From positions 1-46,775 of the forward strand of contig JABMPJ010000106.1 of the NCBI GenBank assembly GCA_013203785.1: a stretch of DNA of 46,775 nucleotides. Direction: 5' to 3'. This stretch comes from Lentisphaerota bacterium (GTDB lineage: Bacteria; Verrucomicrobiota; Kiritimatiellia; UBA8416; JABMPJ01). Under the pieces are notes generated by a model. The model searched no databases, was not told the DNA's origin, and saw only the letters and a list, made by a program, of their open reading frames with translations. Positions 1-46,775 of this stretch are shown here, piece after piece. Positions within the stretch are counted from its first letter, which is position 1. Each line of letters opens with the position of its first letter. The translations under genes and the position numbers were made by a program.

Positions 1-333
1 ATGTAGGAGGCTAATGGCCTCACGTAGCCCCGGGCCGTCCCGGCCCGCGGGCGTGCGCGGAGGGTGCACGTCTCGGGCATGTGCGGCCTTCTCTCTTGGC
101 ATGCGCCATCTGTGTCTGTTCCTCGCTCGGCGCTGGGGCCGGGACGGTCCCGCGCTACGGCGAGCCCAGGCGAATCCACTGCCCTGCAACACAATCGCAG
201 CTGTGCCCCCGCGCATCCCCCCCCCGCTTCCTTTAAGCTTGAAGAAAATGCTTCGGGGCGTCTAACCTGCCCTCTTCAAAAAAGACACCCATCTTACTCA
301 TGATTGGGCGTGCGTTGAGGCGGATAGTATCCT
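1..333. other. Left-edge intergenic region, no gene seen
   Basis: Two short overlapping open frames on the + strand (14-265, 64-303) are low-complexity, rich in Ser, Pro and Arg, and look like chance frames in GC-rich DNA. There is a run of nine C at about 217-225. The last stretch before 334 carries GAGGCGG, a plausible ribosome binding site for the lipoprotein gene. I see no tRNA, riboswitch or convincing terminator. Confidence 0.5.
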
Positions 334-1032
334 ATGAAAATCACCACAACGGTTTTGGCGCTGCTAACGACTCTGCTCCTCTCTGGATGCGGGGATCGCC
401 GCGCGCCGGTGGAGCTCGAACCTGTCCGTGAGGAGCTGGCTAAGCCGGGTCTGGCCACGCCGTTGAGCAGCGCGGCTCGTTTTGGTTACAACCCGTCCAG
501 TGATGATGCCGCCGCCCGCGCTCACGCTTCGGTGGGAATCTTGCCCGCGACACCTCATCCAACGGCAAGCGGTTCGCTGCACTGGAGCGCCCCGGCCGGA
601 TGGATCGAGGCCCCGCCTCGTTCGATGCGTGAGGTGACTTTCTTCTTGGACGAATCCCGTTCGGCCGAATGCTACATCTCGGTGCTCGGTGGCGGTGCGG
701 GGGGCGATGCAGCCAACCTGAACCGTTGGCGTGGGCAGATGGGGTTGCCCACGCTCGATGCGGCGCAGCTTGCCGCTCTGCCTCGCACCCGTTGCCTGGA
801 GAGTGAGGCACCTCTGCTGATCGCAGAGGGGGCCTATCGTGGCATGGGTGGGGGTGCCGGCACACCGGGCAGTCTGTTTGTGGGTACCATGGCGCCATGG
901 GGCACCCAAACTCTGTTTGTCCGAATGGTGGGCCCCAAGGCCTTGGTCGAACCCCATGTGGATGCCTTTAAGAGCTTCTGTGCCTCCATTCACGCGGGCT
1001 CGGATCACGGCGATGGGGGTGCTCATGATTAA
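334..1032 (+). CDS. Predicted lipoprotein of the cytochrome c maturation cluster
   Basis: The 232-residue product starts with a lysine, a hydrophobic stretch and a lipobox (LLSGC, Cys at residue 19), so it should be lipidated and membrane-attached. After a variable linker, residues about 75-225 form one domain (HWSAPAGWIEAPP... to ...FKSFCASI). I associate this type with small proteins encoded beside ResB in planctomycete/verrucomicrobial genomes, but its function is not known to me. Its stop overlaps the start of resB by 8 bp, so translation is probably coupled and a role in haem delivery or cytochrome assembly is a reasonable inference. No catalytic motif is visible. Confidence 0.75.
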   Translation: MKITTTVLALLTTLLLSGCGDRRAPVELEPVREELAKPGLATPLSSAARFGYNPSSDDAAARAHASVGILPATPHPTASGSLHWSAPAGWIEAPPRSMREVTFFLDESRSAECYISVLGGGAGGDAANLNRWRGQMGLPTLDAAQLAALPRTRCLESEAPLLIAEGAYRGMGGGAGTPGSLFVGTMAPWGTQTLFVRMVGPKALVEPHVDAFKSFCASIHAGSDHGDGGAHD

Positions 1033-2209
1033 GGAGGCCTCCCTGCGGAAGACCGCACGCATCATCGAGTCGGTTCTGGCCCTGCTCGGCTCCTACGGGC
1101 TGGCCGTGATCATCCTCTCGTTTCAGTTGATTCTGACCTTCCTGGGGACGATCGCACAGACGAACCAGGGGCTCTATCTGGTTCAGAAGAAATACTTCGA
1201 CTCCTTCTTCTTCATGCAGCCGCTCTATGGCCCGCTTGCGATTCCTCTCCCTGGCGGCTACCTCCTCATGCTACTCCTTTTCTACAACCTCCTGATTGGC
1301 GGCATCATTCGCGCCCCGCGTCGCCTGCGTCAGCCCGGCATGTTGATTGCACATGGGGGCATCCTCTTTCTGCTGATCAGTGGCTTCGTATCGCACCACT
1401 TCTCCCTCAACGGTGGGATGCAGCTCTTTGAGGGCGAGTCGGCCGCCGAGTTCTCCAGCTTCAATGATTGGACGATTGAAGTGCAGCGCCAGGTGGGCGA
1501 CACCATCACGGTCTATCACCTCCCACAGCACCACCTCATGTCGGCCCAGGGCGGGCACGAGCGTACCTTTATCGCCGATGACCTGCCGGTCGATATCACC
1601 GTAGCGAGTTATGCGGTCAATTGCGTGCCGCTCCCGGCGCGCGAGGCGATGTTGAGCGCAGCGGTGGATGGCTTCTATCTCCAGACCTTGCCGGGCGCTG
1701 CCGAGAGCGAGCAGAATGTGCCGGGGGCCTATGTGTTGCTCTCGGAAAAGGGCGGCGGTCCGACCCACTCCGCCGTGGTCTGGGGACGCGAGCGGGCGCC
1801 CTATGCCACGACCATTAACGGTGAACAGTGGCGTGTGGCGATGGTGCATCAGACCTGGCCGCTGCCCTTCAGGATCGTGCTCGATAAGTTCACCGTGAAA
1901 CTGCACCCCAATACCGGGATGGCCAAGGTCTTCCTGAGCGATGTCACGAAGATCGAGGGGCGTTCCAGTGAGAGCATCAAGATCACCATGAACGAGCCGT
2001 TCCGCTACAAGGGCTACACCCTCTTCCAGTCCTCCTGGGGCCCGCCCGATGCGCCCGCGGGGGCGCGGCTCTACTCCGGCTTCGCCGTCGTGAAGAACCC
2101 GGTTGATCACTGGCCCCTCTACGCCTGTATCATCGTCTCAATCGGGCTCCTGATCCATTTCTTCCAGCGCTTGGCGGCACACCTGCGTGCAGGGCGGGCA
2201 TCATGTTGA
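1025..2209 (+). CDS. resB: ResB-family cytochrome c biogenesis protein
   Basis: The product is 394 residues. ResB (Ccs1) partners CcsA in system II cytochrome c maturation, carrying haem and apocytochrome to the outer face of the inner membrane. Hydrophobic segments lie at about 15-40, 75-100 and 105-130, followed by a long extracytoplasmic domain, then a last membrane segment near 365-385, which matches the family layout. The ATG at 1025 is preceded by a GGGGG run; an in-frame ATG at 1013 is possible. It overlaps the lipoprotein gene upstream and ccsA downstream (7 bp), so all three are one operon. No cytochrome c gene lies nearby in this window. Confidence 0.88.
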   Translation: MIKEASLRKTARIIESVLALLGSYGLAVIILSFQLILTFLGTIAQTNQGLYLVQKKYFDSFFFMQPLYGPLAIPLPGGYLLMLLLFYNLLIGGIIRAPRRLRQPGMLIAHGGILFLLISGFVSHHFSLNGGMQLFEGESAAEFSSFNDWTIEVQRQVGDTITVYHLPQHHLMSAQGGHERTFIADDLPVDITVASYAVNCVPLPAREAMLSAAVDGFYLQTLPGAAESEQNVPGAYVLLSEKGGGPTHSAVVWGRERAPYATTINGEQWRVAMVHQTWPLPFRIVLDKFTVKLHPNTGMAKVFLSDVTKIEGRSSESIKITMNEPFRYKGYTLFQSSWGPPDAPAGARLYSGFAVVKNPVDHWPLYACIIVSIGLLIHFFQRLAAHLRAGRASC

Positions 2210-4146
2210 AGCGCAGCCTACTCATCGGCGCGATCGGCTCCTCGTTGCTCTCCCTGGCCGTGCCAGCCGCTGAGCATCCCGTTTACACCCCGCTACCCGT
2301 TGCCGTTGTCGAGAGCTTCCGCGGTCTACCGCTACAGGATGGCGGACGCGTCAAACCTTTCGACACGGTCGCGCGCTTCACGCTCCTTCGTTTGAGCGGC
2401 AAACGCAGCGTGCGCATCGGCGAGGGCCGCGCGGCGCGGGTCAGTGCGACCGAATGGATGGCGCAAGCGCTGCTCTTTCCTGAACGTATCATGGACTGGC
2501 CTCTTTTCGTGGTGGATAGCTCCGAGGTTGTCGTGGCCATCGGGGTCGAGGCCCACGCCAAGAAGCGTAGTCGGTTCAGCTACAACGAGCTCGCCGCAGT
2601 GCGCGAGCGCCTCTTCACGTTGGCCTCCGACTATATCGCACTGGATGCCAAGCTCCGCTCCGTTCACCAGACCAGCGTTCTGAACCTGGGGCAGAACGTC
2701 AGCGACTTCGAGCGGCTGATCCATACCCTCGACGTGGCCCGTGGCCGTTTCACGCTGACGCCGGCAATGTTCCCTGAGATTGTCACATCGGACGTGGAGA
2801 TGAACGTCTCCGAATTCCTGCACATCTTCCCGTTGCTGCGCGAGAGGTTGCGTGACCAAATCGGTGACGGGGAACTGCCTGAGGACAACCCCGCGCTCAA
2901 CGGTTTGACGGAGATTCTGGGCACGCTGAGTCAGGGCATGAGTTTCGGGGTGTTCCTGCACACGACGCCGCCTGACGACCCAGACGACGGAGCGTGGCTC
3001 GCCCCCTCGGAACTGGTCGACCGATTCTTGAGTGCGGGCACGCTTTCAGCGCAGGCGGCGACCCACCTGGCCGCGCTGGTGGCGCTCGTTGAGGCTGGCG
3101 AAAATGGGGCCGCGCTCGCGGTGGCGGCCGCGACCCTTCAACGCACCGTGCGTAGCGCCGCCCAGGCGCGCGGCGAGTTGCGGCATATCGACATGGAGAC
3201 CCATCTCTACAGCGGCGACTACTTCTTCCGTTCGCTCTTCTGGTATCTCATCGCGTTCATCGCCGTGGCCTGCTCGTGGCTCCTCCCGCCCCGCCCAAAA
3301 ACCTCGCGTCTCTCCCGTATGGTGGGCTGGTCCATCACCCTGACCCCACTCGCCATCGCTACAGTACTCCTCATCGCGGGTATCACGCTGCGCTGCATTA
3401 TTCGCGGACGCCCGCCGGTCACCAACCTCTATGAGACCATCCTCTTCATTACGGCGGTTTCGGTTCTCGTCTCGGTCGTCATCGAATGGATCGTGCGCGA
3501 CCGTATCGCCATCTCGTTGGCCCCGGTCCTGGGTGCGGCTGGCATGTTTCTCGCCAACAAGTACGAGCTGAAGGAGGCGGTCGATACGATGCCGAGCCTG
3601 GTCGCCGTGCTGGACACCAACTTCTGGCTCTCCACGCATGTGACCTGCATCACGACCGGCTATGCCGCCGGACTGTTGGCCGGGGCGCTCGGGCATCTCT
3701 ATATCCTTGGCAAGTTATTCGGCTTCAAACGGGACGATGCGGCGTTCTATTCCTCGGTCACTCGAATGACCTATGGTGTCTTCTGTTTCGGTCTCTTCTT
3801 CGCCTTTGTCGGCACCATGCTGGGTGGTGTCTGGGCCAACTACAGTTGGGGACGTTTCTGGGGCTGGGACCCCAAGGAGAATGGTGCCCTGATGATCGTG
3901 CTGTGGCATCTCATCGTGATTCACGCCCGCATGGGTGGCTTTATCCGTGACTTCGGAATCGCCGCGTGCGCTGTCTTCGGGGCCGCCATTGTGGCCTTCT
4001 CCTGGTGGGGCGTGAACCTGCTGGGGGTGGGTCTGCACAGCTATGGCTTCACCAGCGGCATTGCGCGTGCGCTCACGATCTACTGGTGCATCGAAGCCGT
4101 CATCATCCTGCTGGGGCTCGCCTGGCGTGCGCGCCACAAAGCCTGA
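2203..4146 (+). CDS. ccsA: CcsA/ResC cytochrome c biogenesis protein with N-terminal extension
   Basis: The product is 647 residues, roughly twice the length of classical CcsA. Residues 1-24 look like a signal sequence. Residues about 25-340 form a periplasmic region containing DGGRVKPFDTVAR, typical of the long CcsA forms of Bacteroidetes and PVC bacteria. The C-terminal half has about eight membrane segments with the tryptophan-rich haem-handling signature WGRFWGWDPKENGAL. With ResB it forms the haem transport and ligation complex that attaches haem to CXXCH motifs. It overlaps resB and is followed after 68 bp by a separate outer-membrane-type gene. Confidence 0.93.
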   Translation: MLKRSLLIGAIGSSLLSLAVPAAEHPVYTPLPVAVVESFRGLPLQDGGRVKPFDTVARFTLLRLSGKRSVRIGEGRAARVSATEWMAQALLFPERIMDWPLFVVDSSEVVVAIGVEAHAKKRSRFSYNELAAVRERLFTLASDYIALDAKLRSVHQTSVLNLGQNVSDFERLIHTLDVARGRFTLTPAMFPEIVTSDVEMNVSEFLHIFPLLRERLRDQIGDGELPEDNPALNGLTEILGTLSQGMSFGVFLHTTPPDDPDDGAWLAPSELVDRFLSAGTLSAQAATHLAALVALVEAGENGAALAVAAATLQRTVRSAAQARGELRHIDMETHLYSGDYFFRSLFWYLIAFIAVACSWLLPPRPKTSRLSRMVGWSITLTPLAIATVLLIAGITLRCIIRGRPPVTNLYETILFITAVSVLVSVVIEWIVRDRIAISLAPVLGAAGMFLANKYELKEAVDTMPSLVAVLDTNFWLSTHVTCITTGYAAGLLAGALGHLYILGKLFGFKRDDAAFYSSVTRMTYGVFCFGLFFAFVGTMLGGVWANYSWGRFWGWDPKENGALMIVLWHLIVIHARMGGFIRDFGIAACAVFGAAIVAFSWWGVNLLGVGLHSYGFTSGIARALTIYWCIEAVIILLGLAWRARHKA

Positions 4147-4214
4147 GGCCCGCTCTGCTGAGGCAGGGGTGCCGTACACAACACTAACAAGACAAGACAA
4201 TGGGGGACGACAGG

Positions 4215-4982
4215 ATGAGACAGAGGCGTTTTATTGGAATGATGGCGATGGGTCTGCTGCTACTGACCGGACTGGTAGCTACTGCCTCGGAAGATCAATC
4301 AGCACTGCGTGACCATAGCGGAGGCATGGTAGTGGTCAGTCCGCTGATTGGCTCAAACCGCGACGAGCTAAAGCTTCCCGCACGGGGGCCGGGGATGCCC
4401 GCGACGACACTCACGGATGACGCCTTGGAGTACGGGCTTTACGCGATGTATGTGCACCCCCGCATTGTTGTGAACAACTTTTTCTTCTATACAGAGCCCA
4501 ACGACGCTGAGGTGGCCGGCAACTTGACCTTCGTCAACCTCTACGGCTCACCCGAGCACAACATCAAGTGGAATGTGGGTGCAGGTTATCTCTGGCATGA
4601 GATCAAAACCGCAGGCCCCACCATCAAGGTCAACGCCCCCATGGTCAAGGTCGGCGGCGTCTTCAGATGCCCCAAACTCCATCTCTCCCTCAACCCCTAT
4701 GTTGGCTATCTGTGGGAGGGTATAGAGGTCGGCAGTTACGAGAGTGACACCGAGTCGATGCTCTATGGCGTTACACTCAACTGGCATTGGCGCATGTTGA
4801 TGGCGACCTGCAAGTACTATATGCAGGATGATCAGGACACCGACGAGCAGTATAACGTCGTCCGCGCGCGCCTCGCTGTCTTCGCCAACGACACCGTTGG
4901 ACTCCTCATGCGCGCCGAATACATGGAGCACTCCACCAGCGACGACACCTCGTTCCTCATCGGCCCTGTGGTGGTGTTCTAG
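4215..4982 (+). CDS. Predicted outer-membrane beta-barrel protein
   Basis: The 255-residue product begins with Arg-rich residues and a hydrophobic segment (MMAMGLLLLTGLVATAS), a typical Sec signal peptide. The mature part alternates polar and hydrophobic residues, contains many aromatic residues and repeated strand-like stretches, and ends VVVF. A terminal Phe is the usual BAM recognition feature of outer-membrane proteins. I chose ATG 4215 because the GGGGGA at 4202-4207 is well placed before it; an in-frame ATG at 4200 would add five residues. It follows ccsA on the same strand and may share its transcript, but no link to cytochrome assembly is evident. The transported substrate or role is unknown. 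Confidence 0.7.
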   Translation: MRQRRFIGMMAMGLLLLTGLVATASEDQSALRDHSGGMVVVSPLIGSNRDELKLPARGPGMPATTLTDDALEYGLYAMYVHPRIVVNNFFFYTEPNDAEVAGNLTFVNLYGSPEHNIKWNVGAGYLWHEIKTAGPTIKVNAPMVKVGGVFRCPKLHLSLNPYVGYLWEGIEVGSYESDTESMLYGVTLNWHWRMLMATCKYYMQDDQDTDEQYNVVRARLAVFANDTVGLLMRAEYMEHSTSDDTSFLIGPVVVF

Positions 4983-5040
4983 AGCAACGCCCACTCAACC
5001 CAAAGGTCACGACGTGCATGCCCCTGCGCCGGTCTCATAG

Positions 5041-6981
5041 TCACCGCACCGGTCGCATGTGAGCATTCCATGGCATCGTCTTGCTGAGCCGCTTGCCGAG
5101 GGCTCGATAGATGTCGGGCAGATCGAAGTGGCAGAGGCATCCGCGCAGCAGAGACGAAAGGGGCCAGCTTGATAAGGGCGTGGTTGCGACGAGCTCAAAA
5201 CTGGGCAGGTAGTGCATAAGCTTCACGCGCGGCTGTGTGTCGTGAAGAAGCCCGGCGAACGTGACAATCACAGATCCCAGCCCCCGACCGAGCAGGCGGA
5301 CCTCCGTGGCACCCTCCGCTAGCAGAAGGTCCATCATCCGCATGACATCAAAGACCCGCCGTCCCAGGTAGCTCTCTCCCAGCATCTCTCCCGCTGTCGC
5401 ATAGAGATAGTCGCTACCGTATGGATGGTGAAAATCCTTCACGCCACACGTGTTTGGCATGGATTGACCCATGCCGCGCGGATCGACAGCAACGAGGACG
5501 CTTCTGCCGAGCGTGAGTGCCTTTATGGCGGGAACGGACCCCACGTCGTCCTGGCTTGATGTATGCCCCACATAAAGCGTCACCTTCCCCGTAGGCAGGC
5601 GAATCCCGGGGTAGGGGGGGCCGTAGATGGTGGCGATGGCTTCCACGCCGGGCTCCGTCTCGAGTGCAAACTGAGCGCGCATGGTGGACCCGGCTGGCTC
5701 CGGGCCTGCGGTCACGCTCACTCGGTAATCTGGCATGGCGCCTGATCGAGGCATCGCTAGAAGTCGTGCGGCGACCTTCCGCAATGGACTGACAGATAGA
5801 GTGGATCGCTCACGCGCTAGTTGTTTGGCACGGTCGGCGGTGAACTCGAAGGCACGCCGACTGCCTTCAGAACGGGTTGATCCTCTCCTCGCCGCGTTGA
5901 GTGTCCGTGCTTCGAGCAGGGCCGATGACTTCTCCTTTGGGGAGCCCTGCACGCCGGCGTGTTTCATGAAGAACGCATACATCGCTTCACGGTTTTCCTG
6001 GAAGAAGCCGTGACCCCTGGGGCCCATGAAGTATTCCGATGAATCGTGGCTACCCAGTAGGGCATGGACACGATGCACCTCGGCGGCCGCGCGCCGCGCG
6101 TACCGCTCGTCAAAGAAATCATCGACCTGCGATAGGATGAGCGTCGGGAGTGGTGCATGGCAGAGGAGCAGGTCCGCTTCATCCAGACCGGCGGCCAGAA
6201 TGCCTGGCGGGGCCTGTTCGGCATCGGACGGTATCTCGTTGCGCATGTTGGCGAGCCAGGAGCAGATGTAGCAGCCGGGGGCGGCCATCGTGAGCCGCGA
6301 ATCAAGCGCGGCCAGATACGCCGTCAGGGTTCCCCCGCCGGAGTTGCCTGTGGCGCCCACACGGGTCCGGTCCACCTCCGGTCGCGAGAGCAGGTAGTCC
6401 AAGCTGCGGATGGCATCCCACACCCGCCATGTTCCGAAGAAGTCGTCCACCAGAACCATCTGGTTTCCCATCAGATTGTGTGCCACGCACAACGGCGGTC
6501 GTGGGCCGCCATCATTGGGGAAGAACTGACGCCGTTCTCCTTGAGAGATCGGGTCGATCACAAACACGACGAACCCTCGTCGTGCCAGCCCTCGTGCGAA
6601 GTATTGGTAGAGGTTGTATGCTTTGCCCTCCCATGTGTGGCCGCAGAGGCCGAGCACCGCCGGTCGCTTCTCGCCAGGCTTCATATCACGTGGCAGGTAC
6701 ATATTGCCGGATACGAGGAATTCAGGCCGACTCTCGAACAACACGTTCTCTATCACCACATCGGGAAGCACGTGGCGTCTCGTCACGCGTGCGTTGAGTG
6801 GCGTCCGCTTCGGGAATGGCGCAAAAGACTTTCGGACCTTCTTCCGCACGTCCCGCACATAGGCTTCCGCATCCGCGCGGGTCTTGAGCCCTTTGAGGCG
6901 CTCCTCGCGTTCCGTGACAACGGCATCGATGCGCTGTGTGTAGTAATCGTGAACCATCCGGCCGTAGCGTTGTGTGGTCAT
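5041..6981 (-). CDS. Two-domain alpha/beta hydrolase (acetylxylan-esterase/dienelactone-hydrolase type)
   Basis: The product is 646 residues with no signal peptide. The first hydrolase domain, about residues 80-340, has the strand-turn region GLCGHTWEGKAY, a nucleophile elbow GNSGGG (Ser214), and a later GPRGHGFF that can supply the catalytic His. The second half, about 440-640, repeats the fold (LYVGHTSSQDD, AVDPRGMGQS) but its elbow reads GRGLGS, so the usual nucleophile is missing and this copy is probably inactive or structural. Similar long hydrolases are common in polysaccharide-degrading PVC bacteria and are assumed to deacylate sugars. It is convergent with the gene at 4215 and stands alone. 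Confidence 0.75.
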   Translation of the reverse strand: MTTQRYGRMVHDYYTQRIDAVVTEREERLKGLKTRADAEAYVRDVRKKVRKSFAPFPKRTPLNARVTRRHVLPDVVIENVLFESRPEFLVSGNMYLPRDMKPGEKRPAVLGLCGHTWEGKAYNLYQYFARGLARRGFVVFVIDPISQGERRQFFPNDGGPRPPLCVAHNLMGNQMVLVDDFFGTWRVWDAIRSLDYLLSRPEVDRTRVGATGNSGGGTLTAYLAALDSRLTMAAPGCYICSWLANMRNEIPSDAEQAPPGILAAGLDEADLLLCHAPLPTLILSQVDDFFDERYARRAAAEVHRVHALLGSHDSSEYFMGPRGHGFFQENREAMYAFFMKHAGVQGSPKEKSSALLEARTLNAARRGSTRSEGSRRAFEFTADRAKQLARERSTLSVSPLRKVAARLLAMPRSGAMPDYRVSVTAGPEPAGSTMRAQFALETEPGVEAIATIYGPPYPGIRLPTGKVTLYVGHTSSQDDVGSVPAIKALTLGRSVLVAVDPRGMGQSMPNTCGVKDFHHPYGSDYLYATAGEMLGESYLGRRVFDVMRMMDLLLAEGATEVRLLGRGLGSVIVTFAGLLHDTQPRVKLMHYLPSFELVATTPLSSWPLSSLLRGCLCHFDLPDIYRALGKRLSKTMPWNAHMRPVR

Positions 6982-7011
6982 GTTCCTATTTCCTGTGTGC
7001 GCACCAATCCC

Positions 7012-7290
7012 TCACGTCATCCTCTGGATCAGTTCTCCATGCTGTGGAAAACGCTGATACAGCTCGTCCCGTGACGGCATCTCAAAATCGGCGAAGTCGA
7101 AACCGGGTGCGACTGTGCAGCCGACCAGACTGTAGCCTGCGCCCACCATTTTCGCACCAAAGAAGTCACCCGCAGGAACGACGGCAAGCGGCGGCGCTTC
7201 CGCAGAGCGTCCCACCAATAGTTCACTATGCTCCCCGTCCGGCCTGATTCTATGCAACCGCAGCGGCACGCCATCATAGAAATGCCACAC
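7012..7290 (-). pseudogene. 3' fragment of a DUF985 cupin gene (left copy of a direct repeat)
   Basis: This open frame encodes only the C-terminal 92 residues of a cupin of the DUF985/cupin_5 family (WHFYDG... to ...GELIQR). It is closely similar over its whole length to the 3' part of the complete gene at 19406-19891, and similarity stops abruptly at 7290, just before codons for EVWHFYDG would continue. The first half of the cupin, including a start codon and ribosome binding site, is missing. It therefore looks like a truncated duplicate or one border of an inserted segment. It lies 30 bp from the start of the hydrolase gene on the same strand. Confidence 0.85.
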
Positions 7291-7444
7291 CCCTCCCCGC
7301 CCGCAAAGTCAATTATAAAGGGCCCCCCTGCCCTGTCCCCATCTTGCCGACACTTCCCAAAGAAAGTACGATATCATATAATTATAGCTTTCACAAAGGC
7401 GGCATGTACGCTATATTTGAAGTATATTGCATCAGAATTCTAAT
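7291..7444 (+). promoter_or_regulatory. AT-rich upstream region of the ROK regulator with candidate promoter
   Basis: After a C-rich stretch the sequence becomes strongly AT-rich compared with its surroundings. TATAAT at 7377-7382 is a consensus -10; the matching -35 is poor (TTCCCA at 7354-7359, 17-bp spacing). Downstream lie short symmetrical AT elements (ATAT TTGAAG TATAT near 7412-7427, AGAATTCT near 7434-7441) that could be operator half-sites for autoregulation. No good Shine-Dalgarno precedes ATG 7445. Confidence 0.4.
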
Positions 7445-8539
7445 ATGAAATCCGTAGAATATAAACAGAATAGTATTTTAAGACAGGTCCGTCGGCGCGG
7501 TGCCATTATTCGAAGGGAGCTGGCCTCCGACCTTGGCATCAGCAATTCCCGCGTCTGTGATGTGGTCGATCACATGGTCAGCGATGAGCTCCTGTTGGAA
7601 GAGCTCCTGGGCGATGAACGCCGCGGTCGTGGCGGGGCTCCTGTGCGAGTGAATCCGGAGCACGGTTACGTGGCGGGCTTTGATTTTGAGGCTACCCGCA
7701 TGCGACTGGTAGTAGTGAATTTCGCCGGACAGGCAGTATGGCAGACCAAGGCCTCGCTGGACGCGAAACTGGAGCGCCGCGAGTTACTGGAGACCGTACT
7801 GAGTTTTATCGATGGCGCGCTGAGCGAGGCGCGGACCAGCTATCCGAAACTGCTGGGTCTCGGGCTGGCAACTTGCGGCATGGTAGACTCGAAGCGCGGT
7901 GTGGTGCTGCGCTACGACATGATGCCGGGCGCCTACGATCTACCCCTACGCGACCTGGCATCCGCCCGTTTTGATCTGCCTTGCTTGATGGAGAACAACA
8001 TGCGCGCACTCACGCTGGCTGAGTGGATGCAGGGCGCAGCACAGCATCTCGATACCTTTGTTTGTCTAGCAGTGCGCAGCGGTATTGGCGCTGGCATTGT
8101 GATGAACGGCCGGCTACTCAACGGTAGCCACGGTTTCGCCGGCGAAGTCGGCTATATGGGCGTGACAGATGGCTCGGGAGGTCGACATCGGCTGCATGAG
8201 TTTGTGGGCGAGCAAGCGTTGGGACTGGACGCTGAGGCCGGATCACTGACACCATCGCGGGCTCGCCGAGTCGGCGGCATCCTTGGCTCACAGCTCGCCT
8301 CCATCGCGAGCTTGATCGACCCGGAAGCCATCGTCCTGGCCGGCTCGCTATTGCAGCCGCAAGGCGCCCTCTGGGACCACGTTGTCGCTGCGTTTCGTGA
8401 AGTCGCCATGCCCGAACAGATCGATTGCGTCCATCTGGTGCCTGCGCGACTTGGCCCCTTCGCCGCGGCCATTGGCGCCGCCAATTTATGCCTTCAATCT
8501 CTGAATCCCACTGAAGGTACCAGGAGCAATGCCCTATGA
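7445..8539 (+). CDS. ROK-family transcriptional regulator (first)
   Basis: The product is 364 residues. Residues about 5-65 form a winged helix-turn-helix (LRQVRRRGAIIRRELASDLGISNSRVCDVVDHM). They are followed by a ROK kinase-like domain with the DNA-binding/sugar-sensing architecture of NagC, Mlc and XylR. Landmarks are GFDFEATRMRLVVV, GLGLATCGMVD, ENNMRALTLAE and the glycine-rich GIGAGIVMNGRL. The usual zinc-binding CxCGxxGC cluster after GEVGYMGV is absent, so it may not bind zinc. The stop overlaps the aldo/keto reductase start (ATGATG at 8536), which makes it the first gene of the 7445-11797 operon and its likely local regulator. The effector is unknown, probably a sugar or a pathway metabolite. 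Confidence 0.85.
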   Translation: MKSVEYKQNSILRQVRRRGAIIRRELASDLGISNSRVCDVVDHMVSDELLLEELLGDERRGRGGAPVRVNPEHGYVAGFDFEATRMRLVVVNFAGQAVWQTKASLDAKLERRELLETVLSFIDGALSEARTSYPKLLGLGLATCGMVDSKRGVVLRYDMMPGAYDLPLRDLASARFDLPCLMENNMRALTLAEWMQGAAQHLDTFVCLAVRSGIGAGIVMNGRLLNGSHGFAGEVGYMGVTDGSGGRHRLHEFVGEQALGLDAEAGSLTPSRARRVGGILGSQLASIASLIDPEAIVLAGSLLQPQGALWDHVVAAFREVAMPEQIDCVHLVPARLGPFAAAIGAANLCLQSLNPTEGTRSNAL

Positions 8540-9543
8540 TGTCGCCCGATGCCACCCCGTCACCAGACTTGTCCCTCGCCCTGGCCGATGGCACCCGTGT
8601 TCCTGCGGTCGGGTTGGGTACCTGGAAAATCGATCGAGCCGAGACGCCGGAGCTGGTCCATGCCGCCATCGCCTGCGGCTACCGGCACATCGATTGCGCC
8701 TGCGACTATGGCAACGAGACCGAGGTCGGAGGTGGCATTCATCGCGCCCTGACGGAGGGTTTGGTACGCCGCGACGAGCTCTGGATCACCTCGAAGCTCT
8801 GGAACACCTACCATCACCCCGATCACGTGCGTGCCGCCTGCGAGCGCAGCTTGCACGACTTGGGGCTGGACTACCTGGATCTTTACCTCATCCACTTTCC
8901 GATTCCGCAAGCTTACATCCCCATAGAGGAACGCTATCCGCCAGGTTGGTTTGTGGATCCTGACGTCCCGTCGCCGCGTATGGAGCTGGCACCGGTGGCC
9001 GTGAGTGAGACCTGGGGTGCGATGGAAGCGCTAGTTGAGGCGGGCTTGGTGCGACAGATCGGCGTGAGCAATTTCAATGTGGCGCTGATTCGCGATTTGC
9101 TCAGTCACGCGACCATCAATCCAGCCATGCTGCAAGTGGAACGGCATCCCTACCTAGCCCAAGCAAAACTGCTACGCTTCTGCGACGAACAGGGCATCGG
9201 TGTGACCGGCTTCTCGCCCTTGGGTGCACCGTCCTACGTGCCGTTGGGCATGGCGACCGCCGCCGACAGCGCTATGACGGAGACGGTGGTGCAAGACGCC
9301 GCCCATCACTTGGACGTGACGCCAGCGCAGGTGCTGCTGCGGTGGGCCGTGCAGCGCGGCTGCGCGGTGATCCCGAAAACCCGCCGCGTCGAGCGCCTAC
9401 GCGAGAATCTAGCACTGGATGACTTTGCCCTGAGTGAGGCCCAGATGAACGCCCTCGACCTGCTCGACAGAAACCACCGCTTCAACGATCCGGGGGTTTT
9501 CTGCGAGACCGGCTTTAACACCTTCTGCCCCATCTTTGAATGA
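8536..9543 (+). CDS. Aldo/keto reductase, aldose/xylose-reductase-like
   Basis: The product is 335 residues, full length for an AKR (beta/alpha)8 barrel that reduces an aldehyde with NAD(P)H. All four catalytic residues are in place: Asp53 and Tyr58 (HIDCACDYGNE), Lys87 (ITSKLW) and His120 (LYLIHFP). The cofactor loop reads IPKTRRVERLREN. Residues such as IPIEERYPPGW and the C-terminal RFNDPGVFCE...FCPIF resemble aldose/xylose reductases of the AKR2 type. AGGAG lies 9 bp before ATG 8536. In this operon, next to a putative desulfonating dioxygenase, a reasonable role is reduction of the sugar or alkyl aldehyde released by desulfonation. The substrate is inferred from context only. Confidence 0.88.
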   Translation: MMSPDATPSPDLSLALADGTRVPAVGLGTWKIDRAETPELVHAAIACGYRHIDCACDYGNETEVGGGIHRALTEGLVRRDELWITSKLWNTYHHPDHVRAACERSLHDLGLDYLDLYLIHFPIPQAYIPIEERYPPGWFVDPDVPSPRMELAPVAVSETWGAMEALVEAGLVRQIGVSNFNVALIRDLLSHATINPAMLQVERHPYLAQAKLLRFCDEQGIGVTGFSPLGAPSYVPLGMATAADSAMTETVVQDAAHHLDVTPAQVLLRWAVQRGCAVIPKTRRVERLRENLALDDFALSEAQMNALDLLDRNHRFNDPGVFCETGFNTFCPIFE

Positions 9544-9550
9544 AGCACGC

Positions 9551-10765
9551 ATGATCTCCACAACACACGACATCTATAGTGATCCGGACGTCCCGAATTC
9601 TCTTGGCAGTTTCGAAGGCATGACGACCGACATCTGGCCTCCGGTAGCGCCGAGCGCCACGCACGTGAGTGCCTTCGAACGTTTGGGCCAGCTATTGCCC
9701 GGCCTGTTGCTGGCGGCGGGTGTGGCTTGGTTGGGTGCCTACCTCAGCCAGTGGGTGGGCGTGAGCGTGCTGGGCCTCGAACGCAGCCCGATCAGTGGTC
9801 TGATGATGGCTATCTGCGTCGGCCTGGTGGTGCGCAACGCGTTGGGACTGCCCACCGTCTACACGCCTGGGATTCGAATCTGCGTATCGCTGATCCTGCG
9901 TCTCGGCGTGGCATTGCTGGGCATGCGCCTGAGTCTGGCGATCGCCGGGGCAATCGGCTTGGCGGCGCTTCCTTGCGCGATCGGAGGCGTAGTCGGCTCG
10001 CTGCTGTTGGTGAGCTGGATCGGCCGACGCGCGGGCTTGTCGTGGCGACTCAGCGCCCTGATCGCGGTCGGTACGGGAATCTGCGGGGTCAGCGCCATCG
10101 TCGCCACCGCGTCGGTGGTGGATGCGGAAGAAGACGAGATCAGTTACGCGGCCGCCACGATCACACTCTTCGGAATGATCGGCATGATGATTTATCCGTT
10201 CCTGGCCTACTCCATGTTTCCGCTTCGCCCCGAGTTAGCTGGCTGCCTGATGGGCACGGGCATACACGATACGGCGCAGGTCGTCGCCGCCGGCATGATC
10301 TACCAGCAGCTATACTCCGCGCCACAAGCGCTGAACGCCGCCGTGGTGACGAAGTTGATGCGCAACCTCTGCCTGATTGCCGCTGTGCCGGCCGTGGCCT
10401 GGATGCACCATCACGCTCACAGCGGGGAGACAAATCGCCCACGGTTACACTGGCGCAAGGCCGTGCCGCTCTTCATCATCGGCTTTATCGGCCTGGTCTT
10501 GCTGCGCAGTCTGGGCGACGCGGTCACCGTCGGCTCCGAGCGAATCGCGGGGGCCTGGACGCAGGCCGTCTCCTTGAGCCAGATCGTGGCGGGCGGCTGT
10601 CTGGCTCTGGCCATGGCGTCGGTCGGGCTGAATACCGATTTGAAGCGCTTGGTACGTCTGGGCATCCGACCCTTGCTCGTCGGTTTCGCGGCCGCCCTTA
10701 TCGTCGGGCTCATCGGCCTGATCACGATCGGACTGTTTACGCGTTTTCTCATACCTGTAACCTGA
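9551..10765 (+). CDS. YeiH-family (UPF0324) putative sulfite/sulfate exporter
   Basis: The product is 404 residues with about ten membrane segments. It carries the family hallmarks GTGICGVSAIVATASV and MGTGIHDTAQVVAAG. YeiH-type proteins are annotated as putative sulfate exporters and are repeatedly found beside sulfonate-degradation genes, where they are thought to remove sulfite or sulfate released in the cytoplasm. The start at ATG 9551, 7 bp after the reductase stop, avoids overlap; its ribosome binding site is weak, which suggests translational coupling. Its position between the reductase and dioxygenase genes is the main evidence that this operon handles a sulfonated compound. Confidence 0.85.
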   Translation: MISTTHDIYSDPDVPNSLGSFEGMTTDIWPPVAPSATHVSAFERLGQLLPGLLLAAGVAWLGAYLSQWVGVSVLGLERSPISGLMMAICVGLVVRNALGLPTVYTPGIRICVSLILRLGVALLGMRLSLAIAGAIGLAALPCAIGGVVGSLLLVSWIGRRAGLSWRLSALIAVGTGICGVSAIVATASVVDAEEDEISYAAATITLFGMIGMMIYPFLAYSMFPLRPELAGCLMGTGIHDTAQVVAAGMIYQQLYSAPQALNAAVVTKLMRNLCLIAAVPAVAWMHHHAHSGETNRPRLHWRKAVPLFIIGFIGLVLLRSLGDAVTVGSERIAGAWTQAVSLSQIVAGGCLALAMASVGLNTDLKRLVRLGIRPLLVGFAAALIVGLIGLITIGLFTRFLIPVT

Positions 10766-10792
10766 CAACCGCTACAACAAGAGGAATCCACC

Positions 10793-11797
10793 ATGCACCG
10801 TATCACCGTCAACACAGTTAGCGCGCCGTTTCAACGCCACGACTCCGGCTCGGTCTTCCCGCTCCTGCAGGTCTGCGACAGTCCCACCGCCAGCCTCGCC
10901 GACACTGCGGCATGGGTCCACGCCAATCGCGATGAATTGGATGCTAAACTTGGCCAGCACGCCGCCATCCTATTCCGTGGCTTCCCGCTGCGTGACGCTG
11001 AAGCGTTCGACACCTTCCTGACGGCTTTCGGCTACGAGTCCTTTACCTACAAGGAGTCCCTGTCGAACGCGGTGCGTGTGAATCGCACGGAGCGCGTGTT
11101 CACCGCGAACGAGGCCCCGGCTGACTTCAACATCCAGCTGCACCACGAGATGGCCCAGACTCCAGTCTACCCCAGCAAACTCTTCTTCTTCTGTCAGACT
11201 GCGGCCGAAACAGGCGGCGCCACACCCGTCTGTCGGTCCGACGATCTGTACGACGCGCTCTGTCGTGAGCGGCCCGAGTTCATGGCGACCTGCGAAAAGG
11301 TGGGTCTGCGTTACACCAACTATATGCCGACAGTAGATGACCCCAGCTCCGGCATGGGTCGTTCCTGGCAGAGCACCTTCAGAGCCACGACCCGTGAAGA
11401 GGCGGAGTCACGACTGCATGGTTTCGGCTACGACTGGGAGTGGAGGAACGACGGTTCACTATGCGCCACCACCCCCGTGCTGCAAGCGGTACGCACCCTT
11501 AAATCCGGCCGCAAGAGCTTCTTCAACCAGCTCATCGCCGCCTTCAAAGGCTGGAAGGACGGGCGTAACGACCCGGCCAAAGCCATCACCTTTGGCGACG
11601 GCTCGCCCATGGACGCGGCTGCCGTTGACCGCGCCGCGGAACTGGCTGACGCCATCACCGTGGACTTGCCCTGGCAGGCTGGAGACATCTGCCTGCTCGA
11701 CAACTACGCCGCCATGCACGGCCGCCGGACCTTCACCGGCACACGTCAGATCTTGGCCGCCCTCGTGAAAGGCGAGATGCTGATGGCCGAGTCATGA
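10793..11797 (+). CDS. TauD/TfdA-like Fe(II)/2-oxoglutarate dioxygenase (At3g21360-like)
   Basis: The product is 334 residues, the full length of the family. Iron ligands are visible as an HxE variant (LHHEM, His117 and Glu119) and a distal His309 (AAMHGRRTF), with Arg318 placed to bind 2-oxoglutarate. PSKLFFFC, ETGGATPV, GRSWQSTF and FNQLIAAFKGW strongly recall the plant clavaminate-synthase-like protein At3g21360 rather than classical taurine dioxygenase, which uses HxD. TauD relatives hydroxylate the carbon beside a sulfonate and release sulfite. AGAGGA precedes the ATG. It is the last intact gene before the IS21 remnant, so the operon may originally have been longer. Confidence 0.87.
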   Translation: MHRITVNTVSAPFQRHDSGSVFPLLQVCDSPTASLADTAAWVHANRDELDAKLGQHAAILFRGFPLRDAEAFDTFLTAFGYESFTYKESLSNAVRVNRTERVFTANEAPADFNIQLHHEMAQTPVYPSKLFFFCQTAAETGGATPVCRSDDLYDALCRERPEFMATCEKVGLRYTNYMPTVDDPSSGMGRSWQSTFRATTREEAESRLHGFGYDWEWRNDGSLCATTPVLQAVRTLKSGRKSFFNQLIAAFKGWKDGRNDPAKAITFGDGSPMDAAAVDRAAELADAITVDLPWQAGDICLLDNYAAMHGRRTFTGTRQILAALVKGEMLMAES

Positions 11798-11827
11798 CCG
11801 ACTCCTCTTGGGACCATGGCATGATTA

Positions 11828-12979
11828 TTGGGTAACGAGATCGTTCGGATAACCGATCCGGCTACTGGCGAGGTGTGCGATGCAGAGATTTTCGTAGCCG
11901 CCCTAGGGGCGAGCCAGTACCTCTACGCTGAAGCGACCCGTACCCAGCAGCTTCCTGACTGGATCGGCTCACATGTTCGCACCTTTGAATACCTGGGCGG
12001 AGTAACCGAGATCGTGGTACCGGGCAACCTCAAAAGCGGTGTAACGAAAGCCTGCCGATACGAACCCGATGTCAACCCGACCTACGCGAATATGGCCGAC
12101 TATTACGGGATAGCTGTCATTCCTGCACGGCCCAAGAAGCCGAAAGATAAAGCCAAGGTTGAGTCCGGGGTGCAAATCGTTGAACGGGAAGTTCTAGCCC
12201 GCTTACGGGATCGCACGTTCTTCTCACTGGGCGAGCTGAACCAGGCCATCAGAGAGCTTGTGGCGGCCGTTAACACGCGTCCGTTCCAGAAACTGGATGA
12301 ATCGCGGCGGCAACTGTTCGAGGAGCTTGATCAGCCGGCATTGAAAGCTCTTCCATCGCGACGTTACGAGTACGGTGAGTTCTTTCTGCCCACGGTGAAC
12401 ATCGACTATCACGTGGAGCTACTCGGGCACTACTACAGCGTGCCTTATACCCTGAAGGGGCAGAAGGTTGAGGCGCGCCTAACCGCCCGCATGCTCGAGA
12501 TCCTGTATCGCGGTAAACGCGTTGCCAGTCATGTACGGAATGATCGCACGGGACACCATACGACGGATCCATCCCACATGCCCAAGGCGCACAGGGAGCA
12601 CATGGAGTGGTCTCCGAGCCGGATTACTCAGTGGGCGGGAACGATCGGATCGCACTGTGCCCTGGCAGCTGAAGAGATCATCAGGAGTCGGCAGCATCCC
12701 GAGCAGGGCTACCGCGCATGTCTCGGCCTTGTGAGGCTATCGAAGAGCTACGAGGCCAGCCGGGTTGATGCGGCCTGCCACAGGGCTTTAGCGTTGGAGG
12801 TCTGCACCTATCAGAGCATCATATCGATCCTGAAGACCGGCAAAGACTCCGAGCCGCTTCCGGGTGATGGTGCCGATCTTATGGGCTGCAATGTCCATCA
12901 CCAGAATGTTCGAGGCAAAGCCTATTACAGCACACAGAATGACACCCCAAAAAGAGAGGACCTGACACATGCTCAATGA
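11828..12979 (+). pseudogene. istA: IstA transposase, N-terminus deleted
   Basis: An open frame of 383 residues matches the C-terminal three quarters of IS21 IstA. It starts inside the DDE catalytic domain ([77 protein letters not shown]) and continues through the C-terminal region ([25 protein letters not shown]). The helix-turn-helix and the first catalytic Asp, normally just before this point, are absent. The TTG at 11828 is simply where the frame opens and probably not a real start. The 3' end overlaps istB by 11 bp, as in intact IS21. Confidence 0.87.
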
Positions 12980-13705
12980 CCAGACAATGACCCAACTCCA
13001 CGACATGAAGCTTCACGGTATGGCCGACGCGTATGGGGAGCAGCGGCAACAGCCTCAGATGGCCGAGATCGACTTCGATGAACGCCTTGGCATGCTGGTT
13101 GACCGACAGTGGCGCTGGCGCGAGGAACGGGCTCTTACGACGCGCCTTCGCACGGCCAAGTTCAAGATGCCCGCCTGCATGGAAGATATCGATTACCGTG
13201 CAAAACGGGGCCTGAAACGGGCTACGATGGATGCCCTTCGCAGTGGCGAATGGATCGGCTTCCATCAGAACGTCATTTTGACTGGCCCCACGGGAACGGG
13301 GAAGACGTTCCTGGCCTGTGCGGTGGGTACCAATGCCTGCCGGCAGGTTATCGGGTGAAGTACTTCGTGGCGGCCACACTCTTTCGGCTGCTACGCTCGG
13401 CACATGCAGATGGCAGCTACATGCGCCTGACGGGCCGGTTGGCCAAGACGGATCTGCTCATCCTGGATGACTGGGGCATGGAGACGCTCCAGGCATCGGA
13501 ATACCGCGATCTCCTGGAGATCCTCGATGATCGACAGGGCAAGGGAGCGACACTCATCACCAGTCAGTTCCCCGAGGAGCTGTGGCACGACACGATCGGC
13601 AACCCGACCGTTGCCGATGCAATCTTGGACCGGCTCGTCCACAACGCGCACAAGATCAAGCTTGAGGGAGAATCAATGCGCAAACCCAAGAATACCGCAC
13701 GATGA
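12969..13705 (+). pseudogene. istB: IstB helper ATPase, single-base frameshift
   Basis: IstB is the AAA+ ATPase that assists IS21 transposition. The first frame (12969-13358) runs through the Walker A motif GPTGTGKT and then stops after NACRQ. The continuation GYRVKYFVAATLFRLL...LLILDDWG...SMRKPK is in the next frame and is open to 13705. Losing one G near 13346 (CAGGTTATCGGG where CAGGGTTATCGGG would read through) explains the break. Apart from that the protein would be full length, about 245 residues. Either the gene is dead or the base is a sequencing error. Confidence 0.85.
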
Positions 13706-13717
13706 AACGGCCCAGCT

Positions 13718-13737
13718 CCTGGCACCTTCGTGCCAGG
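13718..13737 (+). terminator. Hairpin after istB
   Basis: A perfect 8-bp stem (CCTGGCAC/GTGCCAGG) with a CTTC loop begins 13 bp after the istB stop. A CTCTTT stretch follows about 10 bp later. It could end the IS transcript. A second perfect hairpin (GCCCCGT AA ACGGGGC, 13779-13794) lies downstream. Neither has a clean U tract. Confidence 0.45.
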
Positions 13738-13932
13738 CTTAGTAGGCCTCTTTAGAAGGAGGGCAAGAAGAGAACGTCGCCCCGTAAACGGGGCTCCGAT
13801 GGAGCCAGGAGAGCACTGACATCTTGACTCTTATCGGCCACTTATATAAACCACAACTACCAGCGTCGCTTCGCTCCGATTACCCGGCCGATATCATCCC
13901 GGAATCGGTGGCCGATTAGACCGGAATACGCA

Positions 13933-14592
13933 TGCGTGGGGCGAGTTCTCGATACGCTGGAAGAGAAGGGCCTCCGTGAGGACACCCTCGTCATCTACTG
14001 CTCTGATCATGGTGAACTGCTCTATCAACATGGGATTTGTGAGAAACACACGATGTTCGAGGCCGCTATATCCATCCCTTTGATCCTCTCTCTGCCGGGG
14101 CGGATCGCGGAAGGGATCTCATCCGACGCGTTGGTAGAGAATATAGACATCCTGCCCACGGCCATGAATATCGTTGGAATCGGCGTGCCGGAGTGGGTCA
14201 ATGGCGTCGACCTGTCACCGACCTTTGAAGGTGGCGACGTGAAAGAGCATGTGTTCTGCGAATACCATCACACGCTGGATGCGACTCGGATGCTCCGGAC
14301 GAAGAGGTACAAATTCATCTACACTGAAGATGATATCAACGAACTCTATGACATGGAGCATGATCCTGAAGAGAAATACAATTTGACCTTCTATCCGCAG
14401 TACAAAGAGATTGCCGCGCAGATGGAAGCGAAGGTGCTGGAGGACTGGGATCCGCCTGATGTGCCGGAATACGGGAAATGGAATGATCTCAACGAGCGCA
14501 AGCAGAAACAGATTCTGGACGGTCTGCTCATACAGAATGTCAGGCCAGATCCCCCACGCTTTGTCACGGAAAGGTGTGACACCGGGGAATAG
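13933..14592 (+). pseudogene. Sulfatase, C-terminal half only, cut by IS21
   Basis: The open frame from GTG 13936 gives 218 residues of a type I (formylglycine) sulfatase C-terminal half. It contains VGRVLDTLEEKGLREDTLVI, the metal-ligand motif SDHGELL, KHTMFEAAISIPLIL, and the late LYDMEHDPEEKYNL and PPRF motifs. The N-terminal half with the CxPSR modification site and the first metal ligands is missing, so it cannot be active. The coding sequence resumes directly at the right end of the IS21 element. Intact relatives are about 450-500 residues. It indicates that the ancestral cluster handled sulfate-ester sugars as well as the putative sulfonate. Confidence 0.88.
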
Positions 14593-14647
14593 GGCATGAT
14601 GTCACCAATTGGTTGGCCGCGTGCGTGCGGCTACCGTAGTTATTTAG

Positions 14648-14682
14648 GACGCCCTAGGTTTCAGATGTCTTCCAAGGGCGTC
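14648..14682. terminator. Inverted repeat between convergent genes
   Basis: An 8-bp perfect inverted repeat (GACGCCCT / AGGGCGTC, 14648-14655 and 14675-14682) lies between the ends of the sulfatase remnant and the second ROK gene, 4 bp from the ROK stop. The loop is 19 nt and there is no strong U tract, so it may act as a bidirectional terminator or only as a 3' stabilising hairpin. Confidence 0.45.
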
Positions 14683-14685
14683 GAG

Positions 14686-15903
14686 CTACCGTGTCGGCTT
14701 CCATTGGTCCACGACCAGGGCGGCGGCACCGAGGGCGCCACTGTAAGGGCCCAGCGCTGACATGGCGATGGAGGGGGGGGGGAGGCCTGTTGCTGCAAAA
14801 CAGGCGCGCGACACCTGAGCGATGGAGTTCAAGAAATCATCGCCAAGGGACGCCAGAGGTCCTGCGAGAATCACTTGCTCGGGTGCCAGGCAGAATGAGA
14901 GGTGCGCAATGGCCCAGCCCAGGCTGCCGGCAGCAGCATTGATGACGCTGCGGGTCAGGCGGTCGTGGGCGAGATAAGCATCGACGATGTGTTCGGCGTT
15001 CAGTGAACGGGACCGGTCGCCCAATGCTGAGCGGCGGCCTGCTGCAATGGCATGGGCCAGCGAGTCATGAATGGCGCGGACGGATGCAATCTCCTCGAGT
15101 TCGCGTGGACCGCTCTTCTGAATCGGGCGTAAACTGCCGTGGGATGTCGCCCTGTATACTGGGCATCGCCAGAATCCGATCTCCCCGGCTCCATCGGACA
15201 ATCCGCTGTAGAGTTGACGATTCACTACGATACCGGCACCAATCCCGCTCCGGACCGACAGGCAGGCAAATGAGTTGAGGCTCCGGCCCTGCCCAAACCA
15301 GAGTTCGGCCAGCGCCATAGCGTTGGCCGTGTTCTCGATGTAAACAGGCACATCGAAGCGTTCGGCAATCGGGCTCACCAGCGGCACGTTCTGGAATCCC
15401 TTGATGTAGCGGTATTCTCTCGCTGTGCCTTTGCTGCGGTCAACAGGGCCGGGTGAACCTATGCCGATGCCGAGCAAGCGAAGCAGTTTAGCGGGGAGGA
15501 CCTCCTCGATGGCCCGGACAATAGCATTCACGACGTCGTGCGCTGTGTCGGTGCGTCGAATGGGGTGGCGGGTCTGGGCCACAACGTTCTGCGCAAAGTC
15601 CATCGCGACGGCCAGTATCTCATCGGCATAGAAGTCGACCCCGATGAACTGCCCGGCCACGGGATTCAGGGCGATGCTGGTGCGGGGACGGCCAACCCCT
15701 GTTGCCGCTCGCTCTCCCTCGATCAGTATGCCTTCGTGCAACAAGCGATCAACGTAGGCGCCGATCGTGGTTGGCGAAAGCGTGAGGGCGTGTGAGAGCT
15801 CGATGCGCGACAATCCTCCTGCGGCCCGGATGTGTTTGACCAGCATCGCCTCTTGATCGGCAATCAGTGCGCCCTTTTTCTGCACGTCCCGTGATGGTTT
15901 CAT
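14686..15903 (-). CDS. ROK-family transcriptional repressor (second)
   Basis: The product is 405 residues. A winged HTH (residues about 15-70, LVKHIRAAGGLSRIELSHALTLSPTTIGAYVDRLL) precedes a ROK domain with GVDFYADEILAVAMD, GIGIGSPGPVD, ENTANAMALAELWFG and GIGAGIVVNRQLYSG. The zinc cluster is not recognisable after GEIGFWRCP. I prefer ATG 15903, with AGAGAGA before it, over the in-frame ATG at 15927. It is divergent from the deaminase-like gene at 16062, and the intervening DNA has a NagC/Mlc-like palindrome over the opposite promoter, so repression of the 16062 operon is the likely job. A run of ten C near its 3' end (14773-14782) encodes consecutive prolines. Confidence 0.87.
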   Translation of the reverse strand: MKPSRDVQKKGALIADQEAMLVKHIRAAGGLSRIELSHALTLSPTTIGAYVDRLLHEGILIEGERAATGVGRPRTSIALNPVAGQFIGVDFYADEILAVAMDFAQNVVAQTRHPIRRTDTAHDVVNAIVRAIEEVLPAKLLRLLGIGIGSPGPVDRSKGTAREYRYIKGFQNVPLVSPIAERFDVPVYIENTANAMALAELWFGQGRSLNSFACLSVRSGIGAGIVVNRQLYSGLSDGAGEIGFWRCPVYRATSHGSLRPIQKSGPRELEEIASVRAIHDSLAHAIAAGRRSALGDRSRSLNAEHIVDAYLAHDRLTRSVINAAAGSLGWAIAHLSFCLAPEQVILAGPLASLGDDFLNSIAQVSRACFAATGLPPPSIAMSALGPYSGALGAAALVVDQWKPTR

Positions 15904-15943
15904 GTGTCTCTCTTGTATCGGGATCATCGTTCAGCGTCAATTA

Positions 15944-15963
15944 TTATTGCATCCTTGCAAAAA
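15944..15963. promoter_or_regulatory. Second candidate ROK operator
   Basis: TTATTGCATCCTTGCAAAAA is a weaker, imperfect version of the 15992 palindrome, with an inner TTGCA..TGCAA symmetry. It lies over the probable start region of the ROK gene itself, 41 bp upstream of its ATG, so it may serve autoregulation. Inferred from similarity only. Confidence 0.35.
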
Positions 15964-15967
15964 CAGG

Positions 15968-15995
15968 TTGACGAGACCCCTGTGCGGGCTATTAT
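15968..15995 (+). promoter_or_regulatory. Promoter of the deaminase-like operon
   Basis: TTGACG at 15968-15973 and TATTAT at 15990-15995 are separated by 16 bp. This is one of the best sigma-70-like promoters in the window. Transcription would start near 16002, inside the 15992-16011 palindrome, about 60 bp before ATG 16062. Confidence 0.65.
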
Positions 15996-16011
15996 TCCAC
16001 TAGTGTAATAA
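15992..16011. promoter_or_regulatory. Palindromic ROK operator
   Basis: TTATTCCACTAGTGTAATAA is a 20-bp near-perfect palindrome (TTATT-n-CACTAGTG-n-AATAA). The outer TTATT...AATAA arms match the pattern bound by the ROK repressors NagC and Mlc. It covers the -10 element and the predicted start site of the promoter at 15968-15995, a classic repressor position. The divergent ROK regulator encoded at 14686-15903 is the obvious ligand. Confidence 0.65.
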
Positions 16012-16061
16012 CAGAAATAGGTAGGGCGTGTGTAGGCGGGCTGCAAATCACGGGGGCGATT

Positions 16062-16919
16062 ATGGATATCTATGAGATCGATGTAGAGCACGTGCCGGCG
16101 CAGTGGCGCGAGAAGATAGTGGTAGTGCCGGATAGGGATGCGCTGAACCGTCGGTTGGCTGTCGAATTCGCCGATGCGCTGGAGACAAAGCAAGCAGCAA
16201 GCGAAATGCTCACTCTGATCTGCCCGGTGGGCCCGGTCGATTACCGCTATTTTGTTGAGGAGATCGACCGCCGCAGGTTGAGCTGTCGGAATCTGCGCAC
16301 CATCAATATGGACGAGTACGTCGATGAGAATGACGAACTGATCAGCAAGGAGCATCCGCTCAGTTTCCGACGGTTCATGGATGAGCAGTTTTTTTCGCTT
16401 CTTCCCGAGGACCGTCGTCCGCTCCCGGAGAATGTCCTCTGTCCTGATCCCAAGGCCCCAGAGAAGACCACGCAGCTGATCGATGAGATCGGCGGCGCGG
16501 ACCTGTGCTGGACCGGTTTCGGTATCACCGGTCACATCGCTTTCAATGATCCGCCCCACATGCTGGGCGAATCGACAGACTTGGATGATCTGCGCAACTG
16601 TAAAACGCGGGTGTTGAGGTGTTCTGACATGTCCACCGCACAAATGGCGATGGGCGGTACGCATGGCAATATGGAGATTATTCCTGAACGTGCCGTCACC
16701 ATGGGGATGTATGAGTTACTCAAGACAAAGCGCTTTGGCCTCATCATGATGCGTAACTGGCATGCCGGCCTCTGGCGCCGGGCACTCCTGGGCCCCGTCA
16801 CAAGCGCCTTCCCCGGCTCGCTGCTTCAGGAGCACCCAAATCTCACGGTGACAATTACCGAGCTGGCCGCGGCACCGCCAATGGTCGATGCGCATCAGGA
16901 TACAGGGGAAGAGGCGTGA
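16062..16919 (+). CDS. NagB-family sugar-phosphate deaminase/isomerase
   Basis: The product is 285 residues of the glucosamine-6-phosphate deaminase/6-phosphogluconolactonase superfamily. NMDEYV keeps the first catalytic Asp of NagB and GHIAFNDPP keeps the active-site His. However the Asp two residues before that His is Thr (GITGHIAF), and the later Glu is Asp. The FNDPP form belongs to a divergent COG0363 branch whose substrates are less certain than those of NagB. It opens an operon under a ROK-type operator and is followed immediately by an aldolase remnant, fitting conversion of an amino-sugar or hexose phosphate. A GTG for the next frame overlaps its stop. Confidence 0.78.
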   Translation: MDIYEIDVEHVPAQWREKIVVVPDRDALNRRLAVEFADALETKQAASEMLTLICPVGPVDYRYFVEEIDRRRLSCRNLRTINMDEYVDENDELISKEHPLSFRRFMDEQFFSLLPEDRRPLPENVLCPDPKAPEKTTQLIDEIGGADLCWTGFGITGHIAFNDPPHMLGESTDLDDLRNCKTRVLRCSDMSTAQMAMGGTHGNMEIIPERAVTMGMYELLKTKRFGLIMMRNWHAGLWRRALLGPVTSAFPGSLLQEHPNLTVTITELAAAPPMVDAHQDTGEEA

Positions 16920-17266
16920 GATGTTCTAGTGCAAAACCTCTGGTTGATGCCGCGCAGGGGGGGGATGTCGTTCCCGCGCTGAACAGGGGCTACCGCCATT
17001 GTGTGCATCAAACCGGCGCTGATTTGGGTCTGCTCGCAGCCATGCGCGATGCGGTCTCCGTCCCACTGGTTCAGCATGGCACAGGCGGGATTGGTCTGGA
17101 CGACCTCACACGACTGGCAAAGAGCGGAATGGCCAAGATCAACTTTGGGGAGCCCTTTCGCTACAACTACATCCACTATTTCAACGAACTAACCGACGAA
17201 ATGGAGCATCTCTGGTATACTTGGCGGATTATGCGAGAAGTGAGGAACCGTCTGAAGGGGATATGA
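16916..17266 (+). pseudogene. Class II aldolase remnant, C-terminal part
   Basis: The frame gives 116 residues, whereas class II (FbaA/KbaY/GatY-type) aldolases have about 280-300. Recognisable parts are VPLVQHGTGGIG, with the zinc-ligand His and phosphate-binding glycines, and GMAKINFGEPF, followed by the final helix EVRNRLKGI. The first 30 residues are not aldolase-like, and the catalytic Asp and first zinc ligands are missing. The most likely history is an internal deletion fusing a short 5' piece to the 3' third of the gene. The reading frame is still open and could be translated from GTG 16916, but it should not be active. Moderately sure of the family. Confidence 0.6.
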
Positions 17267-17306
17267 AGCTACTGATTGCCGCACGAGTTGCAGAAGGAAG
17301 AGCCCC

Positions 17307-18086
17307 ATGAAGATCATTGACGCACATGCGCATTTGATGGATGAGCCGGGCTATCTGGATGGACTGCTGACGGCGATGGATGCCGCCGGCATCGAGAAAG
17401 TATGCGTCAGTGGTCTGGGACCTCTGTTTGGTATGCAGGACAATACGGCGGTGGAGGCCGCACGGCGTCAGCACCCCGACCGTATCATTGGCGCCGTGTA
17501 TGTCCGCCCCGGAATGGATGGTGCTGAGACGGTTGACTGGGGCGCCGAGCATGGGTTCAGGATGCTTAAAGTCACGGCGCCGACCGGGCCCTACAGCGAT
17601 CCATCTTTCGACCCCATCTGGGAGCGTGCTCTTGAGCATGGGATGCCGGTGCTCTTTCATACGGGCCTGGTGATGCCCTCGGCCGAAGGGCGGGGATGCC
17701 GTGTCTCGTCTCTGAATATGCAGCCCATGCAGGTGGAACCGATTACACGCGAGTTTCCTGAGCTGAAGGTGATCCTGGCACACCTGGGTGTGAACCACAA
17801 CATGGATGCGGCAGAGATGGCACGGATCCGCGCCAACGTCTATGTGGATATCTCGGGGGAGCCTGGAGGGTGGCGCGAACGGATGAAGGCTACGGGGTTG
17901 GATCACTGGCTCTGGTGGCCCGGCGCATCTGAGAAACTGCTGTTCGGCACCGATGTGCATTACACCAGGATCAAGCAGATCTTAGACGAAGACAGAGCCA
18001 TCTATGACGCTCTGGGGCTGGATGAACCTACGCGGGCCAACGTACTCGGCGGGACGATGCGAGGTCTCTTGGGGGAGCCCCTATGA
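17307..18086 (+). CDS. Amidohydrolase-family (amidohydrolase_2) TIM-barrel hydrolase
   Basis: The product is 259 residues. It starts with the strand-1 metal motif DAHAH, followed by a strand-6 region VILAHLGVNHN and a terminal FGTDVHY whose Asp is the usual catalytic residue. FHTGLV supplies a further metal-site His. Such enzymes hydrolyse or decarboxylate lactones, amides or carboxylic acids with one divalent metal; the substrate here cannot be read from sequence. GGAAGAG precedes the ATG, and the stop overlaps the EamA transporter start by 4 bp, so the two are co-translated. In a sugar operon a lactonase role is possible but is inference. Confidence 0.8.
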   Translation: MKIIDAHAHLMDEPGYLDGLLTAMDAAGIEKVCVSGLGPLFGMQDNTAVEAARRQHPDRIIGAVYVRPGMDGAETVDWGAEHGFRMLKVTAPTGPYSDPSFDPIWERALEHGMPVLFHTGLVMPSAEGRGCRVSSLNMQPMQVEPITREFPELKVILAHLGVNHNMDAAEMARIRANVYVDISGEPGGWRERMKATGLDHWLWWPGASEKLLFGTDVHYTRIKQILDEDRAIYDALGLDEPTRANVLGGTMRGLLGEPL

Positions 18087-18967
18087 TAGCCTACGTGGCA
18101 TTGGCTATAGCGATTCTTGCCTGGGGCCTGGAGTACCCACTCATGAAGTCGGTCTCGGCGGAGCTGGGCCCGATGGCAACCGGAGCGGTGATGTTCTCGG
18201 TTGCGGCGTTCCTGCTGGGTGCACAGTTAGCCGTGCGTGGTACTTTTCGCCGCGAGCGGCTGCCGGATCGACAAACGCTCGGCCGCCTGCTGCTCATCGG
18301 ACTCATTGGGTTCCTTCTGAATGCCGCTGTGCTGCTGGCTGTGCGGATGACCAGTGTCACGAATGTGGCCACGCTGGCTAGAACCGATGTTCTGTTTTCT
18401 CTGTTGCTGGCGGCGTTCATTTTTCGCGAGAAGGTTGATCGTTCTGCATGGTGGACGACGCCCTTGATGCTCGCAGGAATCTACCTCTTGACCGGCATCG
18501 TGACCCGGCCGTTTGGCATGGGGAATGGCGGGGATGCCCTGGTCCTGCTCAGTGCGTTTCTGGTTGCGCTCAATGCGTATATTATTCGGCATACCGCCCA
18601 GCGAGTTGACCCGACACTGATTGGCTTCGTCAACACCGCCACGAACAGCGCCCTGTTCGTGGTGGCCGCCCTGCTCGTGCCACCCCATAGCGCAGGTATG
18701 CTGGCGCTGGGCGTTGCGTTCGCCCATCCCGTGGCGCTGGAGCTGGGCTGCATCGCAGCGATCTTCTTTGCCAGCTATTACATTGCCTTACGGGCACTAC
18801 CGGTCTGGAGGGTGCGGCTATTGATGTTGATGATTCCCGTGGTGGCCGCCCTGGCGGGGACATTCTGGCTGGATGAGAATATTACTGCGATTGAAGCCAT
18901 GGGGATGGCTCTCATCTGCGCGGGTGCAGCCGGTGCAGTCCTGCCAAAGCGTGTGTGGCACCATTGA
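18083..18967 (+). CDS. EamA/DMT-family transporter
   Basis: The product is 294 residues with ten hydrophobic segments arranged as two five-helix repeats, the standard EamA layout; it ends shortly after the last helix. GLEYPLMKSVSAELGP and LARTDVLFSLLLAAFIFREK match the first-repeat pattern with a conserved acidic residue in helix 4. DMT transporters of this type usually export small metabolites such as amino acids or sulfonated products, and a few import them. It is translationally coupled to the amidohydrolase and followed after 28 bp by a decayed aldehyde dehydrogenase. Confidence 0.85.
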   Translation: MIAYVALAIAILAWGLEYPLMKSVSAELGPMATGAVMFSVAAFLLGAQLAVRGTFRRERLPDRQTLGRLLLIGLIGFLLNAAVLLAVRMTSVTNVATLARTDVLFSLLLAAFIFREKVDRSAWWTTPLMLAGIYLLTGIVTRPFGMGNGGDALVLLSAFLVALNAYIIRHTAQRVDPTLIGFVNTATNSALFVVAALLVPPHSAGMLALGVAFAHPVALELGCIAAIFFASYYIALRALPVWRVRLLMLMIPVVAALAGTFWLDENITAIEAMGMALICAGAAGAVLPKRVWHH

Positions 18968-18995
18968 GAGAGATCGAACCTAAGGAGATACCGAC

Positions 18996-19238
18996 ATGTC
19001 CGATGATAGAGAGCTGATTGCGGAGTTGATCGACAAGGCTTGAGCCGCGCAGGAGCAGGTGGCGGACCCCTCGCAGGAGCAGGTCGATGATCTCTGTCGT
19101 AGCGTGGCCTGGCAAACCTATTGCGACGAGAACATCAAGGTTTGTGCCGAAACCCCGATGCGTGGGAACGTGGGAGCCCTCGTGGTTCGTTCGCTCAAAG
19201 CGCACCTCTACCGTGTGTCTAAGAGAGAACTGATATAG
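18996..19238 (+). pseudogene. Remnant of an acylating aldehyde dehydrogenase (5' end)
   Basis: A strong AAGGAG ribosome binding site precedes ATG 18996, and the first 15 codons read MSDDRELIAELIDKA. A TGA at 19041 then replaces what is normally Arg. In the same frame the sequence continues AAQEQVADPSQEQVDDLCRS, WQTYCDEN and so on to TAG 19236. This matches the N-terminal 70 residues of EutE/AdhE/sulfoacetaldehyde-dehydrogenase-type enzymes (KARAAQ...QEQVD...AVAW). The remaining 400 or so residues are gone. The gene was the last member of the 16062 operon and has decayed by nonsense mutation and deletion. The exact aldehyde substrate cannot be inferred. Confidence 0.65.
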
Positions 19239-19405
19239 AGTCTCATCCAACTGTAGCTGCAGAAGTTGGGTCGGGCCGATGACGCGCCCCTTCTCGTCAA
19301 ATAGCGACATGGTGACCCCCCTATGTCATTGGCTGCTGGCGGTTCCCCGCGGGCAACACCGCCACGCGGCTGGCACCGAACGAAGGCACAGAGCCCGATA
19401 CGTTC

Positions 19406-19684
19406 TCATGTCAGCCTTTGGATCAGTTCTCCATGCTGTGGAAAACGCTGATACAGCTCGTCCCGTGACGGCATTTCAAAATCGGCGAAGTCGAAACCGG
19501 GAGCGACAGTGCAGCCGACCAAGCTGTAGCCCTCGCCAGCCACTTCCGCACCAAAGAAGTCACCCGCAGGAACGACGGCCAGCGGCAACGCATCTTCTGA
19601 GTGTCCTACGAATGTATCGATGTGTTCCCCGTCCGGCCTGATTCTGTGCAACCGCAGCGGTTCGCCATCATAGAAATGCCACAC
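19406..19684 (-). repeat. Right copy of the 279-bp direct repeat (partner at 7012-7290)
   Basis: Both segments are exactly 279 bp, lie on the same strand and align without gaps, with scattered substitutions (by eye roughly 85-90 % identity). They begin at the cupin stop codon and end at the same nucleotide (...AATGCCACAC). The copies are 12.4 kb apart and frame the whole catabolic island. Confidence 0.85.
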
Positions 19685-19891
19685 CTCGTCCTGATTGATC
19701 TGGTGCAGGTGGGACACCTCACCGGCATTCAAGAGAAAGTAAATAGCCGTGGAAAACACGCGCGACCCACCGAAACGCTCCGGCAACGCATCCTGCGCAA
19801 TACGCTCATGACTGCGGTACACCTCCCGAAACCAACCCCCCTCCGGATGCGGCACCAGCCCCAACCGCTCAATCCACTCATCTGCCGTCAT
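19406..19891 (-). CDS. DUF985 (cupin_5) family cupin protein, complete
   Basis: The product is 161 residues, the usual family length. It starts MTADEWIERLGLVPHPEGGWFREVY, typical of the family, followed by a double-stranded beta-helix with YFLLNAGEVSHLHQINQDEVWHFYDG (cupin motif 1, with His ligands) and YSLVGCTVAPGFDFADFE (motif 2). The family binds a small ligand or metal and its role is unsettled. An upstream in-frame extension to 20062 exists but lacks family character. The 3' 279 bp are duplicated in direct orientation at 7012-7290. It closes the island and is separated from the tRNA-Ser terminator by about 170 bp. Confidence 0.88.
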   Translation of the reverse strand: MTADEWIERLGLVPHPEGGWFREVYRSHERIAQDALPERFGGSRVFSTAIYFLLNAGEVSHLHQINQDEVWHFYDGEPLRLHRIRPDGEHIDTFVGHSEDALPLAVVPAGDFFGAEVAGEGYSLVGCTVAPGFDFADFEMPSRDELYQRFPQHGELIQRLT

Positions 19892-20063
19892 GTGTATCCA
19901 CCAGCTTTCCTGATAGAATGATCTCGTCCGTCGCTCTGAGGAGCGCACCGGATCGAAGACCGATCCCATCTTGCAGTCAGCTTCCCGAGTTCGTGGAATC
20001 ACGTCGCCGATTTCGCCGTCACAACCGGCGAAAATCGAAAACACCGCACCTTCGGCGGGCAAG

Positions 20064-20087
20064 ACTCAAACCCCGCGAGGCGCGGGG
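20064..20087 (-). terminator. Rho-independent terminator of tRNA-Ser
   Basis: Reading on the minus strand, a perfect 7-bp stem CCCCGCG/CGCGGGG with a 3-nt loop is followed directly by TTTGAGT. It starts 6 bp beyond the tRNA 3' end. A second hairpin (TTTCGCCG/CGGCGAAA, 20011-20033) lies further downstream. Confidence 0.75.
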
Positions 20088-20092
20088 CAAAT

Positions 20093-20186
20093 TGGCGGAG
20101 AGGGCGGGATTTGAACCCGCGGTACACCTTTAGGGGCGTACAAAGGATTAGCAATCCTCCGCTTTCGACCACTCAGCCACCTCTCC
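20093..20186 (-). tRNA. tRNA-Ser (anticodon GCT), CCA encoded
   Basis: The minus strand reads GGAGAGGTGGCTGAGTGGTC for acceptor and D arm, then an anticodon arm with loop TTGCTAA, which gives anticodon GCT. A long variable arm of the class II type follows (TGTACGCCCC...GGTGTAC). The T arm is GCGGGTTCAAATCCCGC, and the 3' acceptor CCTCTCC is followed by discriminator G and an encoded CCA. It decodes AGC/AGU. The pairing is complete in all arms. Confidence 0.95.
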
Positions 20187-20492
20187 ACAGATTTGGTTCG
20201 CGCAGCCTACGCGAGGGAGGCGGTCGCACGCAAGTCAATTGTGGGGTGCCGAGATGGCGAGAGTGCGATTGCCGGCCCACCCGACACCATCGCCAGGAGG
20301 GTGGCTCGGATTACGTGAAAAATATAACAAATATGAGTTGACCTCTGCTCGGGTGCGGCGGTAGTGTCCGTCATGCATCATTTTTGAGGATGGCTTGGCT
20401 ATGTTCCCAGATGCGCCGACCCGGTTGGATGGGTCGCGAGGGTATTCTGAGAGCGCTCTGTCTGGATCAGTAACAAGAGGGAGGATGGGATC
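20187..20492. other. Intergenic region between tRNA-Ser and the response regulator
   Basis: No gene is supported here. It holds a short AT-rich stretch (about 20318-20336) and a weak + strand promoter candidate TTGACC (20338-20343) with TAGTGT (20362-20367) at 18-bp spacing, which could serve the response regulator. The upstream part must also contain the tRNA-Ser promoter on the minus strand, but I cannot place it confidently. Confidence 0.45.
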
Positions 20493-20882
20493 GTGAAGGT
20501 ATACATGGTTGATGACGACGTCGATCTGGTCATGGCGATGACCGTGGCGCTGTCGGCGGCAGGCTACGAGGTCGCGTCGCAGTACGATGAGCGCGAGGTG
20601 GATGACAGGATCCGTCAGTTCAATCCAGACGTCATTATTCTGGACGTGATGCTGCCCGAGGACGACATGGCGGGCTTTAAGATTGCGCGCAGCATTCGGC
20701 ACCATGACACGATCAAAGATAAGCCGGTCATCATGCTCTCCGGCGTGAATACCGAGGGCAACATCCCCGGTGGGATCAGCAATAGGGATATTGATGATGT
20801 CTTCCTGCCCATCACGCGCTTCCTCGACAAGCCGGTGGACCCAAAGAAGCTAATCGCAATAATCGAAGAACTGACGGCCTAG
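20493..20882 (+). CDS. Stand-alone response regulator receiver protein
   Basis: The product is 129 residues and consists only of a CheY-like receiver domain, without a DNA-binding output. The acidic pocket (VDDDVD, residues 6-11), phospho-acceptor Asp51 (ILDVMLP), Ser83 (MLSG) and Lys113 (LDKP) are all present, so it should be phosphorylated normally. There is an insertion around VNTEGNIPGGISNRDIDD compared with CheY. The GTG start is supported by GAGGGAGGA just upstream. No histidine kinase is adjacent, so its partner is unknown. A terminator-like hairpin follows. Confidence 0.87.
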   Translation: MKVYMVDDDVDLVMAMTVALSAAGYEVASQYDEREVDDRIRQFNPDVIILDVMLPEDDMAGFKIARSIRHHDTIKDKPVIMLSGVNTEGNIPGGISNRDIDDVFLPITRFLDKPVDPKKLIAIIEELTA

Positions 20883-20897
20883 TCAGCTGAATCATGT

Positions 20898-20947
20898 AGA
20901 GGGCGGTAGAGGTCTGTAGGGCCATGCCGTCCTCTCTTCCTTTTCTG
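20898..20947 (+). terminator. Terminator-like hairpin after the response regulator
   Basis: AGAGGGCGG (20898-20906) pairs with CCGTCCTCT (20927-20935), nine pairs with one G-U and a 20-nt loop, followed by the pyrimidine-rich CTTCCTTTTCT. It lies 16 bp after the response regulator stop. Confidence 0.5.
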
Positions 20948-20960
20948 GCGCTTTTCCCCT

Positions 20961-20989
20961 TTGGTTCATGCTCTGCGCTGTGTCATAAT
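20961..20989 (+). promoter_or_regulatory. Promoter of the PTS IIA gene
   Basis: TTGGTT (20961-20966) and CATAAT (20984-20989) are spaced by 17 bp. Transcription would begin near 20996, about 43 bp before the ATG of the PTS IIA gene. Confidence 0.5.
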
Positions 20990-21038
20990 ACTGCCTTTTG
21001 CGAGGGGGGAACTCACACACCCGGGAGCCGTTAGATTT

Positions 21039-21500
21039 ATGGACAATAGGTTGGATTTTAAGGCAGAAGTAGGGGCGAGTTCCTTCGTAGCGCGCCTGAA
21101 GGGCGATTCCAAGGATGCGATCATCACGGAGCTGATTGATGCGCTCCACCGGGACGGCAAGCTACCGGACCGCGACGAGGCGTTGCGGGCGGTCATGGAT
21201 CGTGAGGCGACCATGTCGACCGGTCTGGAGTATGGCGTCGCGCTACCGCACGGAAAGAGCAGTACGGTCGGGAAGCTGGTAGCCGTTTTCGGTGTCAAAC
21301 CCGAGGGGGTGGACTTCAAGGCCCTGGATGGTAGTCCCTCGGTCCTATTCGTCTTGGTGGTATCGGCCGTAAACCAGGTGGAGCCACATATGCAGTTCCT
21401 GGGGGCGCTGGGCCGGTCACTCATGCGGCCAGCGGTGCGCGCGAAGTGGCTGGAAGCAACGAACATCAGTGACGTGGTTGACGCGTTGTTTGAGAATTAG
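21039..21500 (+). CDS. PTS EIIA-like (PtsN/fructose-type) phosphocarrier protein
   Basis: The product is 153 residues, one complete EIIA-fructose/mannitol domain. The phosphorylation site is His71 in YGVALPHGKS. LDGSPSVLFVLVVSAVNQVEPHMQFLGALGRSL corresponds to the conserved second half, and the end matches the family length. Without EIIB/EIIC partners it resembles regulatory PtsN proteins more than a sugar transporter component. I start it at ATG 21039, with GGGAG upstream; a longer in-frame extension from 20961 would include the promoter. The nuclease-domain gene begins 10 bp after its stop, so the two form an operon. Confidence 0.85.
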   Translation: MDNRLDFKAEVGASSFVARLKGDSKDAIITELIDALHRDGKLPDRDEALRAVMDREATMSTGLEYGVALPHGKSSTVGKLVAVFGVKPEGVDFKALDGSPSVLFVLVVSAVNQVEPHMQFLGALGRSLMRPAVRAKWLEATNISDVVDALFEN

Positions 21501-21510
21501 GGGTGCAGGC

Positions 21511-22077
21511 ATGATTTCGGTCCAAGTAGATCAGCTCTTTCTCTCGAACCTGGGGTTCGTGGTGTTGCTCAAAAGCGCAGAGGACGAGCGCACTCTCCCT
21601 ATCTTTATCGGGGCAGCGGAGGCGCAGTCCATCGCCCTGCAGATCAACGATGTCAAGGTGCCCCGCCCGCTGACGCATGACCTGCTCAGGAACCTATTGG
21701 ATTTCGTAGAGTGCCATTTGCGACGAATCGAGATCATCAATATCAACGAGGGCACCTTCTACGCCGCCTTGGTGTTGGAGCGCGATGCGGGCGAAGTCCG
21801 GCTGGATTGTCGGCCGAGCGACGCCATCGCCCTGGCTCTGCGTGTCGGTGCCCCGATGTTCGTGGCCGAGGGTGTCATGTCTGAGGCGGGTCGCATTCCT
21901 GAATCGAGTGAGGAGGAATCCACCGCCCCGGCCGACCCGGCCACGCGTCCTCGCATGACGCCGCAACAACTGCTCGAGCGGCAGCTCAAGAAGGCGATCA
22001 AGGATGAGCGCTACGAGGATGCCGCCCGCCTGCGCGATGAGCTCAAGCACATTGAGGATACCCACGGCAGCAACTGA
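21511..22077 (+). CDS. Bifunctional-nuclease-domain (BFN/DUF151) protein with UVR tail
   Basis: The product is 188 residues. Residues 1-125 are a DUF151 domain: ERTLPIFIGAAEAQSIAL, RPLTHDLLRNLL, INEGTFYAALVL, and CRPSDAIALALRVGAPMFVAE with the strongly conserved SDAIALA. After an acidic linker, residues about 155-187 form a UVR motif (LERQLKKAIKDERYEDAARLRDEL), as in UvrB/UvrC and McsA. Related proteins have reported DNase and RNase activity, and the UVR part probably mediates protein contacts. AGGGGTG precedes the ATG. It follows the PTS IIA gene closely. Confidence 0.9.
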   Translation: MISVQVDQLFLSNLGFVVLLKSAEDERTLPIFIGAAEAQSIALQINDVKVPRPLTHDLLRNLLDFVECHLRRIEIININEGTFYAALVLERDAGEVRLDCRPSDAIALALRVGAPMFVAEGVMSEAGRIPESSEEESTAPADPATRPRMTPQQLLERQLKKAIKDERYEDAARLRDELKHIEDTHGSN

Positions 22078-22351
22078 CGTGGCCCTAGACGGTCCGATAG
22101 GGCTCCACCGCCAGGGCCGCAATGACCAATCCGTGTCACACGGGGTGAGGCCTTTTCTCAATATCCAACAGCCAACCACGCGAAGCGTGGCAAGCAAGGA
22201 ACTCCCAATTTCCAAGTGGGTGAGAAGAGAGAATGGTGCGTATGAGCACTCTCCATTCGCATTTCTCGCTCTCCCTCCTTGTGCGGTTGGATATTCCTTG
22301 TTGGTTATCGGATATCCAGGCAGGGATGATCCAGATCCAGGTTCTGAGTCT
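22078..22351. other. Intergenic element with several inverted repeats
   Basis: The 274 bp have no coding signature. They include CCGTGT C ACACGG (22131-22143), CCACGC GAA GCGTGG (22176-22190), and a distant 10-bp inverted pair AATATCCAAC/GTTGGATATT (22160-22169 and 22286-22295) that would fold about 135 nt into one large hairpin. The wording (CAATATCCAACA, CCCAATTTCCAAG) resembles simple-sequence intergenic repeats seen in several uncultured bacterial phyla. It lies between convergent genes (+ nuclease, - tsaE). Confidence 0.45.
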
Positions 22352-22777
22352 TCAGGATACTCCCTCTTCAATTGTGATGATGCGGCTATTACCGTCAGGT
22401 GGCGTACGAAAACGTAGATGAAGCGTGTGGGCCGGAAAGAGCCCTTCAGCGCGTTCGGCCCATTCGATGGCGGTGATGCCGTCCGACTCCAGAAGCTCCT
22501 CGATGCCCATCGCCAGCGCCTCGTCCGGCTGCGAGAGGCGGTAGAGATCGATATGGGTCAGTGGCATCGTCCCCATATACTCGTTGACCAGCGTGAAGGT
22601 GGGGCTGGTGACTGGTTCGGTGATTCCCATGGCCATAGCCAGTCCCTGTACAAAGCAGGTCTTGCCGCTACCGAGATCGCCATACAATGCGATCACCGCT
22701 CGCGGTGGTAAGCGCTCCAGAAGATCCGCCGCGAGGCGATGGGTGTCGTCCGGACTGTGCGAAATGAATTCAGTCAT
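22352..22777 (-). CDS. tsaE: TsaE, tRNA threonylcarbamoyladenosine biosynthesis ATPase
   Basis: The product is 141 residues, the family length. TsaE is the P-loop ATPase that works with TsaB and TsaD to make t6A37 in ANN-decoding tRNAs. The Walker A motif GDLGSGKT is at residues 33-40, [10 protein letters not shown] follows at about 58-67, and the HIDLYRL and IEWAERAE motifs of the family are all present. Its start overlaps the thiL stop by 4 bp, so it is translated with the thiL-glycosyltransferase-TPR group on the minus strand. Confidence 0.95.
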
Positions 22778-23715
22778 GATGGTTCCGCACGTGCCTTGAA
22801 ATGGTCATAGCCCTTCGCGGCCAGCGGGGTGCGGCGGCCGTCAGGATGTCGGGCAACGACACTGCGATTTGCTGTGATCTCGCCGATGCAGGTGCAGTGC
22901 AGATCGAAGGCGCGCCGCCAAGCGCTCGGAAAGGCGCTGACCTGTCGTGCGGGTACCGTGAAGAGAAGTTCAAAATCCTCGCCATCGCTCAGGGCGTGGG
23001 CGATAGGATCATCTGTCTGGTCGGTGGCTCCAGAGCAGGGCAGGGCGCGCAGCTCAATCTCGGCGCCCACCTGGCTGGCCTCCGTGAGGTGGTGCAGATC
23101 AGTGGCGAGGCCATCGCTGATGTCGCACATGGCCGTGGCCCAGCCGCCACTACGGATCCAGAGCCCTTCGCGGACCCGCGGCGTAAAGGTGAGATGGTGG
23201 TCATCCAGTCCACTCCCCCCCAGAGCACCGGTCACAAAGATCGCATCGCCTGGCTTGGCCCCGGAGCGCAGGAGAGCGCTGTTGCAGGGGAGCGACCCCA
23301 CCGCAAAGAGATGCAGCTCGAGGACTGGGCCAGCGGACACATCGCCCCCTACGACCGCGATGGCATGGAGTCGCGCCGTGGCGGCCAATCCATCATAAAT
23401 GGACTCGAGTCGCTCAACCGGGGTGGCTTCCGGCACGACCAGATTGACGAGCGCCCAGCGCGGAACGCCGCCCATGGCGGCGATATCGCTCAGCGCGCGC
23501 GCGATGGCCTTGTGGCCAATGGTGTTGGGCTTGGTGGTGGACTCAAAGTGGACGCCTTCAATGACCGGATCGGACGTTAGCAGCCAGTCTTCACCTTGAG
23601 CGCGAACCACCGCACAGTCGTCGCCGGGGCCCACCACCACGTCATGGCCGGAGAAGAGGCGCTGTTGGAGCCGTTCGATCAGTGCGGTTTCGCCTATGGA
23701 GTGAAGCGTGGTCAT
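22774..23715 (-). CDS. thiL: Thiamine-monophosphate kinase ThiL
   Basis: The product is 313 residues. ThiL phosphorylates thiamine monophosphate to the active diphosphate. The sequence shows GDDCAVV (metal-binding Asp pair), [44 protein letters not shown], the [13 protein letters not shown] motif, and the C-terminal [14 protein letters not shown]. It overlaps tsaE by 4 bp and the glycosyltransferase gene by 4 bp. No other thiamine gene is in the window. Confidence 0.95.
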
Positions 23716-24815
23716 GTGGACAGTAGCGGCTCCAGGCAGTGGCGCAGCTCGCCGACCAAGTCGCGGCTGCGGAAACGGTTGAGACGCGCTTGTTGCCCTT
23801 CGAGTACGGCCGCTCGCAAGGCGTCGTCGTGAACGAGGCGGCTCATGGTTTCGGCAATCAGACCGAAGTCCTTCTCGTAAACGAGAATACCGGCCCCATC
23901 GAGCGTCTCGGGTATGGCGGCGGCGGCGTAGGCCACGACAGGCAGGTTGTGGACCATGGCCTCGATCAGCGGTATGCAGAAACCTTCGTGCTCGCTCATG
24001 CTCAGGAAGATATCGGCACAGCCATAGTAGGCATTCAGCTGGGCTTGGTTGGCGGAGCCCGCCAGGTGCACGTTGTCGATGCCCAGCTCGCGACAGCGGG
24101 CCAAAAGGAAGGCGTAATAGGGCTCGCTGCCGGCATGAGATCCTACATGAATCAGGCGGACCCTGTGGTCGACCGTGCGGGTATAGACGGCCAGGGCACT
24201 GAGTAAATCCTCAATACACTTGTTGGCGACGCAGCGCCCCACAAAGAGGATGTTCGTTGTGCCGTCCTTGAACTGTCGTGTGACGCGGCGGTCAGGGGGC
24301 GATGCGAGTTTGTCGAGGTCAAGTACGAGGGGCAGAACATGCACGTCGCGATAGCCCAGCGCCTCAAGCTCGGCGGCGTTGTAGCCACTATCAGCCATGT
24401 TCACGGCCGCGCTTCCCGCCAAGGCTGCAACCTGCTCACGCCCCTCTGCGAGCTGGGCGGCGATCTGCGGGTTGATAACGCGAAAATATTCGGGTGGGGT
24501 GACGTTGTGGTAGAGCAGCGCTTTACGGCAGTCCAAGTGTTTGAAGTGCTCGTTCAGGGCGCAGCCAATGGAGAGATGGAGCAATACAATGTCGGTGGGA
24601 TCGGGCGCATAGCAGCTGATGTCGAAGGCGTCCTTGCGCAGTTCGGGCAGAATGTGCTTGGTCTCGCAGTAGATCTCGGAGCGGAAGCCCCAGTCACGGA
24701 AGGCCTGCCGCAGGACACGCGCCTCGTTGCTGATGGCATCGCCGTTGCTGAACCCGGCCACGAACTGGTGGATGGCGCGCGGCTGCGATGCGGTGGGGTC
24801 GGGTTCATTGGGCAT
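23712..24815 (-). CDS. GT4-family glycosyltransferase
   Basis: The product is 367 residues from ATG 24815; the family-like sequence starts QFVAGFSNGDAISNEARVLRQAFRDWGF. The second Rossmann domain has NILFVGRCVANKCIEDLLSAL, VHLAGSANQAQLNAYYGCADIFLSMSEHEGFCIPLIEAM, with the EGFCIPLIEAM form of the EX7E donor-nucleotide motif, and PVVAYAAAAIPETLDGAGIL. These define a retaining GT-B enzyme, probably acting on a surface glycan or glycolipid. Sugar donor and acceptor are not deducible. It overlaps the TPR lipoprotein gene by 11 bp and thiL by 4 bp. Confidence 0.9.
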   Translation of the reverse strand: MPNEPDPTASQPRAIHQFVAGFSNGDAISNEARVLRQAFRDWGFRSEIYCETKHILPELRKDAFDISCYAPDPTDIVLLHLSIGCALNEHFKHLDCRKALLYHNVTPPEYFRVINPQIAAQLAEGREQVAALAGSAAVNMADSGYNAAELEALGYRDVHVLPLVLDLDKLASPPDRRVTRQFKDGTTNILFVGRCVANKCIEDLLSALAVYTRTVDHRVRLIHVGSHAGSEPYYAFLLARCRELGIDNVHLAGSANQAQLNAYYGCADIFLSMSEHEGFCIPLIEAMVHNLPVVAYAAAAIPETLDGAGILVYEKDFGLIAETMSRLVHDDALRAAVLEGQQARLNRFRSRDLVGELRHCLEPLLST

Positions 24816-26289
24816 GGCGCGCACTCCGTTTGCGGGCCCGCTGCGCTTCACGGCGCAGGCGAGGTAGATCGGCCCCGGCGGCCTCCAATTTCCAGGCGAC
24901 GGAGGAGCTGTCGGGATCGAGCATGAGGCTGCGGGTCCAGAATTGAACCGCCTCGGTCCGATGGTCCAGGGCATCGTGTGTATCGCCCATGTGCTCGTTC
25001 AAAACCGGGTCCTCGGGCATCAAGGCCATGGCCTTTTCCATCTCAACCAGGGCTGAAGCGTAGTCACCGTTGCGGTAGTGAATCCAGGCTTGCGTGTCGA
25101 GGTAGGCGGCGTTGTCGGGCTCGATCGCCAGGGCGCGATCGATATACTCTTGGGCTTGCTCCAAATTCTCGCCGCTCTCGGCCCAGATATAGGCCAGGTA
25201 GTTGAGCGCTTGGTCGGCTTCAGGATAGAGCTCAAGGCAGAGCGTGAAGAGTGTTTCGCTCTGTAGCGTGCGGCCGGTCCGTTCACAGGTGGATCCATAC
25301 GTAACATAGAACTCCTCCGACAGCTTGGTCCCTTCGGTGGCGGCAGCCAAAGTCTCAATCCGGGCGAAGGCCTGCACGGCCTCTTCGAAGCGGTGTGCCA
25401 CATTACAGACCAAGCCCAGGCTGAAGAGCAGGCGGGTATGGCGGGGATAGAGGGCACGACCGCGCTCCAAAGCGGCGATGGCCTCGTCGAGCCGCCCCAA
25501 GTGGAGTAGTGTGGCACCCAGCTTGGTGAAGGTCTCAGGAGGAGGCTCCTCCCCCCGGCTGGCGATCTCAAAAGCCCTGGCCGCTTCCTGGGGCTCGTTC
25601 AGTTCGAGATGGAGTTGACCAATCAGATTCTGTAGGACCGGCGTTACCGATTCGCGGCTCTCATCCCAGAGCAGATTGAAGTAGCGCAAGGCCTGGTTGA
25701 GTTGCTTTTTCCCAATCAGGTGTCGTCCGCGCGCCGAGACCATCTGGAGCAGTTCGGGTGAGGCGGTTGCTCGTATACCGCGGCGCAAGGTCGCGATGGC
25801 GGCGTCCTCATCGTCGCGGAACATGTGGATCTTGGCCACGGAAGCATAGAGCGCACTTTCGCTTGTGCTAAGATCGATGGCGCGCTCAAAATGGGCGACT
25901 GCTTCATCGAGTCGACCCGCGAGTTGGCAGGTAACGGCCAAATCGATACGTGGCTGGATCTCGTTGGGGTGGTACTCGCAGGAGGCTTCGAGGACTGCGA
26001 TCGCCTTGCTGGGCTGGCGGCGCAGGAGATAGCCAACGGCAATCTTGGAATCGATACGATGGCGACCGGGGTCATACTCCGCGGCCAGTTCGAACTCCTC
26101 GATCGTGTCAGGGGCGTTGGGCCCGAGATCCATCTCGTAGAGCGATCCCAGAGTGTAGTGCGCCAAAGCCATGGAAAAACCATGTTCTTCGGGCGTCAGC
26201 GCTAAATGCCCCCCCCCCGCAGGCGTGCGCGGGGTACGGCAGCCGCCGAGCATCATGAGCGCGCTTAAGAATACGATGCGAGCCCGCAT
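24805..26289 (-). CDS. TPR-repeat lipoprotein
   Basis: The product is 494 residues from ATG 26289 (an upstream in-frame GTG at 26307 adds six). A signal peptide ends in a lipobox LGGC (Cys about 17). The rest is a run of tetratricopeptide repeats, at least nine, from about residue 35 to 480 (for example PRIDLAVTCQLAGRLDEAVAHFERAIDL and LEQAQEYIDRALAIEPDNAAYLDTQAWIHYRNGDYASALVEMEKAM). Such proteins scaffold envelope complexes. A run of ten G (26209-26218) just after the lipobox encodes three glycines and could slip. It heads the minus-strand operon with the glycosyltransferase, thiL and tsaE. Confidence 0.88.
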   Translation of the reverse strand: MRARIVFLSALMMLGGCRTPRTPAGGGHLALTPEEHGFSMALAHYTLGSLYEMDLGPNAPDTIEEFELAAEYDPGRHRIDSKIAVGYLLRRQPSKAIAVLEASCEYHPNEIQPRIDLAVTCQLAGRLDEAVAHFERAIDLSTSESALYASVAKIHMFRDDEDAAIATLRRGIRATASPELLQMVSARGRHLIGKKQLNQALRYFNLLWDESRESVTPVLQNLIGQLHLELNEPQEAARAFEIASRGEEPPPETFTKLGATLLHLGRLDEAIAALERGRALYPRHTRLLFSLGLVCNVAHRFEEAVQAFARIETLAAATEGTKLSEEFYVTYGSTCERTGRTLQSETLFTLCLELYPEADQALNYLAYIWAESGENLEQAQEYIDRALAIEPDNAAYLDTQAWIHYRNGDYASALVEMEKAMALMPEDPVLNEHMGDTHDALDHRTEAVQFWTRSLMLDPDSSSVAWKLEAAGADLPRLRREAQRARKRSARHAQ

Positions 26290-26314
26290 GGCGGCATGCC
26301 TTATCACCGAGGGA

Positions 26315-26336
26315 GCGCCCCGGAGGTCCGGGGCGC
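26315..26336 (-). terminator. Strong GC hairpin between the small basic protein and the TPR gene
   Basis: GCGCCCCGG and CCGGGGCGC (26315-26323 and 26328-26336) form a perfect 9-bp stem with a 4-nt loop. It lies 34 bp after the stop of the 29-residue gene and just before the TPR gene. No U tract follows, so it may be an attenuating or stabilising hairpin rather than a full terminator. Confidence 0.5.
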
Positions 26337-26370
26337 CGATCCACGGCGGTTGTTATGGCAAGAGAGGGTC

Positions 26371-26460
26371 TTACTTGTTCTTGTGTCGGTCAGCACGCTT
26401 CCGCTTACGGTACTTGTGCTTCGACATCTTCTTGATACGCTTCTTCTTGATTGAACCCAC
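26371..26460 (-). CDS. AURKAIP1/COX24-domain (bS22-like) small basic ribosomal protein
   Basis: A 29-residue frame starts at GTG 26460 with a clear GGGAGAG Shine-Dalgarno 5 bp upstream. It reads (M)GSIKKKRIKKMSKHKYRK then RKRADRHKNK, more than half Lys/Arg. This matches the short AURKAIP1/COX24 motif (GSxxKKRRKKMxKKKxKK...RHxxxK) known from the bacterial 30S protein bS22 and mitochondrial mS38, which lie near the decoding/mRNA exit region. It follows hisG by 28 bp on the same strand and may be cotranscribed with it. Genes this short are usually missed in automatic annotation. Confidence 0.85.
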   Translation of the reverse strand: MGSIKKKRIKKMSKHKYRKRKRADRHKNK

Positions 26461-26488
26461 GTTGCTCTCCCTTACCAGACCCTGGCCG

Positions 26489-27382
26489 TCAGTCGATCAC
26501 TTTATTGAGAGGAATCTCAATAATGCCTTCGGCTCCTGCCTTCTTCAGTTGCGGGATAATCTCCCGCACCACTTTCTCATCCACAACCGTCTCGATCGCC
26601 GCCCACGCTGCATCCTGCAGGTGGTTGATCGTCGGTGCGTGCAGCGAGGGAAGCACGTTCGTCAGCGCCTCCACATCACTTGATTTTGCATTCATCTTTA
26701 GCAGAACCTTGCTTTCTGCGGCGAGTGCGCCAGTCAGAAGCATGGCCAACTGTTCAACCTTGCTTCGTTTCCAGGGATCTTCCCAGGCCGCGCGGTTGAT
26801 GATGAAGCGTGTTGTAGACTCAATAACGTCGTCGACAATGCGTAGATTATTGGCGCGTAGGGATGACCCGGTTTCGGTCAGCTCCACAATCGCATCCACC
26901 AATTCGGGGCACTTGACTTCAGTGGCCCCCCAAGAGAACTCCACTTCGGCGTGAACGCCATGCTTGTCGAGGTAGCTTTGGGTCAGTCCGACGGCCTCCG
27001 TGGCAATGCGTTTGCCCTCCAAATCCTTGGGCGAATGGATGTCTGAATTTTCGGGAACGGCGACCACCCAGCGAACGGGCCGGAAGCCCTGCTTGGCATA
27101 GAGGAGCTCGCACACCTCGACCACATCGGAGTTGTTCTCGACGATCCAGTCGTGTCCGGTAATTCCTGCATCCAGAACGCCACTCTCAACGTAACGGCTG
27201 ATTTCCTGCGCCCGGATCAGGCGCGCATCCAGCTCAGGATCATCGATCTTGGGCAGGTAAGAGCGGGAGCTTCCGCCAATATTGAAGCCCGCCTTCTTAA
27301 AAATCATGAAGGTCGATTCCTGTAGGCTTCCCTTGGGCAGGCCCAGAATCAATTGTCGTTTGCTATCGCTCATTACGGTCAT
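26489..27382 (-). CDS. hisG: ATP phosphoribosyltransferase, long form
   Basis: The product is 297 residues, the length of the long HisG type with a C-terminal histidine-sensing ACT-like domain. It catalyses the first step of histidine synthesis, ATP plus PRPP. Visible motifs are [13 protein letters not shown] at the start, [13 protein letters not shown], the PRPP-binding-loop region [20 protein letters not shown], and the regulatory domain after about 215 ending [22 protein letters not shown]. The start is either 27382 or the in-frame ATG at 27373; neither has a strong ribosome binding site. No other his genes are nearby. Confidence 0.96.
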
Positions 27383-27487
27383 TTGTCCACCAATAAATCA
27401 AGAACGGGGGATGGTAGGCCAATTGCCGACCCACGTCCACACTGGAAATAGGGAAAAATATGGCGAGAAAAACGCTGGCGTCAGAAC

Positions 27488-28138
27488 TCAGGTCCCAGGA
27501 ACCTCGGTTGCGTCCTCCGAGCTATCGACCACAACGCGTCGTCCAACCACCCGCAGCCGACCACTAGCCAGCAGGCGCAGGGCCTCGGGGTAGGCCTGGT
27601 GCTCCTCAACCTGTATGCGTGCATGAAGCGTCTTGGGGGTATCGTCCTCTTCCACCGGCACGCAGCGTTGAACGATGATGGGACCGGTATCGGTGCCCTC
27701 ATCCACAAAATGGACCGTACAGCCCGCGACACGGCAGCCATAGTCGAGGGCCTGTTTCCAAGACGCCATCCCCGAAAAAGCTGGCAGCAGGGCAGGGTGG
27801 ATATTAAGGATGCGCTGGGGAAAGGCTCTCAGGAGCCCCGGCTTGACGATGCGCATGAAGCCAGCCAGCACGACGCAGTTGGCCCCGTGTGCCTGAAGCG
27901 CCTCGATGTAACGCCGCTCGCCCTCGCCATCCAGCTTTGTCTTATAGGGTGCCGCGCTGATGAACTCGGCCGGAATCCCGTGTGCGGCGGCGCGCGCTAG
28001 GATATGCGCATCCTCAACATCGGTCAGCACACACACCACTTCGGCATCGAGCGAGCCCGCCTCAATTGCATCAATAATCGACTGCGCATTGCTGCCGCTA
28101 CCCGACCCCAGTATGCCGATTCTAAGCTTCTGCCCCAT
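27488..28138 (-). CDS. purN: Phosphoribosylglycinamide formyltransferase
   Basis: The product is 216 residues from ATG 28138 (MGQKLRIGILGSGSGSN). PurN transfers a formyl group from 10-formyl-THF to GAR in purine synthesis. The catalytic triad region is present: NIHPALLPAFSG with Asn and His, and the late GCTVHFVDEGTDTGPII with the catalytic Asp. VLAGFMRI is a further family motif. The longer frame from 28171 adds eleven residues that are not family-like. It is divergent from tRNA-Val and lies 105 bp upstream of hisG. Confidence 0.96.
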   Translation of the reverse strand: MGQKLRIGILGSGSGSNAQSIIDAIEAGSLDAEVVCVLTDVEDAHILARAAAHGIPAEFISAAPYKTKLDGEGERRYIEALQAHGANCVVLAGFMRIVKPGLLRAFPQRILNIHPALLPAFSGMASWKQALDYGCRVAGCTVHFVDEGTDTGPIIVQRCVPVEEDDTPKTLHARIQVEEHQAYPEALRLLASGRLRVVGRRVVVDSSEDATEVPGT

Positions 28139-28203
28139 CGTGTCTCTCCCAGTAGAGCCGAAAATTATCACGCCCCACGAGCCCGACCAAGTAGAATCCA
28201 GAC

Positions 28204-28233
28204 TTGAAGCCGCCCCCTCTCGTCATCTACCAT
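28204..28233 (+). promoter_or_regulatory. Candidate promoter of tRNA-Val
   Basis: TTGAAG (28204-28209) and TACCAT (28228-28233) with an 18-bp spacer predict a start near 28240, about 10 bp before the mature tRNA 5' end. Confidence 0.45.
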
Positions 28234-28250
28234 GCCCCCCACTTCAGAGC

Positions 28251-28327
28251 GGGCGGTTAGCTCAGTTGGTTAGAGCTCTTGGTTTACACCCAGGTTGTCA
28301 CAGGTTCGAGTCCTGTACCGCCCACCA
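28251..28327 (+). tRNA. tRNA-Val (anticodon TAC), CCA encoded
   Basis: The 77-nt sequence folds into a standard class I cloverleaf. Acceptor GGGCGGT pairs with ACCGCCC, D arm is GCTCAGTTGGTTAGAGC, and the anticodon stem CTTGG/CCAGG has loop TTTACAC (anticodon TAC). The T arm is CAGGTTCGAGTCCTG, discriminator A, and CCA is encoded at 28325-28327. It reads GUA and probably other GUN codons. Confidence 0.96.
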
Positions 28328-28396
28328 GCCTTCGCTCGCAGCGCAGCGGAGAGCGAAGGCTGTCACGCCGTAGTCATGCGAAGCGTAGCGAGCATG
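28327..28396. repeat. Two palindromic hairpins between tRNA-Val and the GIY-YIG gene
   Basis: AGCCTTCGCTC (28327-28337) and GAGCGAAGGCT (28351-28361) form an 11-bp stem whose first base is the last base of the tRNA CCA. CATGC/GCATG (28375-28379, 28392-28396) form a second, enclosing CGAAGCGTAGCGA. The first could terminate tRNA-Val transcription. The pair of hairpins directly preceding a small GIY-YIG gene resembles an arrangement I recognise from other uncultured-phylum genomes. Confidence 0.6.
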
Positions 28397-28487
28397 CGGA
28401 GGCGGACGATCAACCGGGCTGCGAGACTACGGCTTGGCATGCCATTTCTTGAGTCTTTGCGACCTGTATCCAGCACAGGAGTCAGAC

Positions 28488-28742
28488 GTGCCTGACCCAG
28501 CGCATCACTACGTCTATATCCTGACCAGCCAAGCCGACCCAACGCGCCACTATACCGGATGCACAACCAATATTGAATCGAGACTCCGCAAGCACAACGC
28601 GGGAGATGTTGCGCACACCTCGAAATATCGCCCTTGGCGCATCGAAACCGTAATCCGGTTCAGCAACAAAGAGAAAGCCCGGGCGTTCGAATCCTATCTC
28701 AAGACCGGTTCCGGTCGTGAATTCGCCCGAAGACATCTGTAA
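28488..28742 (+). CDS. Small GIY-YIG nuclease-domain protein
   Basis: The product is 84 residues from GTG 28488, which has AGGAG 7 bp upstream; a longer frame from TTG 28434 is less likely. It is a single GIY-YIG (URI) domain: HHYVYILTSQADPTRHYTGCTTNIESRLRKHNAG carries the YVYIL...YTGCT core and the catalytic Arg (ESRLRKH). FSNKEKARAFESYLKTGSGREFARR is the typical C-terminal part. Such stand-alone domains are widespread and their function is uncertain (nuclease, repair or mobile gene). It follows tRNA-Val and the hairpin repeats. Confidence 0.9.
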   Translation: MPDPAHHYVYILTSQADPTRHYTGCTTNIESRLRKHNAGDVAHTSKYRPWRIETVIRFSNKEKARAFESYLKTGSGREFARRHL

Positions 28743-29074
28743 CACGTTCGGAACGAATAGAACGAATGGGGACAGACAAAAACGAACGAATGGGGACAGA
28801 CAATATGAGCGGCATTGAATACCGCGAATGGGGACCGCGAATGGCGCGTGGCGTGAATCGTGAATGGGGACAGACAATGTGAGCACGTGTGCCGGTATCC
28901 ATGGCATAGAGGTGCTTTTCGATCACTGCTCAGGGGGGGCGTTGGCCGGCGGATGTCACTGTGTTGCAGTGGCAGGCATGGGAACGGCTCTATCGGGCAA
29001 CGAGACCCAGTGCAGGCACAATTCAGCCACTCCCGGACGAGAGCGTTCGGGCCGCAGCACGGGATATCGATGGC
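28743..29074. other. Non-coding stretch between GIY-YIG gene and transposase
   Basis: The first half is made of repeated GAATGGGGACAGAC units (listed separately). The remainder has no supported gene; there is a short hairpin CACTG/CAGTG (28957-28971). Open frames crossing it on the + strand are the reverse of the transposase end and show no family character. Confidence 0.5.
28764..28877 (+). repeat. Tandem/dispersed GAATGGGGACAGACAA repeats
   Basis: Three exact copies of GAATGGGGACAGACAA occur at 28764-28779, 28788-28803 and 28862-28877, with one partial copy (GAATGGGGACCG) near 28826. The complementary motif GTCTGTCCCC occurs once at 30189-30198, on the far side of the transposase gene. They therefore flank the RAYT in inverted orientation. 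Confidence 0.8.
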
Positions 29075-30079
29075 TCAACGCACGCCAGCAGGCTGGATCG
29101 GATCGAGTTGAAGACGCCGGGCACAGAAGAGCCCATTCCATTGTGCGCCTCGCATCGCGCGCGCGCCGGTTTTGCGTTTGACCCCGAAATTGCTGCGGTA
29201 ACGTTGGAAGAGGTCGTCTACGAAGGTGGGGGAGCCCAAGATCATTCCGTCGCTGAAATACCGCACGCGACAGTGAACGGCCTCGCCTGTCGTCAGACGG
29301 CCTCCGGAAGCCAGAACTGCCTCCACGCGCACAGGATCAATCCCGCCCCGATGGCGTCCCGGCTCCTTCTCACCATGATCGTAGAGCAAGCGCCGGTAGT
29401 GGCGGCCCAGTCGTGACCAGGTGGCTATGCTCTCATCCAGCGACTGCATCACACGGATCAGTCCCTCACGGGCCACTTTCACGCCTGCTGTCGCTTCACC
29501 ATAGCCGCAAAACCGATACTGCTGGGGGTCGTCCACGATCCGTGCACGAACCGCATTCAGGTCAATATAGGCCGCCAGAGTCCATAACGCCCGGCGGGAA
29601 CCTTCGAAGAGCACACTTTTGAAGCGGGATTCCCACAGTGTGCCTTGCCGACCATGCCGACGGTTGTAGGACATTGTGAAGCGTTGTTTCAGGGTCTTAA
29701 CGAATTCGGAGAGGTTGTACATGCGCCGGGTGTAGCGGGCCTTCAGCTCTTCAGCACTCGCATGTAGACCCTTGGCCCGCAAGTCGGCCAGCTCGGCTGC
29801 CACGTGGGCCACAACAGGCTGCTCGTACAGATAGGCCAGTCTGTGGATGAGGTCCTGATCACTGACGGGTTCCGGCTGGGGAACTCGCAGGGCAATATGC
29901 CAATGGTTATCGAGCACGGCCCAGGTCAGGATCTGGCACCCTGAAAAGGCTTCCACAGCGCGCATCAGCTTCCGGAAGCGCTCTTTTTCGCCATCATTCA
30001 GAACCAATCGCCGGTCTACAATCCGGCTGACGATGTGATAGAATGCCTCTCCCTCTCCAAGAATACGGGCCACTCTCAT
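29075..30079 (-). CDS. REP-associated tyrosine transposase (RAYT, IS200-like Y1 family)
   Basis: The product is 334 residues from ATG 30079 (MRVARILGEGEAFYHIVSRIVDR). The HUH motif is visible as NHWHI (residues about 85-89, after LTWAVLD). The region LKQRFTMSYNRRHGRQGTLWESRFKSVL carries the candidate catalytic Tyr. The protein is full length, ending in a C-terminal tail FCARRLQLDPI characteristic of the family. RAYTs are single-copy HUH enzymes that cut and move REP-type palindromes. Flanking inverted GGGGACAGAC motifs and a 29-bp repeat just upstream of the start fit that biology. Confidence 0.9.
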   Translation of the reverse strand: MRVARILGEGEAFYHIVSRIVDRRLVLNDGEKERFRKLMRAVEAFSGCQILTWAVLDNHWHIALRVPQPEPVSDQDLIHRLAYLYEQPVVAHVAAELADLRAKGLHASAEELKARYTRRMYNLSEFVKTLKQRFTMSYNRRHGRQGTLWESRFKSVLFEGSRRALWTLAAYIDLNAVRARIVDDPQQYRFCGYGEATAGVKVAREGLIRVMQSLDESIATWSRLGRHYRRLLYDHGEKEPGRHRGGIDPVRVEAVLASGGRLTTGEAVHCRVRYFSDGMILGSPTFVDDLFQRYRSNFGVKRKTGARAMRGAQWNGLFCARRLQLDPIQPAGVR

Positions 30080-30110
30080 AATGCTGCTCCTTTGGGCTTC
30101 GTGGAGCACG

Positions 30111-30139
30111 ACAACGCGCCCCTATACACCCTTGAAGCA
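30111..30139 (+). repeat. 29-bp repeat, copy 1 (partner at 39207-39235)
   Basis: The sequence beginning ACAACGCGCCCCTATACACC and ending CTTGAAGCA is identical, in the same orientation, to 39207-39235. It lies 32 bp upstream of the transposase ATG. The following bases diverge after a few positions, so the shared unit is short and sharply bounded. Confidence 0.85.
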
Positions 30140-30188
30140 AGCAGCACCCCCTATTTCCGGAAAAAAGAAAAAATAGTTTTCTCTGACA

Positions 30189-30198
30189 GTCTGTCCCC
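30189..30198 (-). repeat. Inverted GGGGACAGAC motif at the right flank of the RAYT
   Basis: GTCTGTCCCC is the reverse complement of the core of the 28764-28877 repeats. It also forms part of the small palindrome GACAGTCTGTC. Together these delimit a segment of about 1.4 kb holding the transposase. Confidence 0.6.
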
Positions 30199-30230
30199 TC
30201 CCGTCATGAGTGGATTGAGGTGTGCGCGTA

Positions 30231-31724
30231 TCATACCGCGGTGGCACTATAGACCACATCGCATGCGTACCGGCCATCCGTGGCCCCAAGGGCGACGGTC
30301 AATCGCAGGGGCGCATGGCAGGATAGCAGGCGGATCTTGAGGTGATACCAGCGGCCCGCCGCAAGCTGGACAGGAATAGAGGCGCCGCCTTCGGTACGAT
30401 GGAACGCTGGAACGAGTTCTCGTCGGCCATGGTAGTTCAGAATCGCTCGGCCATCCAGCCAGGCCGTCAGGCCGGTACTCGCACAGATCATGAGCTGACC
30501 GTCTAGGTCTTCGGGAACACGCAGCTGTGTTAGAAGATAGAGCGTATCGCCGGGCGCCTCGATGAAGGAATCCAGGTTCAGGTGGATGCCGGCGGACCGC
30601 AGAACCCGTTCCGTAAAGTCCTCCGGGTGGACCGAGGCACGCGCCACGTCATCCGGCTCACGGGCATAGCCGGTTGCCACCGGGTCACAGAACACGAGCC
30701 ACGAATGGCCATCGTCGATCGGGTCTCCTGCCGCGTCCGCTGTCATCCCCGCCGGACTATCCGAAAGTGCTGCGAAGTCACCGACGGCCAGGGCCATAAC
30801 TCTCTCCGTGGCCTCGTCCACGGTCTTGGGCAGTGGCAGGCTCTGCAGGCACTCACTCACCACGAGCTCATCTCCCACGGTCCTGCGCCAATCGGCCGGA
30901 ATCCCCTCTTCGCCCATCAGAATGCCCAGGAAGGCGGCACTGGTGGCCCCCGTGCAGTCGGTATCCATGCCGCAGTTCACGCTCATGAGAACGGAGGTTT
31001 CGAAATCGCCGTTGCCATACAGAAGGCCGAACACAATGAACGCCAGATTCATGCTGACATCCGTGAAGTTGTCGCTGCCGAACCGCGCCATGATGTCGTC
31101 CCGGACGGCATGTGGCGGCACCCCGGCGGCATGTAGCTCACAGACAAAACGTACGGCGTGGCTCACCCGACAGTCGCGCGCAATATACGTGAGCCCTGTC
31201 TGGATAGCTTCGAGAGGTGACTCGCATTCGAAGGCCGCGCTTTCGGCGGCGGCCAGGAACATCTCGGCCCACACCCCGTTGCCGTGATGGTCGACAATGG
31301 CGTCTTCTCGGGCAAAGGCCGCAGCCAGTGCCGGGCGACCGGGGCAGAGACAGGCCCACAGTTCCGACCGGATGGCGGCACCCATGCCATCTCCAAACCA
31401 ATTATTGTGTATCCCGCTCAGGGGGGGCTGCATGCCTCGCGCCATGTTCCACTGTGCAATCCCGTATTCATCGGGTAGGCAGGTGTAATGCTTCCATGCT
31501 TCGGTCAGGTGGTGCGACCGCAACCCGACCCCGTACTTTTCCACCCAGACCAGCCACAGCATCTGAAGCTCGAGGTCGTCGTTCGGAACGGCCGCAGAAC
31601 AGAGCGATGTGCGATCCAGTGTGAGCGGCCGGGCAACGCCCTCGTACGGCATACCCAGCGTACCGCCAATGCCCTTGCCGGCCCAGCAGCCTCGGATCTT
31701 CGACTCAAGGAGAGACCTATCCAT
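30231..31724 (-). CDS. ADP-ribosylglycohydrolase-fold protein with C-terminal domain
   Basis: The product is 497 residues. The first 330 match the all-helical ADP-ribosylglycohydrolase (DraG/ARH) fold: KIRGCWAGKGIGGTLGMPYEG, VPNDDLELQ (first metal Asp pair), and CGMDTDCTGATSAAFLGI, the counterpart of GGDTDT. Magnesium-binding residues are therefore kept. Residues about 360-497 are rich in beta strands (LYLLTQLRVPEDLDGQLMICASTG) and look like a PA14/jelly-roll carbohydrate-binding domain. In polysaccharide-degrading bacteria this fold often occurs in sugar loci, where its substrate is probably not protein ADP-ribose. It overlaps the SGNH gene by 8 bp and ends the five-gene minus-strand operon. 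Confidence 0.85.
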   Translation of the reverse strand: MDRSLLESKIRGCWAGKGIGGTLGMPYEGVARPLTLDRTSLCSAAVPNDDLELQMLWLVWVEKYGVGLRSHHLTEAWKHYTCLPDEYGIAQWNMARGMQPPLSGIHNNWFGDGMGAAIRSELWACLCPGRPALAAAFAREDAIVDHHGNGVWAEMFLAAAESAAFECESPLEAIQTGLTYIARDCRVSHAVRFVCELHAAGVPPHAVRDDIMARFGSDNFTDVSMNLAFIVFGLLYGNGDFETSVLMSVNCGMDTDCTGATSAAFLGILMGEEGIPADWRRTVGDELVVSECLQSLPLPKTVDEATERVMALAVGDFAALSDSPAGMTADAAGDPIDDGHSWLVFCDPVATGYAREPDDVARASVHPEDFTERVLRSAGIHLNLDSFIEAPGDTLYLLTQLRVPEDLDGQLMICASTGLTAWLDGRAILNYHGRRELVPAFHRTEGGASIPVQLAAGRWYHLKIRLLSCHAPLRLTVALGATDGRYACDVVYSATAV

Positions 31725-32409
31725 CGCACGCGTCCTCCAGGAGTCGGTGTTGCCGGATCGTTTGCACGGTGACCTCTGCGGTCAGCCCATGGCCCTCTGG
31801 TCCCGGATGTATCCAGTCGGTCTGATCGATCCACCTGCCCAGTGGTGTGCCCTGTTGCTCGGCCTTCAGCGTCGCCGCATATACGTTAGCGAGCGGCAAA
31901 TCCAATTCAGCGGCCAGGTCCACCGCAGCCTCAAGGTAGCGCGCGCGATCCTCGGCCATCCACCTCCTGATCGAGCGCGGCGTGTGCATGAAATTCGGCA
32001 CGGTCTCAAGAAAGTGCTCGCCGTCGGGAGCAATCGTCACAACCATCACGATCAAGGCGCGGGTCTGGCTTCTGATGGTGGCAACCATCTTCCGGTGCAT
32101 ATCGCAGAAATGGGTCAGGCCGTCGCCCTGCAGGCCATCTGATCCGTTGTTGTAGGCAAAGCTTTCGAGCAGCACGAGATCGGGATCAAGCGAAACGAGG
32201 GAGGGGTAGGGCCGCGCATTGAACTCGTATGCATGGGTCAGGCGCCAGAGCCCATACCCCACGCGTGTGCCCCCGACACCTTGATTGACGATCTCAAAGG
32301 CGCGGGCGGGAAATGCCACCGCCAGCGCGGTTGCCAGCGCCGGACAGCCCGCCCCCGCCGTCTCGGTCATGGAGTCGCCGGTGGCCACGATTCTCACAGC
32401 TTTATCCAT
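31717..32409 (-). CDS. SGNH/GDSL-family hydrolase (first)
   Basis: The product is 230 residues without signal peptide. Block I reads VATGDSMTE (Ser13), block II NQGVGGTRV supplies the Gly, block III LLESFAYNNG is where the Asn lies, and block V DWIHPGPEGH holds the catalytic Asp-x-x-His. It is thus a complete cytoplasmic SGNH esterase, probably removing acyl groups from a sugar. It sits between the DUF4838 gene (50-bp gap) and the ADP-ribosylglycohydrolase-like gene (8-bp overlap). Confidence 0.88.
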   Translation of the reverse strand: MDKAVRIVATGDSMTETAGAGCPALATALAVAFPARAFEIVNQGVGGTRVGYGLWRLTHAYEFNARPYPSLVSLDPDLVLLESFAYNNGSDGLQGDGLTHFCDMHRKMVATIRSQTRALIVMVVTIAPDGEHFLETVPNFMHTPRSIRRWMAEDRARYLEAAVDLAAELDLPLANVYAATLKAEQQGTPLGRWIDQTDWIHPGPEGHGLTAEVTVQTIRQHRLLEDACDG

Positions 32410-32459
32410 TCGTCTGAAACTTTCCCCTGTGGCTTGGCACAGGCACGCACGCGACCGAC

Positions 32460-35288
32460 TCAGCCGCGTGGTTCATCTTCACTCACCAGTGGCACCCAGC
32501 GTCCGTCACAGTCGCCCACACGCCCGAATTCGGCCGGACCGTAGGTTTCGCCGCTGCGCCACACATGCTCGATTAACACTTCAAGTCCGTCCACCGTGCC
32601 GGGATCTGTACCCAAGGCTTCCCAAGGCAATACAAGCGTGGCTGTCCAGCCTGATGGTTCCTTCGCCACATCAACGCGCCATGTCGGCTGCCACGCCAAG
32701 TCCACATGCTTCAGGAAATTCGGGCGGCGGACCATGTGATAGCGCCAGCGCGGATCCCACTCCACACGGGCTGCCTCGCCGATGTCGCCTCCCACCTTGC
32801 CGTCCAGCTGATTGCCGCGCGGATCGAATCCGAACACACGGGCCTCTGGGCCCCCTTGGCGACGCACATATAGCAGCACGTGCTCCATGATCTCGGTCGG
32901 ATCGGCACTCAGCATGGTGTCGCGTTGAAGCGTGCGGATGCGTGAATTGGGCAGGCCCGACTCCTGCCCGTGAAACACCATCTCCACGCCCTCCTCCGTC
33001 TGTCGCGCCTCAAGGGTCAGGGCATCGGTCATGAGTCCACCGTGCGGCTCAATCGGCATCGGGAAGCGTGCCGGAATCTGGGCGGTTTGCCATGCGTCCT
33101 TCCTCACCTTGAGCTGCGGCTGGGTCAGCAACGCGGGGCGGTTCGCCAGGAGCTGTGTCAGACGGAGCGTCTCCTCGAAGACTGCGATGTCGGTGGCAAG
33201 GATCATCGCGTCAGCACTGCCCGCCTCAGGCTCCAGGACGGGGAGCGTGCGCGTTACTTCGGCAACAGCTGCCGCACGCTGCCTGTACATCGTCAGGGCC
33301 GCGCGACCGGCCGCGATATGTGCACGCGCGGCCTCGGGCTTACTGTTCAGCAGGGCACGATCGGCCGCCCATACGGCGGCTTTGCCGCCTGCAAGCCCCT
33401 GCGCCGCGTGCAGGGTTCGGCAGAGCAGCCCCACCGCACCGGCGAAGCGGGGCGGCACGTTCGGTGTCGTCTGCAGCGCCGCGAGCAATGCCGCGACCGC
33501 CGCTTCAGATGATTGAGCTTGCTCCGCCATCACCGGCAGCAGGTCGGTCAGCAGGGCCCGTTCGTCGCTATAGATGAAATGCGACTCGTAATTCGTGACC
33601 CGTGCGACGCGCGGCTGAACGATGAAGCTGACGGAGACATTGCGCCGCGCAATATCCGCCATGGCGGGCGCCAAGGCCTCCCCATAGAGCTGCGTGGTCG
33701 CGGCCTCAAGCCATGGGTTTACCACGTTGGCGGGTGCCGTGAGCCAATCGGTCTCAGTTCGAAAGTCATAGGCCTCATCCATCACCGCGGAGCCGGGCGC
33801 GTCCAGGCGCCATGCGTACTCGTTGTTGAACAGCTCGACGAGGTGTCGCGTGGGAGGCTTGTCGTGGCCCGTGGCAAAAATGATGTCACGCCGGTCGTCA
33901 AAATCCCATGTCCGGGTGAAGCGTCCCAGCGTATGGAACCCCGTCTGCCAGGCACGCGCCGGGAACTGCCACCACCACAGCGTGAGGGGCCGGTTGCCGA
34001 AGGCTTCCTTGTACTGGCGGGCTGGCTCCCGCCCGTGCTCCCGCAGGCAGATATGCACATCATGTGGCAGTAGGTCGTTCATGCGCTCAAAGTACCGCCG
34101 CGCCCGTTCATTCATGCGCGCCATGACATCCGGCGCCAGACCACCGTCGCGCCATTCGTGAACGAGGCCCATGCGATCTTTGTCATAGAACGCCTTGGCT
34201 TTATAGGGCACCGGAACCAGTTCGATCCGGCAGGAGGGATTCACGGCCCGGATCGCTGTGTAGTAGTGCATGAAGATAGCGGTGTCTGCGCGTGCCCGGT
34301 TATCGCCGAAGCGCGTGCGACAGCTCTCGCAGCGCTGGCTCCACATCTCGGGATCCGGCCCCCCATGATCGAGCAGATGCAGCATGAAGTGATCGGTCGG
34401 CAGGTCTACCATCTTCTGTGCCATTTGCGCCGCACCCTTGCGATGCGTCTCGTCATCGCTCCAGCAATACTCGCTCGTACCATGCACCACACAGCCGCGC
34501 AGGGACGTCGCAGCCGAGCCCACGTAGGGTGCCTTAATCAGAGTGAGTGTCACCCCTCTGGGCCGCATGTAGTTCCCCAGCCGGTCCCACAGGGCTGCCT
34601 GATGCGCGTTGCGGACGACCGGCGTGAAGGGTTCCAGCCCGTTCATCTTGTTCCACACCATCCAGTCCACCAGCTCGCGCATCCCGGATTCGAAACGGGT
34701 ACCCAGCGCTTCGGCCTCGGGGCTGCGCTCGCGCACCTTGCCGTCATAGTCCATGTAGAGCGCGCGCATTTCGGGGAAGCCCACGACCATCCGATGCAGC
34801 ACATCCGGCCAGTCACGCACGGTGCGAGGTGTCAACACCACCTCGCCCCCCGTGCGCTCAAGGTAGTGCGCCAGCGTCACAGCGCCATACAGCGCGCCGA
34901 GGCTGTCGGCCCCTATGACATTCACGCGAACGGATGAGACGGCTGTCGTGACATCAATGTGGTAGCCCTGCGGCTGCCCCAGGGAGGGATCCACCGAGAT
35001 ATCGATCCACACCGCCGGAGCGGTCGTCGGCGCATTCATGCGCAGGGGAATCGGCGTGCCGCCCAGCGCCGCGATACGCTGGTTGAACACCTCGGCGGCC
35101 GCCGCGAGGGATGGATCGGATGTGTCGGCGGTGAGCAGGCAGTCGTCCTCCACCAGGCTCAGCGCAGGTCTGGCCGGGCCCACGGTGCGCGGGGCCGGCA
35201 ACACAGGGGCCCCCTCAGACGGGTCCGGTTGGCCCAGTGCGGCCATAGCCACCCATAGCGCAAGCGTCACGAACGGCCTCCCCATCAT
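32460..35288 (-). CDS. Secreted DUF4838-domain protein (putative glycosidase)
   Basis: The product is 942 residues with a signal peptide (MMGRPFVTLALWVAMAALG). Residues about 40-150 resemble the alpha/beta domain that precedes GH20-type catalytic domains (DSLGALYGAVTLAHYLER). The middle contains the DUF4838 region, including FMLHLLDHGG, a CESCRTRFGD cysteine pair and IFMHYYTAIRAVNPSCRIELVP. The C-terminal 180 residues look like a CBM9-type carbohydrate-binding domain (PRFPMPIEPHGG to VLIEHVWRSG). DUF4838 proteins are abundant in Verrucomicrobiota and Planctomycetota and are presumed glycoside hydrolases, with no firm substrate known to me. A good GGGGAGG site precedes the ATG. Confidence 0.82.
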   Translation of the reverse strand: MMGRPFVTLALWVAMAALGQPDPSEGAPVLPAPRTVGPARPALSLVEDDCLLTADTSDPSLAAAAEVFNQRIAALGGTPIPLRMNAPTTAPAVWIDISVDPSLGQPQGYHIDVTTAVSSVRVNVIGADSLGALYGAVTLAHYLERTGGEVVLTPRTVRDWPDVLHRMVVGFPEMRALYMDYDGKVRERSPEAEALGTRFESGMRELVDWMVWNKMNGLEPFTPVVRNAHQAALWDRLGNYMRPRGVTLTLIKAPYVGSAATSLRGCVVHGTSEYCWSDDETHRKGAAQMAQKMVDLPTDHFMLHLLDHGGPDPEMWSQRCESCRTRFGDNRARADTAIFMHYYTAIRAVNPSCRIELVPVPYKAKAFYDKDRMGLVHEWRDGGLAPDVMARMNERARRYFERMNDLLPHDVHICLREHGREPARQYKEAFGNRPLTLWWWQFPARAWQTGFHTLGRFTRTWDFDDRRDIIFATGHDKPPTRHLVELFNNEYAWRLDAPGSAVMDEAYDFRTETDWLTAPANVVNPWLEAATTQLYGEALAPAMADIARRNVSVSFIVQPRVARVTNYESHFIYSDERALLTDLLPVMAEQAQSSEAAVAALLAALQTTPNVPPRFAGAVGLLCRTLHAAQGLAGGKAAVWAADRALLNSKPEAARAHIAAGRAALTMYRQRAAAVAEVTRTLPVLEPEAGSADAMILATDIAVFEETLRLTQLLANRPALLTQPQLKVRKDAWQTAQIPARFPMPIEPHGGLMTDALTLEARQTEEGVEMVFHGQESGLPNSRIRTLQRDTMLSADPTEIMEHVLLYVRRQGGPEARVFGFDPRGNQLDGKVGGDIGEAARVEWDPRWRYHMVRRPNFLKHVDLAWQPTWRVDVAKEPSGWTATLVLPWEALGTDPGTVDGLEVLIEHVWRSGETYGPAEFGRVGDCDGRWVPLVSEDEPRG

Positions 35289-35311
35289 GCTCCGCCTCCC
35301 CTTCGTCCGGA

Positions 35312-36232
35312 CTACTTGATCAGCATCAATGTGCCCGTGGGCGGGATGTAGTAGAATTGAACCAGCTCCGGATCCTCCGTGGCGTCAAAGCCGCCCCAGT
35401 TGCTGTTGATGAACGCTCCGGTCGTGCCGTTGCACTCAATCAGCCTCTCGTATCCAGCGCCCGTACTCGTGATAAACAGGTTCCCCGTCTCCGGGTGCCA
35501 TGAGAGACCGAGGGGATTGCGACAGGTCCCATAGGTCAGTGTTGTGAAGTTGCCGATATGTGCGCCCGTGACCCCATTGTACTCCCCGATCAGAGCCTGT
35601 GAGCTGCTGGCTATGAATAGGTTCCCGTTGGGACCGTAGCGGATCTCACCGGGATTGCTCAGACTACCCGATCCTGTCGTGACGAGGGTGTTCGTATGCA
35701 CAGGGATGCCCCCCACAAACGCATACTCCTCGACGGTGTTGGCCGTCGTGGCGACAAGCATCCTGCCGTTATTGGGGTTGGTTGTGATGCCACGCGGCGC
35801 TCCGCTCGGGGTATAGATCGTTTTGATGTTCGTTCCTGCGCTGTTGTACTCCAGCATGCGTCCATTGCCGCTCGACGTAACAAAGAGGTTTCCGTTCGAG
35901 GCGAAATGCAGAAAGACAGGGGTGACGGCTCCACTGGAGAACGTCCCCATATCAGTCAGCGACGGATTGTACTTGCGGACCGTGCCATCCGAGAGCGAGG
36001 CGTAGAAATACCCGTTCGTATCCTGAGTGATGTCACGCCCCACCGCCAACTGACCCACCTCCGCGCCTGTGGTCGCGTCGTAGTAGGTGATGGGATTTCC
36101 TGAATCGCCTGCCACGAACAGCAGCAGCCGCTGTGCATCGCACGGCATGGTCATCATCGTCAACACGCCTGCGGCCACGGCCGCGAGCGACCATCTCTGT
36201 CCTCTTGTCCCTTCTTTTGTTGTCATTTTCAT
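35312..36232 (-). CDS. Secreted beta-propeller (NHL/Vgb-like) protein
   Basis: The product is 306 residues from ATG 36232, preceded by AGGAGG; a longer frame from 36262 has no such site. A signal peptide (LAAVAAGVLTMMTMPCDA) is followed by six repeats of about 40 residues (NGYFYASLSDGTVRKYN, NGNLFVTSSGNGRMLEYN, NGNLFIASSSQALIGEYN, TGNLFITSTGAGYERLIECN). This is a typical NHL/virginiamycin-lyase-like propeller. It ends shortly after the last blade (PTGTLMLIK) without a PEP-CTERM anchor. It lies 23 bp before the DUF4838 gene, so it is probably a ligand-binding or structural partner. Confidence 0.78.
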   Translation of the reverse strand: MKMTTKEGTRGQRWSLAAVAAGVLTMMTMPCDAQRLLLFVAGDSGNPITYYDATTGAEVGQLAVGRDITQDTNGYFYASLSDGTVRKYNPSLTDMGTFSSGAVTPVFLHFASNGNLFVTSSGNGRMLEYNSAGTNIKTIYTPSGAPRGITTNPNNGRMLVATTANTVEEYAFVGGIPVHTNTLVTTGSGSLSNPGEIRYGPNGNLFIASSSQALIGEYNGVTGAHIGNFTTLTYGTCRNPLGLSWHPETGNLFITSTGAGYERLIECNGTTGAFINSNWGGFDATEDPELVQFYYIPPTGTLMLIK

Positions 36233-36307
36233 TGCCTGCGTCCTCCTGTTTTCGGTCACCATGACTCACCTTGTGAGCCGAGCCATTATTCTATCACCAT
36301 TCGACCT

Positions 36308-37288
36308 TCAATGCACGATGCCTGGGGCCTCCGCCCCTCGGGCGGCTTGCTGCAGAAGCCTCCAGTTTTGAGCATTCACGGCATAGTCCGGCTGCTCAAA
36401 TGTTATCCGTCCTTCGTAGCCCATCTCACACATCGCCTGAATCACGGCCAGCCAGTTCACCGTCCCAATCCCGATCGGGTTGTGCCAGTCGCGGTCGGCA
36501 AAGTTGTCATGAAAGTGCGTCTCGCGCATGCGGGGGCCGAGTCGGCGAATAACCTCAGCCGGATCGACGCCGTCGCGGTGACAGTGCCCGGCATCGACAC
36601 ATACGCCCAGATTGTCGCGTTCGATCTCGTCCATGAAGGCCATCAGCGCATCAACATCCTGCGAAACACATGGTAGCTCGGTCGTGGTCACTTCCACTGT
36701 TACAGTGATGCCATGGGCCGCCGCCGCGTCGCAGAGCTGCCGGTAGGCCAGAATACAAGCGGCCCGCACTGCGGCCGCGCCCCCGTAGCGCCGCAGCCCT
36801 TCGACCATCAGCTCGTCCTGCGAGACCGTACCCTCCAGATAGTCCACCGCCATCTGCCCGAGGTACGCGCTGGAGGCCAGTCCGAACATCCATCCGGCAT
36901 GCGTGGTGACATATCGCATGCCCATGAACGCGGCCGCCTGAATCAGCCGCTCGTGAATGGGCCGAACCCATTCCAGAGTTTCGCCGGGCGGGGGCAGAAG
37001 CTGGATGAAATGGGACGACTCGATAGTCAGGCTGGCGTCGCTCACGATGCGCCGCACCTGTTCAAGCTCGGAGCGGGGGCGCTCAACCAGCAGGTTACGG
37101 TCTTCGCGCGCCAAGATGCGATCAGGAGCGACATTGGAGTCAAGCGGGCTGATGAGAAAGAAGATGTCGCTAAAGTAGACCCCCGTATAGCCGAGATCCC
37201 TCATTGCGTGGCAGTGCTGCGCCAAGCGATCCGGATCAAGCGTCCCCAGCGAGAGCGTTCCCGCAAGAGTGTCACATCGACTCTTCAT
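36308..37288 (-). CDS. Sugar phosphate isomerase/epimerase (xylose-isomerase-like TIM barrel)
   Basis: The product is 326 residues from ATG 37288 with AAGGAA upstream. It is an AP-endonuclease-2/xylose-isomerase-like TIM barrel. Metal-site residues appear in VEVTTTELP (Glu), GVCVDAGHCHRDG (Asp, His), ETHFHDNF (His) and the final ITFEQPDY (Glu). Family members isomerise or epimerise free sugars, keto-sugars or inositols. It is the first gene of the minus-strand arm and is divergent from the LacI regulator, from which it is separated by a shared operator. The reading frame remains open upstream to 37762, but that part is antisense to the LacI gene. Confidence 0.87.
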   Translation of the reverse strand: MKSRCDTLAGTLSLGTLDPDRLAQHCHAMRDLGYTGVYFSDIFFLISPLDSNVAPDRILAREDRNLLVERPRSELEQVRRIVSDASLTIESSHFIQLLPPPGETLEWVRPIHERLIQAAAFMGMRYVTTHAGWMFGLASSAYLGQMAVDYLEGTVSQDELMVEGLRRYGGAAAVRAACILAYRQLCDAAAAHGITVTVEVTTTELPCVSQDVDALMAFMDEIERDNLGVCVDAGHCHRDGVDPAEVIRRLGPRMRETHFHDNFADRDWHNPIGIGTVNWLAVIQAMCEMGYEGRITFEQPDYAVNAQNWRLLQQAARGAEAPGIVH

Positions 37289-37349
37289 CACGATGAATTT
37301 CCTTATAGGGTAGTCTGACACCGCCTCAAAAGACACCCCTAAAAAATGA

Positions 37350-37368
37350 TTGAGCAACTGTTGCTTAA
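37350..37368. promoter_or_regulatory. LacI-type operator shared by divergent promoters
   Basis: TTGAGCAACTGTTGCTTAA is a 19-bp palindrome with a single mismatched pair. It overlaps the -35 and spacer of the + strand promoter (37350-37378) and covers the predicted start site (about 37367) of the minus-strand promoter (37374-37403). Occupancy would block both, which fits a LacI-family repressor encoded next door. Confidence 0.65.
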
Positions 37369-37378
37369 TTCGTATTAT
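37350..37378 (+). promoter_or_regulatory. Promoter of the LacI regulator gene
   Basis: TTGAGC (37350-37355) and TATTAT (37373-37378) have the ideal 17-bp spacing. Transcription would start near 37385, 60 bp before ATG 37445. The leader contains two direct TTGTTTCAG repeats (about 37410-37430) just before the AGGAGG ribosome binding site. Confidence 0.6.
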
Positions 37379-37403
37379 GCAGCAGTTGACAAGCACAAAG
37401 CAA
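37374..37403 (-). promoter_or_regulatory. Promoter of the isomerase to ADP-ribosylglycohydrolase arm
   Basis: On the minus strand TTGCTT (37398-37403) and CATAAT (37374-37379) are spaced by 18 bp. The predicted start near 37367 falls inside the palindromic operator, about 80 bp before the isomerase ATG at 37288. Confidence 0.5.
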
Positions 37404-37444
37404 GAGATTGTTTCAGCGGATATTGTTTCAGGAGGAAAGCGCGA

Positions 37445-38452
37445 ATGGCGGAATCTAAGGCCAAAAATAGGACTATGACGATTCGCACGATCGCTACGCT
37501 TGCGGGCTGTGCGCCCTCGACCGTGTCGCGGGTGTTGTCGGGGCGCTACGGCAATGTCCGGGTCAGTCCGCCGGTGCAGGAGCATATTCTGGAGATCTGC
37601 CGTCAACACAACTACCACCCCAACATTCATGCGTCGCGCGCGTTCTCCAAGCGCTGCGGCGTGCTGGGTCTGGCGGTTCAGAAGCTGAGCCACTTTGATG
37701 ACGGGAATCTCTCGCGCTACGTCGACGGCTTGCACGAAACCCTCTCCCCGCTCGGCTACCAACTCCTGCTTCTTTCAGCCAGCGAGGAGTGGATCGCCGC
37801 AGGCGAGCACCTCGCCGCCTTTCGACGCCGCGAGATGGACGGCATCTTTGTGTGGGGTCACTATGGCGACCCACGCTGGCTCGACAGCCTGGCGGAACAT
37901 GGCTTTCCTTTCATTGCGGCCGCCAACCGTGTGGGCAATCATCCCTCCGCCATCTGTGATGAGGCCGCAGGCATGCAGGCCCTGGTCAACCATTGCCGCA
38001 GCCAGGGCGCGCAACGTCTGCTCTATCTCTCCGGCTGCGAGACGATCGACTGCCCGCACCGTCGGCGCCATGCCTTTGAGCTCGCCGCAACCGACCTAGA
38101 CGCCCGGGTGGTGACGTTGGAGGGTTTTACCATCAGCGACGGACACCGTGCCGCACCCACAGTGGCCGACTGGCGGCCGGACGCCGTCCTCTGCGTCAAC
38201 GACGCCACCGCCGTCGGGGTCATCATGGGCCTGAAGGAGACGGGCGTTGCCGTGCCCGAAGACATTCGCGTGGCGGGATGTGACAATTCGGCGCTGGCAC
38301 CTTACATGTTTCCAGCGCTCACAACCTATGATTCAATGGCTCGGGAATGTGGCGCCGAAAGTGTTAGGGCCATGGATAGCCATCTTGGCCAAGGTGAACC
38401 GTTGACCTCCATCAAGTTGACCCCCACGCTTCACATCAGGGAATCGGCATGA
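37445..38452 (+). CDS. LacI-family transcriptional regulator
   Basis: The product is 335 residues from ATG 37445, with AGGAGG upstream. The helix-turn-helix is at residues about 11-35 (MTIRTIATLAGCAPSTVSRVLSG), followed by a hinge (HPNIHASRAFSKRCGVLGL) and a periplasmic-binding-protein-like effector domain (LLLLSASEEW, DGIFVWGHYGD, VLCVNDATAVGVIMGLKETGVAVPEDIRVAGCDNSALAPYM). It is convergent with nothing and divergent from the isomerase operon. A palindrome between the two suggests it represses both arms and itself. The stop overlaps the HAD gene by 4 bp. Confidence 0.92.
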   Translation: MAESKAKNRTMTIRTIATLAGCAPSTVSRVLSGRYGNVRVSPPVQEHILEICRQHNYHPNIHASRAFSKRCGVLGLAVQKLSHFDDGNLSRYVDGLHETLSPLGYQLLLLSASEEWIAAGEHLAAFRRREMDGIFVWGHYGDPRWLDSLAEHGFPFIAAANRVGNHPSAICDEAAGMQALVNHCRSQGAQRLLYLSGCETIDCPHRRRHAFELAATDLDARVVTLEGFTISDGHRAAPTVADWRPDAVLCVNDATAVGVIMGLKETGVAVPEDIRVAGCDNSALAPYMFPALTTYDSMARECGAESVRAMDSHLGQGEPLTSIKLTPTLHIRESA

Positions 38453-39231
38453 GCACAGTTGACCGCCAACCGGACGGGGCAGAGATGAACAACAGGCTGC
38501 AGCCCCGAATGATATTATTCGATATCGACGCGATGATCGTCGATCCTGTGCCCGGCGGCGAGGACCCGTCCGAGCAGCGGCCCCTCTTGGCGATCATCGC
38601 GCATGCGCTGGCCGCACGCGATGGCATCCCGTATAGCCACGCCCGAGCGATGGTCGAGACCTTTGCCGACGACTTGGTCTGGTGGGATTATCCCGACTTC
38701 ATCGCGGCCTTTAACCTCGATCCCACGTTGGTGTGGCCGGCGATTCGCACCTGGCACCGCGCGAACCTCTTTGTGCACGATGATGCCGTCGCCTGCGTGG
38801 AGGCCTTGGCTGAGGCCGGATATCCGATGGCGATTGTGAGCAACAACCCCGTGGTCGGCTGCCTCCTCAAGCTGGAGCGAGCGGGACTCGGAACGCTTGG
38901 CGGCACGCCTCATTTCTCACGCCTCTTCGGCTCGAACATACTTCGCGGACAGAAATCCGCCCCGGCCTTCTGGCAGCGCTGCCTGTGTCATCTCGACGTT
39001 CCTGCCATGGACCTCCTGATGGTCGGCGACCACCCGCACGAAGACTGCGAGGTGCCCCGCTCCCAGGGCGTGGGTCATTTTGCCCTGATTAACAGGTCTG
39101 GAGCAGCCGGGGTCACCCGCGAAGGGCCGGTGATGCAGCTCAGTGACCTTCGCCTGCTGCCGGGACTCTTACTCGCATTCAATCGCTCCACGGTTGAAGG
39201 AACGGGACAACGCGCCCCTATACACCCTTGA
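38449..39231 (+). CDS. HAD-superfamily phosphatase
   Basis: The product is 260 residues. Motif I is FDIDAMIVD (nucleophile Asp25, acid/base Asp27), motif II IVSNNPV, motif III a Lys in RGQKSAP, and motif IV GDHPHEDCEVPRSQGV, so it should be active on a phosphorylated metabolite. A helical cap lies between motifs I and II. It is translationally coupled to the LacI gene (ATGA overlap). The last ten codons (to TGA 39231) run into the 29-bp repeat at 39207, so the natural C-terminus may have been altered by arrival of that repeat. Confidence 0.85.
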   Translation: MSTVDRQPDGAEMNNRLQPRMILFDIDAMIVDPVPGGEDPSEQRPLLAIIAHALAARDGIPYSHARAMVETFADDLVWWDYPDFIAAFNLDPTLVWPAIRTWHRANLFVHDDAVACVEALAEAGYPMAIVSNNPVVGCLLKLERAGLGTLGGTPHFSRLFGSNILRGQKSAPAFWQRCLCHLDVPAMDLLMVGDHPHEDCEVPRSQGVGHFALINRSGAAGVTREGPVMQLSDLRLLPGLLLAFNRSTVEGTGQRAPIHP

Positions 39232-39235
39232 AGCA
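39207..39235 (+). repeat. 29-bp repeat, copy 2
   Basis: This is identical to 30111-30139, which lies next to the RAYT gene. Here the repeat supplies the last codons and the stop of the HAD gene. Flanking bases on both sides differ from copy 1. Confidence 0.85.
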
Positions 39236-39327
39236 GTGGGCCCCCCTTGTCTCTCGAAGAGGGTTGAAATAATTTCTGTTTCTGGACAACATGGCGCTGA
39301 TGACTACTGAACAAGGAGACATGGAAG

Positions 39328-39909
39328 ATGCAGACAGTTGCACTCATCGGAGACTCGATCCGTATGGGGTATGAGGAGTCGGTTCGCAACGAACTCTCGG
39401 GCTGGGCGGACGTTTGGACGCCGGAACAGAACGGCGGGACGAGTGAGAATATTCTGGCCCACCTCGACGAGTGGTTGGCCACTGGGCACCCCTCCATACT
39501 CCACATCAACTGTGGTCTGCATGATCTGAGGAAGGAATTCGGGCAGGACACGCCTGCCGTTCCTCTGGACCGGTATGCAGAGAACGTGCGAACCATCTTG
39601 ACGCGGACCAAGACAGAACGCGAACTCACCGTGATCTGGGCGCTGACCACCCCGGTGAATCAAGAATGGCACCACAAGAACAAATCTTTTGATCGTCTGG
39701 AAACGGACGTGATCGCCTACAACCTTGTTGCCGCCAAGATCGCCGGAGAATGGGATGTTGTCGTCAACGACCTCTTTGCCACCGTCATGTCAGCGGGGCG
39801 CGATACTGTGCTGCTGCCAGATGGAGTCCATTTCAAGCCGGAGGCCTACGCGCTCCTGGGAAAGACTGTGGCCACCTGCATCAAGAACGTCGCAGTCGAA
39901 TTGCCGTGA
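39328..39909 (+). CDS. SGNH/GDSL-family hydrolase (second)
   Basis: The product is 193 residues. Block I LIGDSIRMG contains the Ser, NGGTSENI is block II, HINCGLHDL holds the block III Asn, and LLPDGVHFKPEAY supplies the Asp-x-x-His pair. No signal peptide is present, so it acts in the cytoplasm, as does the first SGNH hydrolase in this locus at 31717, with which it shares only the family motifs. AAGGAG precedes the ATG by 9 bp. It lies about 100 bp after the HAD gene, with the 29-bp repeat between them. Confidence 0.88.
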   Translation: MQTVALIGDSIRMGYEESVRNELSGWADVWTPEQNGGTSENILAHLDEWLATGHPSILHINCGLHDLRKEFGQDTPAVPLDRYAENVRTILTRTKTERELTVIWALTTPVNQEWHHKNKSFDRLETDVIAYNLVAAKIAGEWDVVVNDLFATVMSAGRDTVLLPDGVHFKPEAYALLGKTVATCIKNVAVELP

Positions 39910-39986
39910 GGGAGAGATGGTTCAACGCTCTACTGTGTACGGCTAGCAACCGTCGCATCGTTTAAACGTTGAGCTCAGGGGGATCC

Positions 39987-41786
39987 ATGACACGACCCGG
40001 AATTGTCAAAGGCGTCGTTCCGTATGAGGGTGGCTGCCGTTTCGCGGTGTGGGCGCCCCACGCCGATGAAGTGTACGTGGTGGGCTCCTTCAACGACTGG
40101 AACAAGGACGCGCACCCCCTCGCTAGGCAGCCGGACGGCGTCTGGTCGGCCGACGTGCCGCGCGCCACACCGGGCGACGAGTACCGTTTCCGTCTCATCG
40201 CGCAGGGCCAGGAGCTGTCTCGAATCGATCCCTATGCTCGCCGGGTCACCACCTCCGTCGGCAATGCCATCATCACTCCCCCCGTTTCTCGTAAGCGCGC
40301 AGATGCCTTCACGCCTGTGCCTCTCAATGAGATGGTCATCTATGAGCTGCATATTGGCACTTTTGGCAAGAAGACGGCCCAACACGGTCCCGGCAATCTG
40401 GAAGGCGCGATCGAGCGGCTCGACCATCTGGCGGAGCTGGGTGTCAACGCGCTGGAAGTGATGCCCCTCGCGGAGTTCGCGGGTGGCTTTTCGTGGGGCT
40501 ATAATCCAGCACAGATGTTCGCCGTAGAGAGCGATTACGGCACACCGCGTACGTTCAAGGACTTTGTGGATGAAGCCCACAGCCGTGGCATCGCCGTCAT
40601 TGTGGACGTGGTGTACAACCACATGGGACCAAGCGATCTGGGGCTGTGGCAGTTCGATGGCTGGAACGAGAACGGCAAGGGCGGCATCTACTTCTACAAT
40701 GACTGGCGCGCCCAGACGCCTTGGGGCGAAACGCGGCCAGACTATGGACGTAAGGAAGTCAGGGAGTATCTGCGTGACAATGCCCTAATGTGGGTTCGCG
40801 ACTATGGCGTGGACGGGCTGAGGTGGGACGCGACGGCATACATTCGCAACGCACAGGGACACGACAATGACCCGGAAAGCGACCTCCCCGACGGCTGGTC
40901 GCTAATGCAATGGATCAATGCAGAGATGCGCAAGGCCAGCACGACGGCTTGCAGCATTGCGGAGGACTTGCTCAGCAACCCGTTCCTTACCAAGGCTGTG
41001 AAAGAGGGCGGCGCAGGCTTCAACGCCCAATGGGACAGCCAATTCGTCCATCCGCTGCGTGCCGCGCTCTGCGCGCCTGAGGACGCCTCCCGGAATATCG
41101 ATGCCGTGCGCGACGCCATTCTGCATCGCTACTATCTCAATGCCTTTGAACGGGTCATCTACACAGAATCCCACGACGAAGTCGCCAACGGAAAGGCGCG
41201 CGTTCCGGAGGAGGTCGATCCTGGCCATGCGTCTTCGTGGGCCGCCAAGAAGAAGTCGGCCTTGGGGGCCGCCATTGTGCTCACGGCACCTGGTATACCG
41301 ATGATCTTCCAAGGTCAGGAATTCCTGGAGGACGACTGGTTCCATGACCAGGACCCATTGGATTGGTCCAAGAAGAAGCGATTCTCCGGCATGTTTCGGC
41401 TCTATCAGGACTTGATCGCGCTCCGGCTGAACCAGCGCGGTAACACTGCGGGTCTCTGCGCGCAGGAGGTCGCGGTCTACCATGTGAACAATGAGCACAA
41501 AGTGCTCGCCTATCACCGCTGGGGTAGGGGTGGTCGTGGGGATAGTGTGGTCGTGGTCGCCAATTTTTCCGCCGACCCGCAGCAGGCCTACCGCCTCGGA
41601 TTCCCCTCGGATGGCAGATGGCTCGTGAGGTTCAACAGCGATAGCAAATTCTACGACAAAGACTTCGGCGATGTTGGGCCCGCCGAGGTCATCGCCTCTG
41701 CTCCATTCCAAGACGGACTGCCGAGCAGTGGAACGCTGACGGTTGCCCCGTACAGCGTGCTTATTCTCTCACAAGCGAAGGAGTGA
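39987..41786 (+). CDS. GH13 alpha-glucan enzyme, branching-enzyme type
   Basis: The product is 599 residues from ATG 39987 (GGGGGA upstream). Residues about 10-95 are a CBM48 domain (FAVWAPHADEVYVVGSFNDWN). The GH13 barrel shows the four conserved regions: DVVYNH; GLRWDATAYI with the nucleophile Asp; SIAEDLLS with the acid Glu; TESHDEVAN with the third Asp. FSWGYNPAQMFAVESDYGTP is typical of branching enzymes, and the C-terminal beta domain ends LTVAPYSVLILSQ. A glycogen branching role fits best; maltooligosyltrehalose trehalohydrolase is the main alternative. It is the last gene of the + strand arm of the LacI locus. Confidence 0.88.
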   Translation: MTRPGIVKGVVPYEGGCRFAVWAPHADEVYVVGSFNDWNKDAHPLARQPDGVWSADVPRATPGDEYRFRLIAQGQELSRIDPYARRVTTSVGNAIITPPVSRKRADAFTPVPLNEMVIYELHIGTFGKKTAQHGPGNLEGAIERLDHLAELGVNALEVMPLAEFAGGFSWGYNPAQMFAVESDYGTPRTFKDFVDEAHSRGIAVIVDVVYNHMGPSDLGLWQFDGWNENGKGGIYFYNDWRAQTPWGETRPDYGRKEVREYLRDNALMWVRDYGVDGLRWDATAYIRNAQGHDNDPESDLPDGWSLMQWINAEMRKASTTACSIAEDLLSNPFLTKAVKEGGAGFNAQWDSQFVHPLRAALCAPEDASRNIDAVRDAILHRYYLNAFERVIYTESHDEVANGKARVPEEVDPGHASSWAAKKKSALGAAIVLTAPGIPMIFQGQEFLEDDWFHDQDPLDWSKKKRFSGMFRLYQDLIALRLNQRGNTAGLCAQEVAVYHVNNEHKVLAYHRWGRGGRGDSVVVVANFSADPQQAYRLGFPSDGRWLVRFNSDSKFYDKDFGDVGPAEVIASAPFQDGLPSSGTLTVAPYSVLILSQAKE

Positions 41787-41960
41787 GCCAGCGCGGAAGC
41801 GGCACTCGACTTCCCTTACTTAGGTGGTACGATTTCTGCGGACCTTGGCGGGACAGGGCCAAAGCCATCTGAGGCGACAGGGGCGTGAACGTGAGAGCCA
41901 TATGAGTGAGATAAGACGGCGGGTGGATGTGGTGCTACTGGTGCGCGGAGTGTTTATCGG
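41787..41960. other. Degenerate region upstream of the metallophosphoesterase remnant
   Basis: A frame from ATG 41902 (MSEIRRRVDVVLLV) resembles the strand before the metal motif of metallophosphoesterases but is in a different frame from the recognisable C-terminal part. It probably belongs to the same decayed gene through a frameshift. No other feature is seen. Confidence 0.4.
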
Positions 41961-42383
41961 GGACTGCTTCGCTGTAAGCCGAACCACAAGGTCGCCCCGA
42001 TTGAGAAGCACGGGAGCCGGATATGGCTGGCGGGCGCTGGGGACCTATGGGAAGACCATCAGGATATAGACGAGCTGCTGGATGGTGTGCCGGAATCCGA
42101 CTGCCGGATCGTGCTGGCGCACAACCCGGACACGGCGGATACGAGCTTCTCGTCGCGGGTCGATCTGATGCTCTCGGGGCATACGCACGGCGGTCAGGTC
42201 CGTATCCCGTTTATCGGTCCGCCCGTGCTGCCGGTCCGCAACAAGAATTACTCAAGCGGACTGAAGTCCTCACTTCGGGGGGCGACTGTCTTTATATCGC
42301 GGGGTATCGGGTGGGCCATACTCCCGGTTCGGTTTAATTGCTTTCCGGAGATTGCCGTTTTGGAGCTGATCCCTTGCCCCTGA
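41961..42383 (+). pseudogene. Metallophosphoesterase (YkuE/YaeI-like), N-terminus lost
   Basis: An open frame without a usable start reads LLRCKPNHKVAPIEKHGSR, then LAGAGDLWEDHQDIDELLDGVP, IVLAHNPDTAD, and LSGHTHGGQVRIPFIGPPVLPVRN. The HNPD and GHTHGGQ metal-binding motifs are those of calcineurin-like phosphoesterases of the YkuE/YaeI type, which cleave lipid-linked phosphates at the membrane. The first half, with the DxH and GNH motifs, is missing or scrambled upstream. The protein ends at a normal family C-terminus (FNCFPEIAVLELI). Confidence 0.8.
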
Positions 42384-42541
42384 CTTGAGCGTGTGTCTCA
42401 GGATCTTCTTGGCAAAGGGCATCAGGCCCGCCTGGACAATCAGATTCCACACAGAGTTATGTTGAACTGTGGTGGCCATGAGCGAGAACCGTGTTGTGAA
42501 TACAGGATTGGCGTAGTAATGCTGTGAGACGAAGCGGCTCT

Positions 42542-43519
42542 ATGAAGAAGATTAAGAAACGACTGGTGGTGGGCCTCTTGGCCTGTGGGGTGATCGGGTT
42601 CGTGGGCCTCAATGTGCTGGCGTCCAAGCACGCGTATGCCATGATGAACTACGGGTCGGCCGAAGGCCGCACGCGCAGCCCGGAATCTCTCTCTTTCAGT
42701 GAGAAGGCCCGGGCGCTATTTTGTGGTGTATCGATTCCGCGTCCCGTCAGCGACCGTCGCCCGGATGAGCTGGCAGCGAGGTGTGTGGAGTTGTCGATCG
42801 AGAGCACGGATGGTGCCACGCTGGCGGCCTGGTATGTCAGCCAGGGGGAGACCCGCCCTCTGGTCATACTCTTCCACGGCTACAAGGCGGAGAAGACGGC
42901 TCTCTTGTCTGAGGCTCGCGCCTTTCTCGAGCTTGGTGCCTCCGTGCTGCTGGTCGATTTTCGGGGCTCCGGCGGCTCATCTGAATCGTACACGACCGTG
43001 GGCGTTGACGAGGCCGATGACGTGGTGGCCAGCCTACGCCTGGCGCAGGAGCAGCTGGGACAGTCGCGGATCATCCTCTTTGGCCAGAGTATGGGTGCAG
43101 CCGCTATTCTGCGTGCGGTACACACCCAGGGCATCAGACCGGATGCGGTGATTGTGGAGGCGGTTTTTGACTCCTTGTTCAACACGGTCTGTAACCGATT
43201 CGAGCTGATGCACGCCCCCTCATTCCCTGGCGCCCAACTCCTCATGTTGTGGGCCGGCCGCCAACAGCACGTCAACAGTTTTGCCCACAAGCCGGTCGAC
43301 TATGCGGCATCGCTCACCTGTCCCTCGCTCTTCATGCACGGCAGTGCCGACCCCCGCGCCAAATTGGAGGAGGGCCGACGCGTCTTTGACGCCGCCCCCG
43401 AGCCGAAGACCTTTCTCATCTTCGAGGCCGTCGGCCATGAGTCCTATCTCTCCACGTACCCGGACGAGTGGAAGGCGGCCGTCAGTGCTCTCATCGCGAA
43501 AACGGATCGCACCAGGTGA
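42542..43519 (+). CDS. Membrane-anchored alpha/beta hydrolase
   Basis: The product is 325 residues from ATG 42542 (an in-frame GTG at 42524 would add six). Residues 6-28 form an uncleaved membrane anchor (KRLVVGLLACGVIGFVGLNVLA). The hydrolase domain has an oxyanion strand ILFHGYKAEKT, LLVDFRGSGGS, nucleophile elbow LFGQSMGAA, a late Asp region LFMHGSADPRA and a catalytic His in AVGHESY. This is the Ser/Asp/His layout of BEM46/YqkD-like hydrolases. Substrate unknown. It stands between the phosphoesterase remnant and the TfoX-domain gene. Confidence 0.88.
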   Translation: MKKIKKRLVVGLLACGVIGFVGLNVLASKHAYAMMNYGSAEGRTRSPESLSFSEKARALFCGVSIPRPVSDRRPDELAARCVELSIESTDGATLAAWYVSQGETRPLVILFHGYKAEKTALLSEARAFLELGASVLLVDFRGSGGSSESYTTVGVDEADDVVASLRLAQEQLGQSRIILFGQSMGAAAILRAVHTQGIRPDAVIVEAVFDSLFNTVCNRFELMHAPSFPGAQLLMLWAGRQQHVNSFAHKPVDYAASLTCPSLFMHGSADPRAKLEEGRRVFDAAPEPKTFLIFEAVGHESYLSTYPDEWKAAVSALIAKTDRTR

Positions 43520-43575
43520 CAATGTAGGCGGTGGGGGATGCAGTATGGAGAGAGCCAAAGAGGGGGCGAAGTGTG

Positions 43576-43905
43576 ATGTCGCTATCGGCTGAATATACGG
43601 CGTATGTGTTGGACCAGCTATCGGGGTGGGGGGATGTGACGGCGCGCCGCATGTTTGGCGGGGCGGGGCTATACCGCGATGGCAAGATGTTTGGTCTGAT
43701 TGCTGACGATGTGGTCTACCTGAAGGTGGATGACTCAAACCGGGAGTCGTTTGTGGCGGCTGGCTCGGGGCCTTTCAAGCCCTTCCCGGACAAAGAGACT
43801 GTGATGTCTTACTACGATGTGCCGCCCGACGTACTGGAGTGTCCGGACGACTTCGTGGAATGGTCCCGGCGCTCCCTGGCGATTCAGCAGCGCAAAAAGA
43901 AGTAG
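43576..43905 (+). CDS. TfoX N-terminal-domain protein
   Basis: The product is 109 residues from ATG 43576 with AGGGGGCGA before it. It is a single TfoX/Sxy N-terminal domain: the hallmark VTARRMFGGAGLYRDGKMFGLIADDVVYLKVDDSNR is followed by FKPFPDKETVMSYYDVPPDVLE. In gammaproteobacteria TfoX regulates competence, but small stand-alone copies outside that group have no established function. No competence genes are nearby. The Lys-rich end (QQRKKK) may contact nucleic acid; that is a guess. Confidence 0.9.
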   Translation: MSLSAEYTAYVLDQLSGWGDVTARRMFGGAGLYRDGKMFGLIADDVVYLKVDDSNRESFVAAGSGPFKPFPDKETVMSYYDVPPDVLECPDDFVEWSRRSLAIQQRKKK

Positions 43906-43994
43906 ACCTCTCGATGCGCTGGCAGAATGAGACCATGAGCTTTCTTGTGCTGCGAAACGCTTGAACCGCGAGGCGTTCACGCATACCTTGCTGT

Positions 43995-45548
43995 GTGAGC
44001 GCACATGACACACAGGCGAGGACGTGGGGGCTGAAGGGCTGGATCGCCCTCGTCCTTGGCGCGGGCATCCTCGCCCACATCAACGGCCTGCGTGGTGTCA
44101 TGCTCTTCGATGACACCTCGGGTATTGTGGCCAACACAGCCCTTCGGCACCTGCCCGATGCCGTGCTGGGGTCGTCGCGTCCCCTGACCCAGCTTACCTT
44201 CCATTTGAATATTCTGTTGGGCGGGCTCAACCCACTCGGTTTTCATCTGGTCAATCTGGCCCTGCACCTGGCCAACGGGGTGCTACTGGTACTGGTCCTG
44301 GATGCGCTCCTCAGTGCCCTGGGGTCGATGGTTGTTGCCACGCGCCAACGTGTGGCAGGCCTCACGGCCCTGCTGTGGACGGTGCATCCGCTAACGACTG
44401 AGAGCGTGACCTACATCGTCCAGCGCGCCGAGTCGCTGGCGGCGTTCTGCCTGCTGCTGACGTTGTTCCTCTTCTTGCGCCTGCGTGACGGAGCGCCGAC
44501 CTCAAGACGGTCCGTCATGCTCGTGGCCTGTGCGGCGGGAATGCTGGCCAAGCCGGTGATGGTCGTGGCGCCCCTGCTGGTGCTCTGCATCGATCGCATC
44601 CTGACCGGTACATCGCTCCGGGATGTCTTGAAACAACGCAGCCATCTGCACGGTCTGCTCCTGGCTACAATGCTAATTGTTGTCACGTTGGCCCTCGTGC
44701 CGAACGAGTCGAGCTCGAGCGTAGGGCTGGGTGGCGATCTCCTTGCGCCGTGGCAGTATGCGCTGACGCAGACCCGTGTCTTTGTTCACTACATCCGTCT
44801 GGCCGTGGTGCCCTGGCCGCTCTGCCTCGACTATATGTGGCCAGCGTCGAGCGTCGTTGCCGCCATTCCCAGCATGGCCGTCGTGTTGCTGTTGTTGGCG
44901 GGGTGGGTGATCCTGTGGTGGAAGCATCACCCCTTGGCCCTGGTCGGTTGCTGGGTCGGTCTTCTGCTGGCTCCGACGTCGAGTGTGCTACCGCTGGCCG
45001 ATGCTGCGGCTGAGCACCGCATGTACCTTCCGCTCGTGGGACTGCTCGTGTTGCCTCTGCTTGCGGGAGAGCAGGGCGTGGCGGCTCTGCTTCGCCGGGG
45101 CACATCCGCGCGGCGCGTGGCCATTGTGCGTGTGGCGTTGCGATGGATGGCCATCGTGACGGTGGCCGCGCTCATGGCCCTGACGATCCATCGCAATCGC
45201 GACTACGCTTCAACCGAACGGATGTGGGAACGGGTCGCGACCGTGGCGCCATGGAATCTGCGCGCGCGTGTGGGACTGGGTTGCGCCCTGTACGAGCGTG
45301 GGAAGCTGGATCAAGCCGAAGCCCTCTTCACCGATGTGGCCGAAACCCTTGAGCGTCAACCGCTGGCTCGAGGCACGATGGCCGCTACGCTCGCCTCGCT
45401 GGCGCGCATGCATCTGGGGACCCTCTATCTGTGGCGCGGCGATCCCACGCGCGCGGCCGCTGAGTTCCGCCTGGCCGTGCAGCATGCGCCAGCCAACGGG
45501 GGTGGCCAGAAGGGGCTTCGTGAGGCCCAACGACGGCTTGGAGAATAG
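43995..45548 (+). CDS. TMTC-like membrane protein with C-terminal TPR (GT-C glycosyltransferase type)
   Basis: The product is 517 residues from GTG 43995. About ten membrane segments cover residues 15-400. Motifs GVMLFDDTSGIVAN (acidic pair in the first loop, as in GT-C enzymes), SSRPLTQLTFHLN, VHPLTTESVTYIVQRAESL and AAAEHRMYLPLVGLLVLP are those of the bacterial relatives of TMTC O-mannosyltransferases. The last 110 residues form TPR-like helices (RARVGLGCALYERGKLDQAEALFTDVAETL). It probably transfers a lipid-linked sugar on the outer membrane leaflet. Acceptor unknown. It is convergent with the dehydrogenase gene. Confidence 0.85.
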   Translation: MSAHDTQARTWGLKGWIALVLGAGILAHINGLRGVMLFDDTSGIVANTALRHLPDAVLGSSRPLTQLTFHLNILLGGLNPLGFHLVNLALHLANGVLLVLVLDALLSALGSMVVATRQRVAGLTALLWTVHPLTTESVTYIVQRAESLAAFCLLLTLFLFLRLRDGAPTSRRSVMLVACAAGMLAKPVMVVAPLLVLCIDRILTGTSLRDVLKQRSHLHGLLLATMLIVVTLALVPNESSSSVGLGGDLLAPWQYALTQTRVFVHYIRLAVVPWPLCLDYMWPASSVVAAIPSMAVVLLLLAGWVILWWKHHPLALVGCWVGLLLAPTSSVLPLADAAAEHRMYLPLVGLLVLPLLAGEQGVAALLRRGTSARRVAIVRVALRWMAIVTVAALMALTIHRNRDYASTERMWERVATVAPWNLRARVGLGCALYERGKLDQAEALFTDVAETLERQPLARGTMAATLASLARMHLGTLYLWRGDPTRAAAEFRLAVQHAPANGGGQKGLREAQRRLGE

Positions 45549-45558
45549 AAAGCGGGGT

Positions 45559-45614
45559 CGTGGCGGCTCGCGGCCACGCGTAACGGGGCAGCCGTTCCAG
45601 CCGACGCAGCGTCG
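45559..45614. terminator. Hairpins between convergent genes
   Basis: CGTGGC/GCCACG (45559-45564, 45573-45578) and the 13-bp palindrome CGACGC A GCGTCG (45602-45614) fill the 68-bp gap between the TMTC-like gene and the dehydrogenase stop. Neither has a U tract; they may act in either direction. Confidence 0.35.
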
Positions 45615-45616
45615 TG

Positions 45617-46657
45617 CTACTCGAATACCACCATCGCTTTCAGCACACCTTCCCGGTAGTTGGCCACGAGGTCGAAGGCGGCTTGGGTCTCGCTGAATGG
45701 GAAGCGGTGGGTCACCATCTGGCCGACCTTGGCGTCGGGCTGGCCGATCAGATCGAGTGCGGCCTGCACGCAGTCGTGCTGGCGGCGGACGTTCTGAACG
45801 GTGAGCTCCTTGCGGCGCATGGTATCGATCGGGAAGGTGACTCGCTCAGCTGTGGGCGGTATGCCGATCAGCATGAGCTTGCCGCCGGGTTTGAGCAGTG
45901 CGACGGCCTGGTCGAGGGCCTCCTGTTCGCCGCAGCATTCAAAAACGACATCCAACTGAGCGGGTTCGCGCTCTGTGATCGCCGCCACGACATCCTCTCG
46001 ATCCGGGTTGCCGGCCCAGTCCGCTCCGGCTGCCGTGGCCAGCGCCACGCGCTCGTCAATCTTGTCTGTCACGTAGATATGCCCGGCACCCTGCGCGCGG
46101 GCTGGTAGGAAGACGCTCATGCCGATGGGACCAGCGCCCAGAATGCCGATGTTGGCCCCGGCCATGGGAACCGACTGTTGCACGGCATAGACGCCGATCG
46201 CAAGGGGCTCTGAGAGGGCACCCTCTTCGAGTGTGGTGTGATCGGCCAACAGGAAGCAGCACGCTTGTGGCATGACGATGTAGTCAGAGAGACAGCCTTC
46301 GATCTGTCCGGGACAGCCCAGGAAGACCAGAGTGCGGCAGGTGTGCGGTCGGCCGACGCGACACTGATCGCATTGTCCGCAGGAGATTGCTGGTTCGATC
46401 GCGATGCGGTCGCCCACTTTCACGCGCGTGACGGCGGTCCCGACTGCTTCGACCACGCCGGCACCTTCGTGGCCGACGGCGAAGGGGTATTGGACAACCT
46501 GACTGCCTATCTGGCCGCTCTCGTAGTAGTGAACATCAGAGCCGCACACTCCCACGGTCTTCATCTTGATGAGGACGTCATCGTCACGGGTTAGGCTCGG
46601 CGTCGGGACCTCCATCATTTCCATCCGGCGAATACCGGTAAGTTTGATCGCTTGCAT
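45617..46657 (-). CDS. Zinc-dependent polyol dehydrogenase (sorbitol/xylitol type)
   Basis: The product is 346 residues from ATG 46657, with AAGGAGC upstream. It is a medium-chain dehydrogenase. Catalytic zinc ligands are Cys38 (GVCGSDVHYY), His63/Glu64 (GHEGAG) and Glu in LSEPLAIGV. The structural zinc site has four Cys (CGQCDQC and HTC, residues 93-107). The Rossmann motif is GILGAGPIGMS. GSDVHYYESGQIG is characteristic of L-iditol/sorbitol and xylitol dehydrogenases, which oxidise polyols to ketoses. It stands alone at the right end of the window. Confidence 0.92.
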   Translation of the reverse strand: MQAIKLTGIRRMEMMEVPTPSLTRDDDVLIKMKTVGVCGSDVHYYESGQIGSQVVQYPFAVGHEGAGVVEAVGTAVTRVKVGDRIAIEPAISCGQCDQCRVGRPHTCRTLVFLGCPGQIEGCLSDYIVMPQACCFLLADHTTLEEGALSEPLAIGVYAVQQSVPMAGANIGILGAGPIGMSVFLPARAQGAGHIYVTDKIDERVALATAAGADWAGNPDREDVVAAITEREPAQLDVVFECCGEQEALDQAVALLKPGGKLMLIGIPPTAERVTFPIDTMRRKELTVQNVRRQHDCVQAALDLIGQPDAKVGQMVTHRFPFSETQAAFDLVANYREGVLKAMVVFE

Positions 46658-46775
46658 AGGGCTCCTTCGGTCGTGAGAAGGGAGGATAACATGAGGGGCG
46701 AAGGGGCGTGGAGCAAAAAGGGGGGAGCTTCTGCGTTTCCCCATGTCCCGTTGTGGCGTTGGCCGTCCTCGGCCA

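Follow-up and report, generated by a model that had tools for sequence, protein, structure and literature searches.

The window analysed here is a stretch of 46,775 nucleotides, and the gene of interest is a 29-residue open reading frame on its minus strand. The translation from 26460 to 26371 is MGSIKKKRIKKMSKHKYRKRKRADRHKNK; its first codon is GTG (26460-26458), its last is TAA (26373-26371), and the same frame with its terminator reads VGSIKKKRIKKMSKHKYRKRKRADRHKNK followed by the stop. Lysine and arginine make up 55% of the peptide. A preliminary description of this DNA had given the coordinates and the length, both of which are exact, as well as initiation at GTG, which the translation bears out; the strand was absent from it. 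The plus-strand frame over the same positions (LLVLVSVSTLPLT...) resembles no member of the family, and the plus-strand reading was dropped. The features of the locus are the following:

26371 to 26460, minus strand: bS22-like gene (PF08213 / COX24_C family), 29 aa, identified by profile match, conservation and selection.
26464 to 26476 (approximate bounds), minus strand: Shine-Dalgarno-like leader GGTAAGGGAGAGC, from the reading of the leader and a 4-mer count.
26489 to 27382, minus strand: hisG, encoding the long form of ATP phosphoribosyltransferase that includes HisG_C; it is immediately upstream of the small gene and scores above the cut-offs of TIGR00070 and TIGR03455.
26305 to 26348, minus strand: stable hairpin, a possible transcript end; MFE -34.3 kcal/mol, z -4.73, with 0 of 200 shuffles as stable.

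Judged from comparison of sequences, the frame at 26371-26460 is a real gene under selection. A leave-genus-out profile made from 48 sequences of the class, with the gene's own genus left out, scores it at 54.4 bits; the runner-up frame in the window reaches 5.4 bits, and the top score among 200 dinucleotide-preserving shuffles of the window is 9.7 bits. Pooled pairwise comparison of codons 2-28 in five genomes of the same genus (G000-G004) gives a pS of 0.395 vs a pN of 0.025, and such an excess of synonymous change is the mark of a translated and selected protein. The profile score against the shuffles, together with this synonymous bias, rules out a chance open frame. One reverse frame shows a weaker bias in the same comparison (pS 0.26, pN 0.05); a second gene there was considered and rejected, the bias being read as a mirror of the third positions of the bS22-like frame. 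Residues M1, G2, K6, R8, H15, K16, K19, R25, H26 and K27 are invariant in 27 aligned members. The lysine- and arginine-rich composition lifts similarity, but the shuffles and the invariant G2, R8, H15 and H26 argue against composition as its sole cause.

The protein matches PF08213 (COX24_C) over profile positions 1-27 of 33 with 28.6 bits, above the cut-off of 23 (E value 1.4e-6), and all 27 aligned members match this family; the AURKAIP1/COX24 motif type named in the preliminary description is thus borne out. The NCBIfam equivalog for bS22, NF047430, gives 19.0 bits (E value 0.0012), under its cut-off of 34. NF047430 does not cover all bS22 proteins, since the 29-residue bS22 chain of Flavobacterium johnsoniae matches neither it nor PF08213. 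For the window protein we use the term bS22-like, without assigning it to NF047430. For searches of the PDB and of the phylum we used a profile of 27 members, A1. Chains of bS22 and mS38 are the top 18 of 24 rows returned by A1 from the PDB, five of them at E 0.001 or less and the others weaker. The best five (9j1m, 7jil, 6xyw, 9evs and 9i5v) have E values from 2.7e-5 to 8.6e-4, among them 9j1m_x at 2.7e-5, F. johnsoniae bS22 (7jil_5) at 1.3e-4 with 29 of 29 positions aligned, and the mS38 chain 6xyw_BB at 1.4e-4. The mycobacterial-type, Cutibacterium acnes and Borrelia bS22 chains follow at E 0.01 to 0.06 (8crx_X of C. acnes 0.018, 8fmw_V of Borrelia 0.061). The single window sequence alone matches the PDB weakly, with a best E value of 0.11. 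In length (about 28-33 aa across the family), in being more than half basic, in its conserved motif and in its homology to solved bS22 and mS38 chains, the protein has the features of bS22. Codon conservation, purifying selection and the PF08213 match together support its earlier designation as a bS22/COX24-like ribosomal protein.

The sequence 5' of the GTG reads GGTAAGGGAGAGCAAC and is Shine-Dalgarno-like, so that the ribosome-binding site claimed for this frame is indeed present. A 4-mer of the AAGGAGG type lies at -18 to -4 in 53 of 53 class genomes vs 168 of 739 control sites in the window. For comparison, such a 4-mer precedes one of the first four starts in 23 of 36 long frames of the window, with GTG in 5 of the 23; this baseline is rough, the 36 frames having been picked by length rather than by a gene finder. 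In the genome itself the 16S 3' end was matched only at places with 2 mismatches, 6 of them vs 4 in a backward control, too small an excess to establish the anti-Shine-Dalgarno sequence. The codon preceding the conserved glycine is GTG in 27 and ATG in 26 of the 53 class genomes and never another codon, and the protein is 28-33 aa long in all of them. GTG starts are found in 5 of 5 members of the gene's own genus and at 0 of 24 loci sampled outside the class; the share of GTG is given as a plain observation rather than as an enrichment. Thirteen of the 24 loci outside the class (L137, L138, L141-L143, L145, L146 and L150-L155) lack a Shine-Dalgarno-like 4-mer.

The window's hisG has its closest named relatives, at 85-86% identity, in three MAGs named Kiritimatiellia or Kiritimatiellae and in one Verrucomicrobia MAG. 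The genome itself holds one match to the bS22-like gene, which is thus single copy. Within the class (own genome included), PF08213 finds the gene in 53 of 57 genomes at an E value of 1 or less, and in 43 of 57 above its cut-off. The other four class genomes, G017, G022, G029 and G038 (68-91% complete), give no match with PF08213 or with the family profile. The preliminary description had held that a lack of conservation in relatives would count against the gene; presence in 53 of 57 class genomes, with purifying selection, excludes that outcome. We take a set of 288 genomes to be Verrucomicrobiota in a broad sense that includes Kiritimatiellia and Lentisphaeria, because one of them (G297) agrees in the position and score of its match with the genome of a Lentisphaeria-named MAG (G324). 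Across this set A1 at E 0.001 matches 282, a count in which some genomes match by construction because part of the rows of A1 come from them. For genomes with a completeness of 90% or more and a contamination of 5% or less the count is 248 of 251. The genomes missed are G151, G165 and G174, all of the gene's own class and 91-96% complete, and G221, G276 and G294. There is one match per genome, except in G268 with two, as in a single-copy core gene. PF08213 at E 0.01 finds 198 of the 288 and so undercounts relative to A1. The bS22-like gene is therefore near-universal across the phylum, as expected for a core ribosomal protein.

As a check on specificity, A1 at E 0.01 matched 0 of 6 genomes named, from their hisG contigs, as Chlorobiaceae (G319), Planctomicrobium (G321), Roseithermus (G322), Desulfotomaculum (G330), Geomonas (G344) and Lentisphaerae (G332). 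The same run covered 24 genomes, of which 11 matched; the 13 without a match were those six and seven class genomes (G017, G022, G029, G038, G151, G165 and G174). The gene thus looks to be absent from the Lentisphaerae MAG. A bS22-like frame in a Spirochaetes MAG, MPSVKKKRRAKIAKHKRKKKLRRNRHKNKKK (L139:1498-1596), scores 35.8 bits with the class profile.

The gene had been placed after hisG, and it does start 28 bp downstream of the hisG stop on the same strand. This arrangement is general in the class: hisG is directly upstream on the same strand in 52 of 53 genomes, with a gap of 11-223 bp from stop to start, and in the 53rd (G024) the contig ends 148 bp upstream of the bS22-like gene. The pair is found in 1 of 19 regions from other families of the phylum (L140) and in 2 (L172 and L174) of 6 more genomes, which belong to the phylum but not to the class and had gone unmatched by PF08213; flanks of about 1.5-2.5 kb were inspected for hisG. 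Eight of 80 named hisG loci have the bS22-like gene: five that are near the window's group or named Kiritimatiellae, and three in MAGs with other names, a PVC-group MAG (L036), a Verrucomicrobia MAG (L086) and an Omnitrophica MAG (L071). The other named loci of the 80, including Chlorobi, Bacillota, Desulfovibrio and Latescibacterota, show no bS22-like gene near hisG. The Omnitrophica frame (L071:3896-4048, L176) is a weak match of 20 bits directly behind hisG; no other genome without a PVC or Verrucomicrobiota name showed the pairing. From this pattern the pairing looks either ancient with frequent losses, or acquired on more than one occasion.

The hairpin at 26305-26348 stands between the bS22-like gene and a TPR gene and has no T-run after it. 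In the four relatives of the same genus this position is likewise occupied by a hairpin, whose stem letters differ, as judged by eye. A hairpin with a T-run follows soon after the bS22-like stop in several other members of the class, e.g. G006, G032 and G054.

The frame very probably encodes a bS22-like protein of the small ribosomal subunit, with a role as in known bS22, translated from the hisG transcript. The peptide would be made from the 3' end of that transcript, starting at GUG with its own Shine-Dalgarno site, if the two genes are co-transcribed, as is likely, and the transcript may end near the hairpin. The bS22 proteins of Borrelia and C. acnes are described as a basic helix in a 16S rRNA pocket formed by h2, h27, h44 and h45, and as contacting H67 or H68 of the 23S rRNA in an additional intersubunit bridge (PMC10618245, PMC10085706). 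By homology, the 29-residue basic peptide is predicted to adopt a bent helical fold within the h2/h27/h44/h45 pocket and to touch H67/H68 across the subunit interface, where it might stabilise the upper end of h44 next to the decoding centre. Loss of mS38 in yeast is reported to impair initiation on some messages and is predicted to free h44 (PMC6582356).

The pairing with hisG invites a further reading, in which the protein is bS22 and the pair is also regulatory, either with output tied to the histidine or purine state or with the GUG aiding self-limited translation. It adds to the bS22 explanation without conflicting with it, and we consider it rather unlikely. The pair seems old, being present in nearly all of the class, at L140, L172, L174, L036 and L086 and in one Omnitrophica MAG, and the GTG start of about half the class members recurs in Borrelia bS22. 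However, GTG is confined to part of the class, with many members starting at ATG, many families are without the pair, and plain inheritance of gene order accounts for both features. A wider proposal, which we put forward as doubtful, is that bS22 is general in all Verrucomicrobiota in the wide sense and was overlooked for its size. It would have started out paired with hisG in an ancient unit of two genes, which would still connect translation with histidine synthesis in Kiritimatiellia.

A quite improbable alternative is a basic peptide of this family that is conserved and translated but acts mainly away from the ribosome, for example as an RNA chaperone or as a regulatory peptide belonging to the hisG transcript. 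The constancy of hisG upstream in the class would suit such a peptide, and free C. acnes bS22 is reported to inhibit growth and in vitro translation, so that members of the family can act off the ribosome (PMC10085706). Yet the link to hisG is rare in the other families of the phylum (the 1 of 19 and 2 of 6 above) while the sequence is conserved in 282 of 288 genomes, and the solved members are located in the small subunit. That the locus is a chance lysine- and arginine-rich frame, or that what is conserved behind hisG is an RNA or a terminator with no protein product, is hardly credible, for although the frame is short and a stable hairpin lies downstream, its 54.4 bits stand against at most 9.7 in shuffled windows, its pS far exceeds its pN, and the 53 class members have uniform lengths and, without exception, ATG or GTG ahead of the conserved glycine.

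The preferred reading, a bS22-like ribosomal protein, is ordinary in kind: neither the type of protein nor the GUG start is new. Actinobacteria, Bacteroidetes and Borrelia were already known to have bS22. The authors of the Borrelia study predicted more such finds, and they also described both the GUG start and the missing annotation (PMC10618245). The claim that this locus extends the distribution of bS22 is right, but the extension is milder than it sounds with three groups, including Borrelia, already known. In the open-licence literature searched we found no mention of bS22 or AURKAIP1 in Verrucomicrobiota, and protein databases may well already carry PF08213 annotations for proteins of this phylum. 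What is new here is the near-universality of the gene in the phylum and its pairing with hisG, seen also outside the class. A large phylum thereby gains a near-universal tiny ribosomal protein, and gene finders gain a checkable case. It has been suggested in print that bS22 and mS38 may accompany translation without Shine-Dalgarno sequences (PMC6582356). Since the class nearly always has the gene, with Shine-Dalgarno-like leaders in 53 of 53 cases, lineages lacking such leaders are not the only ones with the bS22-like protein.

Among known systems, bS22 of Borrelia burgdorferi (bb0822, 8fmw chain V) is alike in being short (28 residues in the deposited chain) and basic and in its GUG start and motif type; it had been missing from the annotation, as the window gene is said to be in the preliminary description. 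It differs in having been seen by cryo-EM and in belonging to another phylum, and only its residues 5-28 align, weakly, to the profile. The Mycobacterium and Cutibacterium proteins (NF047430; 5o61, 8crx) share the MGS-type start, KKRRK and MSK, and the Pfam family name DUF1713 / AURKAIP1/COX24; unlike the window protein, which falls short of NF047430, they have 33 residues, and the match is limited to positions 1-25. In mitochondrial mS38 / AURKAIP1 / COX24 the motif is described near the C-terminus of a longer protein (PMC3726836), but the motif itself is common to both, and mS38 of 6xyw shares SVKKKRKKKMNKHKYRK. F. johnsoniae bS22 (7jil chain 5) begins with MPS where the window protein has MGS and scores in neither PF08213 nor NF047430, but it aligns at all 29 positions, and an end of the RANRHKKK type is common to both proteins.

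Follow-up and report, generated by a model that had tools for sequence, protein, structure and literature searches.

A LacI-linked operon with an ARH-fold protein of altered active site, a candidate glycan-use module of the Kiritimatiellota

Background

In the ADP-ribosylhydrolase ARH3, two Mg ions are bound by Thr76, Asp77, Asp78, Asp314, Asp316 and Thr317, and the two metals hold the 2'' and 3'' hydroxyls of the ribose (PMC8141533). In E. coli, the genes for a putative transporter and a sugar kinase accompany that of YegU, an ARH protein, whose repressor, GgaR, responds to ADP-glucose (PMC10819704). On the side of glycan degradation, a DUF4838 protein has been annotated as GH163 (PMC9870897), and one GH163 enzyme of B. 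thetaiotaomicron removes the LacNAc antennae of N-glycans (PMC10154615). Here, an ARH-fold protein is described from an operon that also encodes a DUF4838-like protein.

The operon and its extent

The window, by which the whole stretch of 46,775 nucleotides analysed is meant, carries five co-directional ORFs on the minus strand between 30231 and 37288, all five where the preliminary description had placed them, and two further genes of the unit divergent from these:

30231..31724, minus strand: ARH-fold protein, 497 aa (PF03747, 2.9e-35; AlphaFold2; Foldseek)
31717..32409, minus strand: SGNH hydrolase, 230 aa (PF13472, Lipase_GDSL_2, 6.7e-13)
32460..35288, minus strand: GH20b-domain/DUF4838-superfamily (GH163-type) protein, 942 aa (PF02838, 4.1e-7; hhalign)
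35312..36262, minus strand: NHL/beta-propeller-like protein, secreted, 316 aa (ScyF/ScyE models; positional equivalence)
36308..37288, minus strand: AP_endonuc_2 TIM-barrel sugar isomerase/epimerase (EPI), 326 aa (PF01261, 8.2e-27)
37349..37369, no strand: operator-like palindrome of 21 nt at the divergent promoter, ATTGAGCAAC-T-GTTGCTTAAT
37445..38452, plus strand: LacI-family regulator (PF00356, 1.1e-9; PF13377, 1.6e-26)
38449..39231, plus strand: HAD phosphatase of the subfamily found beside ARH (PF00702, 1.9e-7; linkage)

From the isomerase gene to the ARH gene the intergenic gaps are 45 nt, 23 and 50, followed by an 8-nt overlap. The last three agree with what had been reported before, while the first had been given as 75, a value obtained only if the second ATG of the propeller gene is taken as its start. 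The operon had also been limited to these five genes. It is larger than this, as the divergent LacI and HAD genes (37346-39231, plus strand) had been missed, and these are counted in the unit because their linkage is conserved in other genomes. The lacI ORF opens at 37346, with its likely start at 37445 behind an AGGAGG, and the HAD gene overlaps lacI by 4 nt. The operator-like palindrome is present a single time in the genome, at the divergent promoter in the window. The sole other site in the genome with three mismatches or fewer lies inside clpX and was dismissed, and no operator sequence common to the homologous loci was found when one was searched for.

No transporter is encoded adjacent to the operon, SSF genes being found elsewhere in the same genome. 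Directly downstream of the ARH gene is an IS200/Y1-type transposase-like protein (29075-30109). Downstream of the HAD gene, 39328-41786 encodes a second SGNH protein and a GlgB-like GH13 protein; a homologue of this SGNH protein adjoins ARH in locus L046.

In the isomerase, Glu199, Asp232, His258 and Glu298 are invariant in 6 orthologues, and these we take, from knowledge of the family, to be the ligands of a Glu-Asp-His-Glu metal site. The HAD protein has the DxD, S/T, K and acidic motifs, with D25, D27, S131, K169 and E198/D199 invariant in 9 orthologues.

Conservation of the module

The expectation that these families would cluster elsewhere is borne out, as EPI, DUF4838/GH163-type, HAD, ARH and LacI genes are found together in further members of the Kiritimatiellota and, for part of the set, in Lentisphaerota and Planctomycetota, so that the recurrence of the cluster is more than chance. 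In several Kiritimatiellota the recurring order is LacI, EPI, PEP-CTERM protein, DUF4838, pilin, HAD, (MGH1/GH63-like), ARH, SSF. The module of G070 is complete except for the GH63-like gene, that of G087 lacks the GH63-like gene and has no recognised SSF, and in G126, G105 and G035 the order is kept as far as the contigs extend. Contigs C30 and C15 of G126 are probably adjacent, judging from the contig ends. The gene order of the window is that of the Kiritimatiellota module, except that the propeller stands where the PEP-CTERM protein would be, SGNH replaces the pilin, and HAD lies on the LacI side. In the Lentisphaeria locus L097 the order is SGNH, pilin, HAD, DUF4838, DUF4838, GH63-like, EPI, ARH, LacI, while L106 (from a MAG labelled Crocinitomicaceae) and the Phycisphaeraceae locus L107 have HAD and EPI close to ARH. 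Pseudopilin-like proteins recur within the module in both the Kiritimatiellota and the Lentisphaerota (L034:7967-8599, L097:955-1674, and others).

HAD matches below 1e-30 are present in only 5 of 192 related genomes, and in 5/5 the gene is beside ARH. Set against the nine genomes with the long form of ARH, which were counted after the data had been seen, this linkage gives a Fisher value of 6e-8. On the ARH tree, in which the placement of two outgroup rows with very long branches is not trusted, the HAD label requires at least 5 changes, through well-supported branches, which means that the linkage of ARH and HAD is not one inherited block. No HAD was found on plasmids. Elsewhere in the genome of the window, a further cluster (G000:C101, locus L202, approximately 2235-15168) carries a HAD paralogue, 28-30% identical, without ARH; the paralogue is accompanied there by a GH4-like gene, a GntR/LacI-like regulator and a secreted protein of CBM9 type, and in one search a TGA was seen within the matched stretch.

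The secreted proteins and the SGNH hydrolase

The 942 aa protein has an N-terminal signal-like stretch and a beta-rich C-terminus. It had been labelled DUF4838, which does not stand as a Pfam match, since PF16126 is not matched at 0.01 and only Glyco_hydro_20b passes; the label does stand at the profile level, where hhalign against true DUF4838 proteins of the homologous clusters gives a probability of 98.2% over 393 columns. Because of this profile-profile match, the protein is, by sequence comparison, a divergent member of the DUF4838 superfamily. It may be a secreted glycosidase. It is only remotely related to the DUF4838 protein of the other modules, and its nearest homologues in related genomes do not adjoin ARH. 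A sequence search of the PDB returned nothing significant (best 0.16), and the AlphaFold model built with remote homologues as input has a pLDDT of 42, so no fold is claimed for this protein.

The propeller-like protein matches the ScyF/ScyE models at approximately 5e-7 to 1e-6, below the cut-off, and is the positional counterpart of the PEP-CTERM protein in the homologous modules. The SGNH hydrolase has no signal peptide by inspection and is 55% identical to the SGNH protein of the L097 cluster.

The ARH-fold protein and its subfamily

The 497 aa protein, which has no signal peptide by inspection, is made up of a catalytic ARH domain (approximately aa 1-315) and a C-terminal PA14-like beta domain (approximately aa 338-493). 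It is a member of the superfamily, matching ADP_ribosyl_GH (PF03747) over positions 1-286/287 at 122.8 bits, against a cut-off of 26.2. The AlphaFold2 model (pLDDT 92, pTM 0.92) is matched by Foldseek to ARH3, DraG and the T. thermophilus ARH with a TMt of approximately 0.7, so that the predicted fold is the all-helical fold of ARH. The C-terminal beta domain that had been suggested for this protein is real, being mostly beta in the model (residues 340-493), with pLDDT for the most part above 90. Its Foldseek matches are PA14 and related beta domains, including the PA14-bearing 3ac0 at an E-value of approximately 3e-4, and Pfam PA14 is reached in the homologue of L034 only, at 5e-4, below the cut-off.

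Three positions in the window protein mark it out in the alignment with its 27 full-length homologues and with the controls, six DraG-like proteins from related genomes:

31575..31583, minus strand: NDD motif, aa 48-50, in place of the TDD metal ligands of ARH3/DraG (N48 in 27/27, T/S in 6/6 controls)
30954..30965, minus strand: D254-T-D256-C257 motif, Cys replacing the Thr metal ligand (ARH3 Thr317; C257 in 27/27, T in 6/6 controls)
30396..30401, minus strand: H442-R443, within the C-terminal domain (unchanged in 27 full-length homologues)

The correspondence of residues with ARH3 was taken from the motif alignment with the controls. Further shifts relative to these are a changed GNG/MR loop region and TH replaced by DH. 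The protein thus carries NDDL and DTDC where ARH1, ARH3 and DraG have TDDT and DxDT, and because of this difference in the metal-ligand motifs it is not filed here as a canonical ADP-ribosylhydrolase. Nor do the equivalog-level models claim it, as dinitro_DRAG scores 22.4 bits (cut-off 337) and Tri1 20.3 (cut-off 490). In the wider subfamily, for which at least 547 candidate loci were confirmed, NDD is present in 82/82 sequences, a count biased by the inclusion of NDD in the search pattern, and DxDC, which was not in the pattern, in 81/82. On these alignments, the window ARH belongs to a distinct subfamily of PF03747 with a consistently altered active site. No characterised NDD/DxDC member was found in the open-licence literature searched, which does not prove that there is none.

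Membership of PF03747 and the ARH3/DraG fold would also fit an ordinary ADP-ribosylhydrolase, one reversing the ADP-ribosylation of a pathway protein, as DraG does, or recycling ADP-ribosylated material. This is improbable, given that the motifs differ at many positions (TDDT, GNG/MR loop, TH, DxDT) from both the six DraG-like controls and YegU, and that no ADP-ribosyltransferase was recognised among the module genes scanned. A search of the window's own genome for a DRAT transferase was empty too, but its controls gave no signal either.

Loss of both Thr metal ligands across the subfamily, together with the attachment of a sugar-binding type of domain, might instead indicate that the protein is non-hydrolytic or regulatory, a sugar sensor or pseudo-enzyme with the PA14-like domain binding the sugar. 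We consider this improbable. The four metal-binding Asp residues (D49, D50, D254, D256) and E28 are kept in 27/27 full-length members, and invariant polar residues have been gained (E86, E121, D141, D145), neither of which would be expected of a pseudo-enzyme; regulation, moreover, is already supplied by LacI. P439, H442 and R443, all in the C-terminal domain, are likewise invariant in 27/27, which hints that the domain contributes to the pocket instead of serving as a loose tether.

Neighbourhood of the subfamily and proposed function

In 80 named loci, 22/108 of the genes adjoining a subfamily ARH encode regulators, 11 LacI and 11 AraC. Among the distal genes of the same loci the figure is at most 2/101, with none among those listed and at most one of each possible. 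As a simple script was used to call the ORFs of these loci, single neighbours may be wrong. GH63/MGH1, fucosidase, GH42 and SSF families recur beside the ARH gene, and as the accessory glycosidases differ (GH63-like, GH38, fucosidase, GH42), a single substrate is not indicated. In the Paenibacillus loci L129 and L134, two subfamily ARH genes flank ABC sugar transporter-like genes in one operon. GH38 alpha-mannosidase genes adjoin or are near the subfamily ARH in L040 and L099.

That HAD is among the most tightly linked partners raises the possibility of salvage rather than glycan degradation, with the ARH protein hydrolysing a cytoplasmic nucleoside, nucleotide-sugar or sugar-phosphate metabolite and HAD removing the phosphate, and the setting of YegU and GgaR in E. 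coli offers a parallel. YegU, however, retains both Thr residues (TDDT and DTDT) and is outside the NDD/DxDC subfamily, and large secreted DUF4838-type proteins, SGNH, GH63-like and GH38 enzymes in or near the modules also speak against salvage, which we therefore see as unlikely.

We put at about even the chance that this is a LacI-controlled glycan-use operon of the Kiritimatiellota, with the ARH-fold protein acting as a metal-dependent glycosidase in the cytoplasm. In such a pathway the secreted divergent DUF4838/GH163-type hydrolase and the propeller-like protein would act on an extracellular glycan, a fragment of which would be imported by a transporter encoded elsewhere, an SSF sodium:solute symporter being part of homologous modules. 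The cytoplasmic SGNH hydrolase would take an ester group off this fragment, and the di-metal ARH-fold protein, its pocket formed in part by the PA14-like domain, would hydrolyse the glycosidic bond of a sugar whose vicinal diol chelates metal. Once released, this sugar may be isomerised by the AP_endonuc_2 protein, and HAD may dephosphorylate an intermediate. A diol-chelating sugar is suggested as substrate by analogy with ARH chemistry only, and we infer the catalytic activity of the ARH protein, the bond cleaved, the order of the steps and everything said here of substrates. The earlier proposal that this fold has been turned to sugar hydrolysis is to that extent supported in part, by the conserved clustering, by the sugar regulator and glycosidase neighbours and by an active site unlike that of the canonical ADP-ribosylhydrolases.

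A broader proposal, to which we give somewhat less than an even chance, is that the NDD/DxDC proteins make up a new glycoside hydrolase family on the ADP-ribosylhydrolase fold, with an Asn/Cys-modified di-metal site and, within one large clade, a domain of PA14 type, present in sugar regulons of at least the Kiritimatiellota, Lentisphaerota, Planctomycetota, Verrucomicrobiota, Bacillota and Armatimonadota. Proteins of PF03747 are routinely annotated as ADP-ribosylglycohydrolases, and if the subfamily acts on glycans then hundreds of these annotations are wrong. It would also mean that a carbohydrate enzyme has been made out of the fold of a signalling enzyme, and it would point to a testable gap in the glycan-use pathways of poorly cultured phyla, for which the module provides a defined gene set and a likely LacI operator.

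Comparison with known systems

The window ARH shares with ARH3/ARH1 and DraG (PF03747) the fold, the four metal-binding Asp residues and the N-terminal Glu. It differs from them in having Asn for Thr76, Cys for Thr317 and a different diphosphate-loop region, as well as in its extra PA14-like C-terminal domain and its context in a sugar operon. Similar in context is E. coli yegTUV (the GgaR regulon), where one operon encodes the ARH-fold YegU together with a putative transporter and a sugar enzyme. YegU, however, is 334 aa, with canonical motifs and without the C-terminal domain, and yegTUV has a sugar kinase where the window operon has the isomerase and HAD. With regard to the GH163/DUF4838 hydrolases, a true DUF4838 protein (3e-40) is at the position of the 942 aa protein in the homologous modules, whereas the 942 aa protein itself has diverged too far to match PF16126 and begins with a GH20b domain. 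The K. marxianus GH3 beta-glucosidase (3ac0) likewise has a PA14-type beta domain joined to a sugar hydrolase, but its catalytic domain is unrelated to that of the window ARH and the match is confined to the C-terminal domain.
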